Source of the DNA: a virus
IMG/VR virus record: IMGVR_UViG_3300043788_000207
Coordinates: 1 to 51,770 of that record
Direction: 5' to 3' (one strand)
Length of the DNA stretch: 51,770 bases
The position numbers were made by a program, and so were the translations under genes. The notes under the pieces were generated by a model. The model was not told the origin of the DNA. It searched no databases and saw only the letters and a list, made by a program, of their open reading frames with translations. This document shows, piece by piece, positions 1 to 51,770 of this stretch; positions within the stretch are counted from its first letter, which is position 1; every line of letters starts with the position of its first letter.

Positions 1-243
1 AGGGGAAAGCATCAGCAGGATCCACGGGATTTTCAGTCTCAGTTGCATGTGCCGCACGCTCCTGTCGTGGCGTTCACGGTTCCCGAGCACGTTCCAAACA
101 CTACGGGAGGGCCAACAGACTTCACGCACGCCACCTGGCCTGCCACCTGCGAGGAAGTCTCCGACTGAGGAATAACTTGAGCGCCGCCAAGGAGAAACGA
201 TCCGGCGTCAACCGCGTCCGATGTCTTCACGGCAACCGCGCCA
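1..243. repeat. Terminal direct repeat, left copy (contig overlap)
   Basis: Bases 1-243 match 51528-51770 throughout except position 116 (C) versus 51643 (T). This marks the contig as circular or terminally redundant. The left copy carries the 3' end of the 767-aa fibre gene and, at 1-48 on the minus strand, the start codon and first codons of the 488-aa fibre gene. It may be an assembler overlap rather than a physical terminal repeat. Confidence 0.95.
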
Positions 244-2342
244 GCCGAGTTGTTGGTCCCCGGAATCACCCAAATCCGTCCATTGAACGAGGAGCTGAAG
301 CTTGAGCATGTCCCTTCGGTTCCGGTAAAGAATGTCCCGGTGATGCCAAATGTGATGGTGCAACCGCCCACCTTGATAGTCGAATTGGCATCCGATATCT
401 CGATCCACGGAGCTAATTGAGGCATCCCTGTGCCGTCGCCATTGTTCACGAATTGTCCGCTGAAGATCGCGTGCCAGTGGGTCGCTGCCAGAGGCGTGGT
501 GCTGATCACCATTTGCGTGTTGTAGGGGAACACATATTGGCCTTTGATGTAATCGCCGCCATCGTAAGTCAGGCCGAGAGATGACCCTCCGTTCCATGTG
601 GTGTCGCGCGACTCCCACGGAAACCCGTTATACGCATTCGGGTTGACCATCCATGAGCTATTGAATCTGGTTGCCGACCCATTATCCGTGGCGGCGACAT
701 TGAAATTCACATGATCAAAGGCGTTTCCGGTCGCTCCGGAATCGATGACCGGCGTACCGATAAATCCTCCTGTGTAGTCGTTCTGATTCCCGTAGAAGTC
801 TGCCTGCTGTGATGAGCTCACGCGAATGAAGTGGTTGTCTTGACCATAGACATACAGCGATTCTCCACTGACGGCCGATTCAAGATCGGTGCCAATCACA
901 GTGTTGTTGGTAGGGAAGCCAAAACCCCCGCCAGCCTTGAAGCAAACGTTCCCTGTCGTCGCCGTGGATCTTGTTCCGTTCGACTCCGACGTGCCCGAAA
1001 CAACGACGTTGCTGAATGCGTTGGTAAACTGCAGGCCGCAGCCAGTGAGAAACTCTACGATGGGATCGTTGATCGCCGTGGCGGTCGCAGCATGGTTCTG
1101 GTCCTCTCCATCGAGGGCGACCCCGTTGGCAGGCTGTTGGGTCTGAGCTACGCCGGCGGCCAGAGCGTCTTCGCTTGTAACGTGGGGAGAATACAGCGAA
1201 TTGCCGACCGCAAACTTAAGCTCGATCCCGGTGTTGGTCACGTTCCATACAGACACTCGCGCGACGTCGCCGCGATGGCATCCGTCACACAGAATGCCGT
1301 AGGGAGAATGAGAGTTTCCCGAGATGAAAAGGTCGCTGACTCTAGATCCCTGGATAAGGGTGGTTTGAGGCATCGCCGAATCAATCTCGATGATTCCGCC
1401 TGGGCCGCCTGAAGGGTCAAGCAGCGCGGAGGTTCCGGTGTATTGCACAATCGTCTGCGTTCTGCCCGCGCCAGTGATCGACATATTGCTGGTCGAGATG
1501 AGCCACTGGAACGGGGTGGTGATTTTGCCTGGACCGAGCAAAACAGAGACAGGTTTAGGAGACCCTGACGCGTTGTTCGCAGCGAAAGGATTCGATCCGC
1601 ACGCGACAGGCGAAAGAGAGGCGAGGCCGCGGGCATCCACTGTTCCGCCGGCGGCGGGGAGCGCGGCGATTGAGGAGGCGATCGCGGTGCAGATATCCGT
1701 AACTCCGGGCTGTACAGGCTGCTGAACAAAGTTAACGACGGGCGTGGCCACATGCGCGCCATCGACCACGGTCGTCGGATTGGTCGGGCATCCGCCCCAG
1801 CACTGCGTGTGTGTGGTGGGGTTGATGGTGATCTGCGAATCGGACTGAAACTTGGTCGGAATCGTATCGCTTGAAAATTGAACCGAACGGGAAGGAGGAG
1901 AAGCGCCGCCTCCACCCTGTCCCCCGCCAGCGCAAGGATTGGATGGAATGGCGCTCAGAATCTCGCTCGAAATATCCTCTGTGCCTCCGCCTCCAGTCAC
2001 TGCTACCTGGACTGTGAATCCGGTGTTGATTTGCCCCGGCCCGCAATTGTAGGTAAACGAGAACGTCCACGTGCTCGGATTTGGAATAATCTGCGCAGTG
2101 TCGGCCAGAAGCACGCTGAAGTGACCGCTCCCGTCGAATGTTCCGCTAACGGTGGTCTGAAATGTGCTGATGCCGCCAAGGAGAGGAAGCTGAGGGCTCG
2201 ATGATAGATTCGTCCACGCCGCCCCGTATGTACCGTTCGAAAGAGCCGTTACGGTAGCGGTGGCCTGTACGTAACCGGACGGGATCTGCGCATAGCTCAC
2301 CGCGCTTACGAGGAACACGATGCTGGAGAGTATGCGTTTCAA
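39..2342 (-). CDS. Tail fibre / beta-helix receptor-binding protein with Sec signal peptide (767 aa)
   Basis: A probable virion fibre or exopolysaccharide-binding protein. Residues 1-19 form a Sec signal peptide (MKRI, hydrophobic core, SYAQ). A Ser/Thr/Gly-rich beta region follows. Around residues 230-420 it looks like a pectate-lyase-type parallel beta-helix, with VDARG, a SITGAGRTQT-like turn and DLFISGNSHSP. The C-terminal 60 residues are Cys/Thr-rich and end GACGTCN. The start is TTG at 2342, chosen because AGGAGG lies 6 nt upstream and because it yields the complete signal peptide. It is the last gene of a same-strand series of signal-peptide proteins. Its 3' end overlaps the 488-aa fibre gene by 10 bp across the contig join. 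The fibre role is inferred from fold and position; a depolymerase is possible. Confidence 0.75.
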   Translation of the reverse strand: MKRILSSIVFLVSAVSYAQIPSGYVQATATVTALSNGTYGAAWTNLSSSPQLPLLGGISTFQTTVSGTFDGSGHFSVLLADTAQIIPNPSTWTFSFTYNCGPGQINTGFTVQVAVTGGGGTEDISSEILSAIPSNPCAGGGQGGGGASPPSRSVQFSSDTIPTKFQSDSQITINPTTHTQCWGGCPTNPTTVVDGAHVATPVVNFVQQPVQPGVTDICTAIASSIAALPAAGGTVDARGLASLSPVACGSNPFAANNASGSPKPVSVLLGPGKITTPFQWLISTSNMSITGAGRTQTIVQYTGTSALLDPSGGPGGIIEIDSAMPQTTLIQGSRVSDLFISGNSHSPYGILCDGCHRGDVARVSVWNVTNTGIELKFAVGNSLYSPHVTSEDALAAGVAQTQQPANGVALDGEDQNHAATATAINDPIVEFLTGCGLQFTNAFSNVVVSGTSESNGTRSTATTGNVCFKAGGGFGFPTNNTVIGTDLESAVSGESLYVYGQDNHFIRVSSSQQADFYGNQNDYTGGFIGTPVIDSGATGNAFDHVNFNVAATDNGSATRFNSSWMVNPNAYNGFPWESRDTTWNGGSSLGLTYDGGDYIKGQYVFPYNTQMVISTTPLAATHWHAIFSGQFVNNGDGTGMPQLAPWIEISDANSTIKVGGCTITFGITGTFFTGTEGTCSSFSSSFNGRIWVIPGTNNSAGAVAVKTSDAVDAGSFLLGGAQVIPQSETSSQVAGQVACVKSVGPPVVFGTCSGTVNATTGACGTCN

Positions 2343-2480
2343 TCAGCCTCCTACTGCGGTATCGATTGCGCCGGGATGGTGATTGTCCCGGTGATGGGCG
2401 ATGTGCCGGTCTGGATCGTGATCGGGATTGTCTGTGCGGGGAATCGCGAGGCTGAGAACGGCTAAGATGATGCTTTTCAT
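2343..2480 (-). pseudogene. Short signal-peptide gene with apparent +1 frameshift
   Basis: An ATG at 2480 has AGGAG 5 nt upstream and lies 7 nt after the stop of the 1217-aa fibre gene. The first 14 codons encode a signal-peptide start (MKSIILAVLSLAIP). As sequenced, the frame then becomes His/Asp-rich and ends at TGA 2345-2343 (45 aa). If the run of four C (minus strand, near 2438) had three, the frame would continue as AQTIPITIQTG and finish SITIPAQ-like at TAG 2353-2351, giving a 42-aa protein with an AQ cleavage site like its neighbours. It is either a sequencing or assembly indel, a decayed gene, or a slippage-dependent gene. Confidence 0.5.
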
Positions 2481-2487
2481 GAAGCTC

Positions 2488-5400
2488 CTAATTGATAATG
2501 AGATACGAAACGCACAGCGGATTTGTTACGACGGCGACGTTATTAGCGATTGTGAACGAAGTCCCTGCTGTACGCGCTGAGATGGTCAATCCGCCAACCA
2601 GCGTAGCGACAGTCGAATTGCAGGTCACGCCGAGTTTTGTTCCTAGTGTGTCGTCGGTCGTAACCAAGATTTGGCTGTTGGCCGTCACAGCCGTGGTGTT
2701 CACGACAATGGAACTGGACACGGCGTTTGTCGGTAGAGCTACACTTCCTGCCGCCGCCGCCCCACATACGGCAGGAGACGCAGAACTTGAGCAGTTTGTG
2801 CCCGTATTATAAGCAGCCGCTGCGACTGTGCCCGTCGCCCCCGCTACCGTGTTGGTACAAGAGGCTGCGGACTCGAATGAGAAGACTCCGGCCGCGCCTC
2901 CATAGCACATGGAGGTAGTCTCGACGCCCGATGTGCCGAAGCCAATAAAGAGGTTGTTTGCGACTCTAAGACCTGATGTCGTGAGAACAGATCCAGTCGA
3001 ATTCCCTCCTGCGGTATATCCGGTGGGCGCGAAGGCTTGGCCGGTATTGGTTAGAGCGAACTGCTGAACCCCGTTTACATACCAAGTCGCAAGATTACCA
3101 GTGAAACCACTGGGGGCGTTAACTTCAAACATCGTTCCGTTAGCACTCCGTGTGGGCGCTGCCGCTCCAGCCGTATCGATTGCTACTACTGGGAAGTAAA
3201 GCGAACTCGTCGTCGGCGTACCATTGAAAAGAGTGCCCGCCGCTGATCCGGTCGGCGAGTTAGAGAACGTATTAAGTCCGCTCCATGAATTGGCGGCAGT
3301 TAGAGACCCAGCTCCCGTGAAGCTGCCCCCATGCACAACTGAACTGCTGCTGCCCAGATACACATCCGTAGTCGAGCTATTCCCAACTGTGGTAGTGTTG
3401 CTGCCGTTGCCGGTGGCGTTATAGCCGATAACGGTTTCATTCGTGTCGCCGTCAGCGAGAGCCATCGTGCCGTAGCCGAGATAGACGCTATTGGCAGATG
3501 TCTGATTAGCGGTAGCTCCCCCTGATATGAAGTTTCCGGCGTTAACACCATCTGCCGTGTTGCCTGATCCGGTAAGCATATTAAACATTGACTGAAGCCC
3601 TTGAGCTGTGTCGTTTGTTCCAGTAGTAAGGCTTTGCAAGGAATAGTACCCGTCTGCTGTGTCATTTGATCCGGTGCTAAGTGCTCCAAGCGCCGTGAAT
3701 CCCGTCGCAGTACTGTTGCTACAGGTTGTACAACTGAAGAGCGTGCGTCGCCCATAAGCCGTGTCGTCGTTTGCTGTGGTTGCAGCGTTCAGTGCTTGAC
3801 TTCCGCCCGCCGTGTTATTGCTACCAGTAGCCGAACTCGGGAGATTGCCGCCGATATTCGAGTTATTTGTTCCAAAGGCGCTTAATAGGAGGCCATTGAT
3901 TCCCGGCGCCCCGCTCACAGATAGGTTCGAATAATTAGCTCCGTTATAGATAGCTAGATAGGGAGTGTTCTCGCCCGTGTTTCCGGTTAAAAGGACGTTA
4001 GTTCCAGAAATGCTGGTGTAGCCCAACGCCGCTAAGGTAAAGGCGGTTGGGTCCGTATATTCATTGCCTATCGCCTCGAAGTAGTTGTGAATGTCGTGCT
4101 GACTTAGGTAAGTGCCGGTGGCCCCGATAGTCATTGTACCGGAACCGGTAGACGTGCCGGCGTAGTTGGACGCTAGAGAGAGAGTCGTTGTGTTTGTAAC
4201 GGCATTTGTACTTAACCAAGTTACGCATGGAGAGCCGGTTGTACATGTTGTTCCGTCAACAAGGCTTACTGCAACGCCGTTCCACCGGCCTGATGTGTCG
4301 AACGAAATCCCCGAATTAAGTGTCACGGTCGGACTTCCGTTGGTCAGAGTCACGCTGAACGAGGGGTGCCCTGAACATCCGTCGCATAAACGAGAGTGAT
4401 CCGCTGTCACCGCATAGGCATCGAGCGTGTTGATAATCGCCGTGCCGTAGCCTTCTCCGTTCAACTCAACGTTATCGAAGTAGATATCATCGACCCACTG
4501 CAAATTAACGCCGGGGCCGGGAGATGCCATATTCGGCGTTCCTGGGCGGGCAGACCCCGCTTCGATCTGTCCGTTTGCTCCGTTAAACCAGATGAGGCGC
4601 GGAATATCTAGGCAACTCGTGATGGGAACATAGGTTGTTACGTCCAATCCAGTCCCGTCAGAGTAGACGATCTGCGAAGACTCAAAGCCGATTTGGTTGA
4701 TTTCATCCTGAGAGCAAGTGTCCTGGTTTCCAACAAGCACGGCAGATTGGCCGGTAAGCCAATTACCGGAATTGCGCACCCGCAGCCGGTCGAAGTTTGA
4801 TTCGCGAGTCGGAAGGCCCGCATTGACACCGGTATAGCCGGAGAGGATCAAGCACGAACCAGGCATTCCGTCGCACTCATAGTCCGTCATCACGAATCGG
4901 TCCCAGCCGTTAATCTGGACGCCCTGAACTCCTGTGACGGAATTTCCAGCCACCCCTGCTGGGTCCTGAATCCAGAGCCCGTCTATGGAACTACCCACCA
5001 TCTGCCCAAACTCGTTGTGCAGAGCGGAGGAATTGTAAATCACCTGCACTGCGGGAGTGACTTTCTGTGCGGTCAAAGTTGTCGTCAACGAGCCTGCCAC
5101 TTGGTATTTCTGGTTGGGTCCATTCGCCGCGCCGGAAGTTGCGTTGCTTGCCATTGTCAGGCAATTTGTAGCCTGATTGATGGCTGAGATGTTGACGGCT
5201 GCGAACCCGGTCCCTGTCAGATTTTGCCCGACAGCGAGTCCGGAGAGGTTGGCCACTCCGCACAGTGTCGGAGAGCCGGAGACGGGAATTCCAGTGACCC
5301 AAAGCATCGGGAGTTGGACAACTGTAAGAGAAGTGCCAGAGCATGATTGCACGTAGTCGTCAGGAGGGAGGCCAACACCGCTAACAGCAATTTGCTGATT

Positions 5401-6141
5401 AGACGAAGGGGTAAGTCCCGCGCAACTCGAAACCGTGATTGGGTTGCTTCCACCTTGGATGGCAGCTACAAGGGTGAGCGTCGATCCAGAAAGCGTAATT
5501 GGCGATGATCCCCAAACGCCACTTGCGCCTCCCGATTGGTAGATCAGTTTAGAGTTTCGCTGCACCAACTTAACGGGCCGGTCGATGACAATCGGCGTTG
5601 TCAATGGATAGTTCGTGGTCGTCGCTGGATCGATCTCTATCTCACTCGGAATTGTGAGAGAACTTGCTTGAATGGCTGCGTTGATGCAGGTTCCTACATC
5701 CGTGCTTACTGTTGCGCAACCTTGAATCGGATGCAAAACATTATTGATGTCGGGAGAATCAATAGTTCCACCACTAACGCTGACAGGCACTCCATTAACC
5801 AATGGCGCAGACTGAAAATTAAGCGTACCAGGCCCCGAACTTCCTGTGGCGCTCCCGAGGCTCACATTGCCTGCGAGGGGGACATAGGGGCCACCGCTCG
5901 CCCCGCCGAAACACGCGTTCAGCGTGCACGGGTACCACAGATTTGTCGAAGTGTTGAAGTACCAAACCCCATAACCAGGCACGCTGGGCTGCGAGATGGT
6001 TCCGGTTGACGTTCCTGTGAGAGCGTCGAAGTTGCCTGTCCCGGAGTCCCACACGTAGGCGCCGAACGGGGGAACGCTCGCGACCGGATTCTGAGCGAAA
6101 AGCATGATCGGAAACAAGAGTAGTAGCAGGAGTTTTTTCAT
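2488..6141 (-). CDS. Giant tail fibre with signal peptide and YadA-head-like repeats (1217 aa)
   Basis: A large fibre or adhesin-like virion protein. The start is ATG 6141, which overlaps the upstream stop as ATGA with GAGG 7 nt away; a longer in-frame extension is rejected because it buries the signal peptide. Residues 1-17 (MKKLLLLLLFPIMLFAQ) are a Sec signal peptide. Residues 150-560 look like a parallel beta-helix, including CINAAIQAS and a run of short Thr/Ser/Gly turns. Residues about 767-907 hold repeats of the form GxNxTAxGxxAL, resembling trimeric autotransporter head repeats. The C-terminus has a coil-like LTAANSWSGLNTF linker and a Thr/Val-rich knob (LGVTCNS, ARTAGTSF). This composition suggests a homotrimer that binds the cell surface. 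Function is inferred. Confidence 0.75.
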   Translation of the reverse strand: MKKLLLLLLFPIMLFAQNPVASVPPFGAYVWDSGTGNFDALTGTSTGTISQPSVPGYGVWYFNTSTNLWYPCTLNACFGGASGGPYVPLAGNVSLGSATGSSGPGTLNFQSAPLVNGVPVSVSGGTIDSPDINNVLHPIQGCATVSTDVGTCINAAIQASSLTIPSEIEIDPATTTNYPLTTPIVIDRPVKLVQRNSKLIYQSGGASGVWGSSPITLSGSTLTLVAAIQGGSNPITVSSCAGLTPSSNQQIAVSGVGLPPDDYVQSCSGTSLTVVQLPMLWVTGIPVSGSPTLCGVANLSGLAVGQNLTGTGFAAVNISAINQATNCLTMASNATSGAANGPNQKYQVAGSLTTTLTAQKVTPAVQVIYNSSALHNEFGQMVGSSIDGLWIQDPAGVAGNSVTGVQGVQINGWDRFVMTDYECDGMPGSCLILSGYTGVNAGLPTRESNFDRLRVRNSGNWLTGQSAVLVGNQDTCSQDEINQIGFESSQIVYSDGTGLDVTTYVPITSCLDIPRLIWFNGANGQIEAGSARPGTPNMASPGPGVNLQWVDDIYFDNVELNGEGYGTAIINTLDAYAVTADHSRLCDGCSGHPSFSVTLTNGSPTVTLNSGISFDTSGRWNGVAVSLVDGTTCTTGSPCVTWLSTNAVTNTTTLSLASNYAGTSTGSGTMTIGATGTYLSQHDIHNYFEAIGNEYTDPTAFTLAALGYTSISGTNVLLTGNTGENTPYLAIYNGANYSNLSVSGAPGINGLLLSAFGTNNSNIGGNLPSSATGSNNTAGGSQALNAATTANDDTAYGRRTLFSCTTCSNSTATGFTALGALSTGSNDTADGYYSLQSLTTGTNDTAQGLQSMFNMLTGSGNTADGVNAGNFISGGATANQTSANSVYLGYGTMALADGDTNETVIGYNATGNGSNTTTVGNSSTTDVYLGSSSSVVHGGSFTGAGSLTAANSWSGLNTFSNSPTGSAAGTLFNGTPTTSSLYFPVVAIDTAGAAAPTRSANGTMFEVNAPSGFTGNLATWYVNGVQQFALTNTGQAFAPTGYTAGGNSTGSVLTTSGLRVANNLFIGFGTSGVETTSMCYGGAAGVFSFESAASCTNTVAGATGTVAAAAYNTGTNCSSSASPAVCGAAAAGSVALPTNAVSSSIVVNTTAVTANSQILVTTDDTLGTKLGVTCNSTVATLVGGLTISARTAGTSFTIANNVAVVTNPLCVSYLIIN

Positions 6142-7175
6142 TGCGCGCCTCTGGGCAGAAAGCGATCGAGCGCCATCTTCCCAATCATGGTCCCGCCCGC
6201 GGGAGCTGCGATGTACTTGAGCATCCATTGCGCCGTACGCGCGAGTCTGGACGCTTTGGCGTAATCCCTCAGCGCCGAGTAGTAGTCGCCCGCGCGACCT
6301 ACTTCCGCCGCTGCATCGCCGATATCTTGCTTCAACGCGTTTGCCAGTTGTCCAAGTTGAGCCTTGAGAGGCGGCGCAATCTTCTGTGCTTCATCGGCGG
6401 AGAGTCGCGTCAGAGCGGTGTAGTACCGGCGCGCTTCCTCATAGGAGAACGGCTTCATCGGAGTCCTCTCTGAACTACCAGGCGTGCGCACAGCTTTGGT
6501 CACTCTCTCCAGAAACGAGTTCAACGGCCCCGGAGTCCTGCCCGACGCACGCGCGATGTCCAAAGCCTTGAGCGCTTCGTCTCCTGAGCGCGATAGCTTC
6601 ACGGGGATCTGATTGGCGTCCTTGGCGACAGATTCAAACAACTGTGCGGCGCGATCCTTACTCGGAATCGCCTCCATGGCCCCTTCGGCCGCCGGCGCCG
6701 CCGAGAACATGCTCGGGAGCGTGCCCATCTGCATCACTCCGCCAGCCGCCTTAACCGCACCCTTGAGAGGGTGTTCGGGAGTCTCCGCAACGCCCTGCAT
6801 AAACTTCACAGCCCCCAAGGGAATGCTTCCCATCGTATCGGCCACGCTCTTCGACGTTCCGCTTTCCAGGCCTGAATATCCCTTGCTTCCAGTACCCTGG
6901 AGCATCCCTAGAATCTTCCCCGCGACCGTGCGTGATCCTCCGCCGCGAAGATCGCTTTCCATGTCGTTAAGCCACGACGTAGATGTTGGCGGCGATGCCG
7001 GTTTGATATCCCCCACGCTGGCTGACACGGCGTTATTCGCAGGCGGCGGGGCTGGCGCCTTGTATCCCAGTGCGGTGGCGAGCTTCATTTTCTGATCCGC
7101 GGACATGCGGGCCATCGCCATATCGCGCTCTTGGGGATTGAGCGCCTTCCACCGGATTGCTACGTCGTCTGCCAT
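6138..7175 (-). CDS. Putative internal virion / ejection protein (345 aa)
   Basis: No family was recognised with certainty. The N-terminus (residues 1-40) is a charged helical segment with ERDMAMARMSADQKMKLATALGYK. Residues 75-180 are Gly/Ala-rich with amphipathic helices. Residues 250-330 form long Ala/Lys/Arg-rich helices (SADEAQKIAPPLKAQLGQLANALKQ). It lies directly downstream of two other Ala/Gln-rich helical proteins and upstream of the fibres, where short-tailed phages encode proteins ejected with DNA. It overlaps the next fibre by 4 bp (ATGA). Role is inferred from composition and position. Confidence 0.5.
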   Translation of the reverse strand: MADDVAIRWKALNPQERDMAMARMSADQKMKLATALGYKAPAPPPANNAVSASVGDIKPASPPTSTSWLNDMESDLRGGGSRTVAGKILGMLQGTGSKGYSGLESGTSKSVADTMGSIPLGAVKFMQGVAETPEHPLKGAVKAAGGVMQMGTLPSMFSAAPAAEGAMEAIPSKDRAAQLFESVAKDANQIPVKLSRSGDEALKALDIARASGRTPGPLNSFLERVTKAVRTPGSSERTPMKPFSYEEARRYYTALTRLSADEAQKIAPPLKAQLGQLANALKQDIGDAAAEVGRAGDYYSALRDYAKASRLARTAQWMLKYIAAPAGGTMIGKMALDRFLPRGAQ

Positions 7176-7176
7176 A

Positions 7177-8469
7177 TCAGAAACTCTTCAAGAACTGATC
7201 CACTTTGGGATCGCCGGATGTTTTCGAAGGAATCTCGGATTGTCCCGGAAAATTCGGCTGTCCCCTTTTTCCTTGTTCGTACTGGCCGCGCAACGCTTCC
7301 ATCTTGCTCCCCATCAACCGGATATTGTTCTGGATGGCTCCGGAAAGTTGCGCAGGAGATTGCGAGGAGTTGATCGATGTGTTGATCGCATCGATTTCGG
7401 CGTCAGTCGCAGCTGCTCCTTTGAATGTCTTCGACAACTCGCCTGCGACCGCATTCCTGATAGTGGCGAAGTTGGTGGGAGCTGGATTACCCGTATTAGT
7501 CGCCCAAGAATTCGCAAGCCTGTTGAAGAGCTGGAGATCACCATTGTTCAACGCGTCTGCCGCTTGCTGAAGTTGTTTCAGGTGCTCCGTGGCGGTATTG
7601 AAATAGTTGATGGTTTGCGCGGGCTGCCCCGATGTGAATGCGCGAGTGAGAGCCTTGTCCGTCTGGAACGCGATCGACGCGGGGCTTCCGGCGCCTTGCC
7701 GAGCGGCGTCTCCGGCCCGCATGAAGGTGACCTTTTCCGGGTCGTTGGGGTCAATCACAGGCAGGTATCGATTCGCTCCGAATGCAACTGCGCGAGCAAT
7801 TCCTGGATCGATCTTCGTTTCTTTCGTCCAGGCGTTGTAAGCTCCGAGGTATGCTTGCTCCTCGGGAGTGAGTTGCTGCCCAAGCTGCTGCTTCTGCTTG
7901 ATCGCGATAGCCCTGTCATCGCGATTTACTTTGGGAGGATTCGCCGCGACGCGACCCGCCGTGGCCTGCTTGGCCTTCCACTCTTCGAAACTGCCCTTGT
8001 TCGGATCGGGGTCTGCGGCGTAATCCTGACGGGCTCTTTCATCTGCCGATCCCGCGGCGGGTTTGACAGTGAGACCGGCGAGCGCGTAAGTGAGCGAGTT
8101 CACATCCTGATCGTTGGCTTTATCGCCAAGGGTCTGCTTGGCTAGATTGCGAGCCCATCCGAGGCGAGACGATGCTTCATGTTCAGGGCTCTCGCCCGGA
8201 ACCGGCGTCTCTTCGAATCGTCCAGTCTGGGGATTGAGCGAGGTGACGGTGTAGCTGCCCTTGCTCGCGTTCCACTTTGGCTCGCCAATAGGAATGGGCT
8301 GGTTGCCGCGCGCGATCTTTTGCTGCTCGCCCTGGATCTGAACTTTCCTCAGGGCAGCGTCCTGCTGCGCTTCCTGATTCTGGATATCGCGCTGACGACG
8401 AATCTCCTGCGCCTCGGCCTGGGCAGGGGCGATCGGTCCAAGCACGGAAAGCGCATTCCAGAATCCCAT
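7177..8469 (-). CDS. Putative internal virion / ejection protein (430 aa)
   Basis: A helical, Ala/Gln-rich protein starting MGFWNALSVLGP. A predicted coiled coil covers about residues 18-55 (EAQEIRRQRDIQNQEAQQ). A conserved-looking helical domain covers residues 270-400, including TINYFNTATEHLKQLQQAA, FNRLANSWATNTG and IRLMGSKMEALRGQYEQ. The tail ends in DPKVDQFLKSF. It sits between two other candidate internal proteins with 1-bp gaps, so it is probably co-translated with them. It resembles large soil-podovirus structural proteins in style only; no catalytic motif is visible. Confidence 0.5.
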   Translation of the reverse strand: MGFWNALSVLGPIAPAQAEAQEIRRQRDIQNQEAQQDAALRKVQIQGEQQKIARGNQPIPIGEPKWNASKGSYTVTSLNPQTGRFEETPVPGESPEHEASSRLGWARNLAKQTLGDKANDQDVNSLTYALAGLTVKPAAGSADERARQDYAADPDPNKGSFEEWKAKQATAGRVAANPPKVNRDDRAIAIKQKQQLGQQLTPEEQAYLGAYNAWTKETKIDPGIARAVAFGANRYLPVIDPNDPEKVTFMRAGDAARQGAGSPASIAFQTDKALTRAFTSGQPAQTINYFNTATEHLKQLQQAADALNNGDLQLFNRLANSWATNTGNPAPTNFATIRNAVAGELSKTFKGAAATDAEIDAINTSINSSQSPAQLSGAIQNNIRLMGSKMEALRGQYEQGKRGQPNFPGQSEIPSKTSGDPKVDQFLKSF

Positions 8470-9036
8470 CTAACTCCCCGCCGGCTGGCTGGCGAACCAG
8501 TCGTTCAATCCCGAATAGTCCGTGGTCGGGTAGTTGAGAAGGCTCGGATCTTGCTGTTGCGCCATATTCAACACGCTTTGACCTTGGCTGTACTGATTGC
8601 CCGGACCGGCGCCGGCAAGAATTTGCGCGAGCTGGCTCTGGCCCGTCTGCTGCTGCGTCCCGGGCGGAATCGCCCCGCCGCCGAGTCCGAGAGCCTGCAA
8701 CGCATCCTGATAGCCCTGCTGCTGGTTTTGCTGAATGTATGGCGCGATCGCCTGAGACTCCACCTGCTGCGATACGGCTGGCGAATCGGACAGCCCGCGT
8801 TGCGCCAGATACGCCTGCGCCGAGTTCGACACATCGGCGGTCAATCCAGCGTTCAATGGCTGCGTGAACTGTTGCGCGTAGGCTTGCATCTTCGCCGGAT
8901 TCTGCGCGTAGGAGCGAAGAAGATTCTGGTACTGCTGATTCTGGTACTGATTGTAGAGATTGTACGCAGTCGATCCCAGGCCGGCGATGCTGGCAACCGG
9001 CTTGAGTATGGAGGTCAGGCTGGAAAGTGCGTCCAT
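8470..9036 (-). CDS. Gln-rich internal virion protein (188 aa)
   Basis: A small Gln/Ala/Tyr-rich protein starting MDALSSLTSILKPVASIAGLG, with a short hydrophobic helix at residues 10-25. A Gln/Tyr/Asn-rich segment (YNQYQNQQYQN) follows, then helices with AQQF and AQRGL and a Gly/Pro/Gln C-terminus. Similar Gln-rich proteins are typically packaged inside short-tailed virions and ejected early. The stop lies directly before the 430-aa gene. Role inferred from composition and neighbourhood. Confidence 0.5.
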   Translation of the reverse strand: MDALSSLTSILKPVASIAGLGSTAYNLYNQYQNQQYQNLLRSYAQNPAKMQAYAQQFTQPLNAGLTADVSNSAQAYLAQRGLSDSPAVSQQVESQAIAPYIQQNQQQGYQDALQALGLGGGAIPPGTQQQTGQSQLAQILAGAGPGNQYSQGQSVLNMAQQQDPSLLNYPTTDYSGLNDWFASQPAGS

Positions 9037-9037
9037 G

Positions 9038-9556
9038 CTAGGTCACCGGCCCTGAAAGCTGAAAGAACTGCTGTAACCCTTCGCGATCCGCGGGCCAGTT
9101 CCCACCGCTGATGTTTCCGCCATTCGACCCGCCGCCGATGCCCAACGTCTTGAGAATCGATGCGATATTTGGCTGGCCTCCAGGAGTCGCTGTCTGCGCG
9201 TTCTGGACTGCACCCGGAGTCGCCGAGCCTGGGGCAGAGTTGGTTCCCGATGGGCTGTAGCCCGGATAGCCCGCAAGCTGATCGACGAAAGACTGAAAAC
9301 CTTGGTCAGAGAGTGCGCCGCCGGTCTGGGCCTGAGCTTCGCCGGTGACCGCGTTCGTCGCCTGCTGTTTTTGCAAAGCGGCCTGGTTGGCCTGCTGTTG
9401 CTGCTGCGCCTGCAACGCCTGCTGATTGGCGGAAGAACTTGGCGCGCCACTTCCTTGAGACAACTCGTAGGCAGAGGTCCCGATCGTGGCTGCAGCTCCA
9501 GTGGCGGTCAAGGCGGGAATCAGCCATGCGGGAAGAGCGGCGAGAAGGGCCGGCAT
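9038..9556 (-). CDS. Ala/Gln-rich virion protein with N-terminal hydrophobic segment (172 aa)
   Basis: The start is ATG 9556, which shares its A with the TGA of the upstream gene (TGATG); an upstream in-frame ATG would extend 14 Arg/His-rich residues into that gene. Residues 1-27 are strongly hydrophobic (MPALLAALPAWLIPALTATGAAA). A Gln/Ala low-complexity helix follows (ALQAQQQQQANQAALQKQQ), then a small domain with SDQGFQSFVDQLAGYPGYSPSG. A membrane-interacting internal or ejection protein would fit. No homologous family recognised. Confidence 0.5.
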   Translation of the reverse strand: MPALLAALPAWLIPALTATGAAATIGTSAYELSQGSGAPSSSANQQALQAQQQQQANQAALQKQQATNAVTGEAQAQTGGALSDQGFQSFVDQLAGYPGYSPSGTNSAPGSATPGAVQNAQTATPGGQPNIASILKTLGIGGGSNGGNISGGNWPADREGLQQFFQLSGPVT

Positions 9557-9942
9557 CAGGCAACCCCCTTGAACGGCATGACGCCGAGACAGCCGCAAAA
9601 GGGAACGAGCTTCCCATTGCGCCGCGCGATGATGCGCGCCAGCTTCGTCTCAGCCTTCTTGTTATCGGCGAGCATCGTCAACACTCCGACACACCCTCTC
9701 CTTTGGGCATTTTCGAGTATCCGGGGCACCGCTTCAAGAAACCAGTTCGACGATACGGAGGGCGGCTTGTTTGAAAGAACTCGCCAGAAAACCAGCCATC
9801 CGTGCGCGAAAGACGTGATGAATATGGCGAACGGTTTGTCGTCTTCGCACACAACCCAGGTCCACTCCGGCACCAGATAAGGCATTCCCGTCTCGCCCAG
9901 GTCGGGAAGCCGCTCGCCTTCGAACATGTTGCGCACAATCAC
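9556..9942 (-). CDS. Putative GNAT-like acyltransferase-fold protein (128 aa)
   Basis: The start GTG at 9942 overlaps the preceding stop as GTGA; a longer ATG start at 9987 is possible but would overlap by 49 bp. The pattern of strands and helices (WTWVVCEDDKPFAIFITS, then a long helix FLEAVPRILENAQRRG, then LTMLADNKKAETKLARIIARRNGKL) resembles small phage GNAT proteins found among podovirus structural genes. The acetyl-CoA loop is not clearly recognisable, so activity is uncertain. It contains one copy of the 16-base repeat at 9745-9760. Confidence 0.45.
   Translation of the reverse strand: MIVRNMFEGERLPDLGETGMPYLVPEWTWVVCEDDKPFAIFITSFAHGWLVFWRVLSNKPPSVSSNWFLEAVPRILENAQRRGCVGVLTMLADNKKAETKLARIIARRNGKLVPFCGCLGVMPFKGVA
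9745..9760 (-). promoter_or_regulatory. 16-mer repeat, copy A (inside a gene)
   Basis: On the minus strand it reads CTCCGTATCGTCGAAC. The identical 16 bases occur at 17063-17078 and 19377-19392. Here it encodes S-V-S-S-N in the GNAT-like gene. CTTGAA follows 6 nt downstream, at the same spacing as in copy B. Confidence 0.7.
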
Positions 9943-12212
9943 GCCATCACCCGCCGCGCTGTGGTTGACTTCGCAGTGACCGTCCAATCTACCGAATCAA
10001 TGATCACCTGACCTTGGCCGGAGATATCCAAATGCGCGATCTGGCCATTGAGCAAAATGCTGAACCGGCATTCAAACTTCTTGGAATTGACCGGCTGCGG
10101 AACGACATCAGGATAGAGCGTCCCTTGCATGCCGCCATCGAGATTGAGCGTCGCCACGATCGAGGCCGCCTGCGCCGCGGTTCCATATCCGCGCAAGACG
10201 ACCTGGTAATAGAACATCCGCTGCGAAGACCCTTCGCCGAATACATCAGGAGTGCGAAACCCCCACGCGATCGGCGTTCCGTTCGGTGACGAAGGGCTTC
10301 CATTCCAACTCGTGTCGCCGGCCTGCATCCTCTGAAGCGTGCCGTCGCCCTTGCCTGCGATCGTGAGCGGATTTCCATCTCCGGCTTTGGCGCGGTTCAA
10401 CGAATAAATCGGCCACGGCAGATCGATGATCGCCCATGCCTTCAGAATCAGGTCGTAGCAAAAGACGCGCGTCAAAGCGCCGCCATTGCCCTTAAGCGCC
10501 ATTGCACACATGTACATCGGCGGCTGCACGCACTGCGACGACTTGGCCAGATAAGCGTATTGCTCATCAACCGGGGTAATGTCGGAATCGACGTCGATGC
10601 CGCCGAACAGATATGGCCTGATCTCTTCTGAAATCAGCCGATCGCTCACCCCGTCGTAAACCGCAAACCCCAGGTGCGACCAGCGCACGATGCCGAATCC
10701 GGGGAGAAATTGGATCGAGCGCGCCGCTAGGCAGCCCATATCGGTTTGCGCCGGCTGAATCTCGAAGCTGCTCGATCCGAACACGCCAATGATCTGGTAA
10801 GTCAGGAACTCCTTGAATACGGCCATCGACCCGGTTGGGGAAATGCCCACTGCGGCGATCGTGAACGGCATAAGGCCCGTAATCTGGGTGCCGTCGTCCT
10901 TGCCGATGAAAGCCGTGTTGACGGGGTTCCATGACCCAGAGTTATTCGCGTCCGACATTTTGATGCAGGTCGGGCCGTCCAGCCCATCCGTAGTCGTCTG
11001 CGGTGAGGTATTGGCCAGCCACAGGGAGCCGGCATAAGACACCGCGTGTGCGGCGCCGCGCGGGGCGATCACCGTGGCTACAGCGCCCTGCGAGGTCCAG
11101 ATCACCGATCCGTCCGCAGTCTCCGTTCCCTTCGTGTTGTTGAATGTCGGAATCGTTGCGCCGCTGACGCCTCCCTGCGTGGCGGTGAAGAAGTAGCCTC
11201 CGTTCTGCATCTGGCTTCCCGTAATCCAGGAGACTGTCGCCTGCCAGGATGGATAAGCAGCCGTAAACGAGTTGGTCAGATTCGCCGGAGACGTGGCTGG
11301 AGTTGCTGGATTGAACGACTGAGGCGCGAGGCCATTACCCAGAACCAGAATCTCTTGCCCTGCAAAGGGAACGATCTCTGGAACGCTTTGCAAAACTCCT
11401 GCGACCCCGCCGTAGGGTGAGAAGCCGGGCACAAGAGCATTGCCCTGAAAGTTCGGATCGCCAGGCACGATCACGCAGGGTTGGGGTGCGAAGGCCGGAT
11501 AATTGCCGCCACTGATCAGCGCCCAGAGAAGCGACGTTCCCGTGGAGCCGGCATCGACCGACCCCACGAACAGTTGCGCGTACTCGGTCGCGTTCGCCCA
11601 CGGCGCTGGGCCTGAAGGGGTCGGCAACAGGCCAGTGAAAGAAAATAACGTGGACCCGCCCGACGCCGTGCCTATAACGGCGGCGCTGAACGTCGATCCG
11701 CCGACTGGATTGGCGCTCAGCAGATAGATGTAATATTCAGCCGCGCCCGGAACTGCCGTCCAGGTGACCGACACTGACCCGAATGGCGATCCGGCGACGA
11801 CGCTGGCGTAACTGCTGCTCCCCGGAACGATGGCCGTCTGGTCCGCTCCTCCCATCGTTCCGACCGCAGTCACGCCGAACCAGTATGTTCCGGCTGGATT
11901 GGTTGACGACCCTGAAACGCTAGCCGCGACCCCTGTCACATTGGACAGAACCGGGCTGACGCGCTGCGACAACACCACATAAAATGGAAACTGGTTGACC
12001 GAATAGTCCAGAAACACATCGACCCAGAGCGGTAGAAGGTAGGTTGACACCGAGGGCTGGCCGATAAGGAATGAGCCGTCGCACACCTGTAGCGACCCAC
12101 GCTGGGTCAGGACAAGGTTCGACATGCGCGACAACGTGCCCGGCTGTTGACTGAGCACGCCCGTCGCGGCGTTGACGCCCTTGACGAACCTCTTTTGCGA
12201 TACCGTGCTCAT
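9939..12212 (-). CDS. Tail nozzle / stabilisation protein, beta-propeller type (757 aa)
   Basis: Start ATG 12212 overlaps the upstream stop as ATGA. A longer in-frame extension is Arg-rich, antisense-looking and rejected. Residues 1-75 suit a virion attachment region (KRFVKGVNAATGVLSQQPGTLSRMSNLVLTQRGSL). Residues 90-215 look like an Ig/Fn3-type beta domain. The C-terminal half shows WD-like strands such as AVFKEFLTYQIIGVFGSSSF, GIVRWSHLGFAVYDGVSDRLIS and WAIIDLPW, a pattern typical of the beta-propeller nozzle of short tails (T7 gp12 / P22 gp10 class). It follows the adaptor gene, the usual order. The family call rests on pattern and position. Confidence 0.55.
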   Translation of the reverse strand: MSTVSQKRFVKGVNAATGVLSQQPGTLSRMSNLVLTQRGSLQVCDGSFLIGQPSVSTYLLPLWVDVFLDYSVNQFPFYVVLSQRVSPVLSNVTGVAASVSGSSTNPAGTYWFGVTAVGTMGGADQTAIVPGSSSYASVVAGSPFGSVSVTWTAVPGAAEYYIYLLSANPVGGSTFSAAVIGTASGGSTLFSFTGLLPTPSGPAPWANATEYAQLFVGSVDAGSTGTSLLWALISGGNYPAFAPQPCVIVPGDPNFQGNALVPGFSPYGGVAGVLQSVPEIVPFAGQEILVLGNGLAPQSFNPATPATSPANLTNSFTAAYPSWQATVSWITGSQMQNGGYFFTATQGGVSGATIPTFNNTKGTETADGSVIWTSQGAVATVIAPRGAAHAVSYAGSLWLANTSPQTTTDGLDGPTCIKMSDANNSGSWNPVNTAFIGKDDGTQITGLMPFTIAAVGISPTGSMAVFKEFLTYQIIGVFGSSSFEIQPAQTDMGCLAARSIQFLPGFGIVRWSHLGFAVYDGVSDRLISEEIRPYLFGGIDVDSDITPVDEQYAYLAKSSQCVQPPMYMCAMALKGNGGALTRVFCYDLILKAWAIIDLPWPIYSLNRAKAGDGNPLTIAGKGDGTLQRMQAGDTSWNGSPSSPNGTPIAWGFRTPDVFGEGSSQRMFYYQVVLRGYGTAAQAASIVATLNLDGGMQGTLYPDVVPQPVNSKKFECRFSILLNGQIAHLDISGQGQVIIDSVDWTVTAKSTTARRVMA

Positions 12213-13480
12213 GGGAGAATGATCCCGCCGAAGTATCCACCCGCGCCGGAGACGACTTCGACGCCGGCTGTACCGCCAGCCTGAACTCGGCGCGGCCCCA
12301 TGACCTGACGATTGCCCTTGATCCCCTGGCACTTTGTCTCGAAACTCTTCATCAACTTGTCGTGGTTGTCGATATCCTGCTCGGCCTTCTTGAACCGCGC
12401 GGTGAGATAGTCCTGCACCGCATCGATCCATGCCGGAGGCAGCGCGAGCGTCACTGCCGATTGTCCGACCGTGTAATGCTGCGGCGTGCGCAATCCTGAA
12501 ACATAGGCGTTGACTTCCATAACGCTGGCTCCGTTCGGCCATGCCTGCGCCATTGTTCCGCCCATGGCGCGCTGCACCATCGTGAGCGAGTTCGAGACGT
12601 TGCCGGAGTAATAGACCAGCTCGCATGCAGAGGGATCGGCGGGATATGGACCGATCAGAGCGAGCCCGAATCCCAGCACCCAGCCGCTCGAGCCGGGAGT
12701 ATAAGGAATAGTGGTCGCGTTCGCCGCCAGAGCGCCGTTCAGCGTTCCATTGCCCGACGTGCGGTCAGGCTGCGGCCAAAACTCTGCGAGTTGGACCTGC
12801 GAATCCTGGTTCAATACGACCGTACCCGAGAGGCCCTGCACGTTGCTGTGGCGGAACACGTCGAACTTGTTGCCCATCGCCACCGGGTAGCCGTCGAAGA
12901 ACTGATTGTTGAGCTTACGCCAATTGCCGATGAGCTGATACTGCGCCTGGCTTGCTGTGGTAGGCACGCCGGTGATGTCCCTGATGCCCTCGGTGAGCGC
13001 CGTCGCGGCGTCCAGGCCCTCATTGATCCAGCGATAGATGCCCGCGGCCGAAAGCGCCGTTCCGTCCGTATCGGGAAGCCACGCGGACGAGCGCTGCGGC
13101 GGATAACCGACAACGAGCCCCGAACTCAGGGTGAAGCTGATGCTGAACGCCCCAATTCCGCTGGGGGGAGTGTATAGAAAAAAGCGATCCTCCAGACCCG
13201 CGCCGATAGGCGACAGATAGACCTTTAGGGCGGTGGCCGCGAATGAGCAGTTTCCGGTGATGGTGTAGGTTCCGGTCAGGCTCCCATTCGTGATCGACAC
13301 TTCAGACGATGGCGCGGATTCGCCCCACGGCGTCAGTTGCGTGACCTTGAACCAGTAATTCAGAGATGCTGCGGGCGAGCAGGCGGCGACGACATTGGCG
13401 GGCGCAGGAAGATTCTGGCATGGATCGGCGGCTGCTTCCCGCAAAGCCTGAATCAGATCGCCAACCAGCGAAGTCTGCAT
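12209..13480 (-). CDS. Head-to-tail adaptor-like protein (423 aa)
   Basis: The N-terminus (MQTSLVGDLIQALREAAADP) starts a helical portion. Residues 35-125 form an Ig/Fn3-like beta insertion (NYWFKVTQLTPWGESAPSS). A helical adaptor-like region follows (GIYRWINEGLDAATALTEG, then a WRKL segment). The C-terminus has a long helix (AWIDAVQDYLTARFKKAEQDIDNHDKL) like the adaptor/connector proteins placed between portal and nozzle. The order capsid - decoration - adaptor - nozzle supports the call. GAGGG lies 4 nt from the ATG. The beta insertion is unusual for an adaptor. Confidence 0.45.
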   Translation of the reverse strand: MQTSLVGDLIQALREAAADPCQNLPAPANVVAACSPAASLNYWFKVTQLTPWGESAPSSEVSITNGSLTGTYTITGNCSFAATALKVYLSPIGAGLEDRFFLYTPPSGIGAFSISFTLSSGLVVGYPPQRSSAWLPDTDGTALSAAGIYRWINEGLDAATALTEGIRDITGVPTTASQAQYQLIGNWRKLNNQFFDGYPVAMGNKFDVFRHSNVQGLSGTVVLNQDSQVQLAEFWPQPDRTSGNGTLNGALAANATTIPYTPGSSGWVLGFGLALIGPYPADPSACELVYYSGNVSNSLTMVQRAMGGTMAQAWPNGASVMEVNAYVSGLRTPQHYTVGQSAVTLALPPAWIDAVQDYLTARFKKAEQDIDNHDKLMKSFETKCQGIKGNRQVMGPRRVQAGGTAGVEVVSGAGGYFGGIILP

Positions 13481-13491
13481 CGTCCCTCATC

Positions 13492-13527
13492 AAAAAGGGG
13501 CCAATGCCGGTAGATAGCATCAGCCCC
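13492..13527 (-). terminator. Rho-independent terminator after capsid/decoration genes
   Basis: On the minus strand an 11-bp stem (GGGGCTGATGC with GCATTGGCCCC, two G-T wobbles) with a 9-nt loop is followed directly by TTTTT. It lies between the decoration gene (ends 13577) and the adaptor gene (starts 13480). It could lower adaptor and tail expression relative to capsid. Confidence 0.85.
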
Positions 13528-13576
13528 TCAGTTTGGCCAGCGGAGGAGAACAGGCGGCCAAGTTTGTTTGTGCGAG

Positions 13577-14020
13577 CTAGACCAGGCTCACTTCGACGTC
13601 GATTGGAACCGAGGTTGCGGTTCCCCCGACCACCACGATCGCAATCACCGAAGTGATGCTGACATCGGTCTTGAACTCTTCGGTGTGGTCCAGGTATCCC
13701 GTAGTCAGCGTGTAACCGCTGCCCATCGAGAATCCGCCCACTGTCCAGGTGTTCGTGCCGTCGCTGACTTGCACCGTGATCGAAATCGTCGCGGTGGTCG
13801 TTCCGTTAACGACGCGCAAATGCCACTTGCCCGAGGTCGGCGCCGGACCGCCCGAAAGATTGAATGCGGTCCCGCTCGCGCTCGGGGTCGTGGCCGTATT
13901 CGCGATGGTGATGGTGTAGGTCCCGGTTGCGGTCGCGGTTTGGGTCGCCGCCCCGTAATAGGAAGGAGACCCGAAGCCGGGCATGCACTGCGAAATCGGA
14001 TTTGCGAACGGTAGAGACAT
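13577..14020 (-). CDS. Putative head decoration protein (147 aa)
   Basis: A small beta-rich protein with Thr/Ser/Gly/Val repeats (TYTITIANTATTPSASGTAF, SGKWHLRVVNGTTTATISI) and almost no charged helix. It lies 12 bp downstream of the major capsid gene, with GGGAG 5 nt before the ATG. Abundant small beta-sandwich proteins next to the capsid gene are commonly cement or decoration proteins. It is followed by a strong terminator, fitting a high-level capsid/decoration transcript. Family not identified. Confidence 0.5.
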   Translation of the reverse strand: MSLPFANPISQCMPGFGSPSYYGAATQTATATGTYTITIANTATTPSASGTAFNLSGGPAPTSGKWHLRVVNGTTTATISITVQVSDGTNTWTVGGFSMGSGYTLTTGYLDHTEEFKTDVSITSVIAIVVVGGTATSVPIDVEVSLV

Positions 14021-14032
14021 GTTCTCCCTTTC

Positions 14033-15019
14033 CTATGTGATGGCGGTGATCGTCACGTTCATGCGCGGGCTGATGCACGACAGATTCCATGTCAGATACA
14101 TGCAGCTCACCAGAACGCGCTGGTTCGAAGGCTTCAGGAACGGATCGACGTTGAAGTAATCGGCCTCGTGGAAGACGGGGAAGATGTACTTCGAGTTCAT
14201 GAATTCCGCCTGGTTGGCCGTCGCGAAGTAATCGGCCACCACAATCGCGTTGTTGAACAGGAAGTGATTACGGAAGCCGACCTGTAAGGCTTCATCGTCC
14301 TGCATCCCCTGCCCGAACCGGATCAGCGAGGTGAAGTTGCCCTTGAACGCGGCATAAGACGTCCGGTTCATCACCAGCAGATCGGGCTCATCGTAGCCCC
14401 AGGTCACGGACTGGTATGCGGACTCGGCCACTGTCGTCGAAAGCGCCGTCGATCCGCCACCGACCGAGGTTCCCGGCAGCCACCACGCATTCGAGGCTGT
14501 CGCGCGGTTGATGCCGGCAATGGTATTGGTGGTGGATTGGACCCAGGAGATGATATCGTCCACGTCCAGCGACGTGTTCTGCGGGCTGGTGTGCCACAGA
14601 GCGCGGGACAGCTTCTGAAGGAACGATCCCGAGGCCGTCTGAAACTTGGCCTTGATGATATCGAGGTTGCCCTGGCCGCCGCGATTCAGAATGATGTCCG
14701 TAATCGGAATCACGATGGGCTGGCGGTACGGCTTCCACTGTTGGTTGGCGGGTTGAACCGAATCGACCACGGAAGTGTCGAGCAATTGGTCGCCATAGTA
14801 GGCGCCGCCCGGCAACTCTTCCTGATAGATCTCAGGAAAGATCAGTTCGCCCGCTCCAAATCTCTTTCCCTCGCGCGTCAGAGCCCAGAAGACAGGAGAC
14901 GGCTTGAACACGTTGTCGCCCAAGACCGGCACAATGTACTTTTGGGAAATCGCATTGACGGTATTGGAAAGCTGAACTGGCGGCGATGCAAGTCCAAGTC
15001 CAACTACGCTGTTTGCCAT
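14033..15019 (-). CDS. Major capsid protein, HK97-fold type (328 aa)
   Basis: Length and style fit a short-tailed-phage capsid protein. The N-arm is followed by FWALTREGKRFGAGELIFPEI (beta-type E-loop), then a spine helix. Central helices include GNLDIIKAKFQTASGSFLQKLSRALW. An A-domain-like segment, WGYDEPDLLVMNRTSYAAFKG, precedes FGQGMQDDEALQVGFRNHFLF, and the tail is VSCMYLTWNLSCISPRMNVT. The scaffold-type gene upstream and decoration-type gene downstream support the call. GAGGA lies about 9 nt before the ATG. No insertion or truncation is visible. Confidence 0.8.
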   Translation of the reverse strand: MANSVVGLGLASPPVQLSNTVNAISQKYIVPVLGDNVFKPSPVFWALTREGKRFGAGELIFPEIYQEELPGGAYYGDQLLDTSVVDSVQPANQQWKPYRQPIVIPITDIILNRGGQGNLDIIKAKFQTASGSFLQKLSRALWHTSPQNTSLDVDDIISWVQSTTNTIAGINRATASNAWWLPGTSVGGGSTALSTTVAESAYQSVTWGYDEPDLLVMNRTSYAAFKGNFTSLIRFGQGMQDDEALQVGFRNHFLFNNAIVVADYFATANQAEFMNSKYIFPVFHEADYFNVDPFLKPSNQRVLVSCMYLTWNLSCISPRMNVTITAIT

Positions 15020-15065
15020 CTCTCAATTCCTCGAATCGTTCGGTGAATGGTTAAAGTCGCGGACC

Positions 15066-15944
15066 CTACTGCACAGGTCCGAAGGACGCCGTTGAAAGCG
15101 CGGACTGCAAAAGTTGATCGTCGCCTTGCGCTTCAGCCAGAGCCTCATCGAAACTCTTGGCGCGTTGGACCTTCTTCCCGTGCGCGTCGGTAACTTCGTT
15201 GAACGGGTTGAAGTCGGTCTTCTCGCGATGATGTTCGGGGCTGGCGGTGCGCGGGCGAGTGGCCGTCGCGACGCGATTGCGCTGTTCCAGGTCGCGCGAG
15301 ACTTCTTCGCGCACCGATTTGCGCTCATGCTTCATCACGTCGTCGAAGGTCATGAACTTGACGGCGCGCGCGATGTCCAGACGGCCGAATTTGTCTTTCA
15401 GGCCGTTCTCGGTTGCGTAGTTGAAGACGCCCTCGTACTCGACCTTGATGTCTTTGGGAAGGTCTTTGGTGGCGCGCGAGAACTCGCTCTGGTAACGCTC
15501 GTCGAGATTGGCGCCGACAGCGGATTTGACCACGTTGGTGATGGTCGCGATCGAAGTCTTGAACTCATCCTGCATCGTCTTCAGCACAGTGTCGCGCTTA
15601 GCCAGCTCGGCCTTCATCTCCTTGACCACAGGGCCAAGGAGCGGATCGCCCTCATCGAGCCCGGTTTCCGCAGACGCCGCGCGCCGCAGTTCAGCGTCGG
15701 TGTGCTTCGCGGGCGCGACGATCTCGCCCTTGTCGGTCATCCATCCAGCCGCGACGGCCTGCTGAACCTTGCGCGCCAGGGCCATTTCCGCATCGGAGAC
15801 TGTCTGTTGGCGCTGCAATAGCTGCTGGCGCTCTTCCGAAGGCAGCGCGCGAATCTCGCCGATGGTGGCCGTGGTGCCGTCCGGCAAAGAGAAAACGATG
15901 TCGTCGGCGTATTTGGCCGATGAGATGATGTCTTTGAGAGCCAT
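15066..15944 (-). CDS. Capsid scaffolding protein (292 aa)
   Basis: A highly charged, helical, Cys-free protein. Residues 35-60 form a coiled segment (EERQQLLQRQQTVSDAEMALARK). Residues 105-135 form a long helix (VVKEMKAELAKRDTVLKTMQDEF). Residues 195-225 are basic (DDVMKHERKSVREEVSRDLEQR). The C-terminus is partly basic and disordered, then has FDEALAEAQGDDQLLQSAL. This composition and position, directly upstream of the capsid gene, are typical of scaffolds. GAGGGG lies 8 nt before the ATG. No protease domain is seen. Confidence 0.65.
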   Translation of the reverse strand: MALKDIISSAKYADDIVFSLPDGTTATIGEIRALPSEERQQLLQRQQTVSDAEMALARKVQQAVAAGWMTDKGEIVAPAKHTDAELRRAASAETGLDEGDPLLGPVVKEMKAELAKRDTVLKTMQDEFKTSIATITNVVKSAVGANLDERYQSEFSRATKDLPKDIKVEYEGVFNYATENGLKDKFGRLDIARAVKFMTFDDVMKHERKSVREEVSRDLEQRNRVATATRPRTASPEHHREKTDFNPFNEVTDAHGKKVQRAKSFDEALAEAQGDDQLLQSALSTASFGPVQ

Positions 15945-15947
15945 ACG

Positions 15948-16385
15948 TTATGCCCCTCCTCCAGAGGCAAAGTCCTGTAACCCCATCCCCGGACTCGAGG
16001 GATTGGAAATCGCTGCGTTGTTCGCGATCGGCTGGACGGTCTGCTGAGTCGCCGCCGCCTGTTCGGCTTCCTTGATCGCGTTGTCGAGATACTTCTGGGA
16101 TTGCGCCAGATTGCGCGCCACGCCGGGAATGGTGAACGCGGTGCGCGGATAGAGCGCGACGAGAATGGATTTGACTTGCGTCAGGGATTGCAGAATCGCG
16201 CCCGGATCGGCGCCTTGGAGCTCGGCCATCTGCTTTGAGACTTGATCTCCCGCTTGCGGTCCCCCATTGGCGTTCATCGCCGCCGGGGCCATCGCTCCCA
16301 TGGGGGAAGCCGTGGGGCCTTGGCCTTGACCGCCGGCCAACCGACCGACGACTTGGCGCGCGAGCATTTGGGGGAGACTAGCCAT
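15948..16385 (-). CDS. Small helical virion-assembly protein, unknown (145 aa)
   Basis: The N-terminus is Gly/Pro/Met-rich (VVGRLAGGQGQGPTASPMGAMAP). The middle is helical (VSKQMAELQGADPGAILQSL, then ARNLAQSQKYLDNAIKEAEQAA). The C-terminus is disordered and Gly-rich. It lies 3 bp upstream of the scaffold gene, so it is probably translated together with it. Similar proteins occur between portal and scaffold in many podoviruses without an assigned role. Confidence 0.6.
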   Translation of the reverse strand: MASLPQMLARQVVGRLAGGQGQGPTASPMGAMAPAAMNANGGPQAGDQVSKQMAELQGADPGAILQSLTQVKSILVALYPRTAFTIPGVARNLAQSQKYLDNAIKEAEQAAATQQTVQPIANNAAISNPSSPGMGLQDFASGGGA

Positions 16386-16388
16386 CGG

Positions 16389-16481
16389 TTACCAGCGCTT
16401 GGTCCGGCGGGGAGCCTTGGGCATCGCCTGGCGCGGAACGCCTTTGCGGTGGACGAACGGCATCTTCGCTGCTTTCGGCAT
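16389..16481 (-). CDS. Tiny basic protein (30 aa)
   Basis: MPKAAKMPFVHRKGVPRQAM followed by PKAPRRTKRW; about a third of residues are Lys/Arg. It fits tightly between the 54-aa gene and the 145-aa gene (2-3 bp gaps). It is one of several very small basic proteins between portal and scaffold, possibly DNA- or capsid-binding. Family unknown. Confidence 0.6.
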   Translation of the reverse strand: MPKAAKMPFVHRKGVPRQAMPKAPRRTKRW

Positions 16482-16483
16482 GG

Positions 16484-16648
16484 CTATCCTTTCGCCTTCA
16501 TGGAATTGCCCGGAATCAGCTTGAGCGGGTCGTTGGGCTTCGCAACCGGGTTGTTGTGCACGTCCGGTCCGGGCTCGTTCTTGGGGCGTCCGACCGTCAG
16601 CGGCGATTTTAGAATTTCCGAGTCGAATGTCTGACCCATCCTATCCAT
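16484..16648 (-). CDS. Small conserved-type protein (54 aa)
   Basis: A hydrophilic, Pro/Asn-rich protein (DSEILKSPLTVGRPKNEPGP, then NNPVAKPNDPLKLIPGNS). GAGGAG lies 8 nt before ATG 16648. Probably largely unstructured. It is part of the tiny-gene cluster between portal and scaffold; function unknown. Confidence 0.6.
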   Translation of the reverse strand: MDRMGQTFDSEILKSPLTVGRPKNEPGPDVHNNPVAKPNDPLKLIPGNSMKAKG

Positions 16649-16668
16649 CTTGAATCTCCTCATGAGAA

Positions 16669-16686
16669 GGGGCCTCGAAAGGCCCC
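16669..16686 (-). terminator. GC-rich UUCG-loop hairpin between tiny genes
   Basis: On the minus strand, GGGGCCT-TTCG-AGGCCCC forms a 7-bp stem capped by a UUCG tetraloop and followed by TTCTC. It could be a weak terminator or an mRNA-stabilising/processing hairpin between the 20-aa and 54-aa genes. Confidence 0.55.
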
Positions 16687-16712
16687 AACTCGGTTTTCAC
16701 TTGCGCATCGCT

Positions 16713-16775
16713 TTACTTGCGGGGGGCGGTGCGCAAACGTCTCCGCATGGATCGTCTTCCGCCACGTGTCGCCAT
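16713..16775 (-). CDS. Tiny Arg-rich protein (20 aa)
   Basis: MATRGGRRSMRRRLRTAPRK; eleven-odd of the 20 residues are Arg or Lys. It is preceded by a near-perfect Shine-Dalgarno (AAGGAGG, 7 nt from the ATG), which is why it is accepted despite its size. It resembles polycationic DNA-condensing peptides; function is inferred only. Confidence 0.6.
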   Translation of the reverse strand: MATRGGRRSMRRRLRTAPRK

Positions 16776-16844
16776 CTGCGTACCTCCTTCGCTTTGCTGT
16801 TTTGGGAGTGGGCGCGAAGGCCAGCAGCTACACTCCCGTTTCCG

Positions 16845-16943
16845 TCAAGACCGTTTCGAACTGCGAGAGTTCTTCTTGGCCTTGGCACGCATGTCGCGCA
16901 GAAACTTCTTCGGCTGCCGGTAATCCTTGATCAGCTTTGGCAT
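16845..16943 (-). CDS. Tiny basic protein (32 aa)
   Basis: Starts MPKLIKDYRQPKKFLRDMRA and ends with a Lys/Ser/Arg-rich tail (KAKKNSRSSKRS). GGAGCG lies about 6 nt before the ATG. It follows the 12-aa peptide gene by 14 bp. The 69 bp between it and the next tiny gene hold only a 7-bp inverted repeat (16804-16837). Confidence 0.6.
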   Translation of the reverse strand: MPKLIKDYRQPKKFLRDMRAKAKKNSRSSKRS

Positions 16944-16957
16944 CTGCGCTCCTTAGG

Positions 16958-16996
16958 CTACTTCCGGTGGGACTTGCGACCGCGACGACGGGCCAT
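16958..16996 (-). CDS. Arg/Lys dodecapeptide gene (12 aa)
   Basis: MARRRGRKSHRK, preceded by AAGGAG 7 nt upstream of the ATG. It is the first gene after the candidate late promoter at 17028-17055. Eight of twelve residues are basic. The Shine-Dalgarno and its place at the head of a series of basic mini-genes support translation, but a gene this short needs proteomic proof. Confidence 0.5.
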   Translation of the reverse strand: MARRRGRKSHRK

Positions 16997-17010
16997 GGGG
17001 AGACTCCTTT

Positions 17011-17030
17011 CGTAAACTCTGCTGTTTACG
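17011..17030. promoter_or_regulatory. Perfect inverted repeat downstream of candidate promoter
   Basis: CGTAAAC-TCTGCT-GTTTACG gives a 7-bp stem with a 6-nt loop. It lies between the -10 candidate (17028-17033, partly overlapped) and the dodecapeptide gene. It may be an operator or a 5' mRNA hairpin. Confidence 0.5.
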
Positions 17031-17055
17031 ATAAAGGCGAATGGGGAATTTTCAA
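17028..17055 (-). promoter_or_regulatory. Candidate late promoter for capsid module
   Basis: On the minus strand TTGAAA (17055-17050), a 16-nt spacer, then TATCGT (17033-17028). The 16-base repeat copy B lies just upstream, ending 7 nt before the -35. It would drive the tiny basic genes, scaffold and capsid. Confidence 0.45.
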
Positions 17056-17062
17056 GGAGGCG

Positions 17063-17078
17063 GTTCGACGATACGGAG
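17063..17078 (-). promoter_or_regulatory. 16-mer repeat, copy B (intergenic)
   Basis: Minus strand CTCCGTATCGTCGAAC, immediately after the TAG of the HTH gene and upstream of a candidate promoter. Flanking bases match copy C for 18 bp. It is not in a coding frame here, so the conservation is at DNA level. Confidence 0.75.
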
Positions 17079-17288
17079 CTAGAGAATGGTGCGGATGAAC
17101 GTGCGCCTGTTGTGATAGCCGCGATTCACGCGGTACACCGGAAATCCGAATGCGGCCAGCGTTCCGTCATCTATCCAGCGCTGCACCATGCGCGGCGAGC
17201 GGCCCATCATGCGCGCGAACTCCTGCACCGTGAGCCAGTGATAAGGCTGGCGCATGTCGGATCGTCGCTCTTCCTGCACGATCATCAT
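17079..17288 (-). CDS. Small helix-turn-helix DNA-binding protein (69 aa)
   Basis: Residues 17-50 read as a winged-helix/MerR-excisionase type HTH: HWLTVQEFARMMGRSPRMVQ, then RWIDDGTLAAFGFPVYRV, and ends in RTFIRTIL. This is the helix-turn-helix_17 style used by excisionases and small regulators. Start ATG 17288 overlaps the portal stop (ATGA); ATG at residue 12 is an alternative. A DNA-binding regulator located between portal and scaffold is unusual. It sits directly upstream of repeat copy B and may bind it; that link is speculation. Confidence 0.75.
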   Translation of the reverse strand: MMIVQEERRSDMRQPYHWLTVQEFARMMGRSPRMVQRWIDDGTLAAFGFPVYRVNRGYHNRRTFIRTIL

Positions 17289-18997
17289 TTCTTCGCGCCT
17301 TTGACTCGAGCCAGAGCCGCCAGCTCGAGCTGCTCCTTCTGCTCCTTGGCGATCTCCTCGGCGCCCGGATACCCTAGGGTCGAGAGGCCGCGCTCAGTCG
17401 AAACAATGCCGGTCTTCATCAGGTCCGGCGTCATGCGGCGAACCACAGCGTCGGACAGCGGACGGATGCTGGCTTCATCGAGGAGCACGTCGTACTCATC
17501 AGGCCGGATGACGCCCTCCCACTCGGCCATTTCGATTCCGGTGGCGCCGCGGAAGGGCATGTTCTGGCGACGCTTGTATCGGCCCATAGTGTAGAAGAAG
17601 AACTCGCCCACCATCTGCACCGTGTCGGTCAACATGCGTCCAGCCAATTGCAAAAGCCCAGACGACTGAAGCACCGAAGAATCAAATAGATCGGTGGATA
17701 CGTTGCCGGCTCCGGGGTTTCCCTGGCGCGCTTCGGTGAAGCCCAGAACCTGGTTTTGCAAATTCAATAGCTCTTTGGGCGCCGTCAGCGCGCCACCGCT
17801 CAAAGCATTCGGCGTCACGCACTGTGGAACGCGTGATCCGTTGTTGATCATCTGTACCTCGCCGGCCAGGCCGCCAAAGGAATCGGTGTCGATATTGGTG
17901 TTCTGATCGATAAACCACACGCCGTTATTGATGCGGATGGCGTTCTCGAACACCTGCGTGTAGAACCGCTGCGCCAGCCGCTGCATATCGACGGTCATGC
18001 GCGTGACCGGAATCCCCCAGGCGCCGAACAGGGGCGGCAGCACCCACAGCGGGAACAATGGGAAACGCGGCGCCATGATGTCGGTGCGCTTGGCGTAGGG
18101 CGAATCGTCATCGTGCAGGATCACGCCTTCGCATTCGACCAGCCATCGCCCGTTGGGATATTTCAGGATCGCCTCGGGCTCGATCAGGTTAGCTTCGGGG
18201 ACGTCCTTCTTTTCGACGAGCTCGCGCGTGTAGTCCTTGCAGAACACATGCCGTACCAGCACGCGGCTATCGGAGACGCCGCGCTTTTGCGGCTGCGCTC
18301 CGGGCGCGCCGGGAGTTGACTGCATCGGTCCAGGCGGCATCTCGATTCCATAGCCCGATTCGCCGGAGAATGGATCCACGTTGCCCGATGTCCTGCGCGC
18401 CTTGACCGCCTTCGACGTGTACGGCCACTTGAGCCGCACGTCTTCGAGATTCATCCACGTGCCCCAGCCCGAATAGGACGGGTCCCAGGTGTAATCTGCG
18501 GTCGGGTCGAAAAACACATAGCGCGGATCGATCGACTTGGCCCACATGCCGCCACGCCCATTGCCGAGATCAGGATCGAAGCCCGACACGATCCAGCCGG
18601 ACCCGCAGTAGCGCGCGGTGAGTCCGGCCATGAGGAAATGCTGATTAAGCTTGGCGTTGCACCATTCGGCCTGCAGCGCTTTTTCGCGCTCTTTGTCGCG
18701 ATCAGATTTGGAGAAGATGTAGATCTGGGGATTCAGATTGGAGATTTGATTCGCTTCCTCCAGCATGATGCGCTGGAGCATCGGAATCGATACGGCGGGC
18801 CGGAAGCTCGGCGTGGGCGTGGCGGCGTCCTGCATCCCGTAGAGGTCTTCCGCCGCTTTCATGAAGTTCTCGCCCAGCTGCTTCTTGCGAGCCGAATCTG
18901 AAGCTTCTACCCACTGCTGGATGTGCTTAGAGCGCGGGTCGGAGTACTCGTCCGGGTCGGACTTTTTCTTTGTGCCGATCAGAACGATGTTGCCCAA
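17285..18997 (-). CDS. Portal protein (570 aa)
   Basis: Forms the dodecameric DNA channel at the capsid vertex. Size and pattern fit short-tailed-phage portals: an N-terminal helical domain (QQWVEASDSARKKQLGENFM, SIPMLQRIMLEEANQISNLN), a beta-rich clip/wing region (WIVSGFDPDLGNGRGGMWAK, IDPRYVFFDPTADYTWDPSY), then a crown/stem portion with MTVDMQRLAQRFYTQVFENA. The start is TTG 18997, directly after the TAA of the 48-aa gene and 6 nt from AGGAGG. It lies downstream of large terminase and upstream of scaffold and capsid, the standard packaging order. Confidence 0.88.
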   Translation of the reverse strand: MGNIVLIGTKKKSDPDEYSDPRSKHIQQWVEASDSARKKQLGENFMKAAEDLYGMQDAATPTPSFRPAVSIPMLQRIMLEEANQISNLNPQIYIFSKSDRDKEREKALQAEWCNAKLNQHFLMAGLTARYCGSGWIVSGFDPDLGNGRGGMWAKSIDPRYVFFDPTADYTWDPSYSGWGTWMNLEDVRLKWPYTSKAVKARRTSGNVDPFSGESGYGIEMPPGPMQSTPGAPGAQPQKRGVSDSRVLVRHVFCKDYTRELVEKKDVPEANLIEPEAILKYPNGRWLVECEGVILHDDDSPYAKRTDIMAPRFPLFPLWVLPPLFGAWGIPVTRMTVDMQRLAQRFYTQVFENAIRINNGVWFIDQNTNIDTDSFGGLAGEVQMINNGSRVPQCVTPNALSGGALTAPKELLNLQNQVLGFTEARQGNPGAGNVSTDLFDSSVLQSSGLLQLAGRMLTDTVQMVGEFFFYTMGRYKRRQNMPFRGATGIEMAEWEGVIRPDEYDVLLDEASIRPLSDAVVRRMTPDLMKTGIVSTERGLSTLGYPGAEEIAKEQKEQLELAALARVKGAKK

Positions 18998-19144
18998 TTA
19001 CGACCTCCTGGAAGAGCGCTTTTTGGGGCGTCCCGCTTTGCGCATGGCGATGGCTACGCTTTGCTTTTCAGGATAACCCTCGTGACGCAGAGTAGAGATA
19101 TTTTCTCCGACGTCGCGATTAGATTTGCCGCGTTTGAGGGGCAT
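18998..19144 (-). CDS. Small basic phage protein, 'KSNRDVGENI..GYPEKQSVAIAMRKAG' type (48 aa)
   Basis: MPLKRGKSNRDVGENISTLR, then HEGYPEKQSVAIAMRKAG and a basic tail. I recognise the pattern of a widespread phage mini-protein often found near portal and terminase genes; its role is not established as far as I know. GGGAGG lies 5 nt before ATG 19144. Its stop TAA abuts the portal TTG, suggesting translational coupling. Confidence 0.75.
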   Translation of the reverse strand: MPLKRGKSNRDVGENISTLRHEGYPEKQSVAIAMRKAGRPKKRSSRRS

Positions 19145-19146
19145 GT

Positions 19147-19320
19147 CTACCTCCCGTAGCCTTGGCGGAACGTGGAGCGCTTGCCGGAAGTCACGCGGCC
19201 CTTGCCGGAGCGGCCCTTGGCGCGCGCGCCCTTGTTCTTGTAATTGCGCCGCTGATTGGAGTGCTCCTGGCCTTTGGTTTCAGCCGCCTCCGCAGTCGTA
19301 TCGAACTTCGCTCGGTCCAT
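19147..19320 (-). CDS. Small basic Gly/Lys/Arg-rich protein (57 aa)
   Basis: An N-terminal acidic/neutral helix (MDRAKFDTTAEAAETKGQEH) is followed by a strongly basic tail (NKGARAKGRSGKGRVTSGKR). AAGGAG lies 9 nt before the ATG. It is separated by 2 bp from the 48-aa gene. Possibly DNA-binding; family unknown. Confidence 0.65.
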   Translation of the reverse strand: MDRAKFDTTAEAAETKGQEHSNQRRNYKNKGARAKGRSGKGRVTSGKRSTFRQGYGR

Positions 19321-19350
19321 TGCGCACGTCTCCTTAGCACGAGAATACGG

Positions 19351-20009
19351 CTACTCGGGTAACTCCGGCGCCGCCGGTTCGACGATACGGAGGTCTTTCA
19401 CATCGATCTTAAGCCATTCAGCCAACATCTGCGCCTGCGACTTGCCGCCCTCATGCTCGCTCTCGCGCGTGTAGGCTTCAAGATTGGTGATGACCGTGGT
19501 GATCTCTTTGAGGTCGATCGCGCCGCTCATCACCAGCGTATCGAGGTTCGCCATCAGATCGTGGCGGTAATTGGCATAGGCTGCCGACTTCGATATTTTG
19601 CGGTTCTCGTTGAAGCGCTTGCCTATCTCTCGGAACAGGGCGGTCCCTTTTTTGCGGTCGGCGTCGGTGGGCTCGGGCTTTCCCCGGCGAAGCCCGTCTC
19701 CATCGCCTGTATCCGGGGCGAAGTTGGAAGCGGCGTTCTTGACGGCCTTTGCTGGACGCGGAACGGTAGAGCTCCGTCCCGCAGCCGATTTTCCGCGTTT
19801 TGCTGGGCGCTGTTCAACGAACGCCTTTGGTTTCGCCTGTTCTCCAGGTCCATCGCCTTCTGGTCCGTCACCAGCACTCGCGCGAGTGGCGAGGACGCGG
19901 ATTCGACTGAAGGCGGGCTCTCCAGATTGAGCAGGATCATCGCCTGGCGCGCGTCCTCTTCGGATGCGAAGGCGAGGATGATCTTGTTCTGGTCGCGTGT
20001 CACTTGCAT
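19351..20009 (-). CDS. Frameshift-fusion protein between terminase and portal (219 aa, -1 PRF)
   Basis: Two overlapping frames appear joined by a -1 ribosomal frameshift at A_AAA_AAG (19653-19647). Residues 1-121 come from the frame starting at ATG 20009 (MQVTRDQNKIILAFASEEDA). The last 98 residues come from the -1 frame (GTALFREIGKRFNENRKISK ... VKDLRIVEPAAPELPE), a convincing helical domain. GAGG lies about 8 nt before ATG 20009. Third-position GC is visibly higher in the first frame up to the heptamer and in the second frame after it. Without slippage a 128-aa product ends at TAG 19625-19623. An indel in the A6 run is the alternative explanation. Function unknown. Confidence 0.65.
19377..19392 (-). 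promoter_or_regulatory. 16-mer repeat, copy C (inside a gene, different frame)
   Basis: Minus strand CTCCGTATCGTCGAAC, here read as L-R-I-V-E in the frameshift product, a different frame from copy A. It lies about 55 bp upstream of the 57-aa gene. The CTTGAA that follows copies A and B is absent. Confidence 0.7.
19623..20009 (-). CDS. Zero-frame product of the frameshift gene (128 aa)
   Basis: Shares residues 1-121 with the 219-aa fusion, then reads eight more codons (GPPCSER) to TAG. The N-terminal 45 residues look folded (TRDQNKIILAFASEEDARQA), the rest is a Pro/Ser/Arg/Gln-rich linker. If the frameshift is real, both forms would be made in a set ratio, as in tail chaperone or dnaX genes. 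Confidence 0.6.
   Translation of the reverse strand: MQVTRDQNKIILAFASEEDARQAMILLNLESPPSVESASSPLARVLVTDQKAMDLENRRNQRRSLNSAQQNAENRLRDGALPFRVQQRPSRTPLPTSPRIQAMETGFAGESPSPPTPTAKKGPPCSER
19647..19653 (-). other. -1 slippery heptamer A_AAA_AAG
   Basis: The heptamer is in the correct phase for the frame that starts at 20009 (GCA AAA AAG). It is the same heptamer used in E. coli dnaX. A short 5-bp stem (GGGAC with GTTCC) starts directly after it; no strong upstream Shine-Dalgarno-like stimulator is evident. Confidence 0.65.
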
Positions 20010-20012
20010 CCG

Positions 20013-20219
20013 TCATTCCTCTACCCTTTTCAGATCGATGTTAGGTTGGACTTCATATGTCACCCCGAAATGAAAACACACTTGGTTTCCGCACACGACA
20101 CGCCACTGGATGGGAGTTCCCGGCTCACAGTTCGGCCTGTTTAATCGCGACAGCACCATCGCGCTTCTGCATGTCCCACAAAGGATATCTGCGTTAGAGT
20201 AACCATGATGATCCGTCAT
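20013..20219 (-). CDS. Small zinc-ribbon-like protein (68 aa)
   Basis: A Cys pair near the N-terminus (ILCGTCRSAM) and another Cys pair spaced later (EPGTPIQWRVVCGNQVCFHF) suggest a single zinc ribbon. ATG 20219 overlaps the upstream stop (ATGA). It precedes the frameshift gene by 3 bp. Family unknown. Confidence 0.65.
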   Translation of the reverse strand: MTDHHGYSNADILCGTCRSAMVLSRLNRPNCEPGTPIQWRVVCGNQVCFHFGVTYEVQPNIDLKRVEE

Positions 20220-20503
20220 ACTTCCTCGGTCCAGAACTTCTCAAAAACAGTGGAAAGTTCGTCTACCAACTTTCCCTCGGGAGTCCGCTTGAACAGCACA
20301 TGTCCCGCATCGAAGTTGAACTGCTTTACGTCGGGCCATTCGAGGATATCCATGATGCGAGTTCGGGCTAATCTCGCCATCATGAGATTCTGGCGTCGCC
20401 GTTCGGCGCGCTCCATAACTATCTCCTCTAGCCACTTATGCTCGTCGTCTTCATCCAGGCGCGCGCCGATAAATCGAAGATAAGTCAAAGCTCTCATTCT
20501 CAT
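20216..20503 (-). CDS. Unknown helical protein downstream of terminase (95 aa)
   Basis: Start ATG 20503 overlaps the terminase stop (ATGA); a longer extension would lie inside the terminase gene. Contains charged helices (ARLDEDDEHKWLEEIVMERA, ERRRQNLMMARLARTRIMDI) and ends VDELSTVFEKFWTEEV. No family recognised. Confidence 0.65.
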   Translation of the reverse strand: MRMRALTYLRFIGARLDEDDEHKWLEEIVMERAERRRQNLMMARLARTRIMDILEWPDVKQFNFDAGHVLFKRTPEGKLVDELSTVFEKFWTEEV

Positions 20504-22308
20504 ATCCACATCAACCGATCCGGCTGCCCCTTCTTCTTGTTGTGCCGTTCGAGCATTCTCAGGTGATCGTTTCCAGTTTGCATCAACCCGCCGAACGCCG
20601 TCACAAATCCGTCCTTGGTCCACTCCGGCATCTTGCCGCCCTGCTGTGGAATGTTAGCCGATTCCATCTCCTCTTTCGTCATCAGCGTGTTCTTGGACGC
20701 GCGCACAGAGCATACATGAGGATGATTCTGCTCTTTAGCGATCCATCCGAGGAAAGATGCCATCAAAACATCGTCCTTGCCGACGCGAACAGTCCAGCGC
20801 CAGTTCATCTCCATCTTCGCGGCCTTCATCTGATTGACCAAGATGCGATCCTTGGGAACGACTTCTTTGCGATGAAGCGCAGTCCGAAAAAGCGAGAACA
20901 TCATGCGGCGGTAGCGGTCCGACGTCTCGAATCCGTACTGCATGCCTTGCTTGGAACGGTCTGCGCGATCGTCGCGCCCCTTCCACAGATATTGCGATGG
21001 ATAATACAGACGGTCGCGCAGCTCGCGCATCGTGACATAGCCCAAGTTATTCAGTTCAACGTTCAGCATGGCGTTGTTGAAGTAATAACCGAGCGCTGCG
21101 CCCGTCTCGGCCAGTAACTCAGGAGATACGCGAGCCATGTAGCGCGCGGCGTAGTGGCCTGTCTCGGCGTTCCAGACGACAATCGCAGCGTAGTCGCCCG
21201 GCGCCAAGCTCGCTTCCTCACCGCGCGCCGTGTCAAGGCCGGCGAAGTAGTGATGCTTGGGCTGTGGGCTCTCCCATACTTCAAGCGGGCCTTCCCAGTC
21301 CTCTTCCAAATGCGACGACTTGCCGCCGGGATCGAGAACGCACCGGCCTTTGAATGGAGCCTTGATGATGGAGTTTTCGGCGAACTGCATCTCTTCCACC
21401 GTGAATGCCGGATCACCGGTAGCGACGAAAGCCTCCTCTGGAGTGCTCGGAAATTCTGCCCTCCAGCTTTCAATGATGCCTTCGCACTTAGTCGATAGCG
21501 TCTCGCGGAACCACGCGATGTGCTCCTTGCCGATCCTCACTTTTTTATTGGTGCGCCAGTGCTTGATGTCGTTCATCAGCCAGCGCTCGTACTCGTCCCG
21601 CGGCGCATCCTTGGCTAATGCCGGATCGAGCACGTAAGCCGGATCGTCCCACCACGGTAGAAAGATTGGAAGGAATTCGTTGTCGCCCGACACGGCGGCT
21701 TGCCAATACTCGTAGTATGCTTCGCCTGGTCCTTCCATACCGTTCGCAGTGGTCTCGATGAGGCAAATGTTATTGGGATCTATGGAGAGCGTATTCATTA
21801 GCGACGTAAACGCGCCTTCGTAGGGATAGAACGCCGCCTCGGTCAGATGAAGGCAGGATGACGTGAGCCCACGCTGCCCGTGCACGGTGGCCGCGGTGTG
21901 GTGCGTGAACGTCGAGTCCGGTCCGTCATCGTGCGGATAGGTAAGCGAGCGCTTGGTGGGCTTGGGAAACTGCGGGTAGATCGATTTGCAATCCTGCGCG
22001 AATCCGCGGGCCATCTCGAAGTTAGCCGCCGCCACCTCCCGATTCTGCGCGATGCAGCGGGCCAGAGCTCCGGCGTGCGCGATACAGTGCGCCTGACCTA
22101 TTGCCGTGGCGAGAGTGGACAATCCCACGCGGCGCGCCTTGAGGAAGATGCCGAACAGTCTCCGCTTACGGGCGAGATGTTCCTTCAATAGCTCGATAAC
22201 TTCCAATTGCTGCTGGCGCAGGCGAAATGGAATGGATGTGCCTTCGTCTCGATCGCGGATATTGAGACGGTCAAAGAACTTGACCACATGATCTAACTGG
22301 AGGGGCAC
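20500..22308 (-). CDS. terL: Terminase large subunit (602 aa)
   Basis: The ATP-driven packaging motor and headful/cut nuclease. The ATPase has a Walker A LKARRVGLST (residues 56-65), Walker B ending in catalytic Glu157 (CLHLTEAAF) and the coupling motif ETTANG (185-190). The RuvC-like nuclease shows the first Asp in FAGLDTARG (D359), an acidic residue in LNVELNNLG (E418) and the last Asp pair in KDDVLMASF (D512-513). Length is normal for the family. The start is GTG 22308, directly after the stop of the 57-aa gene. It is followed by frameshift and portal genes, the usual packaging cluster. Confidence 0.97.
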   Translation of the reverse strand: MPLQLDHVVKFFDRLNIRDRDEGTSIPFRLRQQQLEVIELLKEHLARKRRLFGIFLKARRVGLSTLATAIGQAHCIAHAGALARCIAQNREVAAANFEMARGFAQDCKSIYPQFPKPTKRSLTYPHDDGPDSTFTHHTAATVHGQRGLTSSCLHLTEAAFYPYEGAFTSLMNTLSIDPNNICLIETTANGMEGPGEAYYEYWQAAVSGDNEFLPIFLPWWDDPAYVLDPALAKDAPRDEYERWLMNDIKHWRTNKKVRIGKEHIAWFRETLSTKCEGIIESWRAEFPSTPEEAFVATGDPAFTVEEMQFAENSIIKAPFKGRCVLDPGGKSSHLEEDWEGPLEVWESPQPKHHYFAGLDTARGEEASLAPGDYAAIVVWNAETGHYAARYMARVSPELLAETGAALGYYFNNAMLNVELNNLGYVTMRELRDRLYYPSQYLWKGRDDRADRSKQGMQYGFETSDRYRRMMFSLFRTALHRKEVVPKDRILVNQMKAAKMEMNWRWTVRVGKDDVLMASFLGWIAKEQNHPHVCSVRASKNTLMTKEEMESANIPQQGGKMPEWTKDGFVTAFGGLMQTGNDHLRMLERHNKKKGQPDRLMWI

Positions 22309-22482
22309 TTATAGGCTCAATTCCAGAGGGTCGGGGCCTTCGACTCCCTTGGGCCTGCGCGTCAGGATTAAGCGGTAGTTACTCGACAACGGATAGCGGC
22401 GGATAAACGCTCTTTCCAGAGCCAACGAAGGAGACCTATCGTACTGGCGCCATATCTCGCGAATTGTATCGGCCAACCGCAT
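22309..22482 (-). CDS. Small protein directly upstream of terL (57 aa)
   Basis: MRLADTIREIWRQYDRSPSL, then ALERAFIRRYPLSSNYRLIL and a Pro-rich tail. ATG 22482 shares its A with the previous TAA. The stop abuts the terL GTG, implying coupling. Position suggests a packaging role, but it is too short for a normal small terminase. Unknown. Confidence 0.65.
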   Translation of the reverse strand: MRLADTIREIWRQYDRSPSLALERAFIRRYPLSSNYRLILTRRPKGVEGPDPLELSL

Positions 22483-22760
22483 TAGTTCAGAACAGTGATG
22501 ATCTTGCTGGTGGTCTCGGTGTTCTTCTCGTAGTCTTCGAGGATTTTGATGGCGTCGATCAAGTCCTGCTTGGTGGCTTTCTCCAGCCCTCCGGGAACGA
22601 ACAGGATCGGATTGGCGTACTCGCTGAACCCGTGACCGTTGCGCGTCATGTCGATGAAGGTGTCCATCGCTTCAGGAGACTTGACGATGACGATATCCTT
22701 GGGGCCGAGCGACAGCTTCTCGACCGATTCGCGCAGGATGTCCTCATACTTCTGGCTCAT
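22482..22760 (-). CDS. Unknown small protein (92 aa)
   Basis: A mixed alpha/beta protein (MSQKYEDILRESVEKLSLGP, then DIVIVKSPEAMDTFIDMTRN) with a C-terminal helix LIDAIKILEDYEKNTETTSK. It overlaps its neighbours by 1-4 bp. No family recognised; a small-terminase-like role cannot be excluded because no other candidate is obvious. Confidence 0.65.
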   Translation of the reverse strand: MSQKYEDILRESVEKLSLGPKDIVIVKSPEAMDTFIDMTRNGHGFSEYANPILFVPGGLEKATKQDLIDAIKILEDYEKNTETTSKIITVLN

Positions 22761-23194
22761 TTGATATCACCCAACTCCCGCCCGTCAGCTCCAATCGGCT
22801 CGGCTCCCTTGGGCATGAGTTTGGAACGGTTGCGCTCGCGCACGCAGCTCATCTTGCAGAATTGAACATGGCGCACGATGCCGGTGTCGGGGTCTTTCTC
22901 GCTCGTCTGCATAACCCAGAGACGACCCTCCTCCAAGGGAAGATGGCATGTCGTGCAAAGCGTCTGCCGTTGCCCTTCCTCGATGCGCTGATTGATCTCG
23001 AACGCGGCGACCTCGGTCATCTTGCGCGCCTGAGCCAATACCTCCAGCGCTTCGGCCAGGGGCATGGTCTGGAAATCATGGCGCACTTCGATTTCCTTGG
23101 CGTCGCGCATCATCCACGCGGCTTTCGATACTTCCGATCCGCGTTTCGACGTAAAGTGGCTCGAATTCTCTGCCTTTACCGCTAGTCGTGACAT
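22757..23194 (-). CDS. Zinc-knuckle protein (145 aa)
   Basis: Start ATG 23194 was chosen for AGGAGAGG just upstream and normal overlap (13 bp) with the gene before. A helical first half (PLAEALEVLAQARKMTEVAA) is followed by a four-Cys cluster: LCTTCHLPLEEG, then VQFCKMSCVRERN. Likely nucleic-acid or protein binding. Family unknown. Confidence 0.65.
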   Translation of the reverse strand: MSRLAVKAENSSHFTSKRGSEVSKAAWMMRDAKEIEVRHDFQTMPLAEALEVLAQARKMTEVAAFEINQRIEEGQRQTLCTTCHLPLEEGRLWVMQTSEKDPDTGIVRHVQFCKMSCVRERNRSKLMPKGAEPIGADGRELGDIK

Positions 23195-23466
23195 TCCAGG
23201 CCTCTCCTCATCTCCCGTTGCATATCGACGTAACTGTCGAAATCCTTCTCCGTCATCTTGTTCTCGGCAGGTTCGTCCAACAGATCGCCGAAGATCACCT
23301 GAAGGCTGTTTTTGGCCAGCTCCCGCGCGTCCTCGCATGAAGAATCGAACTTGATGTGCTGCACGAACGCCGAGTTATCGCTGCGAAATCGGGCCTCGGC
23401 GTGCACCATATCGAAGTTTCCTTCGACGGTTTGATACTCGAACTTCCTTGTCTTCAGCCAGTACAT
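23182..23466 (-). CDS. Unknown protein (94 aa)
   Basis: Starts MYWLKTRKFEYQTVEGNFDM and continues as a beta-strand-rich segment with helix EDARELAKNSLQVIFGDLL. The ATG overlaps the preceding gene by 1 bp. No motif or family recognised. Confidence 0.6.
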   Translation of the reverse strand: MYWLKTRKFEYQTVEGNFDMVHAEARFRSDNSAFVQHIKFDSSCEDARELAKNSLQVIFGDLLDEPAENKMTEKDFDSYVDMQREMRRGLECHD

Positions 23467-23996
23467 CAGAATGCCTCCCCCTGTCTTCGGCTGCTTTCTT
23501 CAGGCGTCAACGGAGTGCGCGCATCGCCATAGAGGTGTAGCATCAGTTCGCTCGACTGCGCCACGCGTGTGAAGTACTGCTCGTCGGTGCGATACTCTTC
23601 GCGGCTGGCGATATGGTCGTCCATCATCGGCGCCAGCCTGCCGTCGATCGCCATCTGGACCTGAAGATTTCCCTCGCCCAACTCCTTGTACAAAACGAGT
23701 TCGTACTTGCCGTCGCGCGATCGGCGTCCCTGCCAGTCGATCGACGGGCGTTTGGCCGAGCGCATCTGCGGCTGCATGATCGGCGGCGCTTCGGTGAGCA
23801 GCCGCCCTTGCTTGGCCAGGTCTTTGCGCACCTGCTGGCGGAACGAGGACTCGGTGAGCACCTGCACTGACAGCTTGCGGTTCATGTCCTTGCACGCCTG
23901 GCAGGCGAAGACGAAGCAATGATCCTTCTGTTCGAGGAAGAGCATGGTGCGGCTGCGGCCTATCGGATGCTGCGGGTTTTTGCACTGGGGGATCAT
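23466..23996 (-). CDS. Zinc-ribbon-containing protein (176 aa)
   Basis: The N-terminal 40 residues hold Cys/His ligands (MIPQCKNPQHPIG, then HCFVFACQACKDMN). The middle is basic, and a beta segment follows (RRSRDGKYELVLYKELGEGN). The C-terminal part is helical. Upstream and downstream genes overlap by 1-4 bp. Unknown function, possibly regulatory. Confidence 0.65.
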   Translation of the reverse strand: MIPQCKNPQHPIGRSRTMLFLEQKDHCFVFACQACKDMNRKLSVQVLTESSFRQQVRKDLAKQGRLLTEAPPIMQPQMRSAKRPSIDWQGRRSRDGKYELVLYKELGEGNLQVQMAIDGRLAPMMDDHIASREEYRTDEQYFTRVAQSSELMLHLYGDARTPLTPEESSRRQGEAF

Positions 23997-24238
23997 TCGT
24001 CTTCGTCTTCCAACATGTTTTTCGTTTGCGTAAGAGCGGCCTGCAGCATGCCGAACATCTCCGGCTCTGAACGCGCGTTCGAATAGAGTTGAATCAAATC
24101 TCCTTCTCTATTCATCGCGATCAACGTGACTATCTCCAAACTGTCTTCTCCGAATTGTTCTGTGGCGCGGATCACGCAATCGGTAGCGGTTTGCGATGAG
24201 TTACGCGCGGCTTCATCTCTTGTCACGTTTTCTCCCAT
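23993..24238 (-). CDS. Unknown acidic small protein (81 aa)
   Basis: An acidic protein (FGEDSLEIVTLIAMNREGDL, ending NMLEDEDE) with pattern strand - helix. It overlaps its upstream neighbour by 26 bp and its downstream neighbour by 4 bp. The style is like small phage regulators, but nothing specific is recognisable. Confidence 0.6.
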   Translation of the reverse strand: MGENVTRDEAARNSSQTATDCVIRATEQFGEDSLEIVTLIAMNREGDLIQLYSNARSEPEMFGMLQAALTQTKNMLEDEDE

Positions 24239-24743
24239 CTCCCATCTCGATCCAGAAGCGTTCCCAGGTGTTGCGCGGCTTCAGAGTCTCCCACGCGTTC
24301 TTGGGCAGAATCCCGGCCTCGATCTTGAGCTTGCGCACCGCGTTCCTGATGTAACCGAAGGGCTTCATGGTCTTGTCCTTCTTGTAGAGCTCAAATAGCT
24401 CGTGATAACAACTCTTGCACGAGTACCTGATTCTTCCCCGGCGCGTCAGTGGATCGAGCAACCACTCCCGGCACAGGCAACATCTATGCTTGAGGACGTC
24501 GTTAACGAACTTCATCTTGAGCTCGTGAAAGCGTTCCGCCTTGAGTCTCTTGTCCCGCTCGCACACGCGCTTGGCGTTGCACTTCTTGCAGATGCTCATG
24601 GTCGATGATCTCGGCTCGACCTTGCATCTGGTACACAGCCCGCGCGCGGCGAGCCGGCGATGCTCGCCGATCAGCCGCTGCCTCTCCGCTTCGGGAAGAT
24701 AGCGGATGCTCCTGCGAAACTCGTTGGCGTTCTTCCAAGTCAC
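24213..24743 (-). CDS. Double zinc-finger protein, HNH-remnant-like (176 aa)
   Basis: Starts with GTG 24743. It contains two Cys clusters: GLCTRCKVEPRSS with MSICKKCNAKR (residues 36-60), and HRCCLCREWL with YSCKSCYHELF (85-120). Long basic helices surround them. The pattern resembles phage zinc-finger proteins related to recombination endonuclease VII or HNH proteins, but no catalytic His-Asn-His is apparent. Probably nucleic-acid binding. Confidence 0.6.
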   Translation of the reverse strand: MTWKNANEFRRSIRYLPEAERQRLIGEHRRLAARGLCTRCKVEPRSSTMSICKKCNAKRVCERDKRLKAERFHELKMKFVNDVLKHRCCLCREWLLDPLTRRGRIRYSCKSCYHELFELYKKDKTMKPFGYIRNAVRKLKIEAGILPKNAWETLKPRNTWERFWIEMGDGRKRDKR

Positions 24744-25352
24744 CTATCGCTTGCCCCTCCCCCATGCCCTGATCTGGCCCTTGCCCTGGCAGACCGGACA
24801 CATGCCCTGAAATCCAGCCTCGCCCATGATCTGTCCGGACCCGGCGCAGCGTCCGCAGGCCGAGCCGGCCACAGCCAACTGGCGTTCGCGCGTCTTGCGC
24901 TTGGGAATCTCGACGACGGGCTCGGGCTCTTCCTGGGCGACGCCATTCTCCGCGTTGAACCTCTGCTGATCCTGAAGCGCCGCGGACTCGGCTCGCTGGC
25001 GCACGAGCTCCTTTTCGTAGTCCTCAACCAGCTCCGGCGCCGGGGGAGCCGCTCCATCCTGGATAATGCGCTTCCTGGCCGGCGCGGGCGACTCCGGCTC
25101 TATCGTCTGCTCGAACTGCTCCTGAATGTCGGGCGCTTGTTCGACAGGCTTGGGTTCGGGAGCGCTCCCTTTCTTGGCCCGGAACACTTTGACGTCGTTA
25201 TCGGACACAAGCGTCACCTTGCGAGCTCCGCTGATTGCTCCGAGAACGACTTGCGCGATCTTCTTACCGATGGGACCGGCGGCGCGCACGATGTACTCGC
25301 CCTCATCCTCGATCACGGCCAGGATCGGGGCGACGCTTTCAATCTCGCTCAT
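24744..25352 (-). CDS. Protein with DnaJ-type CxxCxGxG zinc motif (202 aa)
   Basis: The N-terminal 50 residues form a small alpha/beta segment (VAPILAVIEDEGEYIVRAAG). A long Pro/Glu/Gln/Arg linker follows. The C-terminus has two DnaJ-like zinc motifs, ACGRCAGSGQI and CPVCQGKGQI, forming one zinc centre. Such modules bind unfolded proteins or nucleic acids. There is no J domain. Unknown role. Confidence 0.65.
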   Translation of the reverse strand: MSEIESVAPILAVIEDEGEYIVRAAGPIGKKIAQVVLGAISGARKVTLVSDNDVKVFRAKKGSAPEPKPVEQAPDIQEQFEQTIEPESPAPARKRIIQDGAAPPAPELVEDYEKELVRQRAESAALQDQQRFNAENGVAQEEPEPVVEIPKRKTRERQLAVAGSACGRCAGSGQIMGEAGFQGMCPVCQGKGQIRAWGRGKR

Positions 25353-25788
25353 GCTTGCCTATCCTGTCCTGCAATGCCTCATCGACGTTCTTGTCGTCGA
25401 GCGATTCGAGAACAAAGTCCGCTACGGGTTCGCTGTGATCTCCGTGCGACACGCCCCACGTCTGCGCCACCAGTTCGGCGTCGCGCGCCAGGTCGCGCAA
25501 TTCCTGTTTCAAGGGTTTTCCATCCTCTGAGACCTCCAACACTTCAAAAGAAGGGACTCCGCCGCCCCAGAACTGGTCCATCTCTTCTTTAGGCTTCTGC
25601 TTGCGCCAACCCTGCGCCCAGGGATGGAGCTTGCCTTCGCTGTCCCGATACTGCCAGCGTCCGTCAACCAACTCCGGGGCGGGTATGCCTTCGCGCTCGC
25701 GCAAGGACTTCAGGGCTTCGGCGCGGTAGACGCGGCGCTGCTCGAAGAAGTCGCCGGCGTCCTGATGCTGCTCAGTAAGCAAGGGCAT
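25339..25788 (-). CDS. Unknown protein (149 aa)
   Basis: A charged helical N-terminus (FFEQRRVYRAEALKSLRERE) is followed by a Trp-rich patch (GRWQYRDSEGKLHPWAQGWR). The C-terminal part is acidic (LESLDDKNVDEALQDRIGKH). It overlaps the glycosyltransferase gene by 17 bp and the DnaJ-zinc gene by 14 bp. No family recognised. Confidence 0.6.
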   Translation of the reverse strand: MPLLTEQHQDAGDFFEQRRVYRAEALKSLREREGIPAPELVDGRWQYRDSEGKLHPWAQGWRKQKPKEEMDQFWGGGVPSFEVLEVSEDGKPLKQELRDLARDAELVAQTWGVSHGDHSEPVADFVLESLDDKNVDEALQDRIGKHERD

Positions 25789-26542
25789 TGTTGCGCTCCT
25801 TGATCTGCTGCTTGATCTCTTCCATGAACGGAGCCTGGCCGCGCCATGTTCCTGGGTCGTGCACGGTTAGAGGCCGTTTGGGATCGTCGTCGAAAAACAG
25901 CATCTCGTCCTCGAACACCTTGATCCCGTTGTCGGCGTAGGCCGCGTAGGGATTATCGCGCTTGGGGTCGTCGATCGAGAGCTTACCCTTGAGCACTTCG
26001 CCGATCCAGCGGTCGTCCCAATCGATCGTCGCCATGCGCCCCATGATGCCGAAGCCGATGTCCATACGCTCGGGAAGCTTTAGTTCCGGCCCCTTCCAGT
26101 CGTCCGCGGCAAGCATCTCCATGGCTTTGCGCGAGAGCCAGATTCCGCATCCGCCGTGCATATAGTCGTAGTACTTCATGGGCATCTTGAACTGGCCGGC
26201 GAGATTGAGCTTGCAGGGCATGTTGCCGGCGTAATCGTACTCTGCCAGCGCTTCGTTTTCGAGAAGACGCTCGGGGTAGACCCAGGTGTCGTCGCAGACG
26301 CGCAGGCAGTGGGTGTAATCGCGCTCCAGGGCGTAACGGAATAGGCCCTGGTTCTTGAGCACCATGTATTCCTTGCGGTCGTCGCAATGGACGGTGAGCG
26401 CGTCCGGTTCGTCGGTGATGGGATTGCCGAGCACGAACCTGTAATCGATCGGCGAGTTCTTCAAGTAGGTCGCGCGGGCGCGATCCCGGTAAGGCTTGCG
26501 TGAGGGATGGTGAGCCGACAGGATGCCGATGAGGATCTTCAT
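25772..26542 (-). CDS. Glycosyltransferase, GT31/galactosyltransferase-like (256 aa)
   Basis: Start ATG 26542 (MKILIGILSAHHPSRKPYRD) overlaps the upstream stop by 4 bp. Features of the beta-1,3-galactosyltransferase class: an N-terminal ILSAHHPSRKPYRDRARATY segment, a DxD-like CLRVCDDTWVYPERLL, then YMHGGCGIWLSRKAMEML, corresponding to the GGxxxLS motif, and a late acidic EDEMLFFDDD. It would transfer a sugar from a nucleotide sugar. Substrate could be a virion protein or host envelope glycan. It is an isolated sugar gene among small unknowns, typical of acquired cargo. Confidence 0.7.
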   Translation of the reverse strand: MKILIGILSAHHPSRKPYRDRARATYLKNSPIDYRFVLGNPITDEPDALTVHCDDRKEYMVLKNQGLFRYALERDYTHCLRVCDDTWVYPERLLENEALAEYDYAGNMPCKLNLAGQFKMPMKYYDYMHGGCGIWLSRKAMEMLAADDWKGPELKLPERMDIGFGIMGRMATIDWDDRWIGEVLKGKLSIDDPKRDNPYAAYADNGIKVFEDEMLFFDDDPKRPLTVHDPGTWRGQAPFMEEIKQQIKERNNALAY

Positions 26543-26868
26543 TCGACCACCTCCAGCATCACGCCATCCATCGACTTGATCCATCTCTTCAGCTCCTCCA
26601 CAAACCATTCTCCGATGTCTTCGGTGCGGCAGGTGACCGTGGCGCTTTCGCCCAGGTCCCAGTAATACCGAGGCGTCGGCTTATCGACCGTGCCCGGCCC
26701 GTATTTGCCCCAGGTGATGCGTATCCTGACGGCATTGTATTCCTGCACGCACACCTGGGCGATCTTGCGATTCTCTTCCTTCTCCGGAGGCGAGGCCGAC
26801 TTGACCTGAATCCTGATCGATTCGTCCTTATCCCAGAGCTCCTTGCGGATCGGCGCCGGTTCACGCAA
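26539..26868 (-). CDS. Unknown protein (109 aa)
   Basis: Beta-strand-rich (IRIQVKSASPPEKEENRKIA, AVRIRITWGKYGPGTVDKPT) with a C-terminal helix IGEWFVEELKRWIKSMDGV. Overlaps the glycosyltransferase by 4 bp and the next gene by 8 bp. No family recognised. Confidence 0.6.
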   Translation of the reverse strand: MREPAPIRKELWDKDESIRIQVKSASPPEKEENRKIAQVCVQEYNAVRIRITWGKYGPGTVDKPTPRYYWDLGESATVTCRTEDIGEWFVEELKRWIKSMDGVMLEVVE

Positions 26869-27127
26869 TGAAGCGCCTCTCTTTCGTCTTTCGGGGCAAC
26901 GCGGTCGAATCGATTTTCATGCCCTTCTTGCGCCGCTGGATCAGATCGACAAACGCCTTGCCCACGGAAAACTCGTACTCCTTGCCCGGACGCAGCACCT
27001 TGTTCATCTCCTCGGCGGACACGTCGTCGAAGGACCAGCGCGTGCCCGCGGACCGGAACCGCGCCATGACGCGCCGGTTGAGGGCGTCATAGTCGAGTTC
27101 CGATAGCAGGGTCGAGTGAACGATCAA
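26861..27127 (-). CDS. Unknown basic protein (88 aa)
   Basis: Start TTG 27127 was chosen because GAGG lies 7 nt upstream; the frame upstream of it is Arg/Pro-rich and non-coding in style. Contains helix LSELDYDALNRRVMARFRSA, SFDDVSAEEMNKVLRPGKEY and a basic tail (RRKKGMKID ... RKTKERRFIA). The 64 bp before it hold no convincing gene. Function unknown. Confidence 0.5.
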   Translation of the reverse strand: MIVHSTLLSELDYDALNRRVMARFRSAGTRWSFDDVSAEEMNKVLRPGKEYEFSVGKAFVDLIQRRKKGMKIDSTALPRKTKERRFIA

Positions 27128-27191
27128 GGGCGAGCCTCGGGAGGCGGCGGCTGTATCCAGGCATCGGACTCGAGCCGCCGCTTGGGGGAAA

Positions 27192-27665
27192 CTACGTGGT
27201 CTGGTTGAAAGCGACGCTTGTTGCCAGAACCGGGGCCGGAGGGGGAGGAGCCGAGGGAGTGATCGTAGCCGACAACGCCTGGCCCGTGCTTGCGCTGGTC
27301 GTGGCATACGTAAAGGCCAGAGGCTCGGTCGTGCTCTCGACCCATCCCGCCGGGTAGGTCACGCTGACCACAAGCTGCGTCGAATCGAGCGTGGGCGATA
27401 CGGCCGGATCGTTGCTGGTGACGGTGGCGACGGCGTCCGAGGCCAGGACCGAGCCGGCGGGCGAAAGCGTTCCGGTAAAGACCTGCGTCTGACCGGCTTG
27501 TGTTGGATTCATGGAAGTCTCCTTGAAACGGATGCTGGTTGCTAGTGGAAAGGACTGAGGCGCGAGTTCCCGCTTAATGTCGCGGATCTCGCCAAGGACG
27601 CGAGCCAGGAGCCACGTCTGCTCCCGCTCCAGTTCTAACAGGACGCGTTCGAAGTTGTCGCTCAT
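27192..27665 (-). CDS. Ig-like protein with coiled N-terminus and possible second start (157 aa)
   Basis: Residues 1-35 are a charged coil (FERVLLELEREQTWLLARVL). Residues 52-157 form a bacterial Ig-like beta domain (TQAGQTQVFTGTLSPAGSVL, then SVTYPAGWVESTTEPLAFTY). An internal ATG at 27512 has an excellent AAGGAG 7 nt upstream and would give a 105-aa Ig-only product. Ig-like domains often decorate capsids. Two products from one gene are plausible. The first ATG overlaps the previous stop (ATGA). Confidence 0.6.
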   Translation of the reverse strand: MSDNFERVLLELEREQTWLLARVLGEIRDIKRELAPQSFPLATSIRFKETSMNPTQAGQTQVFTGTLSPAGSVLASDAVATVTSNDPAVSPTLDSTQLVVSVTYPAGWVESTTEPLAFTYATTSASTGQALSATITPSAPPPPAPVLATSVAFNQTT

Positions 27666-27808
27666 GCCGCCTCGCTCCGCTCAACTTCGCAGCGCCAGGG
27701 GCAATGCGGCGTCTGGTCCGGGCAGTGAGCATGCTCAGGCGCACACTCCCGCCCGCACCGAAGGCACGGACGAACCCAACCGAATTTGCGCTGACAAGTC
27801 ATTTTCAT
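27662..27808 (-). CDS. Cys-rich zinc-finger mini-protein (48 aa)
   Basis: Starts MKMTCQRKFGWVRP and carries CLRCGREC, then EHAHCPDQTPHCPWRC: eight Cys in 48 residues. ATG 27808 and the TGA at 27664 overlap both neighbours as ATGA, supporting translation. Probably binds one or two zinc ions. Confidence 0.65.
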   Translation of the reverse strand: MKMTCQRKFGWVRPCLRCGRECAPEHAHCPDQTPHCPWRCEVERSEAA

Positions 27809-28326
27809 TTCGATGCGTTCTTACCGCGGCGGCTACTCTCAATAAAACTAGGCATCGCCATGCTGCCATCTATAAAGCGTTTAATCTCTTCCGAGTCATA
27901 GGACTTTGTTCTCCCTGATGTCATTTTGTCAGTCAGCTTTTCGATTAAACTCCGATTATGAAGGCATCCAGCACATAGAGTAGGAGACCCCGGCTTGGCG
28001 CTGCATGTTTCGCATTCCATAAACTCTAGAACTTCCGGCTTTGGAGCGATAAACATACGGCGCTGCCACTCGACGGCGAACTGCTGCGCCTCGGTCATCA
28101 TAGGATGCCTAGGAATGCGCATGAAATCGGAATAATATCTATCTGTCGGCACGATGGGATTCTCGCTCAACCAGAGCAGGGCCGCTTCGATACAGACCCT
28201 TTTGAGATCGTTCGGCCATAACTCCCCGTTCCGGCGAAGAGCGTCGGCGTTTCTCAACCGAACTTCTCCGATTGCCTGGTCCGCCGCCTTAAGCATCTCC
28301 TCTGGAACCACGATCTTACCGCTCAT
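27805..28326 (-). CDS. Zinc-knuckle protein (173 aa)
   Basis: Helical N-terminus (EEMLKAADQAIGEVRLRNAD, WPNDLKRVCIEAALLWLSEN), then two Cys pairs, CETCSAKPGSPTLCAGC (residues 106-122), and a basic C-terminal tail. It overlaps both neighbours by 4 bp. No family recognised; DNA or RNA binding is likely. Confidence 0.65.
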   Translation of the reverse strand: MSGKIVVPEEMLKAADQAIGEVRLRNADALRRNGELWPNDLKRVCIEAALLWLSENPIVPTDRYYSDFMRIPRHPMMTEAQQFAVEWQRRMFIAPKPEVLEFMECETCSAKPGSPTLCAGCLHNRSLIEKLTDKMTSGRTKSYDSEEIKRFIDGSMAMPSFIESSRRGKNASK

Positions 28327-28508
28327 CTCGCCCCCGACATAGCCGCCATCACGATCGCCAACACCGCCGCAGCCCCGACAATCACGCCAAACCAGAACGC
28401 CAGGAATCCCGTCGATAACGGCTCACGAGCTCGCTTCACTCTGCCTGATTTATCAACCAGATACAGCGGATTATCCCGAATTACTCTGCGCCGGTCTGTA
28501 TTCCACAC
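28323..28508 (-). CDS. Small single-span membrane protein (61 aa)
   Basis: A basic cytoplasmic N-terminus (MWNTDRRRVIRDNPLYLVDK) precedes one transmembrane helix, residues 33-57 (FLAFWFGVIVGAAAVLAIVM). Start is GTG 28508 with no Shine-Dalgarno; it lies exactly where a -10 box at 28520-28515 would start transcription, so it may be leaderless. First gene of the long leftward operon. Could be a membrane modulator or an immunity-type protein. Confidence 0.6.
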   Translation of the reverse strand: MWNTDRRRVIRDNPLYLVDKSGRVKRAREPLSTGFLAFWFGVIVGAAAVLAIVMAAMSGAR

Positions 28509-28514
28509 GAAATC

Positions 28515-28543
28515 ACAATATCACTCTATCTCTATTTTGCAAA
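28515..28543 (-). promoter_or_regulatory. Candidate leftward promoter
   Basis: Minus strand TTTGCA (28543-28538), 17-nt spacer, TATTGT (28520-28515). The predicted start point coincides with the GTG of the membrane-protein gene. The -35 is weak. Confidence 0.45.
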
Positions 28544-28572
28544 TACAAAATTGCAGATTATTGGATGCGGGG

Positions 28573-28585
28573 GCTTAGTCTAAGC
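28573..28585. promoter_or_regulatory. Palindrome GCTTAGTCTAAGC
   Basis: A perfect 6-1-6 dyad about 30 bp upstream of the leftward -35. Suitable as a repressor or activator operator. Confidence 0.5.
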
Positions 28586-28644
28586 AATTCCCTTTGCGCT
28601 CTGGTGAGGGTAGGGGCTCGGACATCCGGTCAAGGGAAGCCTAA

Positions 28645-28664
28645 AATGTTCCACGTGGAACATT
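28645..28664. promoter_or_regulatory. parS-like 20-bp palindrome
   Basis: A perfect 20-bp palindrome centred on CACGTG, containing TGTTCCACGTGGAACA (28647-28662). This matches the bacterial ParB-binding parS form TGTTNCACGTGNAACA. No parA or parB gene is seen in the phage. It could recruit host ParB or be a phage operator of similar sequence. Confidence 0.7.
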
Positions 28665-28678
28665 GTGCGCCGGCGATT

Positions 28679-28702
28679 ACGCTAATAAGGGCTGATTAGC
28701 GT
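28679..28702. promoter_or_regulatory. Inverted repeat ACGCTAAT-N8-ATTAGCGT
   Basis: An 8-bp perfect inverted repeat with 8-nt spacer, 14 bp after the parS-like site. The half-site ATTAGCGT recurs at 29472-29479 next to the -35 of the recombinase gene, and a one-base variant follows at 29486-29493. Suggests a shared regulator or recombinase subsite. Confidence 0.55.
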
Positions 28703-28817
28703 ATTGATGTTATCGCGTGTTGCAAGCAAAGGACTTGCGCGCACCACGCCTTCGTTTACCTTCGCTTGCCCCGATTTACGGCTGAGCTGAGGGAGTTCCG
28801 GGGCGTCTCTCACATCT

Positions 28818-28863
28818 CTCTTGTATCGTGTATGTTTATGATTACACGTGAGATGCACAAGAG
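28818..28863. other. Nested inverted repeat in control region
   Basis: Outer arms CTCTTGT (28818-28824) and ACAAGAG (28857-28863) enclose inner arms CGTGTA (28827-28832) and TACACG (28843-28848) with a 10-nt loop. Either a structured RNA or operator. The rest of 28703-29225 shows no certain gene. Confidence 0.45.
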
Positions 28864-28987
28864 TATAGCTGGTTACGCCTTTTGCCTTGTTCACGTGGCT
28901 GGGCATTTCGTTTTACGCGTAGTCAAGCGAAACTGCATTGCCTCGCATCGTCTTACCGAGATTCGTTGATGCGTTTTTGGACGAGCA

Positions 28988-29215
28988 ATGGTCAATCAAC
29001 GCCTGAAAATGGGCGCACTCGTCTCTTTTGTAAGGGGCGTGGGATTATCTGCAGATGTCGCGCTTTATGCGTGGGCTGTGCTTGCCCCGTCCGGCTGGTC
29101 CTGGCTGGTCATGACGGGCCGCGCCGAGTTCTTCGGTCGCTCCCTGCCGGCCATCGCATCTCTAGCGATGAACGCCCTTGCGGACGCGGACGCCTACCAA
29201 AATTCACCCAAATAG
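28988..29215 (+). CDS. Possible small hydrophobic protein (75 aa)
   Basis: An open frame starting MVNQRLKMGALVSFVRGVGL with hydrophobic stretch LSADVALYAWAVLAPSGWSW and a helical C-terminus. No clear Shine-Dalgarno and no family. It lies in the otherwise non-coding 28509-29259 control region and may be spurious. Confidence 0.3.
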   Translation: MVNQRLKMGALVSFVRGVGLSADVALYAWAVLAPSGWSWLVMTGRAEFFGRSLPAIASLAMNALADADAYQNSPK

Positions 29216-29225
29216 AATTAGAGCG

Positions 29226-29253
29226 CTGATCTGAAGCGAGTTTATCTTATCAT
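29226..29253 (+). promoter_or_regulatory. Candidate rightward promoter for 67-aa gene
   Basis: TATCAT at 29248-29253 with a poor -35 (CTGATC, 29226-29231, 16-nt spacer). The predicted start point falls on the A of ATG 29260, and there is no Shine-Dalgarno, so the transcript would be leaderless. Confidence 0.4.
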
Positions 29254-29259
29254 ACCGAC

Positions 29260-29463
29260 ATGTGGGCGACCGACAAGCAGATCGGGTTTATCCACGCGCT
29301 CTGCCGCGAGCTGGGCCGTAAGCCGGCGTGCGATCCGTCGCGATTGACCGTCGCCGATGCGTCCATGCAGATCGCCCAGTTGCTCGACGAGCAGACGCGC
29401 AAGAAGCCGAAGAGACGTGACAAGCTCCAATCTCGCTCGCGCAGTTCCTGGCGGAGATGGTGA
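29260..29463 (+). CDS. Small protein with 'ATDKQIGFIHAL' motif (67 aa)
   Basis: MWATDKQIGFIHALCRELGR resembles the short repeat found at the start of several phage and plasmid proteins of the 'AT-KQ-xFI-xL' type, whose role is not established. The C-terminus is strongly basic (KKPKRRDKLQSRSRSSWRRW), which suggests nucleic-acid binding. No Shine-Dalgarno; probably leaderless. It sits 100 bp before the recombinase gene. Confidence 0.6.
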   Translation: MWATDKQIGFIHALCRELGRKPACDPSRLTVADASMQIAQLLDEQTRKKPKRRDKLQSRSRSSWRRW

Positions 29464-29479
29464 TTGTTTGAATTAGCGT

Positions 29480-29508
29480 TTGCCAATAAGCGTATTGCGG
29501 AGTAGAGT
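29480..29508 (+). promoter_or_regulatory. Promoter of the serine recombinase gene
   Basis: TTGCCA (29480-29485), 17-nt spacer, TAGAGT (29503-29508). The half-site ATTAGCGT abuts the -35 and a variant lies in the spacer, fitting autoregulation. Confidence 0.6.
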
Positions 29509-29565
29509 GAGGTTGTGGAGTGCTTCGAACACCCACGCATCTCAAACGCTTCAGGGAGCGAATCA

Positions 29566-30252
29566 ATGACAACCTCACCCGCACAGCTTACCAAAGCCTT
29601 CGCATATCTGCGCGTATCCGGCCTGTCGCAAGTCGAGGGCGACGGATTCGACCGGCAACTTGCCGCGTGCCACAAGTACGCCCTAGCGCATAATCTGGCC
29701 ATCGTCGAGACCTTCCGCGAAGAGGGCGTGTCCGGAGCCACGGACCTGGACAGCCGCAAGGCGCTGCCGGCGCTCATGGTGGCTCTTGAGTCGAATGGGG
29801 TCAGGACGGTCGTCATTGAGAAGATGGACCGGCTGGCGCGCGACCTGATGATTCAGGAGACGATCATCGCCGACATGCAGCGGCGCGGATTCACCCTGAT
29901 CTCAGCCATGGAGCCCGATCTCTGCTCGACCGACCCCAGCCGCGTGCTGATGCGCCAGATCTTCGGAGCGATCGCCCAATACGACAAGGCCATGATCGTG
30001 TTGAAACTGAAAGCCGGGCTGGAGCGCAAACGAGCCCTCACCGGACGCGCTCAGGGACGCCTGCCTTACGGCGCCAGGCTGGGTGAAGCGGAGACATTGG
30101 AGAGAATGCGCGAGATGCGGGAGACCGGGTTTACCCAGAAAGCGATCGCCGAGGCCTTGAACTCCGTGGGTCTGGTAGCGCGCTATGGCCTGCCGTGGAA
30201 GACATCGACTGTGGGCAAGATACTGACCAGATCGCGCGGTATTGTCTCATAG
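29566..30252 (+). CDS. Small serine recombinase, resolvase/invertase family (228 aa)
   Basis: Catalyses site-specific strand exchange through Ser18 in AYLRVSGLSQVEGDGFDRQ. Other family marks: FREEGVSGATDLDSRKALPA, VVIEKMDRLARDLMIQETII (catalytic Arg region) and the long E-helix MRQIFGAIAQYDKAMIVLKL. The C-terminal HTH is TQKAIAEALNSVGLVARYGL. At 228 aa it is resolvase-sized, much shorter than large serine integrases (450-700 aa). ATG 29566 has GGGAG 8 nt upstream. It could resolve genome multimers, invert DNA or integrate. No inverted segment or clear att site was identified. Confidence 0.9.
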   Translation: MTTSPAQLTKAFAYLRVSGLSQVEGDGFDRQLAACHKYALAHNLAIVETFREEGVSGATDLDSRKALPALMVALESNGVRTVVIEKMDRLARDLMIQETIIADMQRRGFTLISAMEPDLCSTDPSRVLMRQIFGAIAQYDKAMIVLKLKAGLERKRALTGRAQGRLPYGARLGEAETLERMREMRETGFTQKAIAEALNSVGLVARYGLPWKTSTVGKILTRSRGIVS

Positions 30253-30762
30253 AACGTTGTAGATGAAGCCGCCAAGCTCATCAAAAACCGGCTGGACTAG
30301 GTAGCTGTACCTATGCCGACGCCCGGACCCAAACGGGAGCAAATAGAAATTCCCGCGGTCATAACGCACAAAGAAAGGACCGATTTGATTACTTGGAATG
30401 CATAGGCGCGCGTCTTGCCAGATTTCTCGGCATAGGTCGCCAATATCCGAATGTTGCTTGTTTACCACTTCAGCTCGCGAGCGTAAGCGACCCAGTCGAA
30501 TGCGTGGATGAAGCGAATCCAGAATACTCTCATTGCGCCCTCCGTTGGGTTGGTCGGGATCGCGAGTCTCCCTCGCGCCGAAGCGCCGCGCTCGCATCAA
30601 CGTCCCCCATGGACGCCGTTCTTTTAATCCGTCCATCTCCACAGATGGGAGCACCTTTTCCGCTTCTATGCGCCTATTGAGTTCTGACTTCGAGACGGCC
30701 AGAACTTGGCCTAACAGGTTCTCAAATGCTTTGTATTCGGGAGACGTTGGTTTCGTCTTCAT
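30247..30762 (-). CDS. Accessory protein with 'SPEYKAFENLLGQVLAVSKSEL' N-terminus (171 aa)
   Basis: The N-terminus (KTKPTSPEYKAFENLLGQVL, then AVSKSELNRRIEAEK) matches a motif I know from many short bacterial proteins. Normally such proteins end within about 60-80 residues. Here the frame continues for 130 more residues, ending with a plausible domain (CREIWQDARLCIPSNQIGPF, NFYLLPFGSGRRHRY). It may be a fusion, or two genes joined by an indel near AAAAGG at about 30657. It overlaps the recombinase 3' end by 6 bp and is divergent from the next gene. Confidence 0.6.
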   Translation of the reverse strand: MKTKPTSPEYKAFENLLGQVLAVSKSELNRRIEAEKVLPSVEMDGLKERRPWGTLMRARRFGARETRDPDQPNGGRNESILDSLHPRIRLGRLRSRAEVVNKQHSDIGDLCREIWQDARLCIPSNQIGPFFVRYDRGNFYLLPFGSGRRHRYSYLVQPVFDELGGFIYNVL

Positions 30763-30798
30763 GCGGTTATGATAGCGCAATTCCAAACAGGAGAGTTC

Positions 30799-31566
30799 AT
30801 GGGGCGTCTATTCGAAGAGGCCCGGTCCAAGATTGATAGGGCCGAAGAGCACATCAATGAATTGAATCACATATTCTCTCTCTTCACGGACACAACAAAC
30901 TACATTGTCGTGATGGATTACGAGGTCAAAAGCGGTCGTTACTTTCTTAGAGTCCGCTCCGTAAAATCTCTGCCATTTCGATTCACGTTCGTCCTCGGAG
31001 ATGCTGTCCACAATCTGCGGTCGTCCCTCGACTATGCCATGAGCGAAATGGAGCTGCTTTGGACTAGCGAGCGGACTAGTTTCACGAAATTTCCGATCTG
31101 TGAAACCCGCCAAACTCTTATAGCAACCATTAAAAGCGGACTTGCACAAGACAAGGCCCCTAGACAGGTCTACGAATGTATCCAGGATGTGATACAGCCC
31201 CACAGAAGAGGGGATGGGGAGCCCTTGTGGTGTCTTCACCTGCTCGACATTATGGATAAGCATGAGTTGTTGATCGCGAACACCGAGCTTACTGAGATTG
31301 TCGGCATTTGTATTAAAGATGAGCGAGGTAAAGAACACACTATCGATCCATGGCGTGTTGTCGATCACCTCGTCGCGCAATTGCAGATCACTGGAACGAA
31401 TTACCCGAAGATTACAAACGAGGGACACGGAACCTTCCGCGTAACGTTCAAACAGCGGCTTCCGTTCGGCGGTCAGGAGATCATTCCAACGCTTCGCAAT
31501 CTCGCCGAACATATTCGCTTTGTTCTCAGTGAAGTTGAACGCGCTTTTAGGCTTGGGCGCCTCTGA
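30799..31566 (+). CDS. Accessory protein with 'LGDAVHNLRSSLDYA' motif (255 aa)
   Basis: Start ATG 30799 has AGGAG 5 nt upstream. The motif FVLGDAVHNLRSSLDYA followed by LLDIMDKHELLI marks a widespread family of uncharacterised helical proteins in bacterial genomes and mobile elements. Codon third positions and base composition look less GC-rich than neighbouring phage genes, suggesting recent acquisition. It starts 36 bp from the divergent gene at 30762. Defence or superinfection-exclusion roles are possible but not shown. A long antisense frame covers it and is judged non-coding. Confidence 0.7.
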   Translation: MGRLFEEARSKIDRAEEHINELNHIFSLFTDTTNYIVVMDYEVKSGRYFLRVRSVKSLPFRFTFVLGDAVHNLRSSLDYAMSEMELLWTSERTSFTKFPICETRQTLIATIKSGLAQDKAPRQVYECIQDVIQPHRRGDGEPLWCLHLLDIMDKHELLIANTELTEIVGICIKDERGKEHTIDPWRVVDHLVAQLQITGTNYPKITNEGHGTFRVTFKQRLPFGGQEIIPTLRNLAEHIRFVLSEVERAFRLGRL

Positions 31567-31632
31567 TTGCCCTGTCTCAGCGCTTCCGAGTTTGCTTGAG
31601 AGGGTCATCATTAGTCAAGTATGTTATTACCA

Positions 31633-31878
31633 CTATTTCCCGATATGGAAAACTTGTGCGGGGTTGCTCGCCGAAAGGAGGGTGTCGATGCCACGTTTGG
31701 CGAGCGGAGTGTCCAGCACCACCCCGCTGGTTTGTATGATAACGCATTCTCGTGATAAAGTTGCAGTGTCGATGTCACAAAGCATGGAATCCACCCCGAA
31801 AAATTCGGCAATGTGCGTTCCGCGCGAAACCACCCGCGCGGCAGTACGATCAATAGGCACACCATCGATTGATTTCAT
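31633..31878 (-). CDS. Unknown protein (81 aa)
   Basis: MKSIDGVPIDRTAARVVSRG, then THIAEFFGVDSMLCDIDTAT; ends VFHIGK. GAGGAG lies 5 nt before the ATG. It is the last gene of the leftward replication module. No family recognised. The 66 bp between it and the convergent gene at 31566 hold no obvious terminator. Confidence 0.6.
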   Translation of the reverse strand: MKSIDGVPIDRTAARVVSRGTHIAEFFGVDSMLCDIDTATLSRECVIIQTSGVVLDTPLAKRGIDTLLSASNPAQVFHIGK

Positions 31879-31890
31879 CCAACTCCTCGG

Positions 31891-32316
31891 CTATGCGCGT
31901 TTCTGGTTGCCGATCCGGTATCCGCGCCCAACTTCGCGTAATCTCACCCGGCAGCCCGTGAGTTGATTGCGATAGTCCACTACAAGGCATATTCTCGGCC
32001 TAGAGTCGCCCACAGCGACGACAGTGCTGAACGGGGCATGACACTGCGGGCACTCGTACTCGACGAGCTCCTTGGGGCCTTCCGACTCCATCAATCGCTC
32101 CCTCTTGGCGCGTTCGACCAGGTGGCGTAAGTCGGCCGGCATGGGAAACTCCGTGTTGTCGCTCCAGTGGAGAATCAGAGCCGCCTGCAGATCCCGCTTC
32201 TCCGCATAACCCAAGGTTTTGTTCCATAGCTTGAGTTGCTCGTCGCTGCCCTTGTAGCCCTTGGCGTCGCAGCAGGCGTAGTAAATCGCGCTCATTTCGG
32301 CTGGTTTAATCGGCAT
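31891..32316 (-). CDS. Putative helicase-loader-like replication protein (141 aa)
   Basis: The N-terminal 75 residues (MPIKPAEMSAIYYACCDAKG, LKLWNKTLGYAEKRDLQAAL, EFPMPADLRHLVERAK) follow the W...L....l..al...FP..adlr pattern of phage loader/inhibitor domains such as G39P-like proteins. A C-terminal zinc-ribbon pair (YECPQCHAPF) follows. Downstream of the replisome-organiser-like gene, which supports a replication role. The exact family is uncertain. Confidence 0.5.
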   Translation of the reverse strand: MPIKPAEMSAIYYACCDAKGYKGSDEQLKLWNKTLGYAEKRDLQAALILHWSDNTEFPMPADLRHLVERAKRERLMESEGPKELVEYECPQCHAPFSTVVAVGDSRPRICLVVDYRNQLTGCRVRLREVGRGYRIGNQKRA

Positions 32317-32776
32317 GTGGTTTCCTTCGAAGTCCTTTCATACCAGCGAGGGCCGCAGCCTTCATCTTGGCAGCAATGTCATTAACGTCATGACCTGAAT
32401 CCTTCAACTCTGCTGCAACCTCAGACGCGCTTTCAGTCTCGATCGAGGCCGCGAGATGATCGGATACTCGCTCTGCCTCCTCGCGTTTACGGTCTGCTAA
32501 CCAAATATCGTCTAGTAGCCGGTTGAGTTCATCCGCATCTGCGCCGCTGAAGCGAGATGGAATAAGCCCCATAGATGCCGACAATTCCAACATCGCCACG
32601 CCCATTTCTGTAGCCGTGTCGCGGCCCATCCGCATCCCCTTATTGTCTGACCACAACGCGCGAGAGCAGAGGGCTGCCAATTTTATGGAGCGCTCGCACA
32701 CCTCGGACGCAGCGTTCGCGTCGGTTGGGTCAAAATTCTGGTTCATTCTTGCGTACAACTCTTTGAGATTCGTCAT
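32306..32776 (-). CDS. Unknown helical protein of replication module (156 aa)
   Basis: ATG 32776 with a near-perfect Shine-Dalgarno (AAGGAGG, 5-6 nt). Mainly helical and charged (MTNLKELYARMNQNFDPTDA, LNRLLDDIWLADRKREEAER). It overlaps the loader-like gene by 11 bp. No family recognised. Confidence 0.65.
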   Translation of the reverse strand: MTNLKELYARMNQNFDPTDANAASEVCERSIKLAALCSRALWSDNKGMRMGRDTATEMGVAMLELSASMGLIPSRFSGADADELNRLLDDIWLADRKREEAERVSDHLAASIETESASEVAAELKDSGHDVNDIAAKMKAAALAGMKGLRRKPHAD

Positions 32777-32796
32777 TTCGTCCTCCTTGTGGCTCC

Positions 32797-33594
32797 TCAC
32801 TCCGCATTCAACGACTCCTCCACCCTGCGCGCCATCTCCGCACGCTCCTGCTCCAGCTCGGCGCGCTTGCTGGACTTCTTCTGGGAATAAGGCCAAGTGT
32901 CAGGCGTTTTCCAATGGCCATCCCCATAAAACTTCTCTGCGCCCCACTGATAATCCAACTGACTCTTCACGGCGCCGTAATCAGCCCAGGCCTTGATCGC
33001 TTGTTCAGCCATAACCTCAAGATCCTCGCCATGAGATTGTTCCGCACGTGCGACCTCCTCCAAAACCAAGCGAAGATTCCGTCCAGCGAGCCGGCATTCA
33101 AGTAAAACCGCGCTCGCGAACATCGAAGGATCGACGGGTTTTTCCGGTAAGACTTCAGCTTCAACAACTCCAGTTTCATATTCAGTTTCAGTACATTGGC
33201 GTACATTCCCGTTACCATTGCCGTTACAATGTGCGTCAACAGGGGCTTTAGATCGATGCTTCCTTACTCTTTCTCGCGTGTCATCTCTCACTTTTTCATC
33301 GCGATACATGCGTCTGTTCATTAAAGCTCCGCGCTCGTTTCTCGACGCTACGCCTTTCGTTACAAGTTCCGTTATACATTTCATGGTTTCGTCGAACCTC
33401 CCGCCGACCGCAAGCGCAATTTCTTCGTCCGTCCATGGAACGCCACGAGTCGCCAACACGCCCTTTCTCTCAGCTTCGAACATCAAGCAAAGGCAACGCA
33501 TCCACACTCCCACGGCAGCGTTTGAGCACCTGCGCAAGTCGGGCTCTCGCATGAAATCCCCCCAATAAAAGAGCGACGCCGGAAGCTTACCCAT
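32797..33594 (-). CDS. Replisome-organiser / replication initiator-like protein (265 aa)
   Basis: The N-terminal winged-helix-like region (YWGDFMREPDLRRCSNAAVG, WTDEEIALAVGGRFDETMKC, GVASRNERGALMNRRMYRDE) matches the pattern of phage replication proteins with a DUF1376/replisome organiser N-domain. A basic/Asn-Gly linker (residues 110-135) follows, which is a common place for the phage origin inside the gene. The C-terminal half is helical (EDLEVMAEQAIKAWADYGAV) and Lys/Glu-rich. Function would be origin melting and loader recruitment. Confidence 0.65.
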   Translation of the reverse strand: MGKLPASLFYWGDFMREPDLRRCSNAAVGVWMRCLCLMFEAERKGVLATRGVPWTDEEIALAVGGRFDETMKCITELVTKGVASRNERGALMNRRMYRDEKVRDDTRERVRKHRSKAPVDAHCNGNGNGNVRQCTETEYETGVVEAEVLPEKPVDPSMFASAVLLECRLAGRNLRLVLEEVARAEQSHGEDLEVMAEQAIKAWADYGAVKSQLDYQWGAEKFYGDGHWKTPDTWPYSQKKSSKRAELEQERAEMARRVEESLNAE

Positions 33595-33949
33595 TTGTCC
33601 TCACGTTGTGGAACACGCCATGGCAACGACGACAAAGCACAGTTAAATCCATCGGATCTTCTAGACCGAGGTCAAACGGGTATCTTCGATGATGAACATG
33701 CAGCAGAAGGTCGGAGTTACAAACCTGACAACGGTAGTCGGCGCGCGTGAGCGCAGCTTGCCGCAGCGCTTTCCATTGCGGAGATGCTAGGTAGTCCTGG
33801 TAGGAACCAGTAAAAGCCTCTCCGGTATGCCCAACAACGCAAAAGGCGCATTCGAACTTAAGAAGTTCCATACACCTTTCGAGTTTTTTCGGCAAAGAAC
33901 GGGGAATAGTCCAAAGACGGGAATCGCAAAACTCGCACATGAGGCGCAT
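33587..33949 (-). CDS. HNH endonuclease (120 aa)
   Basis: An N-terminal Cys pair (MCEFCDSRLW) precedes the HNH core: DYRCQVCNSDLLLHVHHRRY, then FDLGLEDPMDLTVLCRRCHG. The H-H, Asn/Asp position and zinc Cys pairs are all present. Short HNH proteins in phages take part in packaging cleavage or homing. Its 5' leader contains a predicted pseudoknot covering the Shine-Dalgarno. It is the first gene of the leftward replication operon rather than sitting by terminase, so a homing or regulatory role is possible. Confidence 0.85.
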   Translation of the reverse strand: MRLMCEFCDSRLWTIPRSLPKKLERCMELLKFECAFCVVGHTGEAFTGSYQDYLASPQWKALRQAALTRADYRCQVCNSDLLLHVHHRRYPFDLGLEDPMDLTVLCRRCHGVFHNVRTNG

Positions 33950-33954
33950 ACTTT

Positions 33955-34000
33955 CCTCCCAACAAAAGGCGGGTCGAGCGGGAGTGTTGGGCTCCCGCTC
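33955..34000 (-). promoter_or_regulatory. Predicted pseudoknot over the HNH ribosome-binding site
   Basis: On the minus strand a 9-bp GC stem (GAGCGGGAG with CTCCCGCTC) has a 7-nt loop CCCAACA. This loop is exactly complementary to TGTTGGG at 33964-33958, which overlaps the Shine-Dalgarno GGGAGG (33960-33955), 5 nt before the ATG. An 11-nt linker joins them. Geometry suits an H-type pseudoknot that would block translation. Confidence 0.6.
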
Positions 34001-34007
34001 ACCCTAA

Positions 34008-34027
34008 CCACGGTGATCAAGCCGTGG
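34008..34027 (-). other. Second leader hairpin
   Basis: CCACGG and CCGTGG form a 6-bp stem with an 8-nt loop containing TGATCA, just upstream of the pseudoknot in the same leader. Confidence 0.5.
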
Positions 34028-34058
34028 CTGAAATCGTGCAGGCGCGACGATTGTTCCC

Positions 34059-34067
34059 ATCATAGCA
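34059..34067 (-). promoter_or_regulatory. Leftward extended -10 promoter for replication operon
   Basis: Minus strand TGC-TATGAT (34067-34059) is a near-consensus extended -10. No good -35 is seen. Start near 34052 would give a leader of about 100 nt containing both hairpins. Confidence 0.55.
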
Positions 34068-34112
34068 CAGCGCTCCCGAAACGCGAGCCGGGAATAAATA
34101 TGAAAATAGTTG

Positions 34113-34141
34113 TTGACGCGGATTCGCGGATATGCGAGTAT
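34113..34141 (+). promoter_or_regulatory. Rightward promoter of the XRE gene, with direct repeats
   Basis: TTGACG (34113-34118), 17-nt spacer, GAGTAT with an upstream TG (extended -10). The spacer contains a direct repeat CGCGGAT at 34117-34123 and 34125-34131. Predicted start point falls on ATG 34149, so the transcript would be leaderless, as for lambda cI from PRM. Confidence 0.5.
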
Positions 34142-34148
34142 TCTGGTC

Positions 34149-34361
34149 ATGGCAAAGAGATTCACAGAAAAGCATTTGCTTGATGAGTTGGGGGTCCAAT
34201 GTAAGGTCCACACTCAAAAGAACATTGCCGTGAGATACGGGATGCCTGCCAGCTTCATCAACGACGTTCTGAAGGGAAGGCGCAATATCACCGATAATCT
34301 CGCACGTGCGATGGGTTACGAGCCGCTGATGCGATTGTTCGAGAAGAAGGCCGCCAAGTAA
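34149..34361 (+). CDS. XRE/Cro-CI-type HTH regulator (70 aa)
   Basis: A compact helix-turn-helix protein: KHLLDELGVQCKVHTQKNIA, then VRYGMPASFINDVLKGRRNI, then LARAMGYEPLMRLFEKK. The Q-x-x-IA...P.s.IN..L.GkR pattern is typical of Cro/CI family regulators. It is divergent from the replication operon and heads the early operon, the standard place for a lysis-lysogeny switch protein. No Shine-Dalgarno; likely leaderless. Cro- versus repressor-like role cannot be decided from sequence. Confidence 0.85.
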   Translation: MAKRFTEKHLLDELGVQCKVHTQKNIAVRYGMPASFINDVLKGRRNITDNLARAMGYEPLMRLFEKKAAK

Positions 34362-34383
34362 CTCGCCCCGAAGGAGAACTCTA

Positions 34384-34536
34384 ATGAGTTTTGACGCCAG
34401 GTGTTATGAGTTGGCAGAGCAGTTCCTGCCTGATGACGCGTCCCTGAATGACAAGGAAGAGCTCGCGCAACAGATTCAGGATACGATCGAAACTTTCCTC
34501 TGCGTGCTTGATGCGGAGATCGACGAAGTGGAGTAA
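34384..34536 (+). CDS. Small acidic protein (50 aa)
   Basis: MSFDARCYELAEQFLPDDAS, then LNDKEELAQQIQDTIETFL and an acidic end. AAGGAG lies 8 nt before the ATG. Similar helical 'ELAEQFL..LAQxIQDxIE' proteins occur in many phages without a known function. The 12 bases after its stop repeat those after the XRE gene (TAACTCGCCCCG). Confidence 0.7.
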   Translation: MSFDARCYELAEQFLPDDASLNDKEELAQQIQDTIETFLCVLDAEIDEVE

Positions 34537-34569
34537 CTCGCCCCGGCTGGCGAAGTGAAGGAGATAACG

Positions 34570-34818
34570 GTGATACATGTTCGCATCGACGGCGAAGCAG
34601 GAAATGACAGACGACGGTTTACTTGTGGGATTGGCCCGTCATTGCCAGAAGGAGACACGTATGTTTTCGATGGCGAATCAGAGTTGCACGGGATGGTTAC
34701 ATGCGTTGGGTGTGGCGGAAAGACTTTAGGGACTCCCATATCGCAGTTATCGGGACGCCCCGGCACTCCTGGATTCGATGAGTTTAAGCGCATTGCGGGC
34801 AGTTGGGGCTATGAATGA
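34570..34818 (+). CDS. Unknown protein with one Cys pair (82 aa)
   Basis: Start GTG 34570, AAGGAG 6 nt upstream. Beta-rich (IHVRIDGEAGNDRRRFTCGI), with VTCVGCGGKTLGTPISQLSG and a helix at the end. Overlaps the next gene as ATGA. Unknown. Confidence 0.6.
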   Translation: MIHVRIDGEAGNDRRRFTCGIGPSLPEGDTYVFDGESELHGMVTCVGCGGKTLGTPISQLSGRPGTPGFDEFKRIAGSWGYE

Positions 34819-34955
34819 CCCCACGCCCAGGCTGGTTCGATGAGCTGATCAATCCGTGGATGGACCTGCGGCTGATCGCGGCGATTGACCGCAGTAAGCC
34901 TGTAACCCCGTCGCCGAATCAGCAGCGGCGGACGGAAGATAAGGAAGGGAAATGA
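34815..34955 (+). CDS. Small protein (46 aa)
   Basis: MTPRPGWFDELINPWMDLRL, then IAAIDRSKPVTPSPNQQRRT. ATGA overlaps at both ends support translation. No family recognised. Confidence 0.55.
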   Translation: MTPRPGWFDELINPWMDLRLIAAIDRSKPVTPSPNQQRRTEDKEGK

Positions 34956-35167
34956 GCAACCTGAAGACATTGCAATGCCCGTTTTGTGGAGGAAGAGCAG
35001 AAGTTATTCCTATCCACACTCGGGAAGACCCAGCAAAAGGGTATCAAGTAGCGTGCGTTAATGCGCGCGCAGATTCCTTGACTTATTGCCCTACAGGTCC
35101 ATTCACAAGCGTATATGCGACACAAAATGCAGCAATAACTCAGTGGAATATGCGTGCGGAGCCATGA
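34952..35167 (+). CDS. Lar-like zinc-ribbon protein, putative restriction alleviation (71 aa)
   Basis: QCPFCGGRAEVIPIHTRED, a second Cys region (VACVNARADSLTYCPTGP) and the C-terminal AAITQWNMRAEP follow the Lar family pattern (CPFCGg ... A...WN.R). Lar proteins of prophages reduce host type I restriction. Length is typical. It overlaps both neighbours. Many Lar-like phage proteins are untested, so activity is inferred. Confidence 0.7.
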   Translation: MSNLKTLQCPFCGGRAEVIPIHTREDPAKGYQVACVNARADSLTYCPTGPFTSVYATQNAAITQWNMRAEP

Positions 35168-35349
35168 CCGACCTCCAATCAATAGCGCGCTCGAAGGCGA
35201 AGTGGTGGGAGTTGTTCTACGACAGTCTTGGCGTCTGTGACCCAGAGCTTCCTGAATGGGTTCTTGACTTGGCCGCGCGTTATGAAGAAGAGGGGCTGAG
35301 GCCGGAGACGGCGGCAATGGTGGTGGAGAGGGAGATGCGGAATGCCTAA
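35164..35349 (+). CDS. Unknown protein (61 aa)
   Basis: Start ATG 35164 overlaps the Lar-like stop. Helical and acidic (MTDLQSIARSKAKWWELFYD, LPEWVLDLAARYEEEGLRPE). No family recognised. Confidence 0.6.
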   Translation: MTDLQSIARSKAKWWELFYDSLGVCDPELPEWVLDLAARYEEEGLRPETAAMVVEREMRNA

Positions 35350-35551
35350 GAGTGGAAAGCTGAAAGTCGCGTTGGAGTTTGATCTGCATGATGGGTCAGA
35401 TGCGTTCGGTAATTTCTGCAAGGCTCTTGTCGCAGGAGGATTCCAGGATGCCGTTAAACAGATGGGCAATGAGCTGCTGAAGGAAGCGAAGCGGCGTAAT
35501 CTGCCTATCGCCGACGAATTCGTAATGCCGGTGGAGATAAAGAAACTGTGA
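35342..35551 (+). CDS. Unknown protein (69 aa)
   Basis: MPKSGKLKVALEFDLHDGSD, then a helix MGNELLKEAKRRNLPIADEF. Overlaps neighbours by 8 and 4 bp. No family recognised. Confidence 0.6.
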   Translation: MPKSGKLKVALEFDLHDGSDAFGNFCKALVAGGFQDAVKQMGNELLKEAKRRNLPIADEFVMPVEIKKL

Positions 35552-35667
35552 CATCCATCCTCACCCGCCTCTCGGCCCAGATAGCGCAGTTACACGAAGG
35601 CGATCCGGTGCGGGCGGATTTGATCAGGGCGCGTGAGCACTTACTGCGCGCGATGAAAGGGGAATGA
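35548..35667 (+). CDS. Small helical protein (39 aa)
   Basis: MTSILTRLSAQIAQLHEGDP, then RADLIRAREHLLRAMKGE. Starts with GTG overlapping the previous stop (GTGA) and ends in ATGA overlap with the next gene. Family unknown. Confidence 0.55.
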   Translation: MTSILTRLSAQIAQLHEGDPVRADLIRAREHLLRAMKGE

Positions 35668-35909
35668 TGAGCCTTGAGGATGCTATTTATCGGTTGGCTG
35701 GCGCAGTCCAGGCACAAGGAGAAGCATCTGCGGTCAAAGAATTGATTCGTCAGCGCGACGATGCCCTTGAATTATCCCGCCGAGACAAGCGCAATTGGGA
35801 GTGGGCAGATGGGAAGCGATCTGAGTATGCACGACTTCTCGATACAGAGCGCCGCAGGGTCAGGTCGTTGCGCGCGGTGATTCGCCGCATAAAGAAAGAA
35901 GGCCAGTAA
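35664..35909 (+). CDS. Coiled-coil protein (81 aa)
   Basis: Almost entirely charged helix (AVKELIRQRDDALELSRRDK, SEYARLLDTERRRVRSLRAV). A coiled-coil dimer is likely. Function unknown. Confidence 0.6.
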   Translation: MMSLEDAIYRLAGAVQAQGEASAVKELIRQRDDALELSRRDKRNWEWADGKRSEYARLLDTERRRVRSLRAVIRRIKKEGQ

Positions 35910-36191
35910 GTGAGAAAGCCAGTAGATTGCCAAGTCATCCTCCGCGTCGGACCGCCGGCCAAGCAGGTTCCCTGCTGCGTGATCTGCAAGATGCCGGACG
36001 AGCTATGCTGCTGTTACCGCGCCGAAGCCACTCACGAGGCGAACAAGATCAAGCCGTACTGGGCGCAGGAAGTGATGGACGAGCCTGCGTATGCGAGCAA
36101 GCGCCCGTCGCGGTGGAGCTGGAACTATGCGGCTGTGGCGCTGGGGATCGTGATCATGTTTGAGTTGGGGGTGTGGTTGTATGGCAAGTGA
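35910..36191 (+). CDS. Cys-rich single-span membrane protein (93 aa)
   Basis: Start GTG directly after the previous TAA. Cys cluster VPCCVICKMPDELCCCYRAE (residues 21-40) and a C-terminal transmembrane helix WNYAAVALGIVIMFELGVWL. An unusual combination of zinc- or disulfide-type cluster and C-tail anchor. Unknown. Confidence 0.6.
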   Translation: MRKPVDCQVILRVGPPAKQVPCCVICKMPDELCCCYRAEATHEANKIKPYWAQEVMDEPAYASKRPSRWSWNYAAVALGIVIMFELGVWLYGK

Positions 36192-36504
36192 AACCAGGAT
36201 CGGAGCGTGGACTCTATCGCATTTCGAGGACGTCAAGAAATCTGTGGCGGACCGCGCGCTGAGAACAGTAAGCGATGAAGAGTGGTCCAGATTCGCCGCG
36301 TGGGAGAAGGACCATACCGACCGAACCATGAGCAGGATAGGGCTTCTAAAGTTTCTCGCCTCACGCCGCGAAGAATTCGAACCGCCGCGCACTATCCAAC
36401 AGAAAATCGTCACAAGGATGCACGAGTTGGAAGGCGAATCCTACGAGACTATCGCGGCGCAGATCGTAGCGTTGATCGAGAAGGAGCGCGCAGATGGCAA
36501 GTGA
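36181..36504 (+). CDS. Unknown helical protein (107 aa)
   Basis: MASETRIGAWTLSHFEDVKK, then VSDEEWSRFAAWEKDHTDRT and a C-terminal helix YETIAAQIVALIEKERADGK. Starts within the end of the membrane-protein gene. No family recognised. Confidence 0.6.
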   Translation: MASETRIGAWTLSHFEDVKKSVADRALRTVSDEEWSRFAAWEKDHTDRTMSRIGLLKFLASRREEFEPPRTIQQKIVTRMHELEGESYETIAAQIVALIEKERADGK

Positions 36505-36685
36505 CCTGCAGCACAAGATCGACGAGAAGGCGCTGGAGCTTGAATGTCTCGCAGCTTGCGAAGATCGGGCTAGGATAGTCCTTGATACGGCGCGTAATAA
36601 CACAAAGCAGTGCCGCAAGGAGCTCGTGGCGCTACACAGGCAAAACATCGCAGCCGAGCGCGCGGAAAGGACGGAGGAGAGATGA
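36494..36685 (+). CDS. Small coiled-coil protein (63 aa)
   Basis: AAGGAG lies about 6 nt before the ATG. Charged helix (LQHKIDEKALELECLAACED, CRKELVALHRQNIAAERAER). It precedes the annealase gene with a 4-bp overlap and may be translated with it. Unknown. Confidence 0.6.
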   Translation: MASDLQHKIDEKALELECLAACEDRARIVLDTARNNTKQCRKELVALHRQNIAAERAERTEER

Positions 36686-37443
36686 ATCAGCAATTGACGC
36701 TCGATCGTGCTCATGCCCAGACCGCGATGCAGCCCATGGAGATGATCCAGATCGCATTCCAGAAGGCTATTGAAGGCGGCGGACCTGAAGCTCTGGCTGT
36801 GGCCGATCGCATCCTCGAGCAGATGCAGAAGCAGCGCGACTATGAGGACCGCGAAGCATTCAACGCGGCTCTAAGGCGGATTCAGGACAAACTCAAGCCG
36901 ATCGCCAAAAAGGGCTGGAACGAAACGACCAGAAGCAAGTTCGCAACCGCGGAGTCCATCGATGACGCCATTGAGTCTCTGATTCAAGAGGAGCGCATGT
37001 CTCTTACGTTTGAGCCCGAGCCCAGCGCGCAGCCTCAGATGGTTCGTATCGTGGGCGTCTTGAGCCTAGGGGCCTATTCGCGCCGCTATCCTCTCGATAT
37101 GCCGGCGGACGGCCAGGGGCCGAAGGGCGGAGGCGTCATGACCCGTACGCACGCCACAGGAAGCGCCATCACTCACGGGAAGCGCTATCTGAAAAACATG
37201 ATTTTCAACCTGCGCTTCAAAGAGAAGGACGATGACGGAAACGCGGCTGGCGGAAACGCTAAGTTGGCATCCTTGGCCGAGCAGGAGCACGTCGCGCACA
37301 TCGACAACATCCGCGGCGCCGCGAACAAAGGCGAGTTGCAGAAGTGCTATCTGGCTGCGATCGGGGCGGCTGAGAAGATCGGCGATGCGGCGGCGATCCG
37401 CGCCTTTATCGCCGAGAAAGACAAGAGGCTGGCCTCGTTATGA
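36682..37443 (+). CDS. erf: ERF-family single-strand annealing protein (253 aa)
   Basis: Binds ssDNA and anneals homologous strands during phage recombination. The ERF core is seen in FNAALRRIQDKLKPIAKKGW, KFATAESIDDAIESLIQEER, VVGVLSLGAYSRR-like strands and the hallmark ATGSAITHGKRYLKNMIFNL followed by DDDGNAAGG. The C-terminal 50 residues are a separate helical region. GGAGGAGAG precedes ATG 36682. It is followed at once by the exonuclease partner, as in Red-like systems. Confidence 0.9.
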   Translation: MNQQLTLDRAHAQTAMQPMEMIQIAFQKAIEGGGPEALAVADRILEQMQKQRDYEDREAFNAALRRIQDKLKPIAKKGWNETTRSKFATAESIDDAIESLIQEERMSLTFEPEPSAQPQMVRIVGVLSLGAYSRRYPLDMPADGQGPKGGGVMTRTHATGSAITHGKRYLKNMIFNLRFKEKDDDGNAAGGNAKLASLAEQEHVAHIDNIRGAANKGELQKCYLAAIGAAEKIGDAAAIRAFIAEKDKRLASL

Positions 37444-38189
37444 ATATCCATCACTGCCTCCAGCATCACGCAGACGGCACGCCGGGCGCCGAGTGGCTTC
37501 AGGCCCACGTGGGGCGCGTCTCAGGATCGGCAATGGCCGCTATGCTCGATTTCACTAAAGACGGTGTGCAGGGCGCCAAGCGCCGCACCTACTTCCGAGA
37601 GAAGCTGGCCGAGCGGTTGACGGGTATCATCACGTCCGACCGCTACGTCAGCCGGGAGATGACGGAAGGAATCGAGCGAGAGCCCCTGGGCCGCGCCGCC
37701 TATGAGTCTCAGGAAGGCGTCATGGTCGAGCAGATCGGGTACGCCGAGCACGACGAGATAGAGAACTTCATCGTGAGCCCGGACGGTCTGGTGGGCGACG
37801 ATGGCGGATTGGAGCTCAAATGCCCGAAGCCGGGGACGCATCTAGATTGGATTCTGGGCGGCTGCATCCCTCAGGAGCACTTGCCGCAGCTTCGAGCCTT
37901 TCTCGCTGTGACCAGGCGCAAGTGGGTTGACTTCTGCTCGTTCTGCCCGTTCGTTCCGAAGCCGCTGCAGTTGATGGTGATCCGGTTCGAATGGTCGCAG
38001 GCCGACGTTCTGGCGCTTGAGGGCGCGGTCGAGGGATTCAACTTCCAGATCGATCTCGCGATTCAGAAGCTGCGCGATACGGTAGGCGATTTCGATCTAC
38101 CGGCAGCCAGCGCGCCTGAAGAAGAGAAAGAAGACGACACGCCGCCGGAAGCGTGGTTGACAGACGAAGATTTCGCAGGACTGAAATGA
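37440..38189 (+). CDS. YqaJ-family (lambda exo-like) 5'-3' exonuclease (249 aa)
   Basis: Resects dsDNA ends for the annealase. Motifs: GRVSGSAMAAML, helix RRTYFREKLAERLTGI, MTEGIEREPLGRAAYESQEG, catalytic ENFIVSPDGLVGDDGGLELK (Asp...Glu-x-Lys) and IPQEHLPQLRAFLAVTRRKW. The PD-(D/E)XK residues are intact. ATGA overlap with the ERF gene. The acidic C-terminal tail (EEEKEDDTPPE) is an extension. Confidence 0.9.
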   Translation: MNIHHCLQHHADGTPGAEWLQAHVGRVSGSAMAAMLDFTKDGVQGAKRRTYFREKLAERLTGIITSDRYVSREMTEGIEREPLGRAAYESQEGVMVEQIGYAEHDEIENFIVSPDGLVGDDGGLELKCPKPGTHLDWILGGCIPQEHLPQLRAFLAVTRRKWVDFCSFCPFVPKPLQLMVIRFEWSQADVLALEGAVEGFNFQIDLAIQKLRDTVGDFDLPAASAPEEEKEDDTPPEAWLTDEDFAGLK

Positions 38190-38196
38190 GGACGAT

Positions 38197-38607
38197 ATGA
38201 CCGAGGAGCAAGCCATTCTGGAGCGGAGCAAGGATCGCGTCGCGGAGATTATGGGGAACGAGCGTCAGGCTGATACGGAGATTGAAGTCAAGTCCCATAT
38301 TAGCCAAGCGTGCTCCTCATGTGGCGCGAGGATCGTGCGCACAGGACGCAACCGGCTATCCGACTGCGGGCACATGCGCATGAGTGGGGGCGGATGGGTG
38401 CCGCGTGAGGAGCGGCCTAAGCCTGAGGTTGAGAAGACGACTCCATGCGCAGTGTTGACCAAAGAGCAGCGCCGAGAACTAGACTCACGCGTTGGCGGCA
38501 TGATCCGCGCCTATCAGGCCATGGAGAAAGCGACTGCGGAGAGTGACAGGGCGCAAGCGTATTACGAGGCGTATTTGGATGAGTTGGCGGGAGGATTTAG
38601 GGGATGA
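38197..38607 (+). CDS. Unknown protein with zinc-ribbon-like Cys (136 aa)
   Basis: An N-terminal helix (EEQAILERSKDRVAEIMGNE) is followed by ISQACSSCGARIVRTGRNRL and SDCGHMRM, which could bind zinc. The C-terminal half is helical. GAGG is 6 nt before the ATG. Follows the exonuclease; possibly an accessory recombination factor. Confidence 0.6.
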   Translation: MTEEQAILERSKDRVAEIMGNERQADTEIEVKSHISQACSSCGARIVRTGRNRLSDCGHMRMSGGGWVPREERPKPEVEKTTPCAVLTKEQRRELDSRVGGMIRAYQAMEKATAESDRAQAYYEAYLDELAGGFRG

Positions 38608-38667
38608 TCCATAGTCTGGAACCGCCAAGCGCCGAGACAAAGGACCACAGGAGAGAGGATCATCCCC
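38600..38667. other. 11-bp inverted repeat spanning a gene junction
   Basis: GGGGATGATCC (38600-38610) and GGATCATCCCC (38657-38667) are perfect complements. The left arm contains the TGA of the 136-aa gene and the ATG of the next frame, so the RNA hairpin would bury that start. Confidence 0.6.
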
Positions 38668-39023
38668 TGCGTTTTATCTTGACACACTGCGCGGCATTGT
38701 TGCAATCTGTATCCGCCAAGCGGTTAGACGATGAAGGATTTTCCCGACAAATCGGCAATGTTCCTCCCTCCAGCTCCTTGGCTGCGCTCTCGCATGGTGT
38801 CTTCATCCCGAGAGTAGGCCGCGCATACAGGATGAGCGCAGCATTTCGGCCAGCACAGGCATTCCCTCGATCTGTCGGGACTTCCGCAGGAATTAGCCGC
38901 CTGCAGGGTTTTGTTCGGCGCTGCATCCGGACACAGAACACGGCAACCTATACGGAGCCAGGTTCTAACAGCTTAGTGGGAAGGACAGTAACAAAGGCGC
39001 GGGGCCGAGAGGCTAACCGTTAG
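38604..39023 (+). CDS. Uncertain open frame (139 aa)
   Basis: ATG 38604 overlaps the previous stop (ATGA), as do most genes in this operon, but the protein (IHSLEPPSAETKDHRREDHP, LTHCAALLQSVSAKRLDDEG) has little recognisable structure. A promoter-like TTGACA and a long hairpin lie inside. It may be a leader/regulatory region rather than a gene. Confidence 0.35.
   Translation: MIHSLEPPSAETKDHRREDHPLRFILTHCAALLQSVSAKRLDDEGFSRQIGNVPPSSSLAALSHGVFIPRVGRAYRMSAAFRPAQAFPRSVGTSAGISRLQGFVRRCIRTQNTATYTEPGSNSLVGRTVTKARGREANR
38679..38707 (+). promoter_or_regulatory. Candidate internal promoter
   Basis: Perfect -35 TTGACA (38679-38684), 17-nt spacer, TGCAAT (38702-38707). Would serve the genes from 39034 on. 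Confidence 0.45.
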
Positions 39024-39033
39024 GGGAGAGTCT

Positions 39034-39081
39034 ATGCACAATGATCTCCACTCGCAGGCGCGAGATGTTTGGAAAGGATGA
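39034..39081 (+). CDS. Possible 15-aa leader peptide
   Basis: MHNDLHSQARDVWKG, with AGGGGAG 5 nt before the ATG and a stop overlapping ATG 39078 (ATGA). Could couple translation to the next gene. Confidence 0.4.
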   Translation: MHNDLHSQARDVWKG

Positions 39082-39374
39082 GTATGAGCTACAAATTCGG
39101 CGGAGAGAATTGGCCCAAGAGGGACCCGATCACCAATCGCGACATTTGTCATGCGTGCTGGAACCTATTTCACGATGACTGTAAACCGGCGAAATATGAA
39201 TGCGATTGCGTTCACTTGTCCGAAGCCAACTTCGCCAACGAAGAGAGAACGCGATCTCTGGCTGCGAGACAAGAGAAGCGGGCCATGCTGCGCGAACAGG
39301 CCGCAGATGAAAACAATCCATTGTGCGCCGTCAACGATGGATACAAGCCGCGCGAGAAGAAGGTCAGGGCATGA
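39078..39374 (+). CDS. Cys-rich small protein (98 aa)
   Basis: Three Cys pairs: ICHACWNLFHDDCKPAKYEC, DCVHLSEAN. A charged helix follows (ERTRSLAARQEKRAMLREQA). ATG 39078 couples to the 15-aa frame; ATG 39084 with AAAGG upstream is an alternative. Zinc binding is likely. Family unknown. Confidence 0.6.
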   Translation: MSMSYKFGGENWPKRDPITNRDICHACWNLFHDDCKPAKYECDCVHLSEANFANEERTRSLAARQEKRAMLREQAADENNPLCAVNDGYKPREKKVRA

Positions 39375-39616
39375 AAGAGTCAGACATAGTTTACGAAAAT
39401 GCGCCGTATTTCCTTCTGCGAGAGAAGAGTCGAAACGCAGATATAGCCCCGGTCGGATCGATTTACTTTCGTATCTATCGGCACGAGGGGACTCATTCTG
39501 TCACGGCGTCCCCCATGTATGTGTCGGCAAATCTGGAGCGCGCCAAGAAGAGCTGCGACTATTGGGCATCGCGCGCCTGGTCCACGATACTTCCTAATGG
39601 GAAGATGCTCGCATGA
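39371..39616 (+). CDS. Unknown protein (81 aa)
   Basis: MKESDIVYENAPYFLLREKS, then beta strands IYFRIYRHEGTHSVTASPMY and helix ERAKKSCDYWASRAW. ATGA overlaps at both ends. No family recognised. Confidence 0.6.
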   Translation: MKESDIVYENAPYFLLREKSRNADIAPVGSIYFRIYRHEGTHSVTASPMYVSANLERAKKSCDYWASRAWSTILPNGKMLA

Positions 39617-39948
39617 CCGCCGAGCGCACGCAGAACAAGGTAGGACCCAAGCCGGATCAATGGACATGCATAGCGCCCGCGTTCGCAGAACGATTCGGAG
39701 TGAGCGAGAAGGTTGTCCGGCTCATAGGAACGCGCCAGTTGTGCCTGTGCCGGTCCGATGAAGCGCGGCGCGTGCTGTTGCTGTGGGCGGAGTCCGGCAA
39801 ACGATACACGCACTTGCCTGCGGGATGGCCGCGGCAGAAGCGTGCGATCCGCAGGACTAAAGCAGTGAATATGCCGCCGCCGAAGTTCGATGCTACATCT
39901 GAGCGCATCGACAAGGTGATGCAAATTGCCACCCGCCGGCGGGCGTGA
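39613..39948 (+). CDS. Unknown protein with possible HTH (111 aa)
   Basis: Residues 19-60 (WTCIAPAFAERFGVSEKVVR, LIGTRQLCLCRSDEARRVLL) could form a helix-turn-helix. The rest is basic and Pro-rich. ATGA overlap with the previous gene. Possibly a DNA-binding protein of the recombination module. Confidence 0.5.
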   Translation: MTAERTQNKVGPKPDQWTCIAPAFAERFGVSEKVVRLIGTRQLCLCRSDEARRVLLLWAESGKRYTHLPAGWPRQKRAIRRTKAVNMPPPKFDATSERIDKVMQIATRRRA

Positions 39949-39954
39949 GAGGGA

Positions 39955-40332
39955 ATGATGATCGCTTTCACCATCGTAGGCATACCGCCGTCCGTGAATC
40001 ACTACAAGGTGCGCTACCGCAATGGCCGCACTGTGGTGAGCAAGGAAGCGATCGCATTCAAGGATGCGGTCGGCTACAAGGCGAATGGGAAATATGTGAC
40101 CGCGCGATCGTTCTATGTGGATCTAAGAGTGACGCTGGGACGCAAGGACAAGGGGGACGCCGACAACTTCCCTAAAGTGGTTCTGGACGGATTGGCGGAT
40201 GCAGGCGTCTTCCGGGATCGCCGCGGAGCGCGAGTATCGGACGCTCATGTCCGGCGCCTGGTGGTGGTGGTGGATTGCGACACGCGACCAGCGATTGGCG
40301 AAACAAGAATTGAGGTAGGAGCTTGGGCATGA
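39955..40332 (+). CDS. RusA-like Holliday-junction resolvase (125 aa)
   Basis: Cuts four-way junctions made during recombination. The N-terminus FTIVGIPPSVNHYKVRY matches the RusA start, and GDADNFPKVVLDGLADAGVF gives catalytic Asp68/Asp70, Lys74 and Asp78 followed by FRD (Asp88), equivalent to the RusA acidic triad and Lys. The end has VVVVDCDTRPAIG strands. Length fits. Works with ERF and YqaJ encoded upstream. Confidence 0.88.
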   Translation: MMIAFTIVGIPPSVNHYKVRYRNGRTVVSKEAIAFKDAVGYKANGKYVTARSFYVDLRVTLGRKDKGDADNFPKVVLDGLADAGVFRDRRGARVSDAHVRRLVVVVDCDTRPAIGETRIEVGAWA

Positions 40333-40535
40333 CCTTCTTTTCGCTGGAAACGGCTGCTCTCTGCATCGATTGCGATGCGATAGGGAATTCGCTCACCTGT
40401 TGCCCGCGATGCGCCAGCGGGTCGGTAATGGCTCTGGCGGGGGTGCTCAATCGCAGTCCGCATACCGTGCACGATGAGGTCGTGGCCGTCATGCGCGTAT
40501 ATCGCGATTCGGTTTCGAGCAAGGTGGGCGCATGA
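40329..40535 (+). CDS. Zinc-ribbon mini-protein (68 aa)
   Basis: CIDCDAIGNSLTCCPRCASG forms one zinc ribbon; the rest is helical (SPHTVHDEVVAVMRVYRDSV). Start ATG 40329 overlaps the RusA stop. Function unknown. Confidence 0.65.
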   Translation: MTFFSLETAALCIDCDAIGNSLTCCPRCASGSVMALAGVLNRSPHTVHDEVVAVMRVYRDSVSSKVGA

Positions 40536-40543
40536 GGAGGCTT

Positions 40544-40678
40544 ATGACTGAACAGATGAGAAACGGATTAACCAACGCTGGCTTGCTTCTGTTGCTGGTT
40601 CTCGTCCTGGCCGCGTTCGGCATGGTCTGCATGCAGGTCAGCGGTCCGGCCATGGAAGACGAGCAGAGCATTCACTGA
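40544..40678 (+). CDS. Small single-span membrane protein (44 aa)
   Basis: MTEQMRNGLTNAGLLLLLVL, then VLAAFGMVCMQVSG; one transmembrane helix and a short acidic tail. GAGGAGG lies 4 nt before ATG 40544; ATG 40532 (ATGA overlap) is an alternative. Size alone would suit a holin-like or regulatory membrane peptide. Confidence 0.6.
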   Translation: MTEQMRNGLTNAGLLLLLVLVLAAFGMVCMQVSGPAMEDEQSIH

Positions 40679-40703
40679 GGAACCACAAGGAGGACAGAAC
40701 GGG

Positions 40704-41237
40704 ATGGGCTGTTTAGAAGATGACATCGATTACGCATTGCGTGAGATTCGGCGCAAGACTCGCATTTACGTTGCGTCCAGTTGGCGCAATGAGCATCAGC
40801 CAAGGGTCGTGGAGAGGCTGCGGGAATTAGGTTTTGAGGTCTACGACTTCAGGGGATGCGATTCAGGTTGGGGCACAGACAAAGATCGCATCGGTTTACC
40901 GGGCGGCTTCTCTTGGTCGCAGATCGATCCGAACTGGAAGAATTGGACGCCAGACGAGTACAGAGAAGCACTGAAGAGTCCGCTGTCCAACGTCGGCTTT
41001 GACCGCGACATGGACGCCCTTAAGCGTTGCGACATCTGCGTCTTCGTCATGCCGTGCGGGCCGTCTGCTTCGATGGAGATGGGCTGGGCGAAAGGCGCTG
41101 GCCGATTCGTTGTGGCTTATATCCCCGACATGCGAGAGCCGGACCTTATGGTCAAGATGGCCGATCACATCGAAGGCGAGTTTCTGCTGGTAGAACATCG
41201 CTGCCTGGAATTTCACAAACGGCGTGTCAAGGTCTAA
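40704..41237 (+). CDS. Nucleoside 2-deoxyribosyltransferase-like protein (177 aa)
   Basis: TRIYVASSWRNEHQPRVVER, GFEVYDFRG and the late VMPCGPSASMEMGWAKGAGR with VVAYIPDMREPDLMVKMADH match the nucleoside 2-deoxyribosyltransferase / DUF4406 pattern (Rossmann-like, Glu in the SAsmE motif). It could break or exchange the glycosidic bond of deoxynucleosides, affecting nucleotide pools or modified bases. AAGGAGG lies about 10 nt upstream of the ATG. Metabolic role in this phage is inferred. Confidence 0.7.
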   Translation: MGCLEDDIDYALREIRRKTRIYVASSWRNEHQPRVVERLRELGFEVYDFRGCDSGWGTDKDRIGLPGGFSWSQIDPNWKNWTPDEYREALKSPLSNVGFDRDMDALKRCDICVFVMPCGPSASMEMGWAKGAGRFVVAYIPDMREPDLMVKMADHIEGEFLLVEHRCLEFHKRRVKV

Positions 41238-41263
41238 TCGGCCCCACTGAGGAACAGGAGCGA

Positions 41264-42379
41264 ATGATCCGAACGTACACAATGCGGCTGAAGACCACGA
41301 GTAACCAACGGCGGACGTTGGATGGCCTTCTCGCGCAATTGTGCGAACTGTATAACATGGCCCTTGAACAGCGCCGCGATGCTTGGAAAACGCGCCGCAA
41401 ATCGTTATCGCTCTACGATCAACAAAAGCAGTTGACGGAGCTGCGCGGGGGTGTCGAAGAGTATGCCAGCGGTCCGCTCAAAATTCAGCGCGATGCTTTG
41501 CGGCGTCTTGATCATGCATTCAAGGCGTTCTTTCGCCGAGTGAAGGTAGGTGATAAGCCTGGATTCCCTCGGTTCCGCTCTCATCTGCGGTACGATTCCT
41601 TCGCCGTGGGAAGAGACGGATTTGGCCTCGAAAATAATGCTCTTTCCATCTCAAAGCTCGGCACATTCAAGGTAAAGACCGGCTTCAAAATAAAGGGGGA
41701 GCCGACCGAACTGCGCATCAAGCGCTGCGGCAACAAATGGCAAGCACAAATCATCTGTGACATCGGTCCGGAGCCCGAAAAAACGGCGGTGTGTAACGCT
41801 ATCGGTATCGATCTTGGATTAGCCTCCTTGGCTACGCTCTCGGATGGCACGGAGATCGCTAACCCACGGTGGACCCGCCAAGAAGAGGAACGGCTGGCGA
41901 CGGCCCATCGGAATCTATCTCGTAAGGTAAAGGGCAGCAACAATCGCCAGAAGGCCAAGGAGCGCCTGCGCCGCGTTCACCAACGCATCGCTGGGCTGCG
42001 CTCGGCCTATCTAACTGGCGTGGCGAAGCAGCTGGTCGCTGAATACGATCTGATCGCGCACGAAAAGTTGAACATCAGGGGCATGGCGCGAACGCGCTTC
42101 GCCAAATCAATCCTCGACGCCGCGTGGGCTCAATTGATCCGTCGCCTATATTCCGAAGCAGAATATGCTGGGAAATGGATGATTCCGGTCAATCCGCGTG
42201 GCACTACCAAACGCTGCTCAAATTGCGGTGAGATGGTCCCAAAGACAATCCGGCAGCGGGTGCATGATTGCCCTGTATGCGGGCTTTCTCTGGGCCGAGA
42301 TCACAACGCCGCACTGAATATCAAAGCGCTCGGGATGAGCGCTGCCGAGAGGCAGAATGGATGCTCCGTAAGCGTCTGA
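41264..42379 (+). CDS. tnpB: TnpB, IS200/IS605-family RNA-guided nuclease, no TnpA (371 aa)
   Basis: The N-terminus MIRTYTMRLKTTSNQRRTLD with LYNMALEQRRDAWK is the helix-turn-helix/Wedge region. RuvC residues are all present: Asp183 (NAIGIDLGLASLATLSDG), Glu267 (DLIAHEKLNIRGM) and Asp346 (SLGRDHNAALNIKALG). The zinc finger has Cys318/321 and Cys336/339 (CSNCG, CPVCG). TnpB cuts DNA guided by an RNA made from the 3' end of the element. No TnpA is nearby, and the gene sits in line in the early operon with CAGGAG before its ATG. It may be a decayed element or domesticated. Confidence 0.92.
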   Translation: MIRTYTMRLKTTSNQRRTLDGLLAQLCELYNMALEQRRDAWKTRRKSLSLYDQQKQLTELRGGVEEYASGPLKIQRDALRRLDHAFKAFFRRVKVGDKPGFPRFRSHLRYDSFAVGRDGFGLENNALSISKLGTFKVKTGFKIKGEPTELRIKRCGNKWQAQIICDIGPEPEKTAVCNAIGIDLGLASLATLSDGTEIANPRWTRQEEERLATAHRNLSRKVKGSNNRQKAKERLRRVHQRIAGLRSAYLTGVAKQLVAEYDLIAHEKLNIRGMARTRFAKSILDAAWAQLIRRLYSEAEYAGKWMIPVNPRGTTKRCSNCGEMVPKTIRQRVHDCPVCGLSLGRDHNAALNIKALGMSAAERQNGCSVSV

Positions 42380-42430
42380 GTCCCAACAGGAGGAAGGAAG
42401 TGTTAGCTCAACATCCTAGCGCCTGCTAGG
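42380..42430 (+). ncRNA. Candidate right end / omega-RNA 3' region of the TnpB element
   Basis: Just after the tnpB stop, CCTAGC-GCCT-GCTAGG forms a perfect 6-bp hairpin with a 4-nt loop (42415-42430), as is common at IS605-type right ends where guide RNAs end. The guide would begin after the element boundary, which I cannot place exactly. Confidence 0.4.
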
Positions 42431-42449
42431 GGGAAGGGGGAACAGAGAG

Positions 42450-42668
42450 ATGACGAAATCGAAGAAAGCAACGATAGCCTCAGTCAAGGAAATGACGTTC
42501 GCGCAGTATGAGGATGCTCTATGCGCCGCGGCTCGAGATATTCAGGGCGAGAACTACGCGTGCGATGATTACTACCGTCAAGGCGAAATCGGCCCGTGGC
42601 GTGACAACTGGGAAGATGGTGACGATCCGTACGATGCAGTCTGGGGCGACATGAGCTATTGGGACTAG
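42450..42668 (+). CDS. Acidic Tyr/Trp-rich protein (72 aa)
   Basis: A basic start (MTKSKKATIASVKEM) is followed by a strongly acidic end (GENYACDDYYRQGEIGPW, DNWEDGDDPYDAVWGDM). Acidic mini-proteins in early operons can mimic DNA. The 71 bp upstream hold the TnpB right end. Unknown. Confidence 0.6.
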   Translation: MTKSKKATIASVKEMTFAQYEDALCAAARDIQGENYACDDYYRQGEIGPWRDNWEDGDDPYDAVWGDMSYWD

Positions 42669-42689
42669 TAAAGTAGCCCCCGCACCCGG

Positions 42690-42706
42690 CGATTCAACGC
42701 GCAACC
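42690..42706 (+). repeat. Intergenic repeat CGATTCAACGCGCAACC, copy 1
   Basis: A 17-base sequence repeated exactly at 43015-43031; an 11-base core recurs at 43238-43248. Each lies in the leader of a small gene. Confidence 0.6.
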
Positions 42707-42739
42707 GGCCAGCGGAGTTGCTGGCGAAAGAGGTGAGTG

Positions 42740-43009
42740 ATGAAAATCATCAAAGTTGGACTCGGCGAAATAGTCAGCACGCCAGGCATATCGAACGGCA
42801 AGCCCGCGCTCATTATCGAGCCTGCGAATAAGCCGGGGGTTGTGGGATACGATGCGGGCCAGCCGGAACTCCACGAGGACGCCATCGTCTTGGAGATCCA
42901 CGCGGCTGAGGGCGTGGAAGTGCTGGTCGATGACATCCGCAAGGCGCTGGAGAAACACGGCGTGCATGTGCCGGCCTCGATTCAAGGCGCAGCTCCAATC
43001 TTCAACTAG
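42740..43009 (+). CDS. Unknown protein (89 aa)
   Basis: MKIIKVGLGEIVSTPGISNG, KPALIIEPANKPGVVGYDAG and a C-terminal helix VEVLVDDIRKALEKHGVHVP. GAGG lies 6 nt before ATG 42740. The alternating strand/helix pattern suggests a folded domain; no family recognised. Confidence 0.65.
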   Translation: MKIIKVGLGEIVSTPGISNGKPALIIEPANKPGVVGYDAGQPELHEDAIVLEIHAAEGVEVLVDDIRKALEKHGVHVPASIQGAAPIFN

Positions 43010-43014
43010 CGGGC

Positions 43015-43031
43015 CGATTCAACGCGCAACC
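43015..43031 (+). repeat. Intergenic repeat, copy 2
   Basis: Identical over 17 bases to 42690-42706. A CCAC-TGAAA-GGTGG hairpin follows at about 43045. Confidence 0.6.
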
Positions 43032-43132
43032 AGTTCTAAGTTCCACTGAAAGGTGGATATGCAGCGGGTATGTCGGCCACTAATAGCCATAAGCAACGGC
43101 TCGACCCCACGGCTACGCCTTGAGAGAAAGGG

Positions 43133-43270
43133 ATGGGCTACGCACAGCAATCCGCAAGGACGCGCGCTGTCAACGTCGCAATGCCCATCGGACCCCCGAA
43201 CGGTACCCTCGGTTTGGTCCGGCCCGCTGCACAAAAGTTCAACGCGCATAGGGAGGCGCAAAAGAGATGA
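43133..43270 (+). CDS. Uncertain small protein (45 aa)
   Basis: MGYAQQSARTRAVNVAMPIG, then PPNGTLGLVRPAAQKFNAHR. It ends in an ATGA overlap with the next gene, but its own Shine-Dalgarno is poor. The stretch 43010-43266 may be mostly a leader. Confidence 0.35.
   Translation: MGYAQQSARTRAVNVAMPIGPPNGTLGLVRPAAQKFNAHREAQKR
43238..43248 (+). repeat. Intergenic repeat core, copy 3
   Basis: TTCAACGCGCA, the core of the 17-base repeat, 19 bp before ATG 43267. Confidence 0.45.
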
Positions 43271-43476
43271 CAGCTAAGCAAGCTCTGGCGCTGCCGAATG
43301 GAACCAGAGTCTTTTGGAATCGCAACGATCTAGGACGTGGGGCACGAGGTCAACTCGACAACGTGAACAGGGTGGTGGCGTGGGACGATGGCACGACATT
43401 GCGATATGGGGCGTCAAGGTTCCGTTGGGTTAAGCGGCTGCGGCCTCCCATCGCAACTGAGGAGAAACACAAGTGA
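43267..43476 (+). CDS. Unknown SH3-like small protein (69 aa)
   Basis: MTAKQALALPNGTRVFWNRN, then RVVAWDDGTTLRYGASRFRW, a beta-barrel-like pattern. GGGAGG lies 10 nt before the ATG. Ends in GTGA overlap. Unknown. Confidence 0.6.
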   Translation: MTAKQALALPNGTRVFWNRNDLGRGARGQLDNVNRVVAWDDGTTLRYGASRFRWVKRLRPPIATEEKHK

Positions 43477-43607
43477 ACAGAGCATGGCGATCTGACTGCC
43501 CTTATTGCGGGCAAATCGTGGGCATAGTCGGCAATTGGTTAGCAGTCCTGTTCGGGACCAGAATCCACGGGTGCCCTGCAACCCGCGTGCCAACTGAGGA
43601 GAAATAA
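43473..43607 (+). CDS. Small Cys-pair protein (44 aa)
   Basis: MNRAWRSDCPYCGQIVGIVG, then a hydrophobic segment NWLAVLFGTRIHGCP. GTG start overlaps the previous stop. Possibly a zinc knuckle (CPYC ... C). Confidence 0.55.
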   Translation: MNRAWRSDCPYCGQIVGIVGNWLAVLFGTRIHGCPATRVPTEEK

Positions 43608-43612
43608 GAGAG

Positions 43613-43903
43613 ATGAGCGAGCCGATAAAATATCGCTACTGTAGACCTGAAACGATGGGCTCAGACGATTACCACGAGTTCCAAGCGCATCTCGGACCGG
43701 AAGACGGAGAATATCTCGCGTCGCTCGCGGCAGAGGATTATCACAGTCATCACGACGGATGGGAGTCGTCGTGGCCGATTGAGATAGTGCTCATGGAGCC
43801 AAACGGAGCGGTGATCGGCACGTACTCTGTGGATCGCGAGATGCAGCCACACTTTTATGCCAGAGAACTCGAAAGCGGGAACCATGAGCAACGGAATGGA
43901 TGA
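43613..43903 (+). CDS. Unknown acidic protein (96 aa)
   Basis: Starts MSEPIKYRYCRPETMGSDDY; a His/Asp/Glu-rich middle (AAEDYHSHHDGWESSWPIEI) and strands NGAVIGTYSVDREMQ. Overlaps the DUF551-like gene by 20 bp. No family recognised. Confidence 0.6.
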   Translation: MSEPIKYRYCRPETMGSDDYHEFQAHLGPEDGEYLASLAAEDYHSHHDGWESSWPIEIVLMEPNGAVIGTYSVDREMQPHFYARELESGNHEQRNG

Positions 43904-44147
43904 GTGGATCAGCGTGAAAGATCGGTTGCCTGCCCTAGATGCGGAGAACTGCTGCATGGACGAATCGGACTTTGGCCGGTACTCGGATCCTGTGCTGATC
44001 TTCGATGAGGACGAAGCGGTGATCACGGCAGGGGTTTACGACGGCCAAAAGCAGGAATGGTCGGATGCGCGAAACGGCGGAGAAATGTTCGGCGTGACTC
44101 ACTGGATGCCACTTCCCGCCCCACCGAAGGGAGCAACGGAACCATGA
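43884..44147 (+). CDS. DUF551-like phage protein (87 aa)
   Basis: DEWISVKDRLPALDAENCC, PVLIFDEDEAVITAGVYDGQ and VTHWMPLPAPPKGA are the hallmarks of DUF551, a common phage protein of unknown role (start EWISVKDRLP, end THWMPLPxPP). ATG 43896 is a possible alternative start. Confidence 0.8.
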   Translation: MSNGMDEWISVKDRLPALDAENCCMDESDFGRYSDPVLIFDEDEAVITAGVYDGQKQEWSDARNGGEMFGVTHWMPLPAPPKGATEP

Positions 44148-44395
44148 ATATACCGGAAGACTTGAAGCAACTTTATGGCGCGCTATCAGATGCCCCGTTG
44201 CATCAGGGGACAAAGCATTTGATCGAGCGCATAGCCCAAGCAGAGCAGGCCGTCGCGGACAAATATCGGCTGGGATTCGAGGATTGCCGAGCACAGGCGA
44301 TGCACGTGGTGGATGAGCATGACGGCTACCTGGAGCGCATCGGCAACCTGGAACCTACCCTTCCCAACCCAGCACTCAAACTGGAGTCGGAATGA
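44144..44395 (+). CDS. Unknown helical protein (83 aa)
   Basis: MNIPEDLKQLYGALSDAPLH, then LIERIAQAEQAVADKYRLGF. Helical, with ATGA overlaps at both ends. No family recognised. Confidence 0.6.
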   Translation: MNIPEDLKQLYGALSDAPLHQGTKHLIERIAQAEQAVADKYRLGFEDCRAQAMHVVDEHDGYLERIGNLEPTLPNPALKLESE

Positions 44396-44709
44396 TACAG
44401 AGATACACAGCAGCAGTGATCGCAGATTTTGTAGAGAGTGGCAACCCAGATCACTTAGTGCCCAATCAGGCAGTAGGACGATTCGTCGAGTACGAAGACC
44501 ACCAGCAGGCCCTCGACGCGCTAGAAGCCAGAATCATAGAGCTGGAGGCTATCGTCGAAGCCGTCTCCCACCTGAGCGCCGAGAGTCACAGCCCGTGGGC
44601 AGATGTGATCCGTTCCGCTCGCGCCGCCCTATCTCTCAAGGAGCCCGCCCCGCAGCAATCAGATAACCTCAAGCAGCCTGTCCGCGCTCGCGTCGATAGC
44701 GGCGCGTAG
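44392..44709 (+). CDS. Unknown helical protein, last gene of early operon (105 aa)
   Basis: MIQRYTAAVIADFVESGNPD, then a long helix QQALDALEARIIELEAIVEA. Its last 51 bp overlap the 3' end of the lytic-enzyme gene on the other strand. No family recognised and no clear terminator. Confidence 0.6.
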   Translation: MIQRYTAAVIADFVESGNPDHLVPNQAVGRFVEYEDHQQALDALEARIIELEAIVEAVSHLSAESHSPWADVIRSARAALSLKEPAPQQSDNLKQPVRARVDSGA

Positions 44710-45024
44710 ATCGTGCGCGAGAACGATACATCCCTCACTCGCCGTATGATTGGCCTGCGCATTATCTCCGTGGATCATTATGCCTGAGCGCCCGAACGTC
44801 TCCGTCTCGGCCTGTGGCGTCAGGTGGCACACAAGCGGCCCCTTCCCGCTTGGATCGTCAAAGAACGCGCCTATGGTCCACAATCCGCGCGGGCACGGCC
44901 CTACGTCGGGAATGTCTTGCGCATCGGGAGAATTGAGCCCCGTGCCGCGCCCGCTATAGCCTGCGCCGATCGTGGCGCCGGTAGGGTCGATGAGATGGCC
45001 GGTGCTCTGCGCGTACTGCCACAT
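44659..45024 (-). CDS. L,D-transpeptidase-fold cell-wall enzyme, DUF2778/Tlde1-like; putative endolysin (121 aa)
   Basis: MWQYAQSTGHLIDPTGATIG, GYSGRGTGLNSPDAQDIPDV, GPCPRGLWTIG and the catalytic segment MIHGDNAQANHTASEGCIVL match the DUF2778 / L,D-transpeptidase-like family, with the HGD...S.GC signature (His and Cys nucleophile). Members act on peptidoglycan peptides. No signal peptide, so a holin would be required for export. It lies next to small membrane proteins, fitting a lysis cassette. Endolysin role is inferred. Confidence 0.75.
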   Translation of the reverse strand: MWQYAQSTGHLIDPTGATIGAGYSGRGTGLNSPDAQDIPDVGPCPRGLWTIGAFFDDPSGKGPLVCHLTPQAETETFGRSGIMIHGDNAQANHTASEGCIVLAHDLRAAIDASADRLLEVI

Positions 45025-45044
45025 ATTCGCTCCTCACACAAAGC

Positions 45045-45078
45045 GGGCTCGCCCTCTGCGTCATTGCCGAGCGAGCCC
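45045..45078 (-). terminator. Intergenic hairpin before the lytic enzyme
   Basis: An 8-bp perfect stem GGGCTCGC / GCGAGCCC with an 18-nt loop, followed on the minus strand by GCTTTG. A weak terminator or translation-control hairpin between 45106 and 45024. Confidence 0.45.
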
Positions 45079-45105
45079 CAAATTGGTCAACCGATGAATC
45101 ACTTC

Positions 45106-45624
45106 CTACGCCGCCACCTTCAACTGCGGCATATTGCTCTTCTCGGCCGCGTCGTTCCATGCTTCGTTGTACTGGTGCGCCGCGGAGTGGAAACGGGTGA
45201 GCTTGATGCCGGGAACGAGCTCATGGATCTTCACCACGGTATCGTGCGCGACGAGCGCCTGGTGAAGCGCCTGAGGCTCAGGAACGAACGTACCAGCGGG
45301 AGCCGCCGGCGCCGGGGAGTTGGCGGTCAGAATGCCGATCGCAGCGGACACTCCAGCCAGGATCACATTCGCGAGAAGACTCACGTTCGGAGGGAGCGGA
45401 ATTGTTGCGAAGACGGCCTGGAAGTCTCCAATGAGCTGGAGCGCGGTCTGCGCCGATGTGCCCTGCTTCCAATTTTCGACCGCTGTCACGGCTGCGTCGA
45501 ATGCGTTTACGGCTGCGATGCCGTTGGGTGTGGTGTTGAGGCCCAAGGCCGTGAGGAGCGATACGAGAGTCGGCTCCTCAGCTTTGAGCACTGCGCCTGC
45601 GCTGGCTACTGCGTTTTGACACAT
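45106..45624 (-). CDS. Unknown Ala-rich protein, possible lysis/holin-associated (172 aa)
   Basis: Residues 1-60 are helical and hydrophobic (VLKAEEPTLVSLLTALGLNT, AAVNAFDAAVTAVENW). Residues 83-103 form a membrane-like helix (LLANVILAGVSAAIGILTAN). A Pro-rich linker and HQALVAHDTVVKIHELVPGI follow. It lies between the small membrane proteins and the lytic enzyme. No family recognised with certainty. Confidence 0.55.
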   Translation of the reverse strand: MCQNAVASAGAVLKAEEPTLVSLLTALGLNTTPNGIAAVNAFDAAVTAVENWKQGTSAQTALQLIGDFQAVFATIPLPPNVSLLANVILAGVSAAIGILTANSPAPAAPAGTFVPEPQALHQALVAHDTVVKIHELVPGIKLTRFHSAAHQYNEAWNDAAEKSNMPQLKVAA

Positions 45625-45633
45625 GAAATTCTC

Positions 45634-45882
45634 CTATTTCTGGTTTGGGTTAGAACCGGGAGCAGCGCGATAGAGCAATCTTACGGCCGTCACGCCTCCA
45701 GACAATCCGACGATGATCAACTGCCGCACGCCGTCGATGCCGAAGTTGAGATGCCCGGTCGTCAGCGCATCGTAAGCGAAGTCCATCATCGCGCCGGTGA
45801 CGCCGCCTTCAAACGCGACGAAATACTTGTTGCTGCGCATGGTGAGCCAGATCTGTCTCATGCTGGCGATGAACGCTGTCAT
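45634..45882 (-). CDS. Small membrane protein, putative holin (82 aa)
   Basis: Two hydrophobic segments: YFVAFEGGVTGAMMDFAYDA and LIIVGLSGGVTAVRLLYRA, with short charged ends. Size, membrane segments and position beside the lytic enzyme fit a class II-type holin, but this is inference. Confidence 0.5.
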   Translation of the reverse strand: MTAFIASMRQIWLTMRSNKYFVAFEGGVTGAMMDFAYDALTTGHLNFGIDGVRQLIIVGLSGGVTAVRLLYRAAPGSNPNQK

Positions 45883-46010
45883 GCGGGCACCGGAGGATTC
45901 TGCGGGAAGGGGTTAATCGGAGGCCCGCTGGGCGCAGTGACGTCAGGCTTGACCGGAGGATCGTGCGGTTCGGGCTCAGGGGCCGGTGCTGGCTTCTTCT
46001 CGTCTTCCAT
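45879..46010 (-). CDS. Pro/Glu-rich small protein (43 aa)
   Basis: MEDEKKPAPAPEPEPHDPPV, then KPDVTAPSGPPINPFPQNPP. GAGG lies 6 nt before the ATG and its stop overlaps the next ATG (ATGA). A disordered spacer-like protein; could be spanin-related only by composition. Confidence 0.55.
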   Translation of the reverse strand: MEDEKKPAPAPEPEPHDPPVKPDVTAPSGPPINPFPQNPPVPA

Positions 46011-46018
46011 GATTCACC

Positions 46019-46426
46019 TCAGTATGGAGGGTTTGCGCTATCGTTGCTTTGAGCATATACCGAGTCAAATCCCGATGACATCAGTTTTTCAAAGCTGACG
46101 TTCTTCTTCCCCGCCTGATAAGCCACGAGGATGCCGAGATAAGTACCCATCGCCATAACAAACGTGATGATCACCATAGCGATCGCGATCCGGTTGGCCA
46201 TCCGAGTCATGGACTGCTGGTTCTGCTCGTGGCGCTCGGCTTGGCGCTCGGCTTCTGCATCCTGTTTACCCTTGAACGTATCCCAGTTGCGCCGCGTCTC
46301 GATATGAAACTCCTGCGACTGTCTCATCCAGTCCTTTACGGGTCCAAGTTCGGTAGCTAAAACATCCACTCGTCTCTCCAGAGCGTTGAGCCTGTTAGCA
46401 AAACCATCGAACTGTTCGGGCGTCAC
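46019..46426 (-). CDS. Coiled-coil membrane protein (135 aa)
   Basis: The N-terminal 75 residues are a coiled coil (FDGFANRLNALERRVDVLAT, QDAEAERQAERHEQNQQSMT). A transmembrane helix follows (IAIAMVIITFVMAMGTYLGI), then a 30-residue tail. This suits an i-spanin or a holin-regulating protein in a lysis cassette. No family recognised. Confidence 0.55.
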   Translation of the reverse strand: MTPEQFDGFANRLNALERRVDVLATELGPVKDWMRQSQEFHIETRRNWDTFKGKQDAEAERQAERHEQNQQSMTRMANRIAIAMVIITFVMAMGTYLGILVAYQAGKKNVSFEKLMSSGFDSVYAQSNDSANPPY

Positions 46427-46455
46427 TGTCCCTCCTGGCCCCTGCGAACTTACTT

Positions 46456-46953
46456 CTAGCGAACTTCTGCGACCAGTTCTGGCTTGTCGCCCTTGGCGTC
46501 TTTACGAGCCCTCGCCAACTCTGGATCATTCAGCGGCGTGAGCAAGGGAGGGGCGTTCGTTGCCTGTTGCGCGTTGATGGCAGGCGCGGTCGGGTTCGCT
46601 GCGATAGCATACGGACCGACAACATTAGAAGCTGCACTCGTAGCCGGTGGCGTCGCCGAGTCCTGATACTGCATGAATTCACACACGGTGGTTCCCGCCG
46701 AACTTAGATCCACATACACAGACGACGCCTGACCGGCCGCATTCAATTGCTTGAAGTTGGTGCTGGTCGGGGCGTCGCACGTCGTGGCGCCGGACGCCAC
46801 AGTCTCCTTGAACGCGAACCATTTTGCCGCGGTGGCGGGCGGAGATTGTACGGTCATCGTCAAAGAGTGGACGGTAGGTGGAAGCTGCTGAGCGCCAGCG
46901 CATCCTGCCGTCATGGTCAAAGGAATCGCAAACAACATCGTTCTGAATCGCAT
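46456..46953 (-). CDS. Exported protein with signal peptide, possible lipoprotein (165 aa)
   Basis: Residues 1-22 (MRFRTMLFAIPLTMTAGCAG) form a Sec signal. A lipobox-like TAGC and an AGAQ site are both present. The mature part is a small beta domain (SLTMTVQSPPATAAKWFAFK, GQASSVYVDLSSAGTTVCEF), then Ala/Asn/Pro-rich. It lies immediately downstream of the 1051-aa fibre, with no gap. Could be a virion-associated lipoprotein or a superinfection-exclusion protein. Confidence 0.6.
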   Translation of the reverse strand: MRFRTMLFAIPLTMTAGCAGAQQLPPTVHSLTMTVQSPPATAAKWFAFKETVASGATTCDAPTSTNFKQLNAAGQASSVYVDLSSAGTTVCEFMQYQDSATPPATSAASNVVGPYAIAANPTAPAINAQQATNAPPLLTPLNDPELARARKDAKGDKPELVAEVR

Positions 46954-49900
46954 CTATGGTCCTCCTGTGAGAGTTGCTGTTCCTGTGATAGTGGGCATCC
47001 CTGTGATTGTAGGCGCGGTTGGGGTTACCGACGAGAAGAAAAGTCCTGCCTGCTGGGCCAGCCACGGGTCTGCCGCCTGAACCCAGGACAGAACCGTAGA
47101 CGTCGCGGAAGCCTGAACTTGATATTCAGAGAAGTAATTCTCGTTGGTCAGCGACGTAACGAAAGTGAACCCGCTCCCCGCGGTCGGAACCACAGCCGGA
47201 TAGTCCAGATTCGCCATCCCGCCGATCAACAATTCATTACTTTGTGCGGGCGCCGATGTTGCTCCTGCGGTCGGATTAGCTGTGGATCCAGTAGAGTTTC
47301 TCTGGAAGCCGCTGTCGGAGTTGAATGCTCCTGGACTCGAAGGCGTCCAGGACTGGCAGGCAATCCCATTGAACGTGCTGGGACCGCTGAGATTTACGGT
47401 CACCTGAATGGCTGTGTTCTGGGCGTTGGAGATGAAGTAAATCGCCGACAGAGAGTCAGTGCCTGCGTCGTAAGCGGTCTGCGCCGCAGCCGGAGCGTAA
47501 GTCCCATTAGCGTTGTCGGTAACCGAGGTGATCGTCACATTGGTCCCGAGGGTGATCTCGCATGTGATTCCGTCGCCGGAATTCGGCGTGAATCGAGAGG
47601 TTGTAAAGGTGGATGCCGTCGCCGATCCGCCGTTGAATATGCCGGTCGCATTCAGAACGATGTTGCGCTGGTTATAGGTGGCCGCGAGTACAGAGCTATT
47701 CAGGAATCCCGCCTGCGTCGCCAACATGCTCAACGTCTGATTAGCCGCGACCGATACTGAGCCGGTCGTGTAAGTCGAGCTTCCCGAACCGCATGTCCCT
47801 GCTGTTGGAGCGGTGGGCGATATACCATTAAGGGTATAGCATCCTTTTGATCCGCTGGGGATCGTCGGCGTGACGGCTAGAGGGAAACTGGAGGGGAGGT
47901 AATTATTGGGCGCCTGATTTGGACTGAGGGTTGGTGTGGCTAGTGTCGGGGTCGCAATTGTCCCCGTCCACGACACGATAGGGCTGTCGTTGTACCCCGA
48001 GCAGCCATGTACGTAGGAATAGAGAGTCGTTGAGCTGGTGAATGAAAACGTGTTGGTATTGACGGTTGGAGGGTTAGTTGTGCCCAGATAGACGTTCCCA
48101 TTGCATCCAGTGGTGTTTGTCGATGCGGTAACGGTAGTCGCCGGACCGCTATATGGAGAGGTTGGAGAAAATGTCGGAGAATTGGCTGTCGGCGTTCCCC
48201 CGGAGCACGTTGTGCCAAACGCACGCTGATAAGCTGGCTGCTGCGTCGATCCCTTTATGCTCAGGTCTGATCCCTGCTCAGGCCACCCGCACGATGCGCT
48301 CGAAATGAATGACGGCTCCGAAGAATAGTAGAGAGAATTGCCGTAACTTGAGGTGGCTCCCTCGCTGCCAGGCACGCCGTTGAACTGGTTCCAGTTCCCC
48401 TGCGTGATGATCGTCGCCACGGGAGTCGGCATCGGGCTCGGGCAATAGGATGTCGTCGCATTGGCGAGACTGTAGACTAGGGGATTGGCGATAGGCGCGG
48501 CTTCGTTGAAACTTGAGTAGGTTGCCGCGGTCCAATTAGGCCAGTAGCCGCCAGAAGTTAGAGCATTCGATCCAAGGATGTTATCGACGGCTGAATAGTA
48601 GATATTGCAGGGGTAGAGATCAACTGCTGCGAATCCATTATTGGGCGGAAATCCGCCCAGAGGATAGGCGAAAGCCGACAGGTTCCCAGCGGGCCAAGTC
48701 GTGTTGGTCTCGCCGCCCCACAGCCAATTGCGAAACAGCACGTGATGCGATGCCGATCCCGAGATATCATCCCCGACATAGTGCGAAATGATATTGCCTT
48801 CATAGAGATTGAACAGGGAATGCCCACCATGAACTGATCGGGTCGATCCGAGGTAAGAACCGTCATCGGTATACAGGTCGTCAACAAAGTTATAAAGCCA
48901 GGTTGTCCCCGAGTCGCCGCCTTGATTGATTAACCCGTGACGGCTGTGAAAGACGATATTGTTTTCTACCTTGTGGTCCGAATTGAACCACTGAAAATAG
49001 ATGCCGTATCCGGCCCCGGAAGCTCCAGACCGCTGATCGTGGAAGGCCGAATCCCTGATCTCCGCCGCATAGCTTCCGTCTGTTTCGACATGCGCTGACA
49101 AACTGTTAGAACCAGTGACATAGGTCTCGACGTTCTTGACCCAGCATTCCAAGCAAGCCTGAACGAGGAGAAGCCGGTTCGGTCCGGTGTCATGCTGCGA
49201 CCCGTCCACGCGAAGGTTCTCGAAGCCAACATGCGTCGCGCTCCATGTGATGATCGAGTACTTCGCTCCGGACGGCTCTGTGCACGTCCCTGAACCATTA
49301 GGGCAGGTCACGTTGACCGATGATGTGTAGAGGGGATAATAGAGCGGCTTCGAGATGTTCACCACGGACCCGGAGCCGCCAGAGCCGGAAACGATGCTCG
49401 TGACTTGAACGATCTGCGAGCGGATGTAGGCGCCATCATTGGCCCCGCACCAGGGACAAAACCCGTCTTGCCCGGTGTTCGACACCGTTGACGGATCGTC
49501 GTTACCGTAAACCAGCATCCACGTGCCGACAGAGACCGTGCCTGAGCCGATTGTGAGCTGCGTATCGCCCTTCTGGGGCGTGCCAGACAGAGAGAATGTC
49601 GAAGGCAGACTCCCGCTCCCGTAAAAAACTTGCGGGTTGAGCGTCGATGCGCCTCCGTTCCACTCGATATCGCCAGCCTGAAGTTGCCCACTGCTGCCGA
49701 TGACAAAGCGCGTCTCTCCCGATTGGCCAGTAGGAAGAAAAGGAGGACCGCCTTGAGTCTTTGCGCCGCGCAGGCAGGTATTCGACTTGAGATACACCGT
49801 GGAGTTGATGTAATAGTTTGTGCCGGCCGGAACCAATACGCACTGATTCGAACTGAGCGCGTTATCGCAAGCCTGAATCCCCGGTCCGTCGTCGGTCACG

Positions 49901-50109
49901 CCGTCGTCATGAAGCCCGGTGCACGCGACGCCGGTGTAATTCGGCAACGTCCCGCCGTTCCAGATGTCCGATCCGGTCTGCCATGGGATTTGACGGCAAT
50001 TGAGTGGGCATCCTGAGTTATTGTTGGGCAGGGAATAGGTGGCCTGAGCGCCGGCGGAGCCAACCGTGCTCAGAAGAACGGCGAAGAGCAATAAAACGAA
50101 GCGCTTCAT
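46954..50109 (-). CDS. Giant pectate-lyase-type fibre/depolymerase with signal peptide (1051 aa)
   Basis: Residues 1-22 (MKRFVLLLFAVLLSTVGSAG) are a Sec signal peptide. Residues 65-560 look like a pectate-lyase-superfamily beta-helix: HDDGVTDDGPGIQACDNALS, FENLRVDGSQHDTGPNRLLL, AEIRDSAFHDQRSGA and VENNIVFHSRHGLINQGGDS. Residues 690-810 form repeated Ig/chitobiase-type modules (TPTLSPNQAP, SGSKGCYTLNGISPT). The tail is Thr-rich. The first motif is typical of tailspike N-termini (DDGVTDD). It could bind or cleave capsular polysaccharide. It ends 1 bp from the next gene. Confidence 0.75.
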   Translation of the reverse strand: MKRFVLLLFAVLLSTVGSAGAQATYSLPNNNSGCPLNCRQIPWQTGSDIWNGGTLPNYTGVACTGLHDDGVTDDGPGIQACDNALSSNQCVLVPAGTNYYINSTVYLKSNTCLRGAKTQGGPPFLPTGQSGETRFVIGSSGQLQAGDIEWNGGASTLNPQVFYGSGSLPSTFSLSGTPQKGDTQLTIGSGTVSVGTWMLVYGNDDPSTVSNTGQDGFCPWCGANDGAYIRSQIVQVTSIVSGSGGSGSVVNISKPLYYPLYTSSVNVTCPNGSGTCTEPSGAKYSIITWSATHVGFENLRVDGSQHDTGPNRLLLVQACLECWVKNVETYVTGSNSLSAHVETDGSYAAEIRDSAFHDQRSGASGAGYGIYFQWFNSDHKVENNIVFHSRHGLINQGGDSGTTWLYNFVDDLYTDDGSYLGSTRSVHGGHSLFNLYEGNIISHYVGDDISGSASHHVLFRNWLWGGETNTTWPAGNLSAFAYPLGGFPPNNGFAAVDLYPCNIYYSAVDNILGSNALTSGGYWPNWTAATYSSFNEAAPIANPLVYSLANATTSYCPSPMPTPVATIITQGNWNQFNGVPGSEGATSSYGNSLYYSSEPSFISSASCGWPEQGSDLSIKGSTQQPAYQRAFGTTCSGGTPTANSPTFSPTSPYSGPATTVTASTNTTGCNGNVYLGTTNPPTVNTNTFSFTSSTTLYSYVHGCSGYNDSPIVSWTGTIATPTLATPTLSPNQAPNNYLPSSFPLAVTPTIPSGSKGCYTLNGISPTAPTAGTCGSGSSTYTTGSVSVAANQTLSMLATQAGFLNSSVLAATYNQRNIVLNATGIFNGGSATASTFTTSRFTPNSGDGITCEITLGTNVTITSVTDNANGTYAPAAAQTAYDAGTDSLSAIYFISNAQNTAIQVTVNLSGPSTFNGIACQSWTPSSPGAFNSDSGFQRNSTGSTANPTAGATSAPAQSNELLIGGMANLDYPAVVPTAGSGFTFVTSLTNENYFSEYQVQASATSTVLSWVQAADPWLAQQAGLFFSSVTPTAPTITGMPTITGTATLTGGP

Positions 50110-51575
50110 TATCGCCCCTTAAACGCAATGGCCACGCTAACGAATGCGCCCGCGCTCTGCACGTAAGTGGGTGCGGCAGTCGATGTGGAGTTCAAGGCGG
50201 AAATAAAGTTCTGATTTATGTCGAACTGATACGGACCCAGAAGCCCCAGAGAAGACGTTGTCAGCGTTCCCGCGCCGGACACCAACTGCACAAGGAGATC
50301 GCTAGACCCGGTAAGTCCCGTAAACGACGATCCTGTGCAGTTCGTGCAGGAGCTTGAGCCGCCATTGGACGAAGCATACTGATCGAGTGCGATAGTTCCG
50401 CAGAACGCGATGCACTTCCATTCATCGACTGCGGGAAAGCAGGACGCGCAGGATGCCGAAAGAGTCAGGCTAACCGCTGTAGAACCCGCCGGCGCCCCGA
50501 TGATGTAAGCCATATCCGCGCCACGCGATGACCCAGATACGTAATTATTGCATCCGCTCGCCGCGCACAAGGTTACAGCGCTGCCTCCAACGGTTCCCGA
50601 AGAAATGGTGATGTTCGAGGCCGTCAGGTTAATAACCGATGGAACAACGACGCTGCCCGCAGAGGTTGGATAAATCGTCAGAGTGCATGTGGTCCCGGAA
50701 CATGATCCATCCTGACTTTGCACATACATCCAGATAGGATTCTGTCCCAAACCACACAGACTGCCTCCAATATTGGCCGCGGTGCATAGATCCGTCAAAG
50801 ACCCGGTTCCCGCATGGATGGCTGGGTTACCGCTCCCGTCGGTCGTGTATGTGGCTGCCCCAGAAGCGCCGCCTGGGTCTGATCCGGTGGTAGCGGTGAA
50901 TGCTCCGGAGTGGCCCGTTCCGTCGCTTACGGCCAGCTTTTGATGCACCGTGGTTTGCCCTGAAGTGATCTCGTCGATATGAGACTGAGCGCCGGTTGTG
51001 GTTGCGCCTGTTCCCAGGCCGACCACTTGAGACGCCTGGCCTGACACCGTTCCACTACCGGAAGGAGCCGCCCACACGCCATCGCCGCGCCAAAAGGTTG
51101 TGTTGCTTGCGCCCGATCCAGTGTTGAGGTTCGAAACAGGAAGATTGCCTGTGACGCCTCCCGCTCCGCTCGACGCGAGATTAATGGCGCTCAGGAAATT
51201 GGCGGGAATCAAGTTGCTCGCGCTATAGGTCGCGCCCCATGCATTCGACCCGCCATAGTTAGGAATCCCCGCGCCGCCAGACGGCCAAACCATCCCAGAT
51301 CCCGCGTATTGCGGAATATTCAGGGTGCAGCTATTGAGCGTTGCCGCGCCGCTCGACCCTGTGGTCGTCAAGGTAATGGCGCACTGGTATTGCGGGATGT
51401 TGAGAATCGTTCCCGTCAGCGATGCGGCGCCGCTGGTTCCCGTAGTGGTCAGAGTTATTGATGTGGACGATTGGCCGATTGATACGCCTGAGCCGCTAAC
51501 TGACACCCCCTGCGCAACCGCCACGGCAGGGGAAAGCATCAGCAGGATCCACGGGATTTTCAGTCTCAGTTGCAT
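50109..51575 (-). CDS. Tail fibre with signal peptide (488 aa)
   Basis: Start ATG 51575 with AGGAG 10 nt upstream; an in-frame extension is rejected. Residues 1-22 (MQLRLKIPWILLMLSPAVAV) are a Sec signal peptide ending AVAQ. The body is Ser/Thr/Gly-rich beta repeats (SITLTTTGTSGAASLTGTIL, then ITLTTTGSSGAATLNSCTLN, a near-duplicate), a phage-fibre-type linker (IPANFLSAINLASSGAGGVT, TTFWRGDGVWAAPSG), and a C-terminal knob ending FVSVAIAFKGR. Its start overlaps the 767-aa gene across the contig join. Confidence 0.72.
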   Translation of the reverse strand: MQLRLKIPWILLMLSPAVAVAQGVSVSGSGVSIGQSSTSITLTTTGTSGAASLTGTILNIPQYQCAITLTTTGSSGAATLNSCTLNIPQYAGSGMVWPSGGAGIPNYGGSNAWGATYSASNLIPANFLSAINLASSGAGGVTGNLPVSNLNTGSGASNTTFWRGDGVWAAPSGSGTVSGQASQVVGLGTGATTTGAQSHIDEITSGQTTVHQKLAVSDGTGHSGAFTATTGSDPGGASGAATYTTDGSGNPAIHAGTGSLTDLCTAANIGGSLCGLGQNPIWMYVQSQDGSCSGTTCTLTIYPTSAGSVVVPSVINLTASNITISSGTVGGSAVTLCAASGCNNYVSGSSRGADMAYIIGAPAGSTAVSLTLSASCASCFPAVDEWKCIAFCGTIALDQYASSNGGSSSCTNCTGSSFTGLTGSSDLLVQLVSGAGTLTTSSLGLLGPYQFDINQNFISALNSTSTAAPTYVQSAGAFVSVAIAFKGR

Positions 51576-51770
51576 GTGCCGCACGCTCCTGTCGTGGCGT
51601 TCACGGTTCCCGAGCACGTTCCAAACACTACGGGAGGGCCAATAGACTTCACGCACGCCACCTGGCCTGCCACCTGCGAGGAAGTCTCCGACTGAGGAAT
51701 AACTTGAGCGCCGCCAAGGAGAAACGATCCGGCGTCAACCGCGTCCGATGTCTTCACGGCAACCGCGCCA
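51528..51770. repeat. Terminal direct repeat, right copy
   Basis: Repeats bases 1-243 with T at 51643 instead of C at 116. The difference changes Val to Ile in the fibre C-terminus. Confidence 0.95.
51566..51770 (-). CDS. Partial duplicate: C-terminus of the 767-aa fibre gene
   Basis: Encodes the last 67 residues of the 767-aa fibre, cut by the window end. It is the same gene as at 39-2342, seen again because the contig ends overlap, with one Val-to-Ile change. Confidence 0.9.
   Translation of the reverse strand, partial: GAVAVKTSDAVDAGSFLLGGAQVIPQSETSSQVAGQVACVKSIGPPVVFGTCSGTVNATTGACGTCN

What the first reader, a model, noticed from the sequence alone, without database searches (positions are those of the whole stretch)
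46456..51575. Run of fibre genes with Sec signal peptides (continues at 39-6141)
Six consecutive same-strand reading frames across the contig join start with Sec-type signal peptides: 165 aa, 1051 aa, 488 aa, 767 aa, a frameshifted mini-gene and 1217 aa. Most end in an A-Q cleavage pattern. Tail fibres normally assemble in the cytoplasm, so export is unexpected. Possibilities: fibres made as secreted depolymerases that loosen biofilm or envelope, fibres added to virions outside the cell, uncleaved hydrophobic N-termini used as virion anchors, or domains captured from host secreted proteins. This could be an undescribed export-coupled receptor-binding system.
Basis: partly seen in the sequence, partly recalled or inferred. 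Interest (0 to 1): 0.82.

Follow-up and report, generated by a model that had tools for sequence, protein, structure and literature searches.

The report
Exported, disulfide-rich phage tail fibres
A soil phage, and many phages like it including two already grown in the laboratory, makes its tail fibres with the secretion tag bacteria use to send proteins out of the cytoplasm, which breaks the usual rule that tail fibres are made and attached inside the cell.

Summary
Five long minus-strand genes at the contig join (1217, 767, 488, 1051 and 165 aa), plus a frameshifted mini-gene, begin with Sec-type signal peptides (SPs). The run sits just downstream of the tail/ejection genes of a podovirus-like genome. 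It is not a one-off. About 20 relatives with the same capsid protein carry 1-5 SP-headed fibres at the same place. In them the SP sequence diverges while the mature protein starts at a fixed A|Q point. The SP fibres are cysteine-rich (2.0% against 0.5% in the other genes) and nearly always have an even cysteine number (50/55, later 39/39 and 14/16). SP-less fibres sharing a motif are cysteine-poor with chance parity (15/31). Two cysteines in the N-terminal domain come and go together. This points to export, disulfide formation and a cleaved SP, not an uncleaved virion anchor. The proteins are modular tail fibres or spikes: one relative reads SP, N-domain, beta-helix, K1-lyase C-domain. Cultivated Acidobacteriota podoviruses Tunturi 1 and 2 have the same arrangement, while Tunturi 3, on the same host strain, has SP-less, cysteine-poor fibres. 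Most likely the fibres fold in the periplasm and join virions at or after lysis. That last step is inferred. I found no published description.

The parts
2488..6141 (-). Fibre A, 1217 aa; signal peptide residues 1-16 (MKKLLLLLLFPIMLFA|Q); 24 mature cysteines
   Evidence: Translation; SP; cysteines; start overlaps the upstream stop
3424..3843 (-). Fibre A residues 767-906, degenerate repeats (NNTAGGSQALN...), shared at 50% with the SP fibre of relative G009
   Evidence: blastp
2545..2721 (-). Fibre A residues 1141-1199, K1-lyase_C-like tailspike C-domain (17.7 bits, below the curated cut-off of 27); ends NPLCVSYLIIN, 82% identical to a relative's SP fibre
   Evidence: Pfam; blastp; A4 scan
2343..2480 (-). 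Mini-gene: SP-like start MKSIILAVLSLAIP, frame change at a CCCC run, continues AQTIPITIQ... to a stop just before the ribosome site of B
39..2342 (-). Fibre B, 767 aa, TTG start; SP residues 1-18 (...SYA|Q); 16 mature cysteines
1923..2288 (-). N-domain of B, first 122 mature residues, conserved immediately after the SP in 16 other contigs
50109..51575 (-). Fibre C, 488 aa; SP residues 1-21 (...VAVA|Q); 14 mature cysteines
51051..51158 (-). Fibre C residues 140-175, widespread fibre motif (GGVTGNLPVSNLNTGSGASNTTFWRGDGVWA), 75% identical to the SP-less fibre of Bradyrhizobium phage ppBjS10J-1
46954..50109 (-). Fibre D, 1051 aa; SP residues 1-21 (...SAGA|Q); 22 mature cysteines
46456..46953 (-). 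Small exported protein E, 165 aa; SP residues 1-21 (CAGA|Q) or possibly lipoprotein type; 2 mature cysteines
1..243 (.). Terminal redundancy: repeats 51528-51770 with one mismatch, so the genome map is circular (about 51.5 kb) and the fibre run crosses the join
6138..7175 (-). 345-aa gene directly upstream of the run, ejection-protein position, no SP, no cysteine
7177..8469 (-). 430-aa structural gene, conserved in relatives, no SP, no cysteine
9939..12626 (-). Conserved virion structural protein (phrog_3287); relatives align from residue 140, so the true start is probably downstream of the annotated ORF start
14033..15019 (-). Major capsid protein (phrog_9953), used to find relatives
17285..18997 (-). 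Portal protein (phrog_156)
20500..22308 (-). Terminase large subunit (phrog_2)

Best explanation
The run encodes the phage's modular tail fibres and spikes, made as Sec precursors. Late in infection each chain is exported by the host Sec system, the signal peptide is cut at A|Q, and the mature chain folds outside the cytoplasm with intramolecular disulfides. The fibres are then met by virions that leave the cytoplasm at lysis, and dock through their conserved N-domain. So the receptor-binding apparatus is added outside the cytoplasm. Strongly supported by sequence: Sec-type SPs, cleavable form, cysteine pairing, tail-fibre modules and position. Inferred: actual cleavage, periplasmic storage, and docking to virions at or after lysis.
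For: 1) All five long genes carry SPs in the correct frame with constrained starts. 2) Conserved: about 20 relatives carry 1-5 SP-headed fibres right after the same ejection genes. 3) The B N-domain occurs in 16 contigs, all 16 with an SP; SP lengths vary (18-35 aa), median SP identity 39% against 71% for the adjoining mature domain, lower in all 120 pairs, with the mature start fixed at A|QIP in nearly all. 4) Cysteines: 2.04 per 100 aa against 0.51 in SP-less genes of the same phages; even number in 50/55 SP fibres (P about 1e-10) with no such bias for any other residue, and 31/58 in SP-less genes; even in 39/39 SP fibres from a second set of contigs; SP-less fibres sharing a motif have 0.27 per 100 aa and 15/31 even, against 1.25 and 14/16 for SP ones. 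N-domain positions 39 and 68 are both Cys or neither, while Cys82 and Cys119 are nearly always both present. 5) Fibre identity: SP + N-domain + Beta_helix + K1-lyase_C in one relative, both Pfam models above cut-off; K1-lyase_C above cut-off in another; fibre motif shared with SP-less fibres; the N-domain model resembles viral fibre-type proteins, weakly. 6) The same N-domain starts SP-less genes in G018, G019 and G030. 7) Cultivated podoviruses Tunturi 1 and 2: gp12, gp13, gp14 (tail spike/pectin lyase) and gp17 (virion structural protein) have SPs and even mature cysteines (20, 10, 20, 32 or 34).
Against: No proteomics: cleavage and presence in virions are unproven; 'virion structural protein' in Tunturi is an annotation. 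SPs were called by my own rule, not SignalP. SP-less fibres in relative G030 are also cysteine-rich (16 and 19), so cysteines do not track the SP perfectly. Some family members and Tunturi 3, on the same host strain, use SP-less fibres, so export is not obligatory. Disulfides could in principle form after lysis. The structure model of D failed. Host of the window phage unknown.
Confidence: 0.6

Rival explanations
1. Secreted, non-virion enzymes or adhesins: the exported spikes are released into the surroundings before or at lysis and degrade capsule or matrix for progeny, or bind envelope, without ever joining the particle.
For: Export evidence is the same; several SP proteins carry enzyme-like or secreted-protein domains (GDSL-like, CHB_HEX_C_1, beta-helix); up to five per genome is many for one virion.
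Against: They sit in the tail operon, no other hypervariable receptor-binder candidate is seen in the window (the other tail genes are conserved), and the N-domain and fibre motif are shared with SP-less fibres.
Confidence: 0.25
2. Uncleaved hydrophobic N-termini that anchor fibres in the virion; no export.
For: A hydrophobic helix could seat in a tail component (inference only).
Against: AXA-type site with Q at +1 in most (60 of 96); SP diverges while the mature start is fixed; even and covarying cysteines; SP-less homologues start directly at the N-domain.
Confidence: 0.05
3. Lysogenic-conversion surface proteins: displayed on the infected or lysogenic cell to change its surface or exclude other phages.
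For: Known phage-encoded envelope proteins such as lambda Lom and Bor lie in or near tail regions and carry SPs (own knowledge).
Against: No integrase found among the window genes scanned; MCP and N-domain searches found no relative in GTDB genome contigs; size, modularity and tailspike C-domains fit fibres.
Confidence: 0.06
4. Accidental remnants: SPs hitch-hiked from captured host secreted genes and have no function.
For: Some C-terminal modules are common in secreted bacterial proteins.
Against: SPs are kept in nearly all relatives despite strong divergence, and in contigs that lack this capsid protein.
Confidence: 0.03

Closest known systems
Tail fibres and tailspikes of Caudoviricetes (K1-lyase_C, beta-helix spikes; prophage tail fibre N-terminal domains)
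   Same: Position after tail/ejection genes, conserved N-domain with variable C-terminal modules, beta-helix and K1-lyase_C in relatives, shared fibre motif
   Different: Carry cleavable-type Sec signal peptides and paired cysteines; the usual ones have neither
Tunturiibacter phages Tunturi 1 and 2 (PP887698, PP885685; PMC11924767)
   Same: Isolated podoviruses with a run of SP-headed, even-cysteine fibre genes (gp12, gp13, gp14, gp17), host Acidobacteriota
   Different: Fibres share no detectable sequence with the window's; the paper does not mention signal peptides or virion proteomics
Sec-exported endolysins (Oenococcus phage fOg44 Lys44; reviewed in PMC6116005)
   Same: Tailed-phage protein using the host Sec system during the lytic cycle
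   Different: Lysis enzymes, not fibres
Filamentous phage pIII (own knowledge)
   Same: Receptor-binding virion protein made with a Sec signal peptide and disulfides
   Different: Membrane-anchored, filamentous extruded virion, unrelated sequence and architecture

Membership tests
Caudoviricetes tail fibre/spike | Encoded in the late tail module, downstream of tail/ejection genes | tested here: met
Caudoviricetes tail fibre/spike | Conserved N-terminal domain joined to unrelated, variable C-terminal regions | tested here: met
   N-domain profile found at the start of fibres across relatives; shown in the window for B only
Caudoviricetes tail fibre/spike | Known spike domains (beta-helix, K1-lyase_C) | tested here: inconclusive
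   Above cut-off in relatives L101 and L090; window A only 17.7 bits against 27; B-E no Pfam hit
Caudoviricetes tail fibre/spike | Present in the virion | not testable with these tools
   No proteomics available; PMC11924767 reports none
Caudoviricetes tail fibre/spike | No signal peptide (usual, not defining) | tested here: not met
Sec type-I exported proteins | n-, h- and c-regions with the -3/-1 rule | tested here: met
   own rule; SignalP not available
Sec type-I exported proteins | Features of folding outside the cytoplasm (paired cysteines) | tested here: met
Sec type-I exported proteins | Actual cleavage and export | not testable with these tools
   Needs expression or N-terminal MS
Sec-exported endolysin | Peptidoglycan hydrolase domain | tested here: not met
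   No such domain in A-E; the lysis-type Tlde1/YkuD gene is separate at 44659-45024

The most novel reading that the evidence does not exclude
Many soil phages, across several unrelated lineages, complete their virions outside the cytoplasm: receptor-binding spikes are secreted, oxidised and matured in the periplasm and attached to particles only as these leave the cell. This allows disulfide-stabilised, harsh-environment fibres that cytoplasmic assembly cannot make.
Probability: 0.5. Interest if true: 0.92.

Novelty: new variant of a known kind. Interest (0 to 1): 0.8.

Why it matters
Textbook assembly has tail fibres folded and attached in the reducing cytoplasm. A conserved, widespread set of Sec-exported, disulfide-rich fibres would add a compartment to tailed-phage morphogenesis, explain how spikes survive in soil, and change annotation, since SP-headed fibres are easily mistaken for host secreted proteins or auxiliary genes. 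It is directly testable now: Tunturi 1/2 (SP fibres) and Tunturi 3 (SP-less fibres) grow on the same host strain.

Tried and rejected
Chance: rejected by the ORF survey, random-segment control and conservation. Mis-called starts: rejected by stop/start overlaps and ribosome sites. Host genes in a mis-binned contig: rejected, the run lies in a phage structural operon that recurs. Direct searches with A and D in viral contigs and DNA or protein searches in GenBank phages found nothing; relatives came from the capsid protein instead. Host search: MCP and N-domain scans of GTDB contigs found no relative; TnpB gave no host signal. A single-sequence model of D failed (pLDDT 32). PDB fold search of the N-domain gave no significant match. 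One search used a query whose second half I composed rather than read from a locus; its negative result is not used. The '0 of 110' line is circular (that set was chosen for lacking SPs) and is not used.
Full report
WHAT IS THERE. The window is an IMG/VR virus record of 51,770 bases. Its ends overlap by 243 nt with one mismatch, so the map is circular. On the minus strand: terminase (20500-22308), portal (17285-18997), major capsid protein (14033-15019), a conserved virion structural protein (9939-12626), then 430-aa and 345-aa genes without cysteine in the position of ejection proteins. No tape-measure or tail-tube gene was recognised among the proteins scanned, and distant capsid relatives are Myxococcus Mx8/Mx9 and Bradyrhizobium ppBjS10J-1, so it is podovirus-like. 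Then comes the run A, mini-gene, B, C, D, E, all co-directional and tightly packed, followed by a membrane protein and lysis-type genes.

IS IT REAL. Every long gene of the run starts with a canonical Sec SP: MKKLLLLLLFPIMLFA|Q, MKRILSSIVFLVSAVSYA|Q, MQLRLKIPWILLMLSPAVAVA|Q, MKRFVLLLFAVLLSTVGSAGA|Q, MRFRTMLFAIPLTMTAGCAGA|Q. Among 274 ORFs of 60 aa or more only nine pass the rule at any start, and five are these.

CONSERVATION. A capsid-protein scan gave 71 loci. I read 26 regions downstream of the capsid gene. About 20 distinct phages carry 1-5 SP-headed fibre genes right after the ejection genes; some have further SP fibres between the capsid and the tail genes (G012, G014, G015). The B N-domain was found in 16 contigs, all with SPs of different sequence and length but with the mature protein beginning at the same A|QIP point in nearly all. 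Fifteen of these 16 contigs are also among the capsid-protein hits.

CYSTEINES AS A COMPARTMENT TEST. Proteins folded in an oxidising compartment tend to hold even numbers of cysteines. SP fibres: 2.04 Cys per 100 aa, even in 50/55. SP-less genes of the same phages: 0.51 per 100 aa, even in 31/58 of those with any. No other amino acid shows the parity bias in SP fibres. A second, C-domain-based set gave 39/39 even. A third set, drawn by a mid-fibre motif, gave SP fibres 14/16 even with 1.25 Cys per 100 aa, and SP-less fibres 15/31 even with 0.27. Pooled SP fibres: 86/91 even at 90% redundancy reduction. In the N-domain, positions 39 and 68 are both Cys or neither, as expected of one disulfide gained or lost as a unit. 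The window's five proteins have 24, 16, 14, 22 and 2 mature cysteines, all even.

FIBRE IDENTITY. Relative L101:15314-17473 reads SP, N-domain, Beta_helix (39.3 bits), K1-lyase_C (55.9 bits), both above the Pfam cut-offs; L090:3207-6314 also passes for K1-lyase_C. Window A ends in a related domain, below cut-off but 82% identical to the C-terminus of another SP fibre. Window C carries a fibre motif that is 75% identical in an SP-less fibre of ppBjS10J-1. Foldseek with the N-domain model (pLDDT 80) gave viral fibre-type proteins as best matches, weakly. The N-domain opens SP-less genes in G018, G019 (226 aa, no cysteine) and G030 (16 Cys in the 900-aa gene). So the N-domain works in fibres with and without SP and is best read as the docking domain.

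BREADTH. Forty-three contigs holding the A-type C-domain were checked for the window's capsid family; only 3 have it, yet most carry SP fibres, in runs. Some have an HK97-type portal or other terminases. So SP fibres occur in several phage lineages.

CULTIVATED EXAMPLES. A domain from one such SP fibre hit Tunturiibacter phages Tunturi 1 and 2. Their gp12, gp13, gp14 and gp17 all have SPs and even mature cysteine counts, while portal, capsid and ejection-type proteins have no SP. Tunturi 3, on the same host strain X5P2, and Tunturi 4 have SP-less, cysteine-poor fibres. So export is a property of the phage, not forced by the host. The paper on these isolates (PMC11924767) mentions neither signal peptides nor virion proteomics results.

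MECHANISM. Shown by sequence: SPs, conservation, cysteine pairing, fibre modules. Inferred: Sec export, cleavage, periplasmic folding, docking to virions at or after lysis. Rivals are given above; the strongest is secreted enzymes that never join the virion. The window phage's host is unknown; Acidobacteriota is suggested only by analogy with Tunturi.

NOVELTY. Tail fibres are known; Sec-exported endolysins are known (PMC6116005). None of ten full-text searches turned up a description of Sec-exported tail fibres; subscription journals and bioRxiv preprints are not held. I rate it a new variant of a known kind.

Noticed in passing
window 41027-42379: IS605-type TnpB (OrfB_IS605 plus Cas12f1-like TNB domain) inserted in the phage genome; best plasmid-borne relatives only about 39% identical.
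   Followed up: partly
relative G030, between the SP-less fibres at about 13874-14161 of the region downstream of its capsid gene (L068 and L103): A small glutaredoxin-like ORF (MADIRMYVQKGCPHCEAALQF...) lies between two cysteine-rich, SP-less fibres: possibly another way of handling fibre cysteines.
   Followed up: no
window 9939-12626: The first ~139 residues of the 895-aa ORF are not shared with most relatives, so the true start is probably internal.
   Followed up: no
L168:3367-12578: A longer run of up to six SP-headed genes in a contig with only a distant capsid match.
   Followed up: partly
window 44659-45024: Lysis-region gene with a Tlde1 / YkuD-like L,D-transpeptidase domain, an unusual lysis-module enzyme.
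   Followed up: no
L270:18687-19474 (Tunturi 1 gp15, gp16): Two small proteins sit between the SP spikes and gp17; gp16 passes the SP rule, gp15 has a hydrophobic N-terminus only: possible accessory factors, like E in the window.
   Followed up: no
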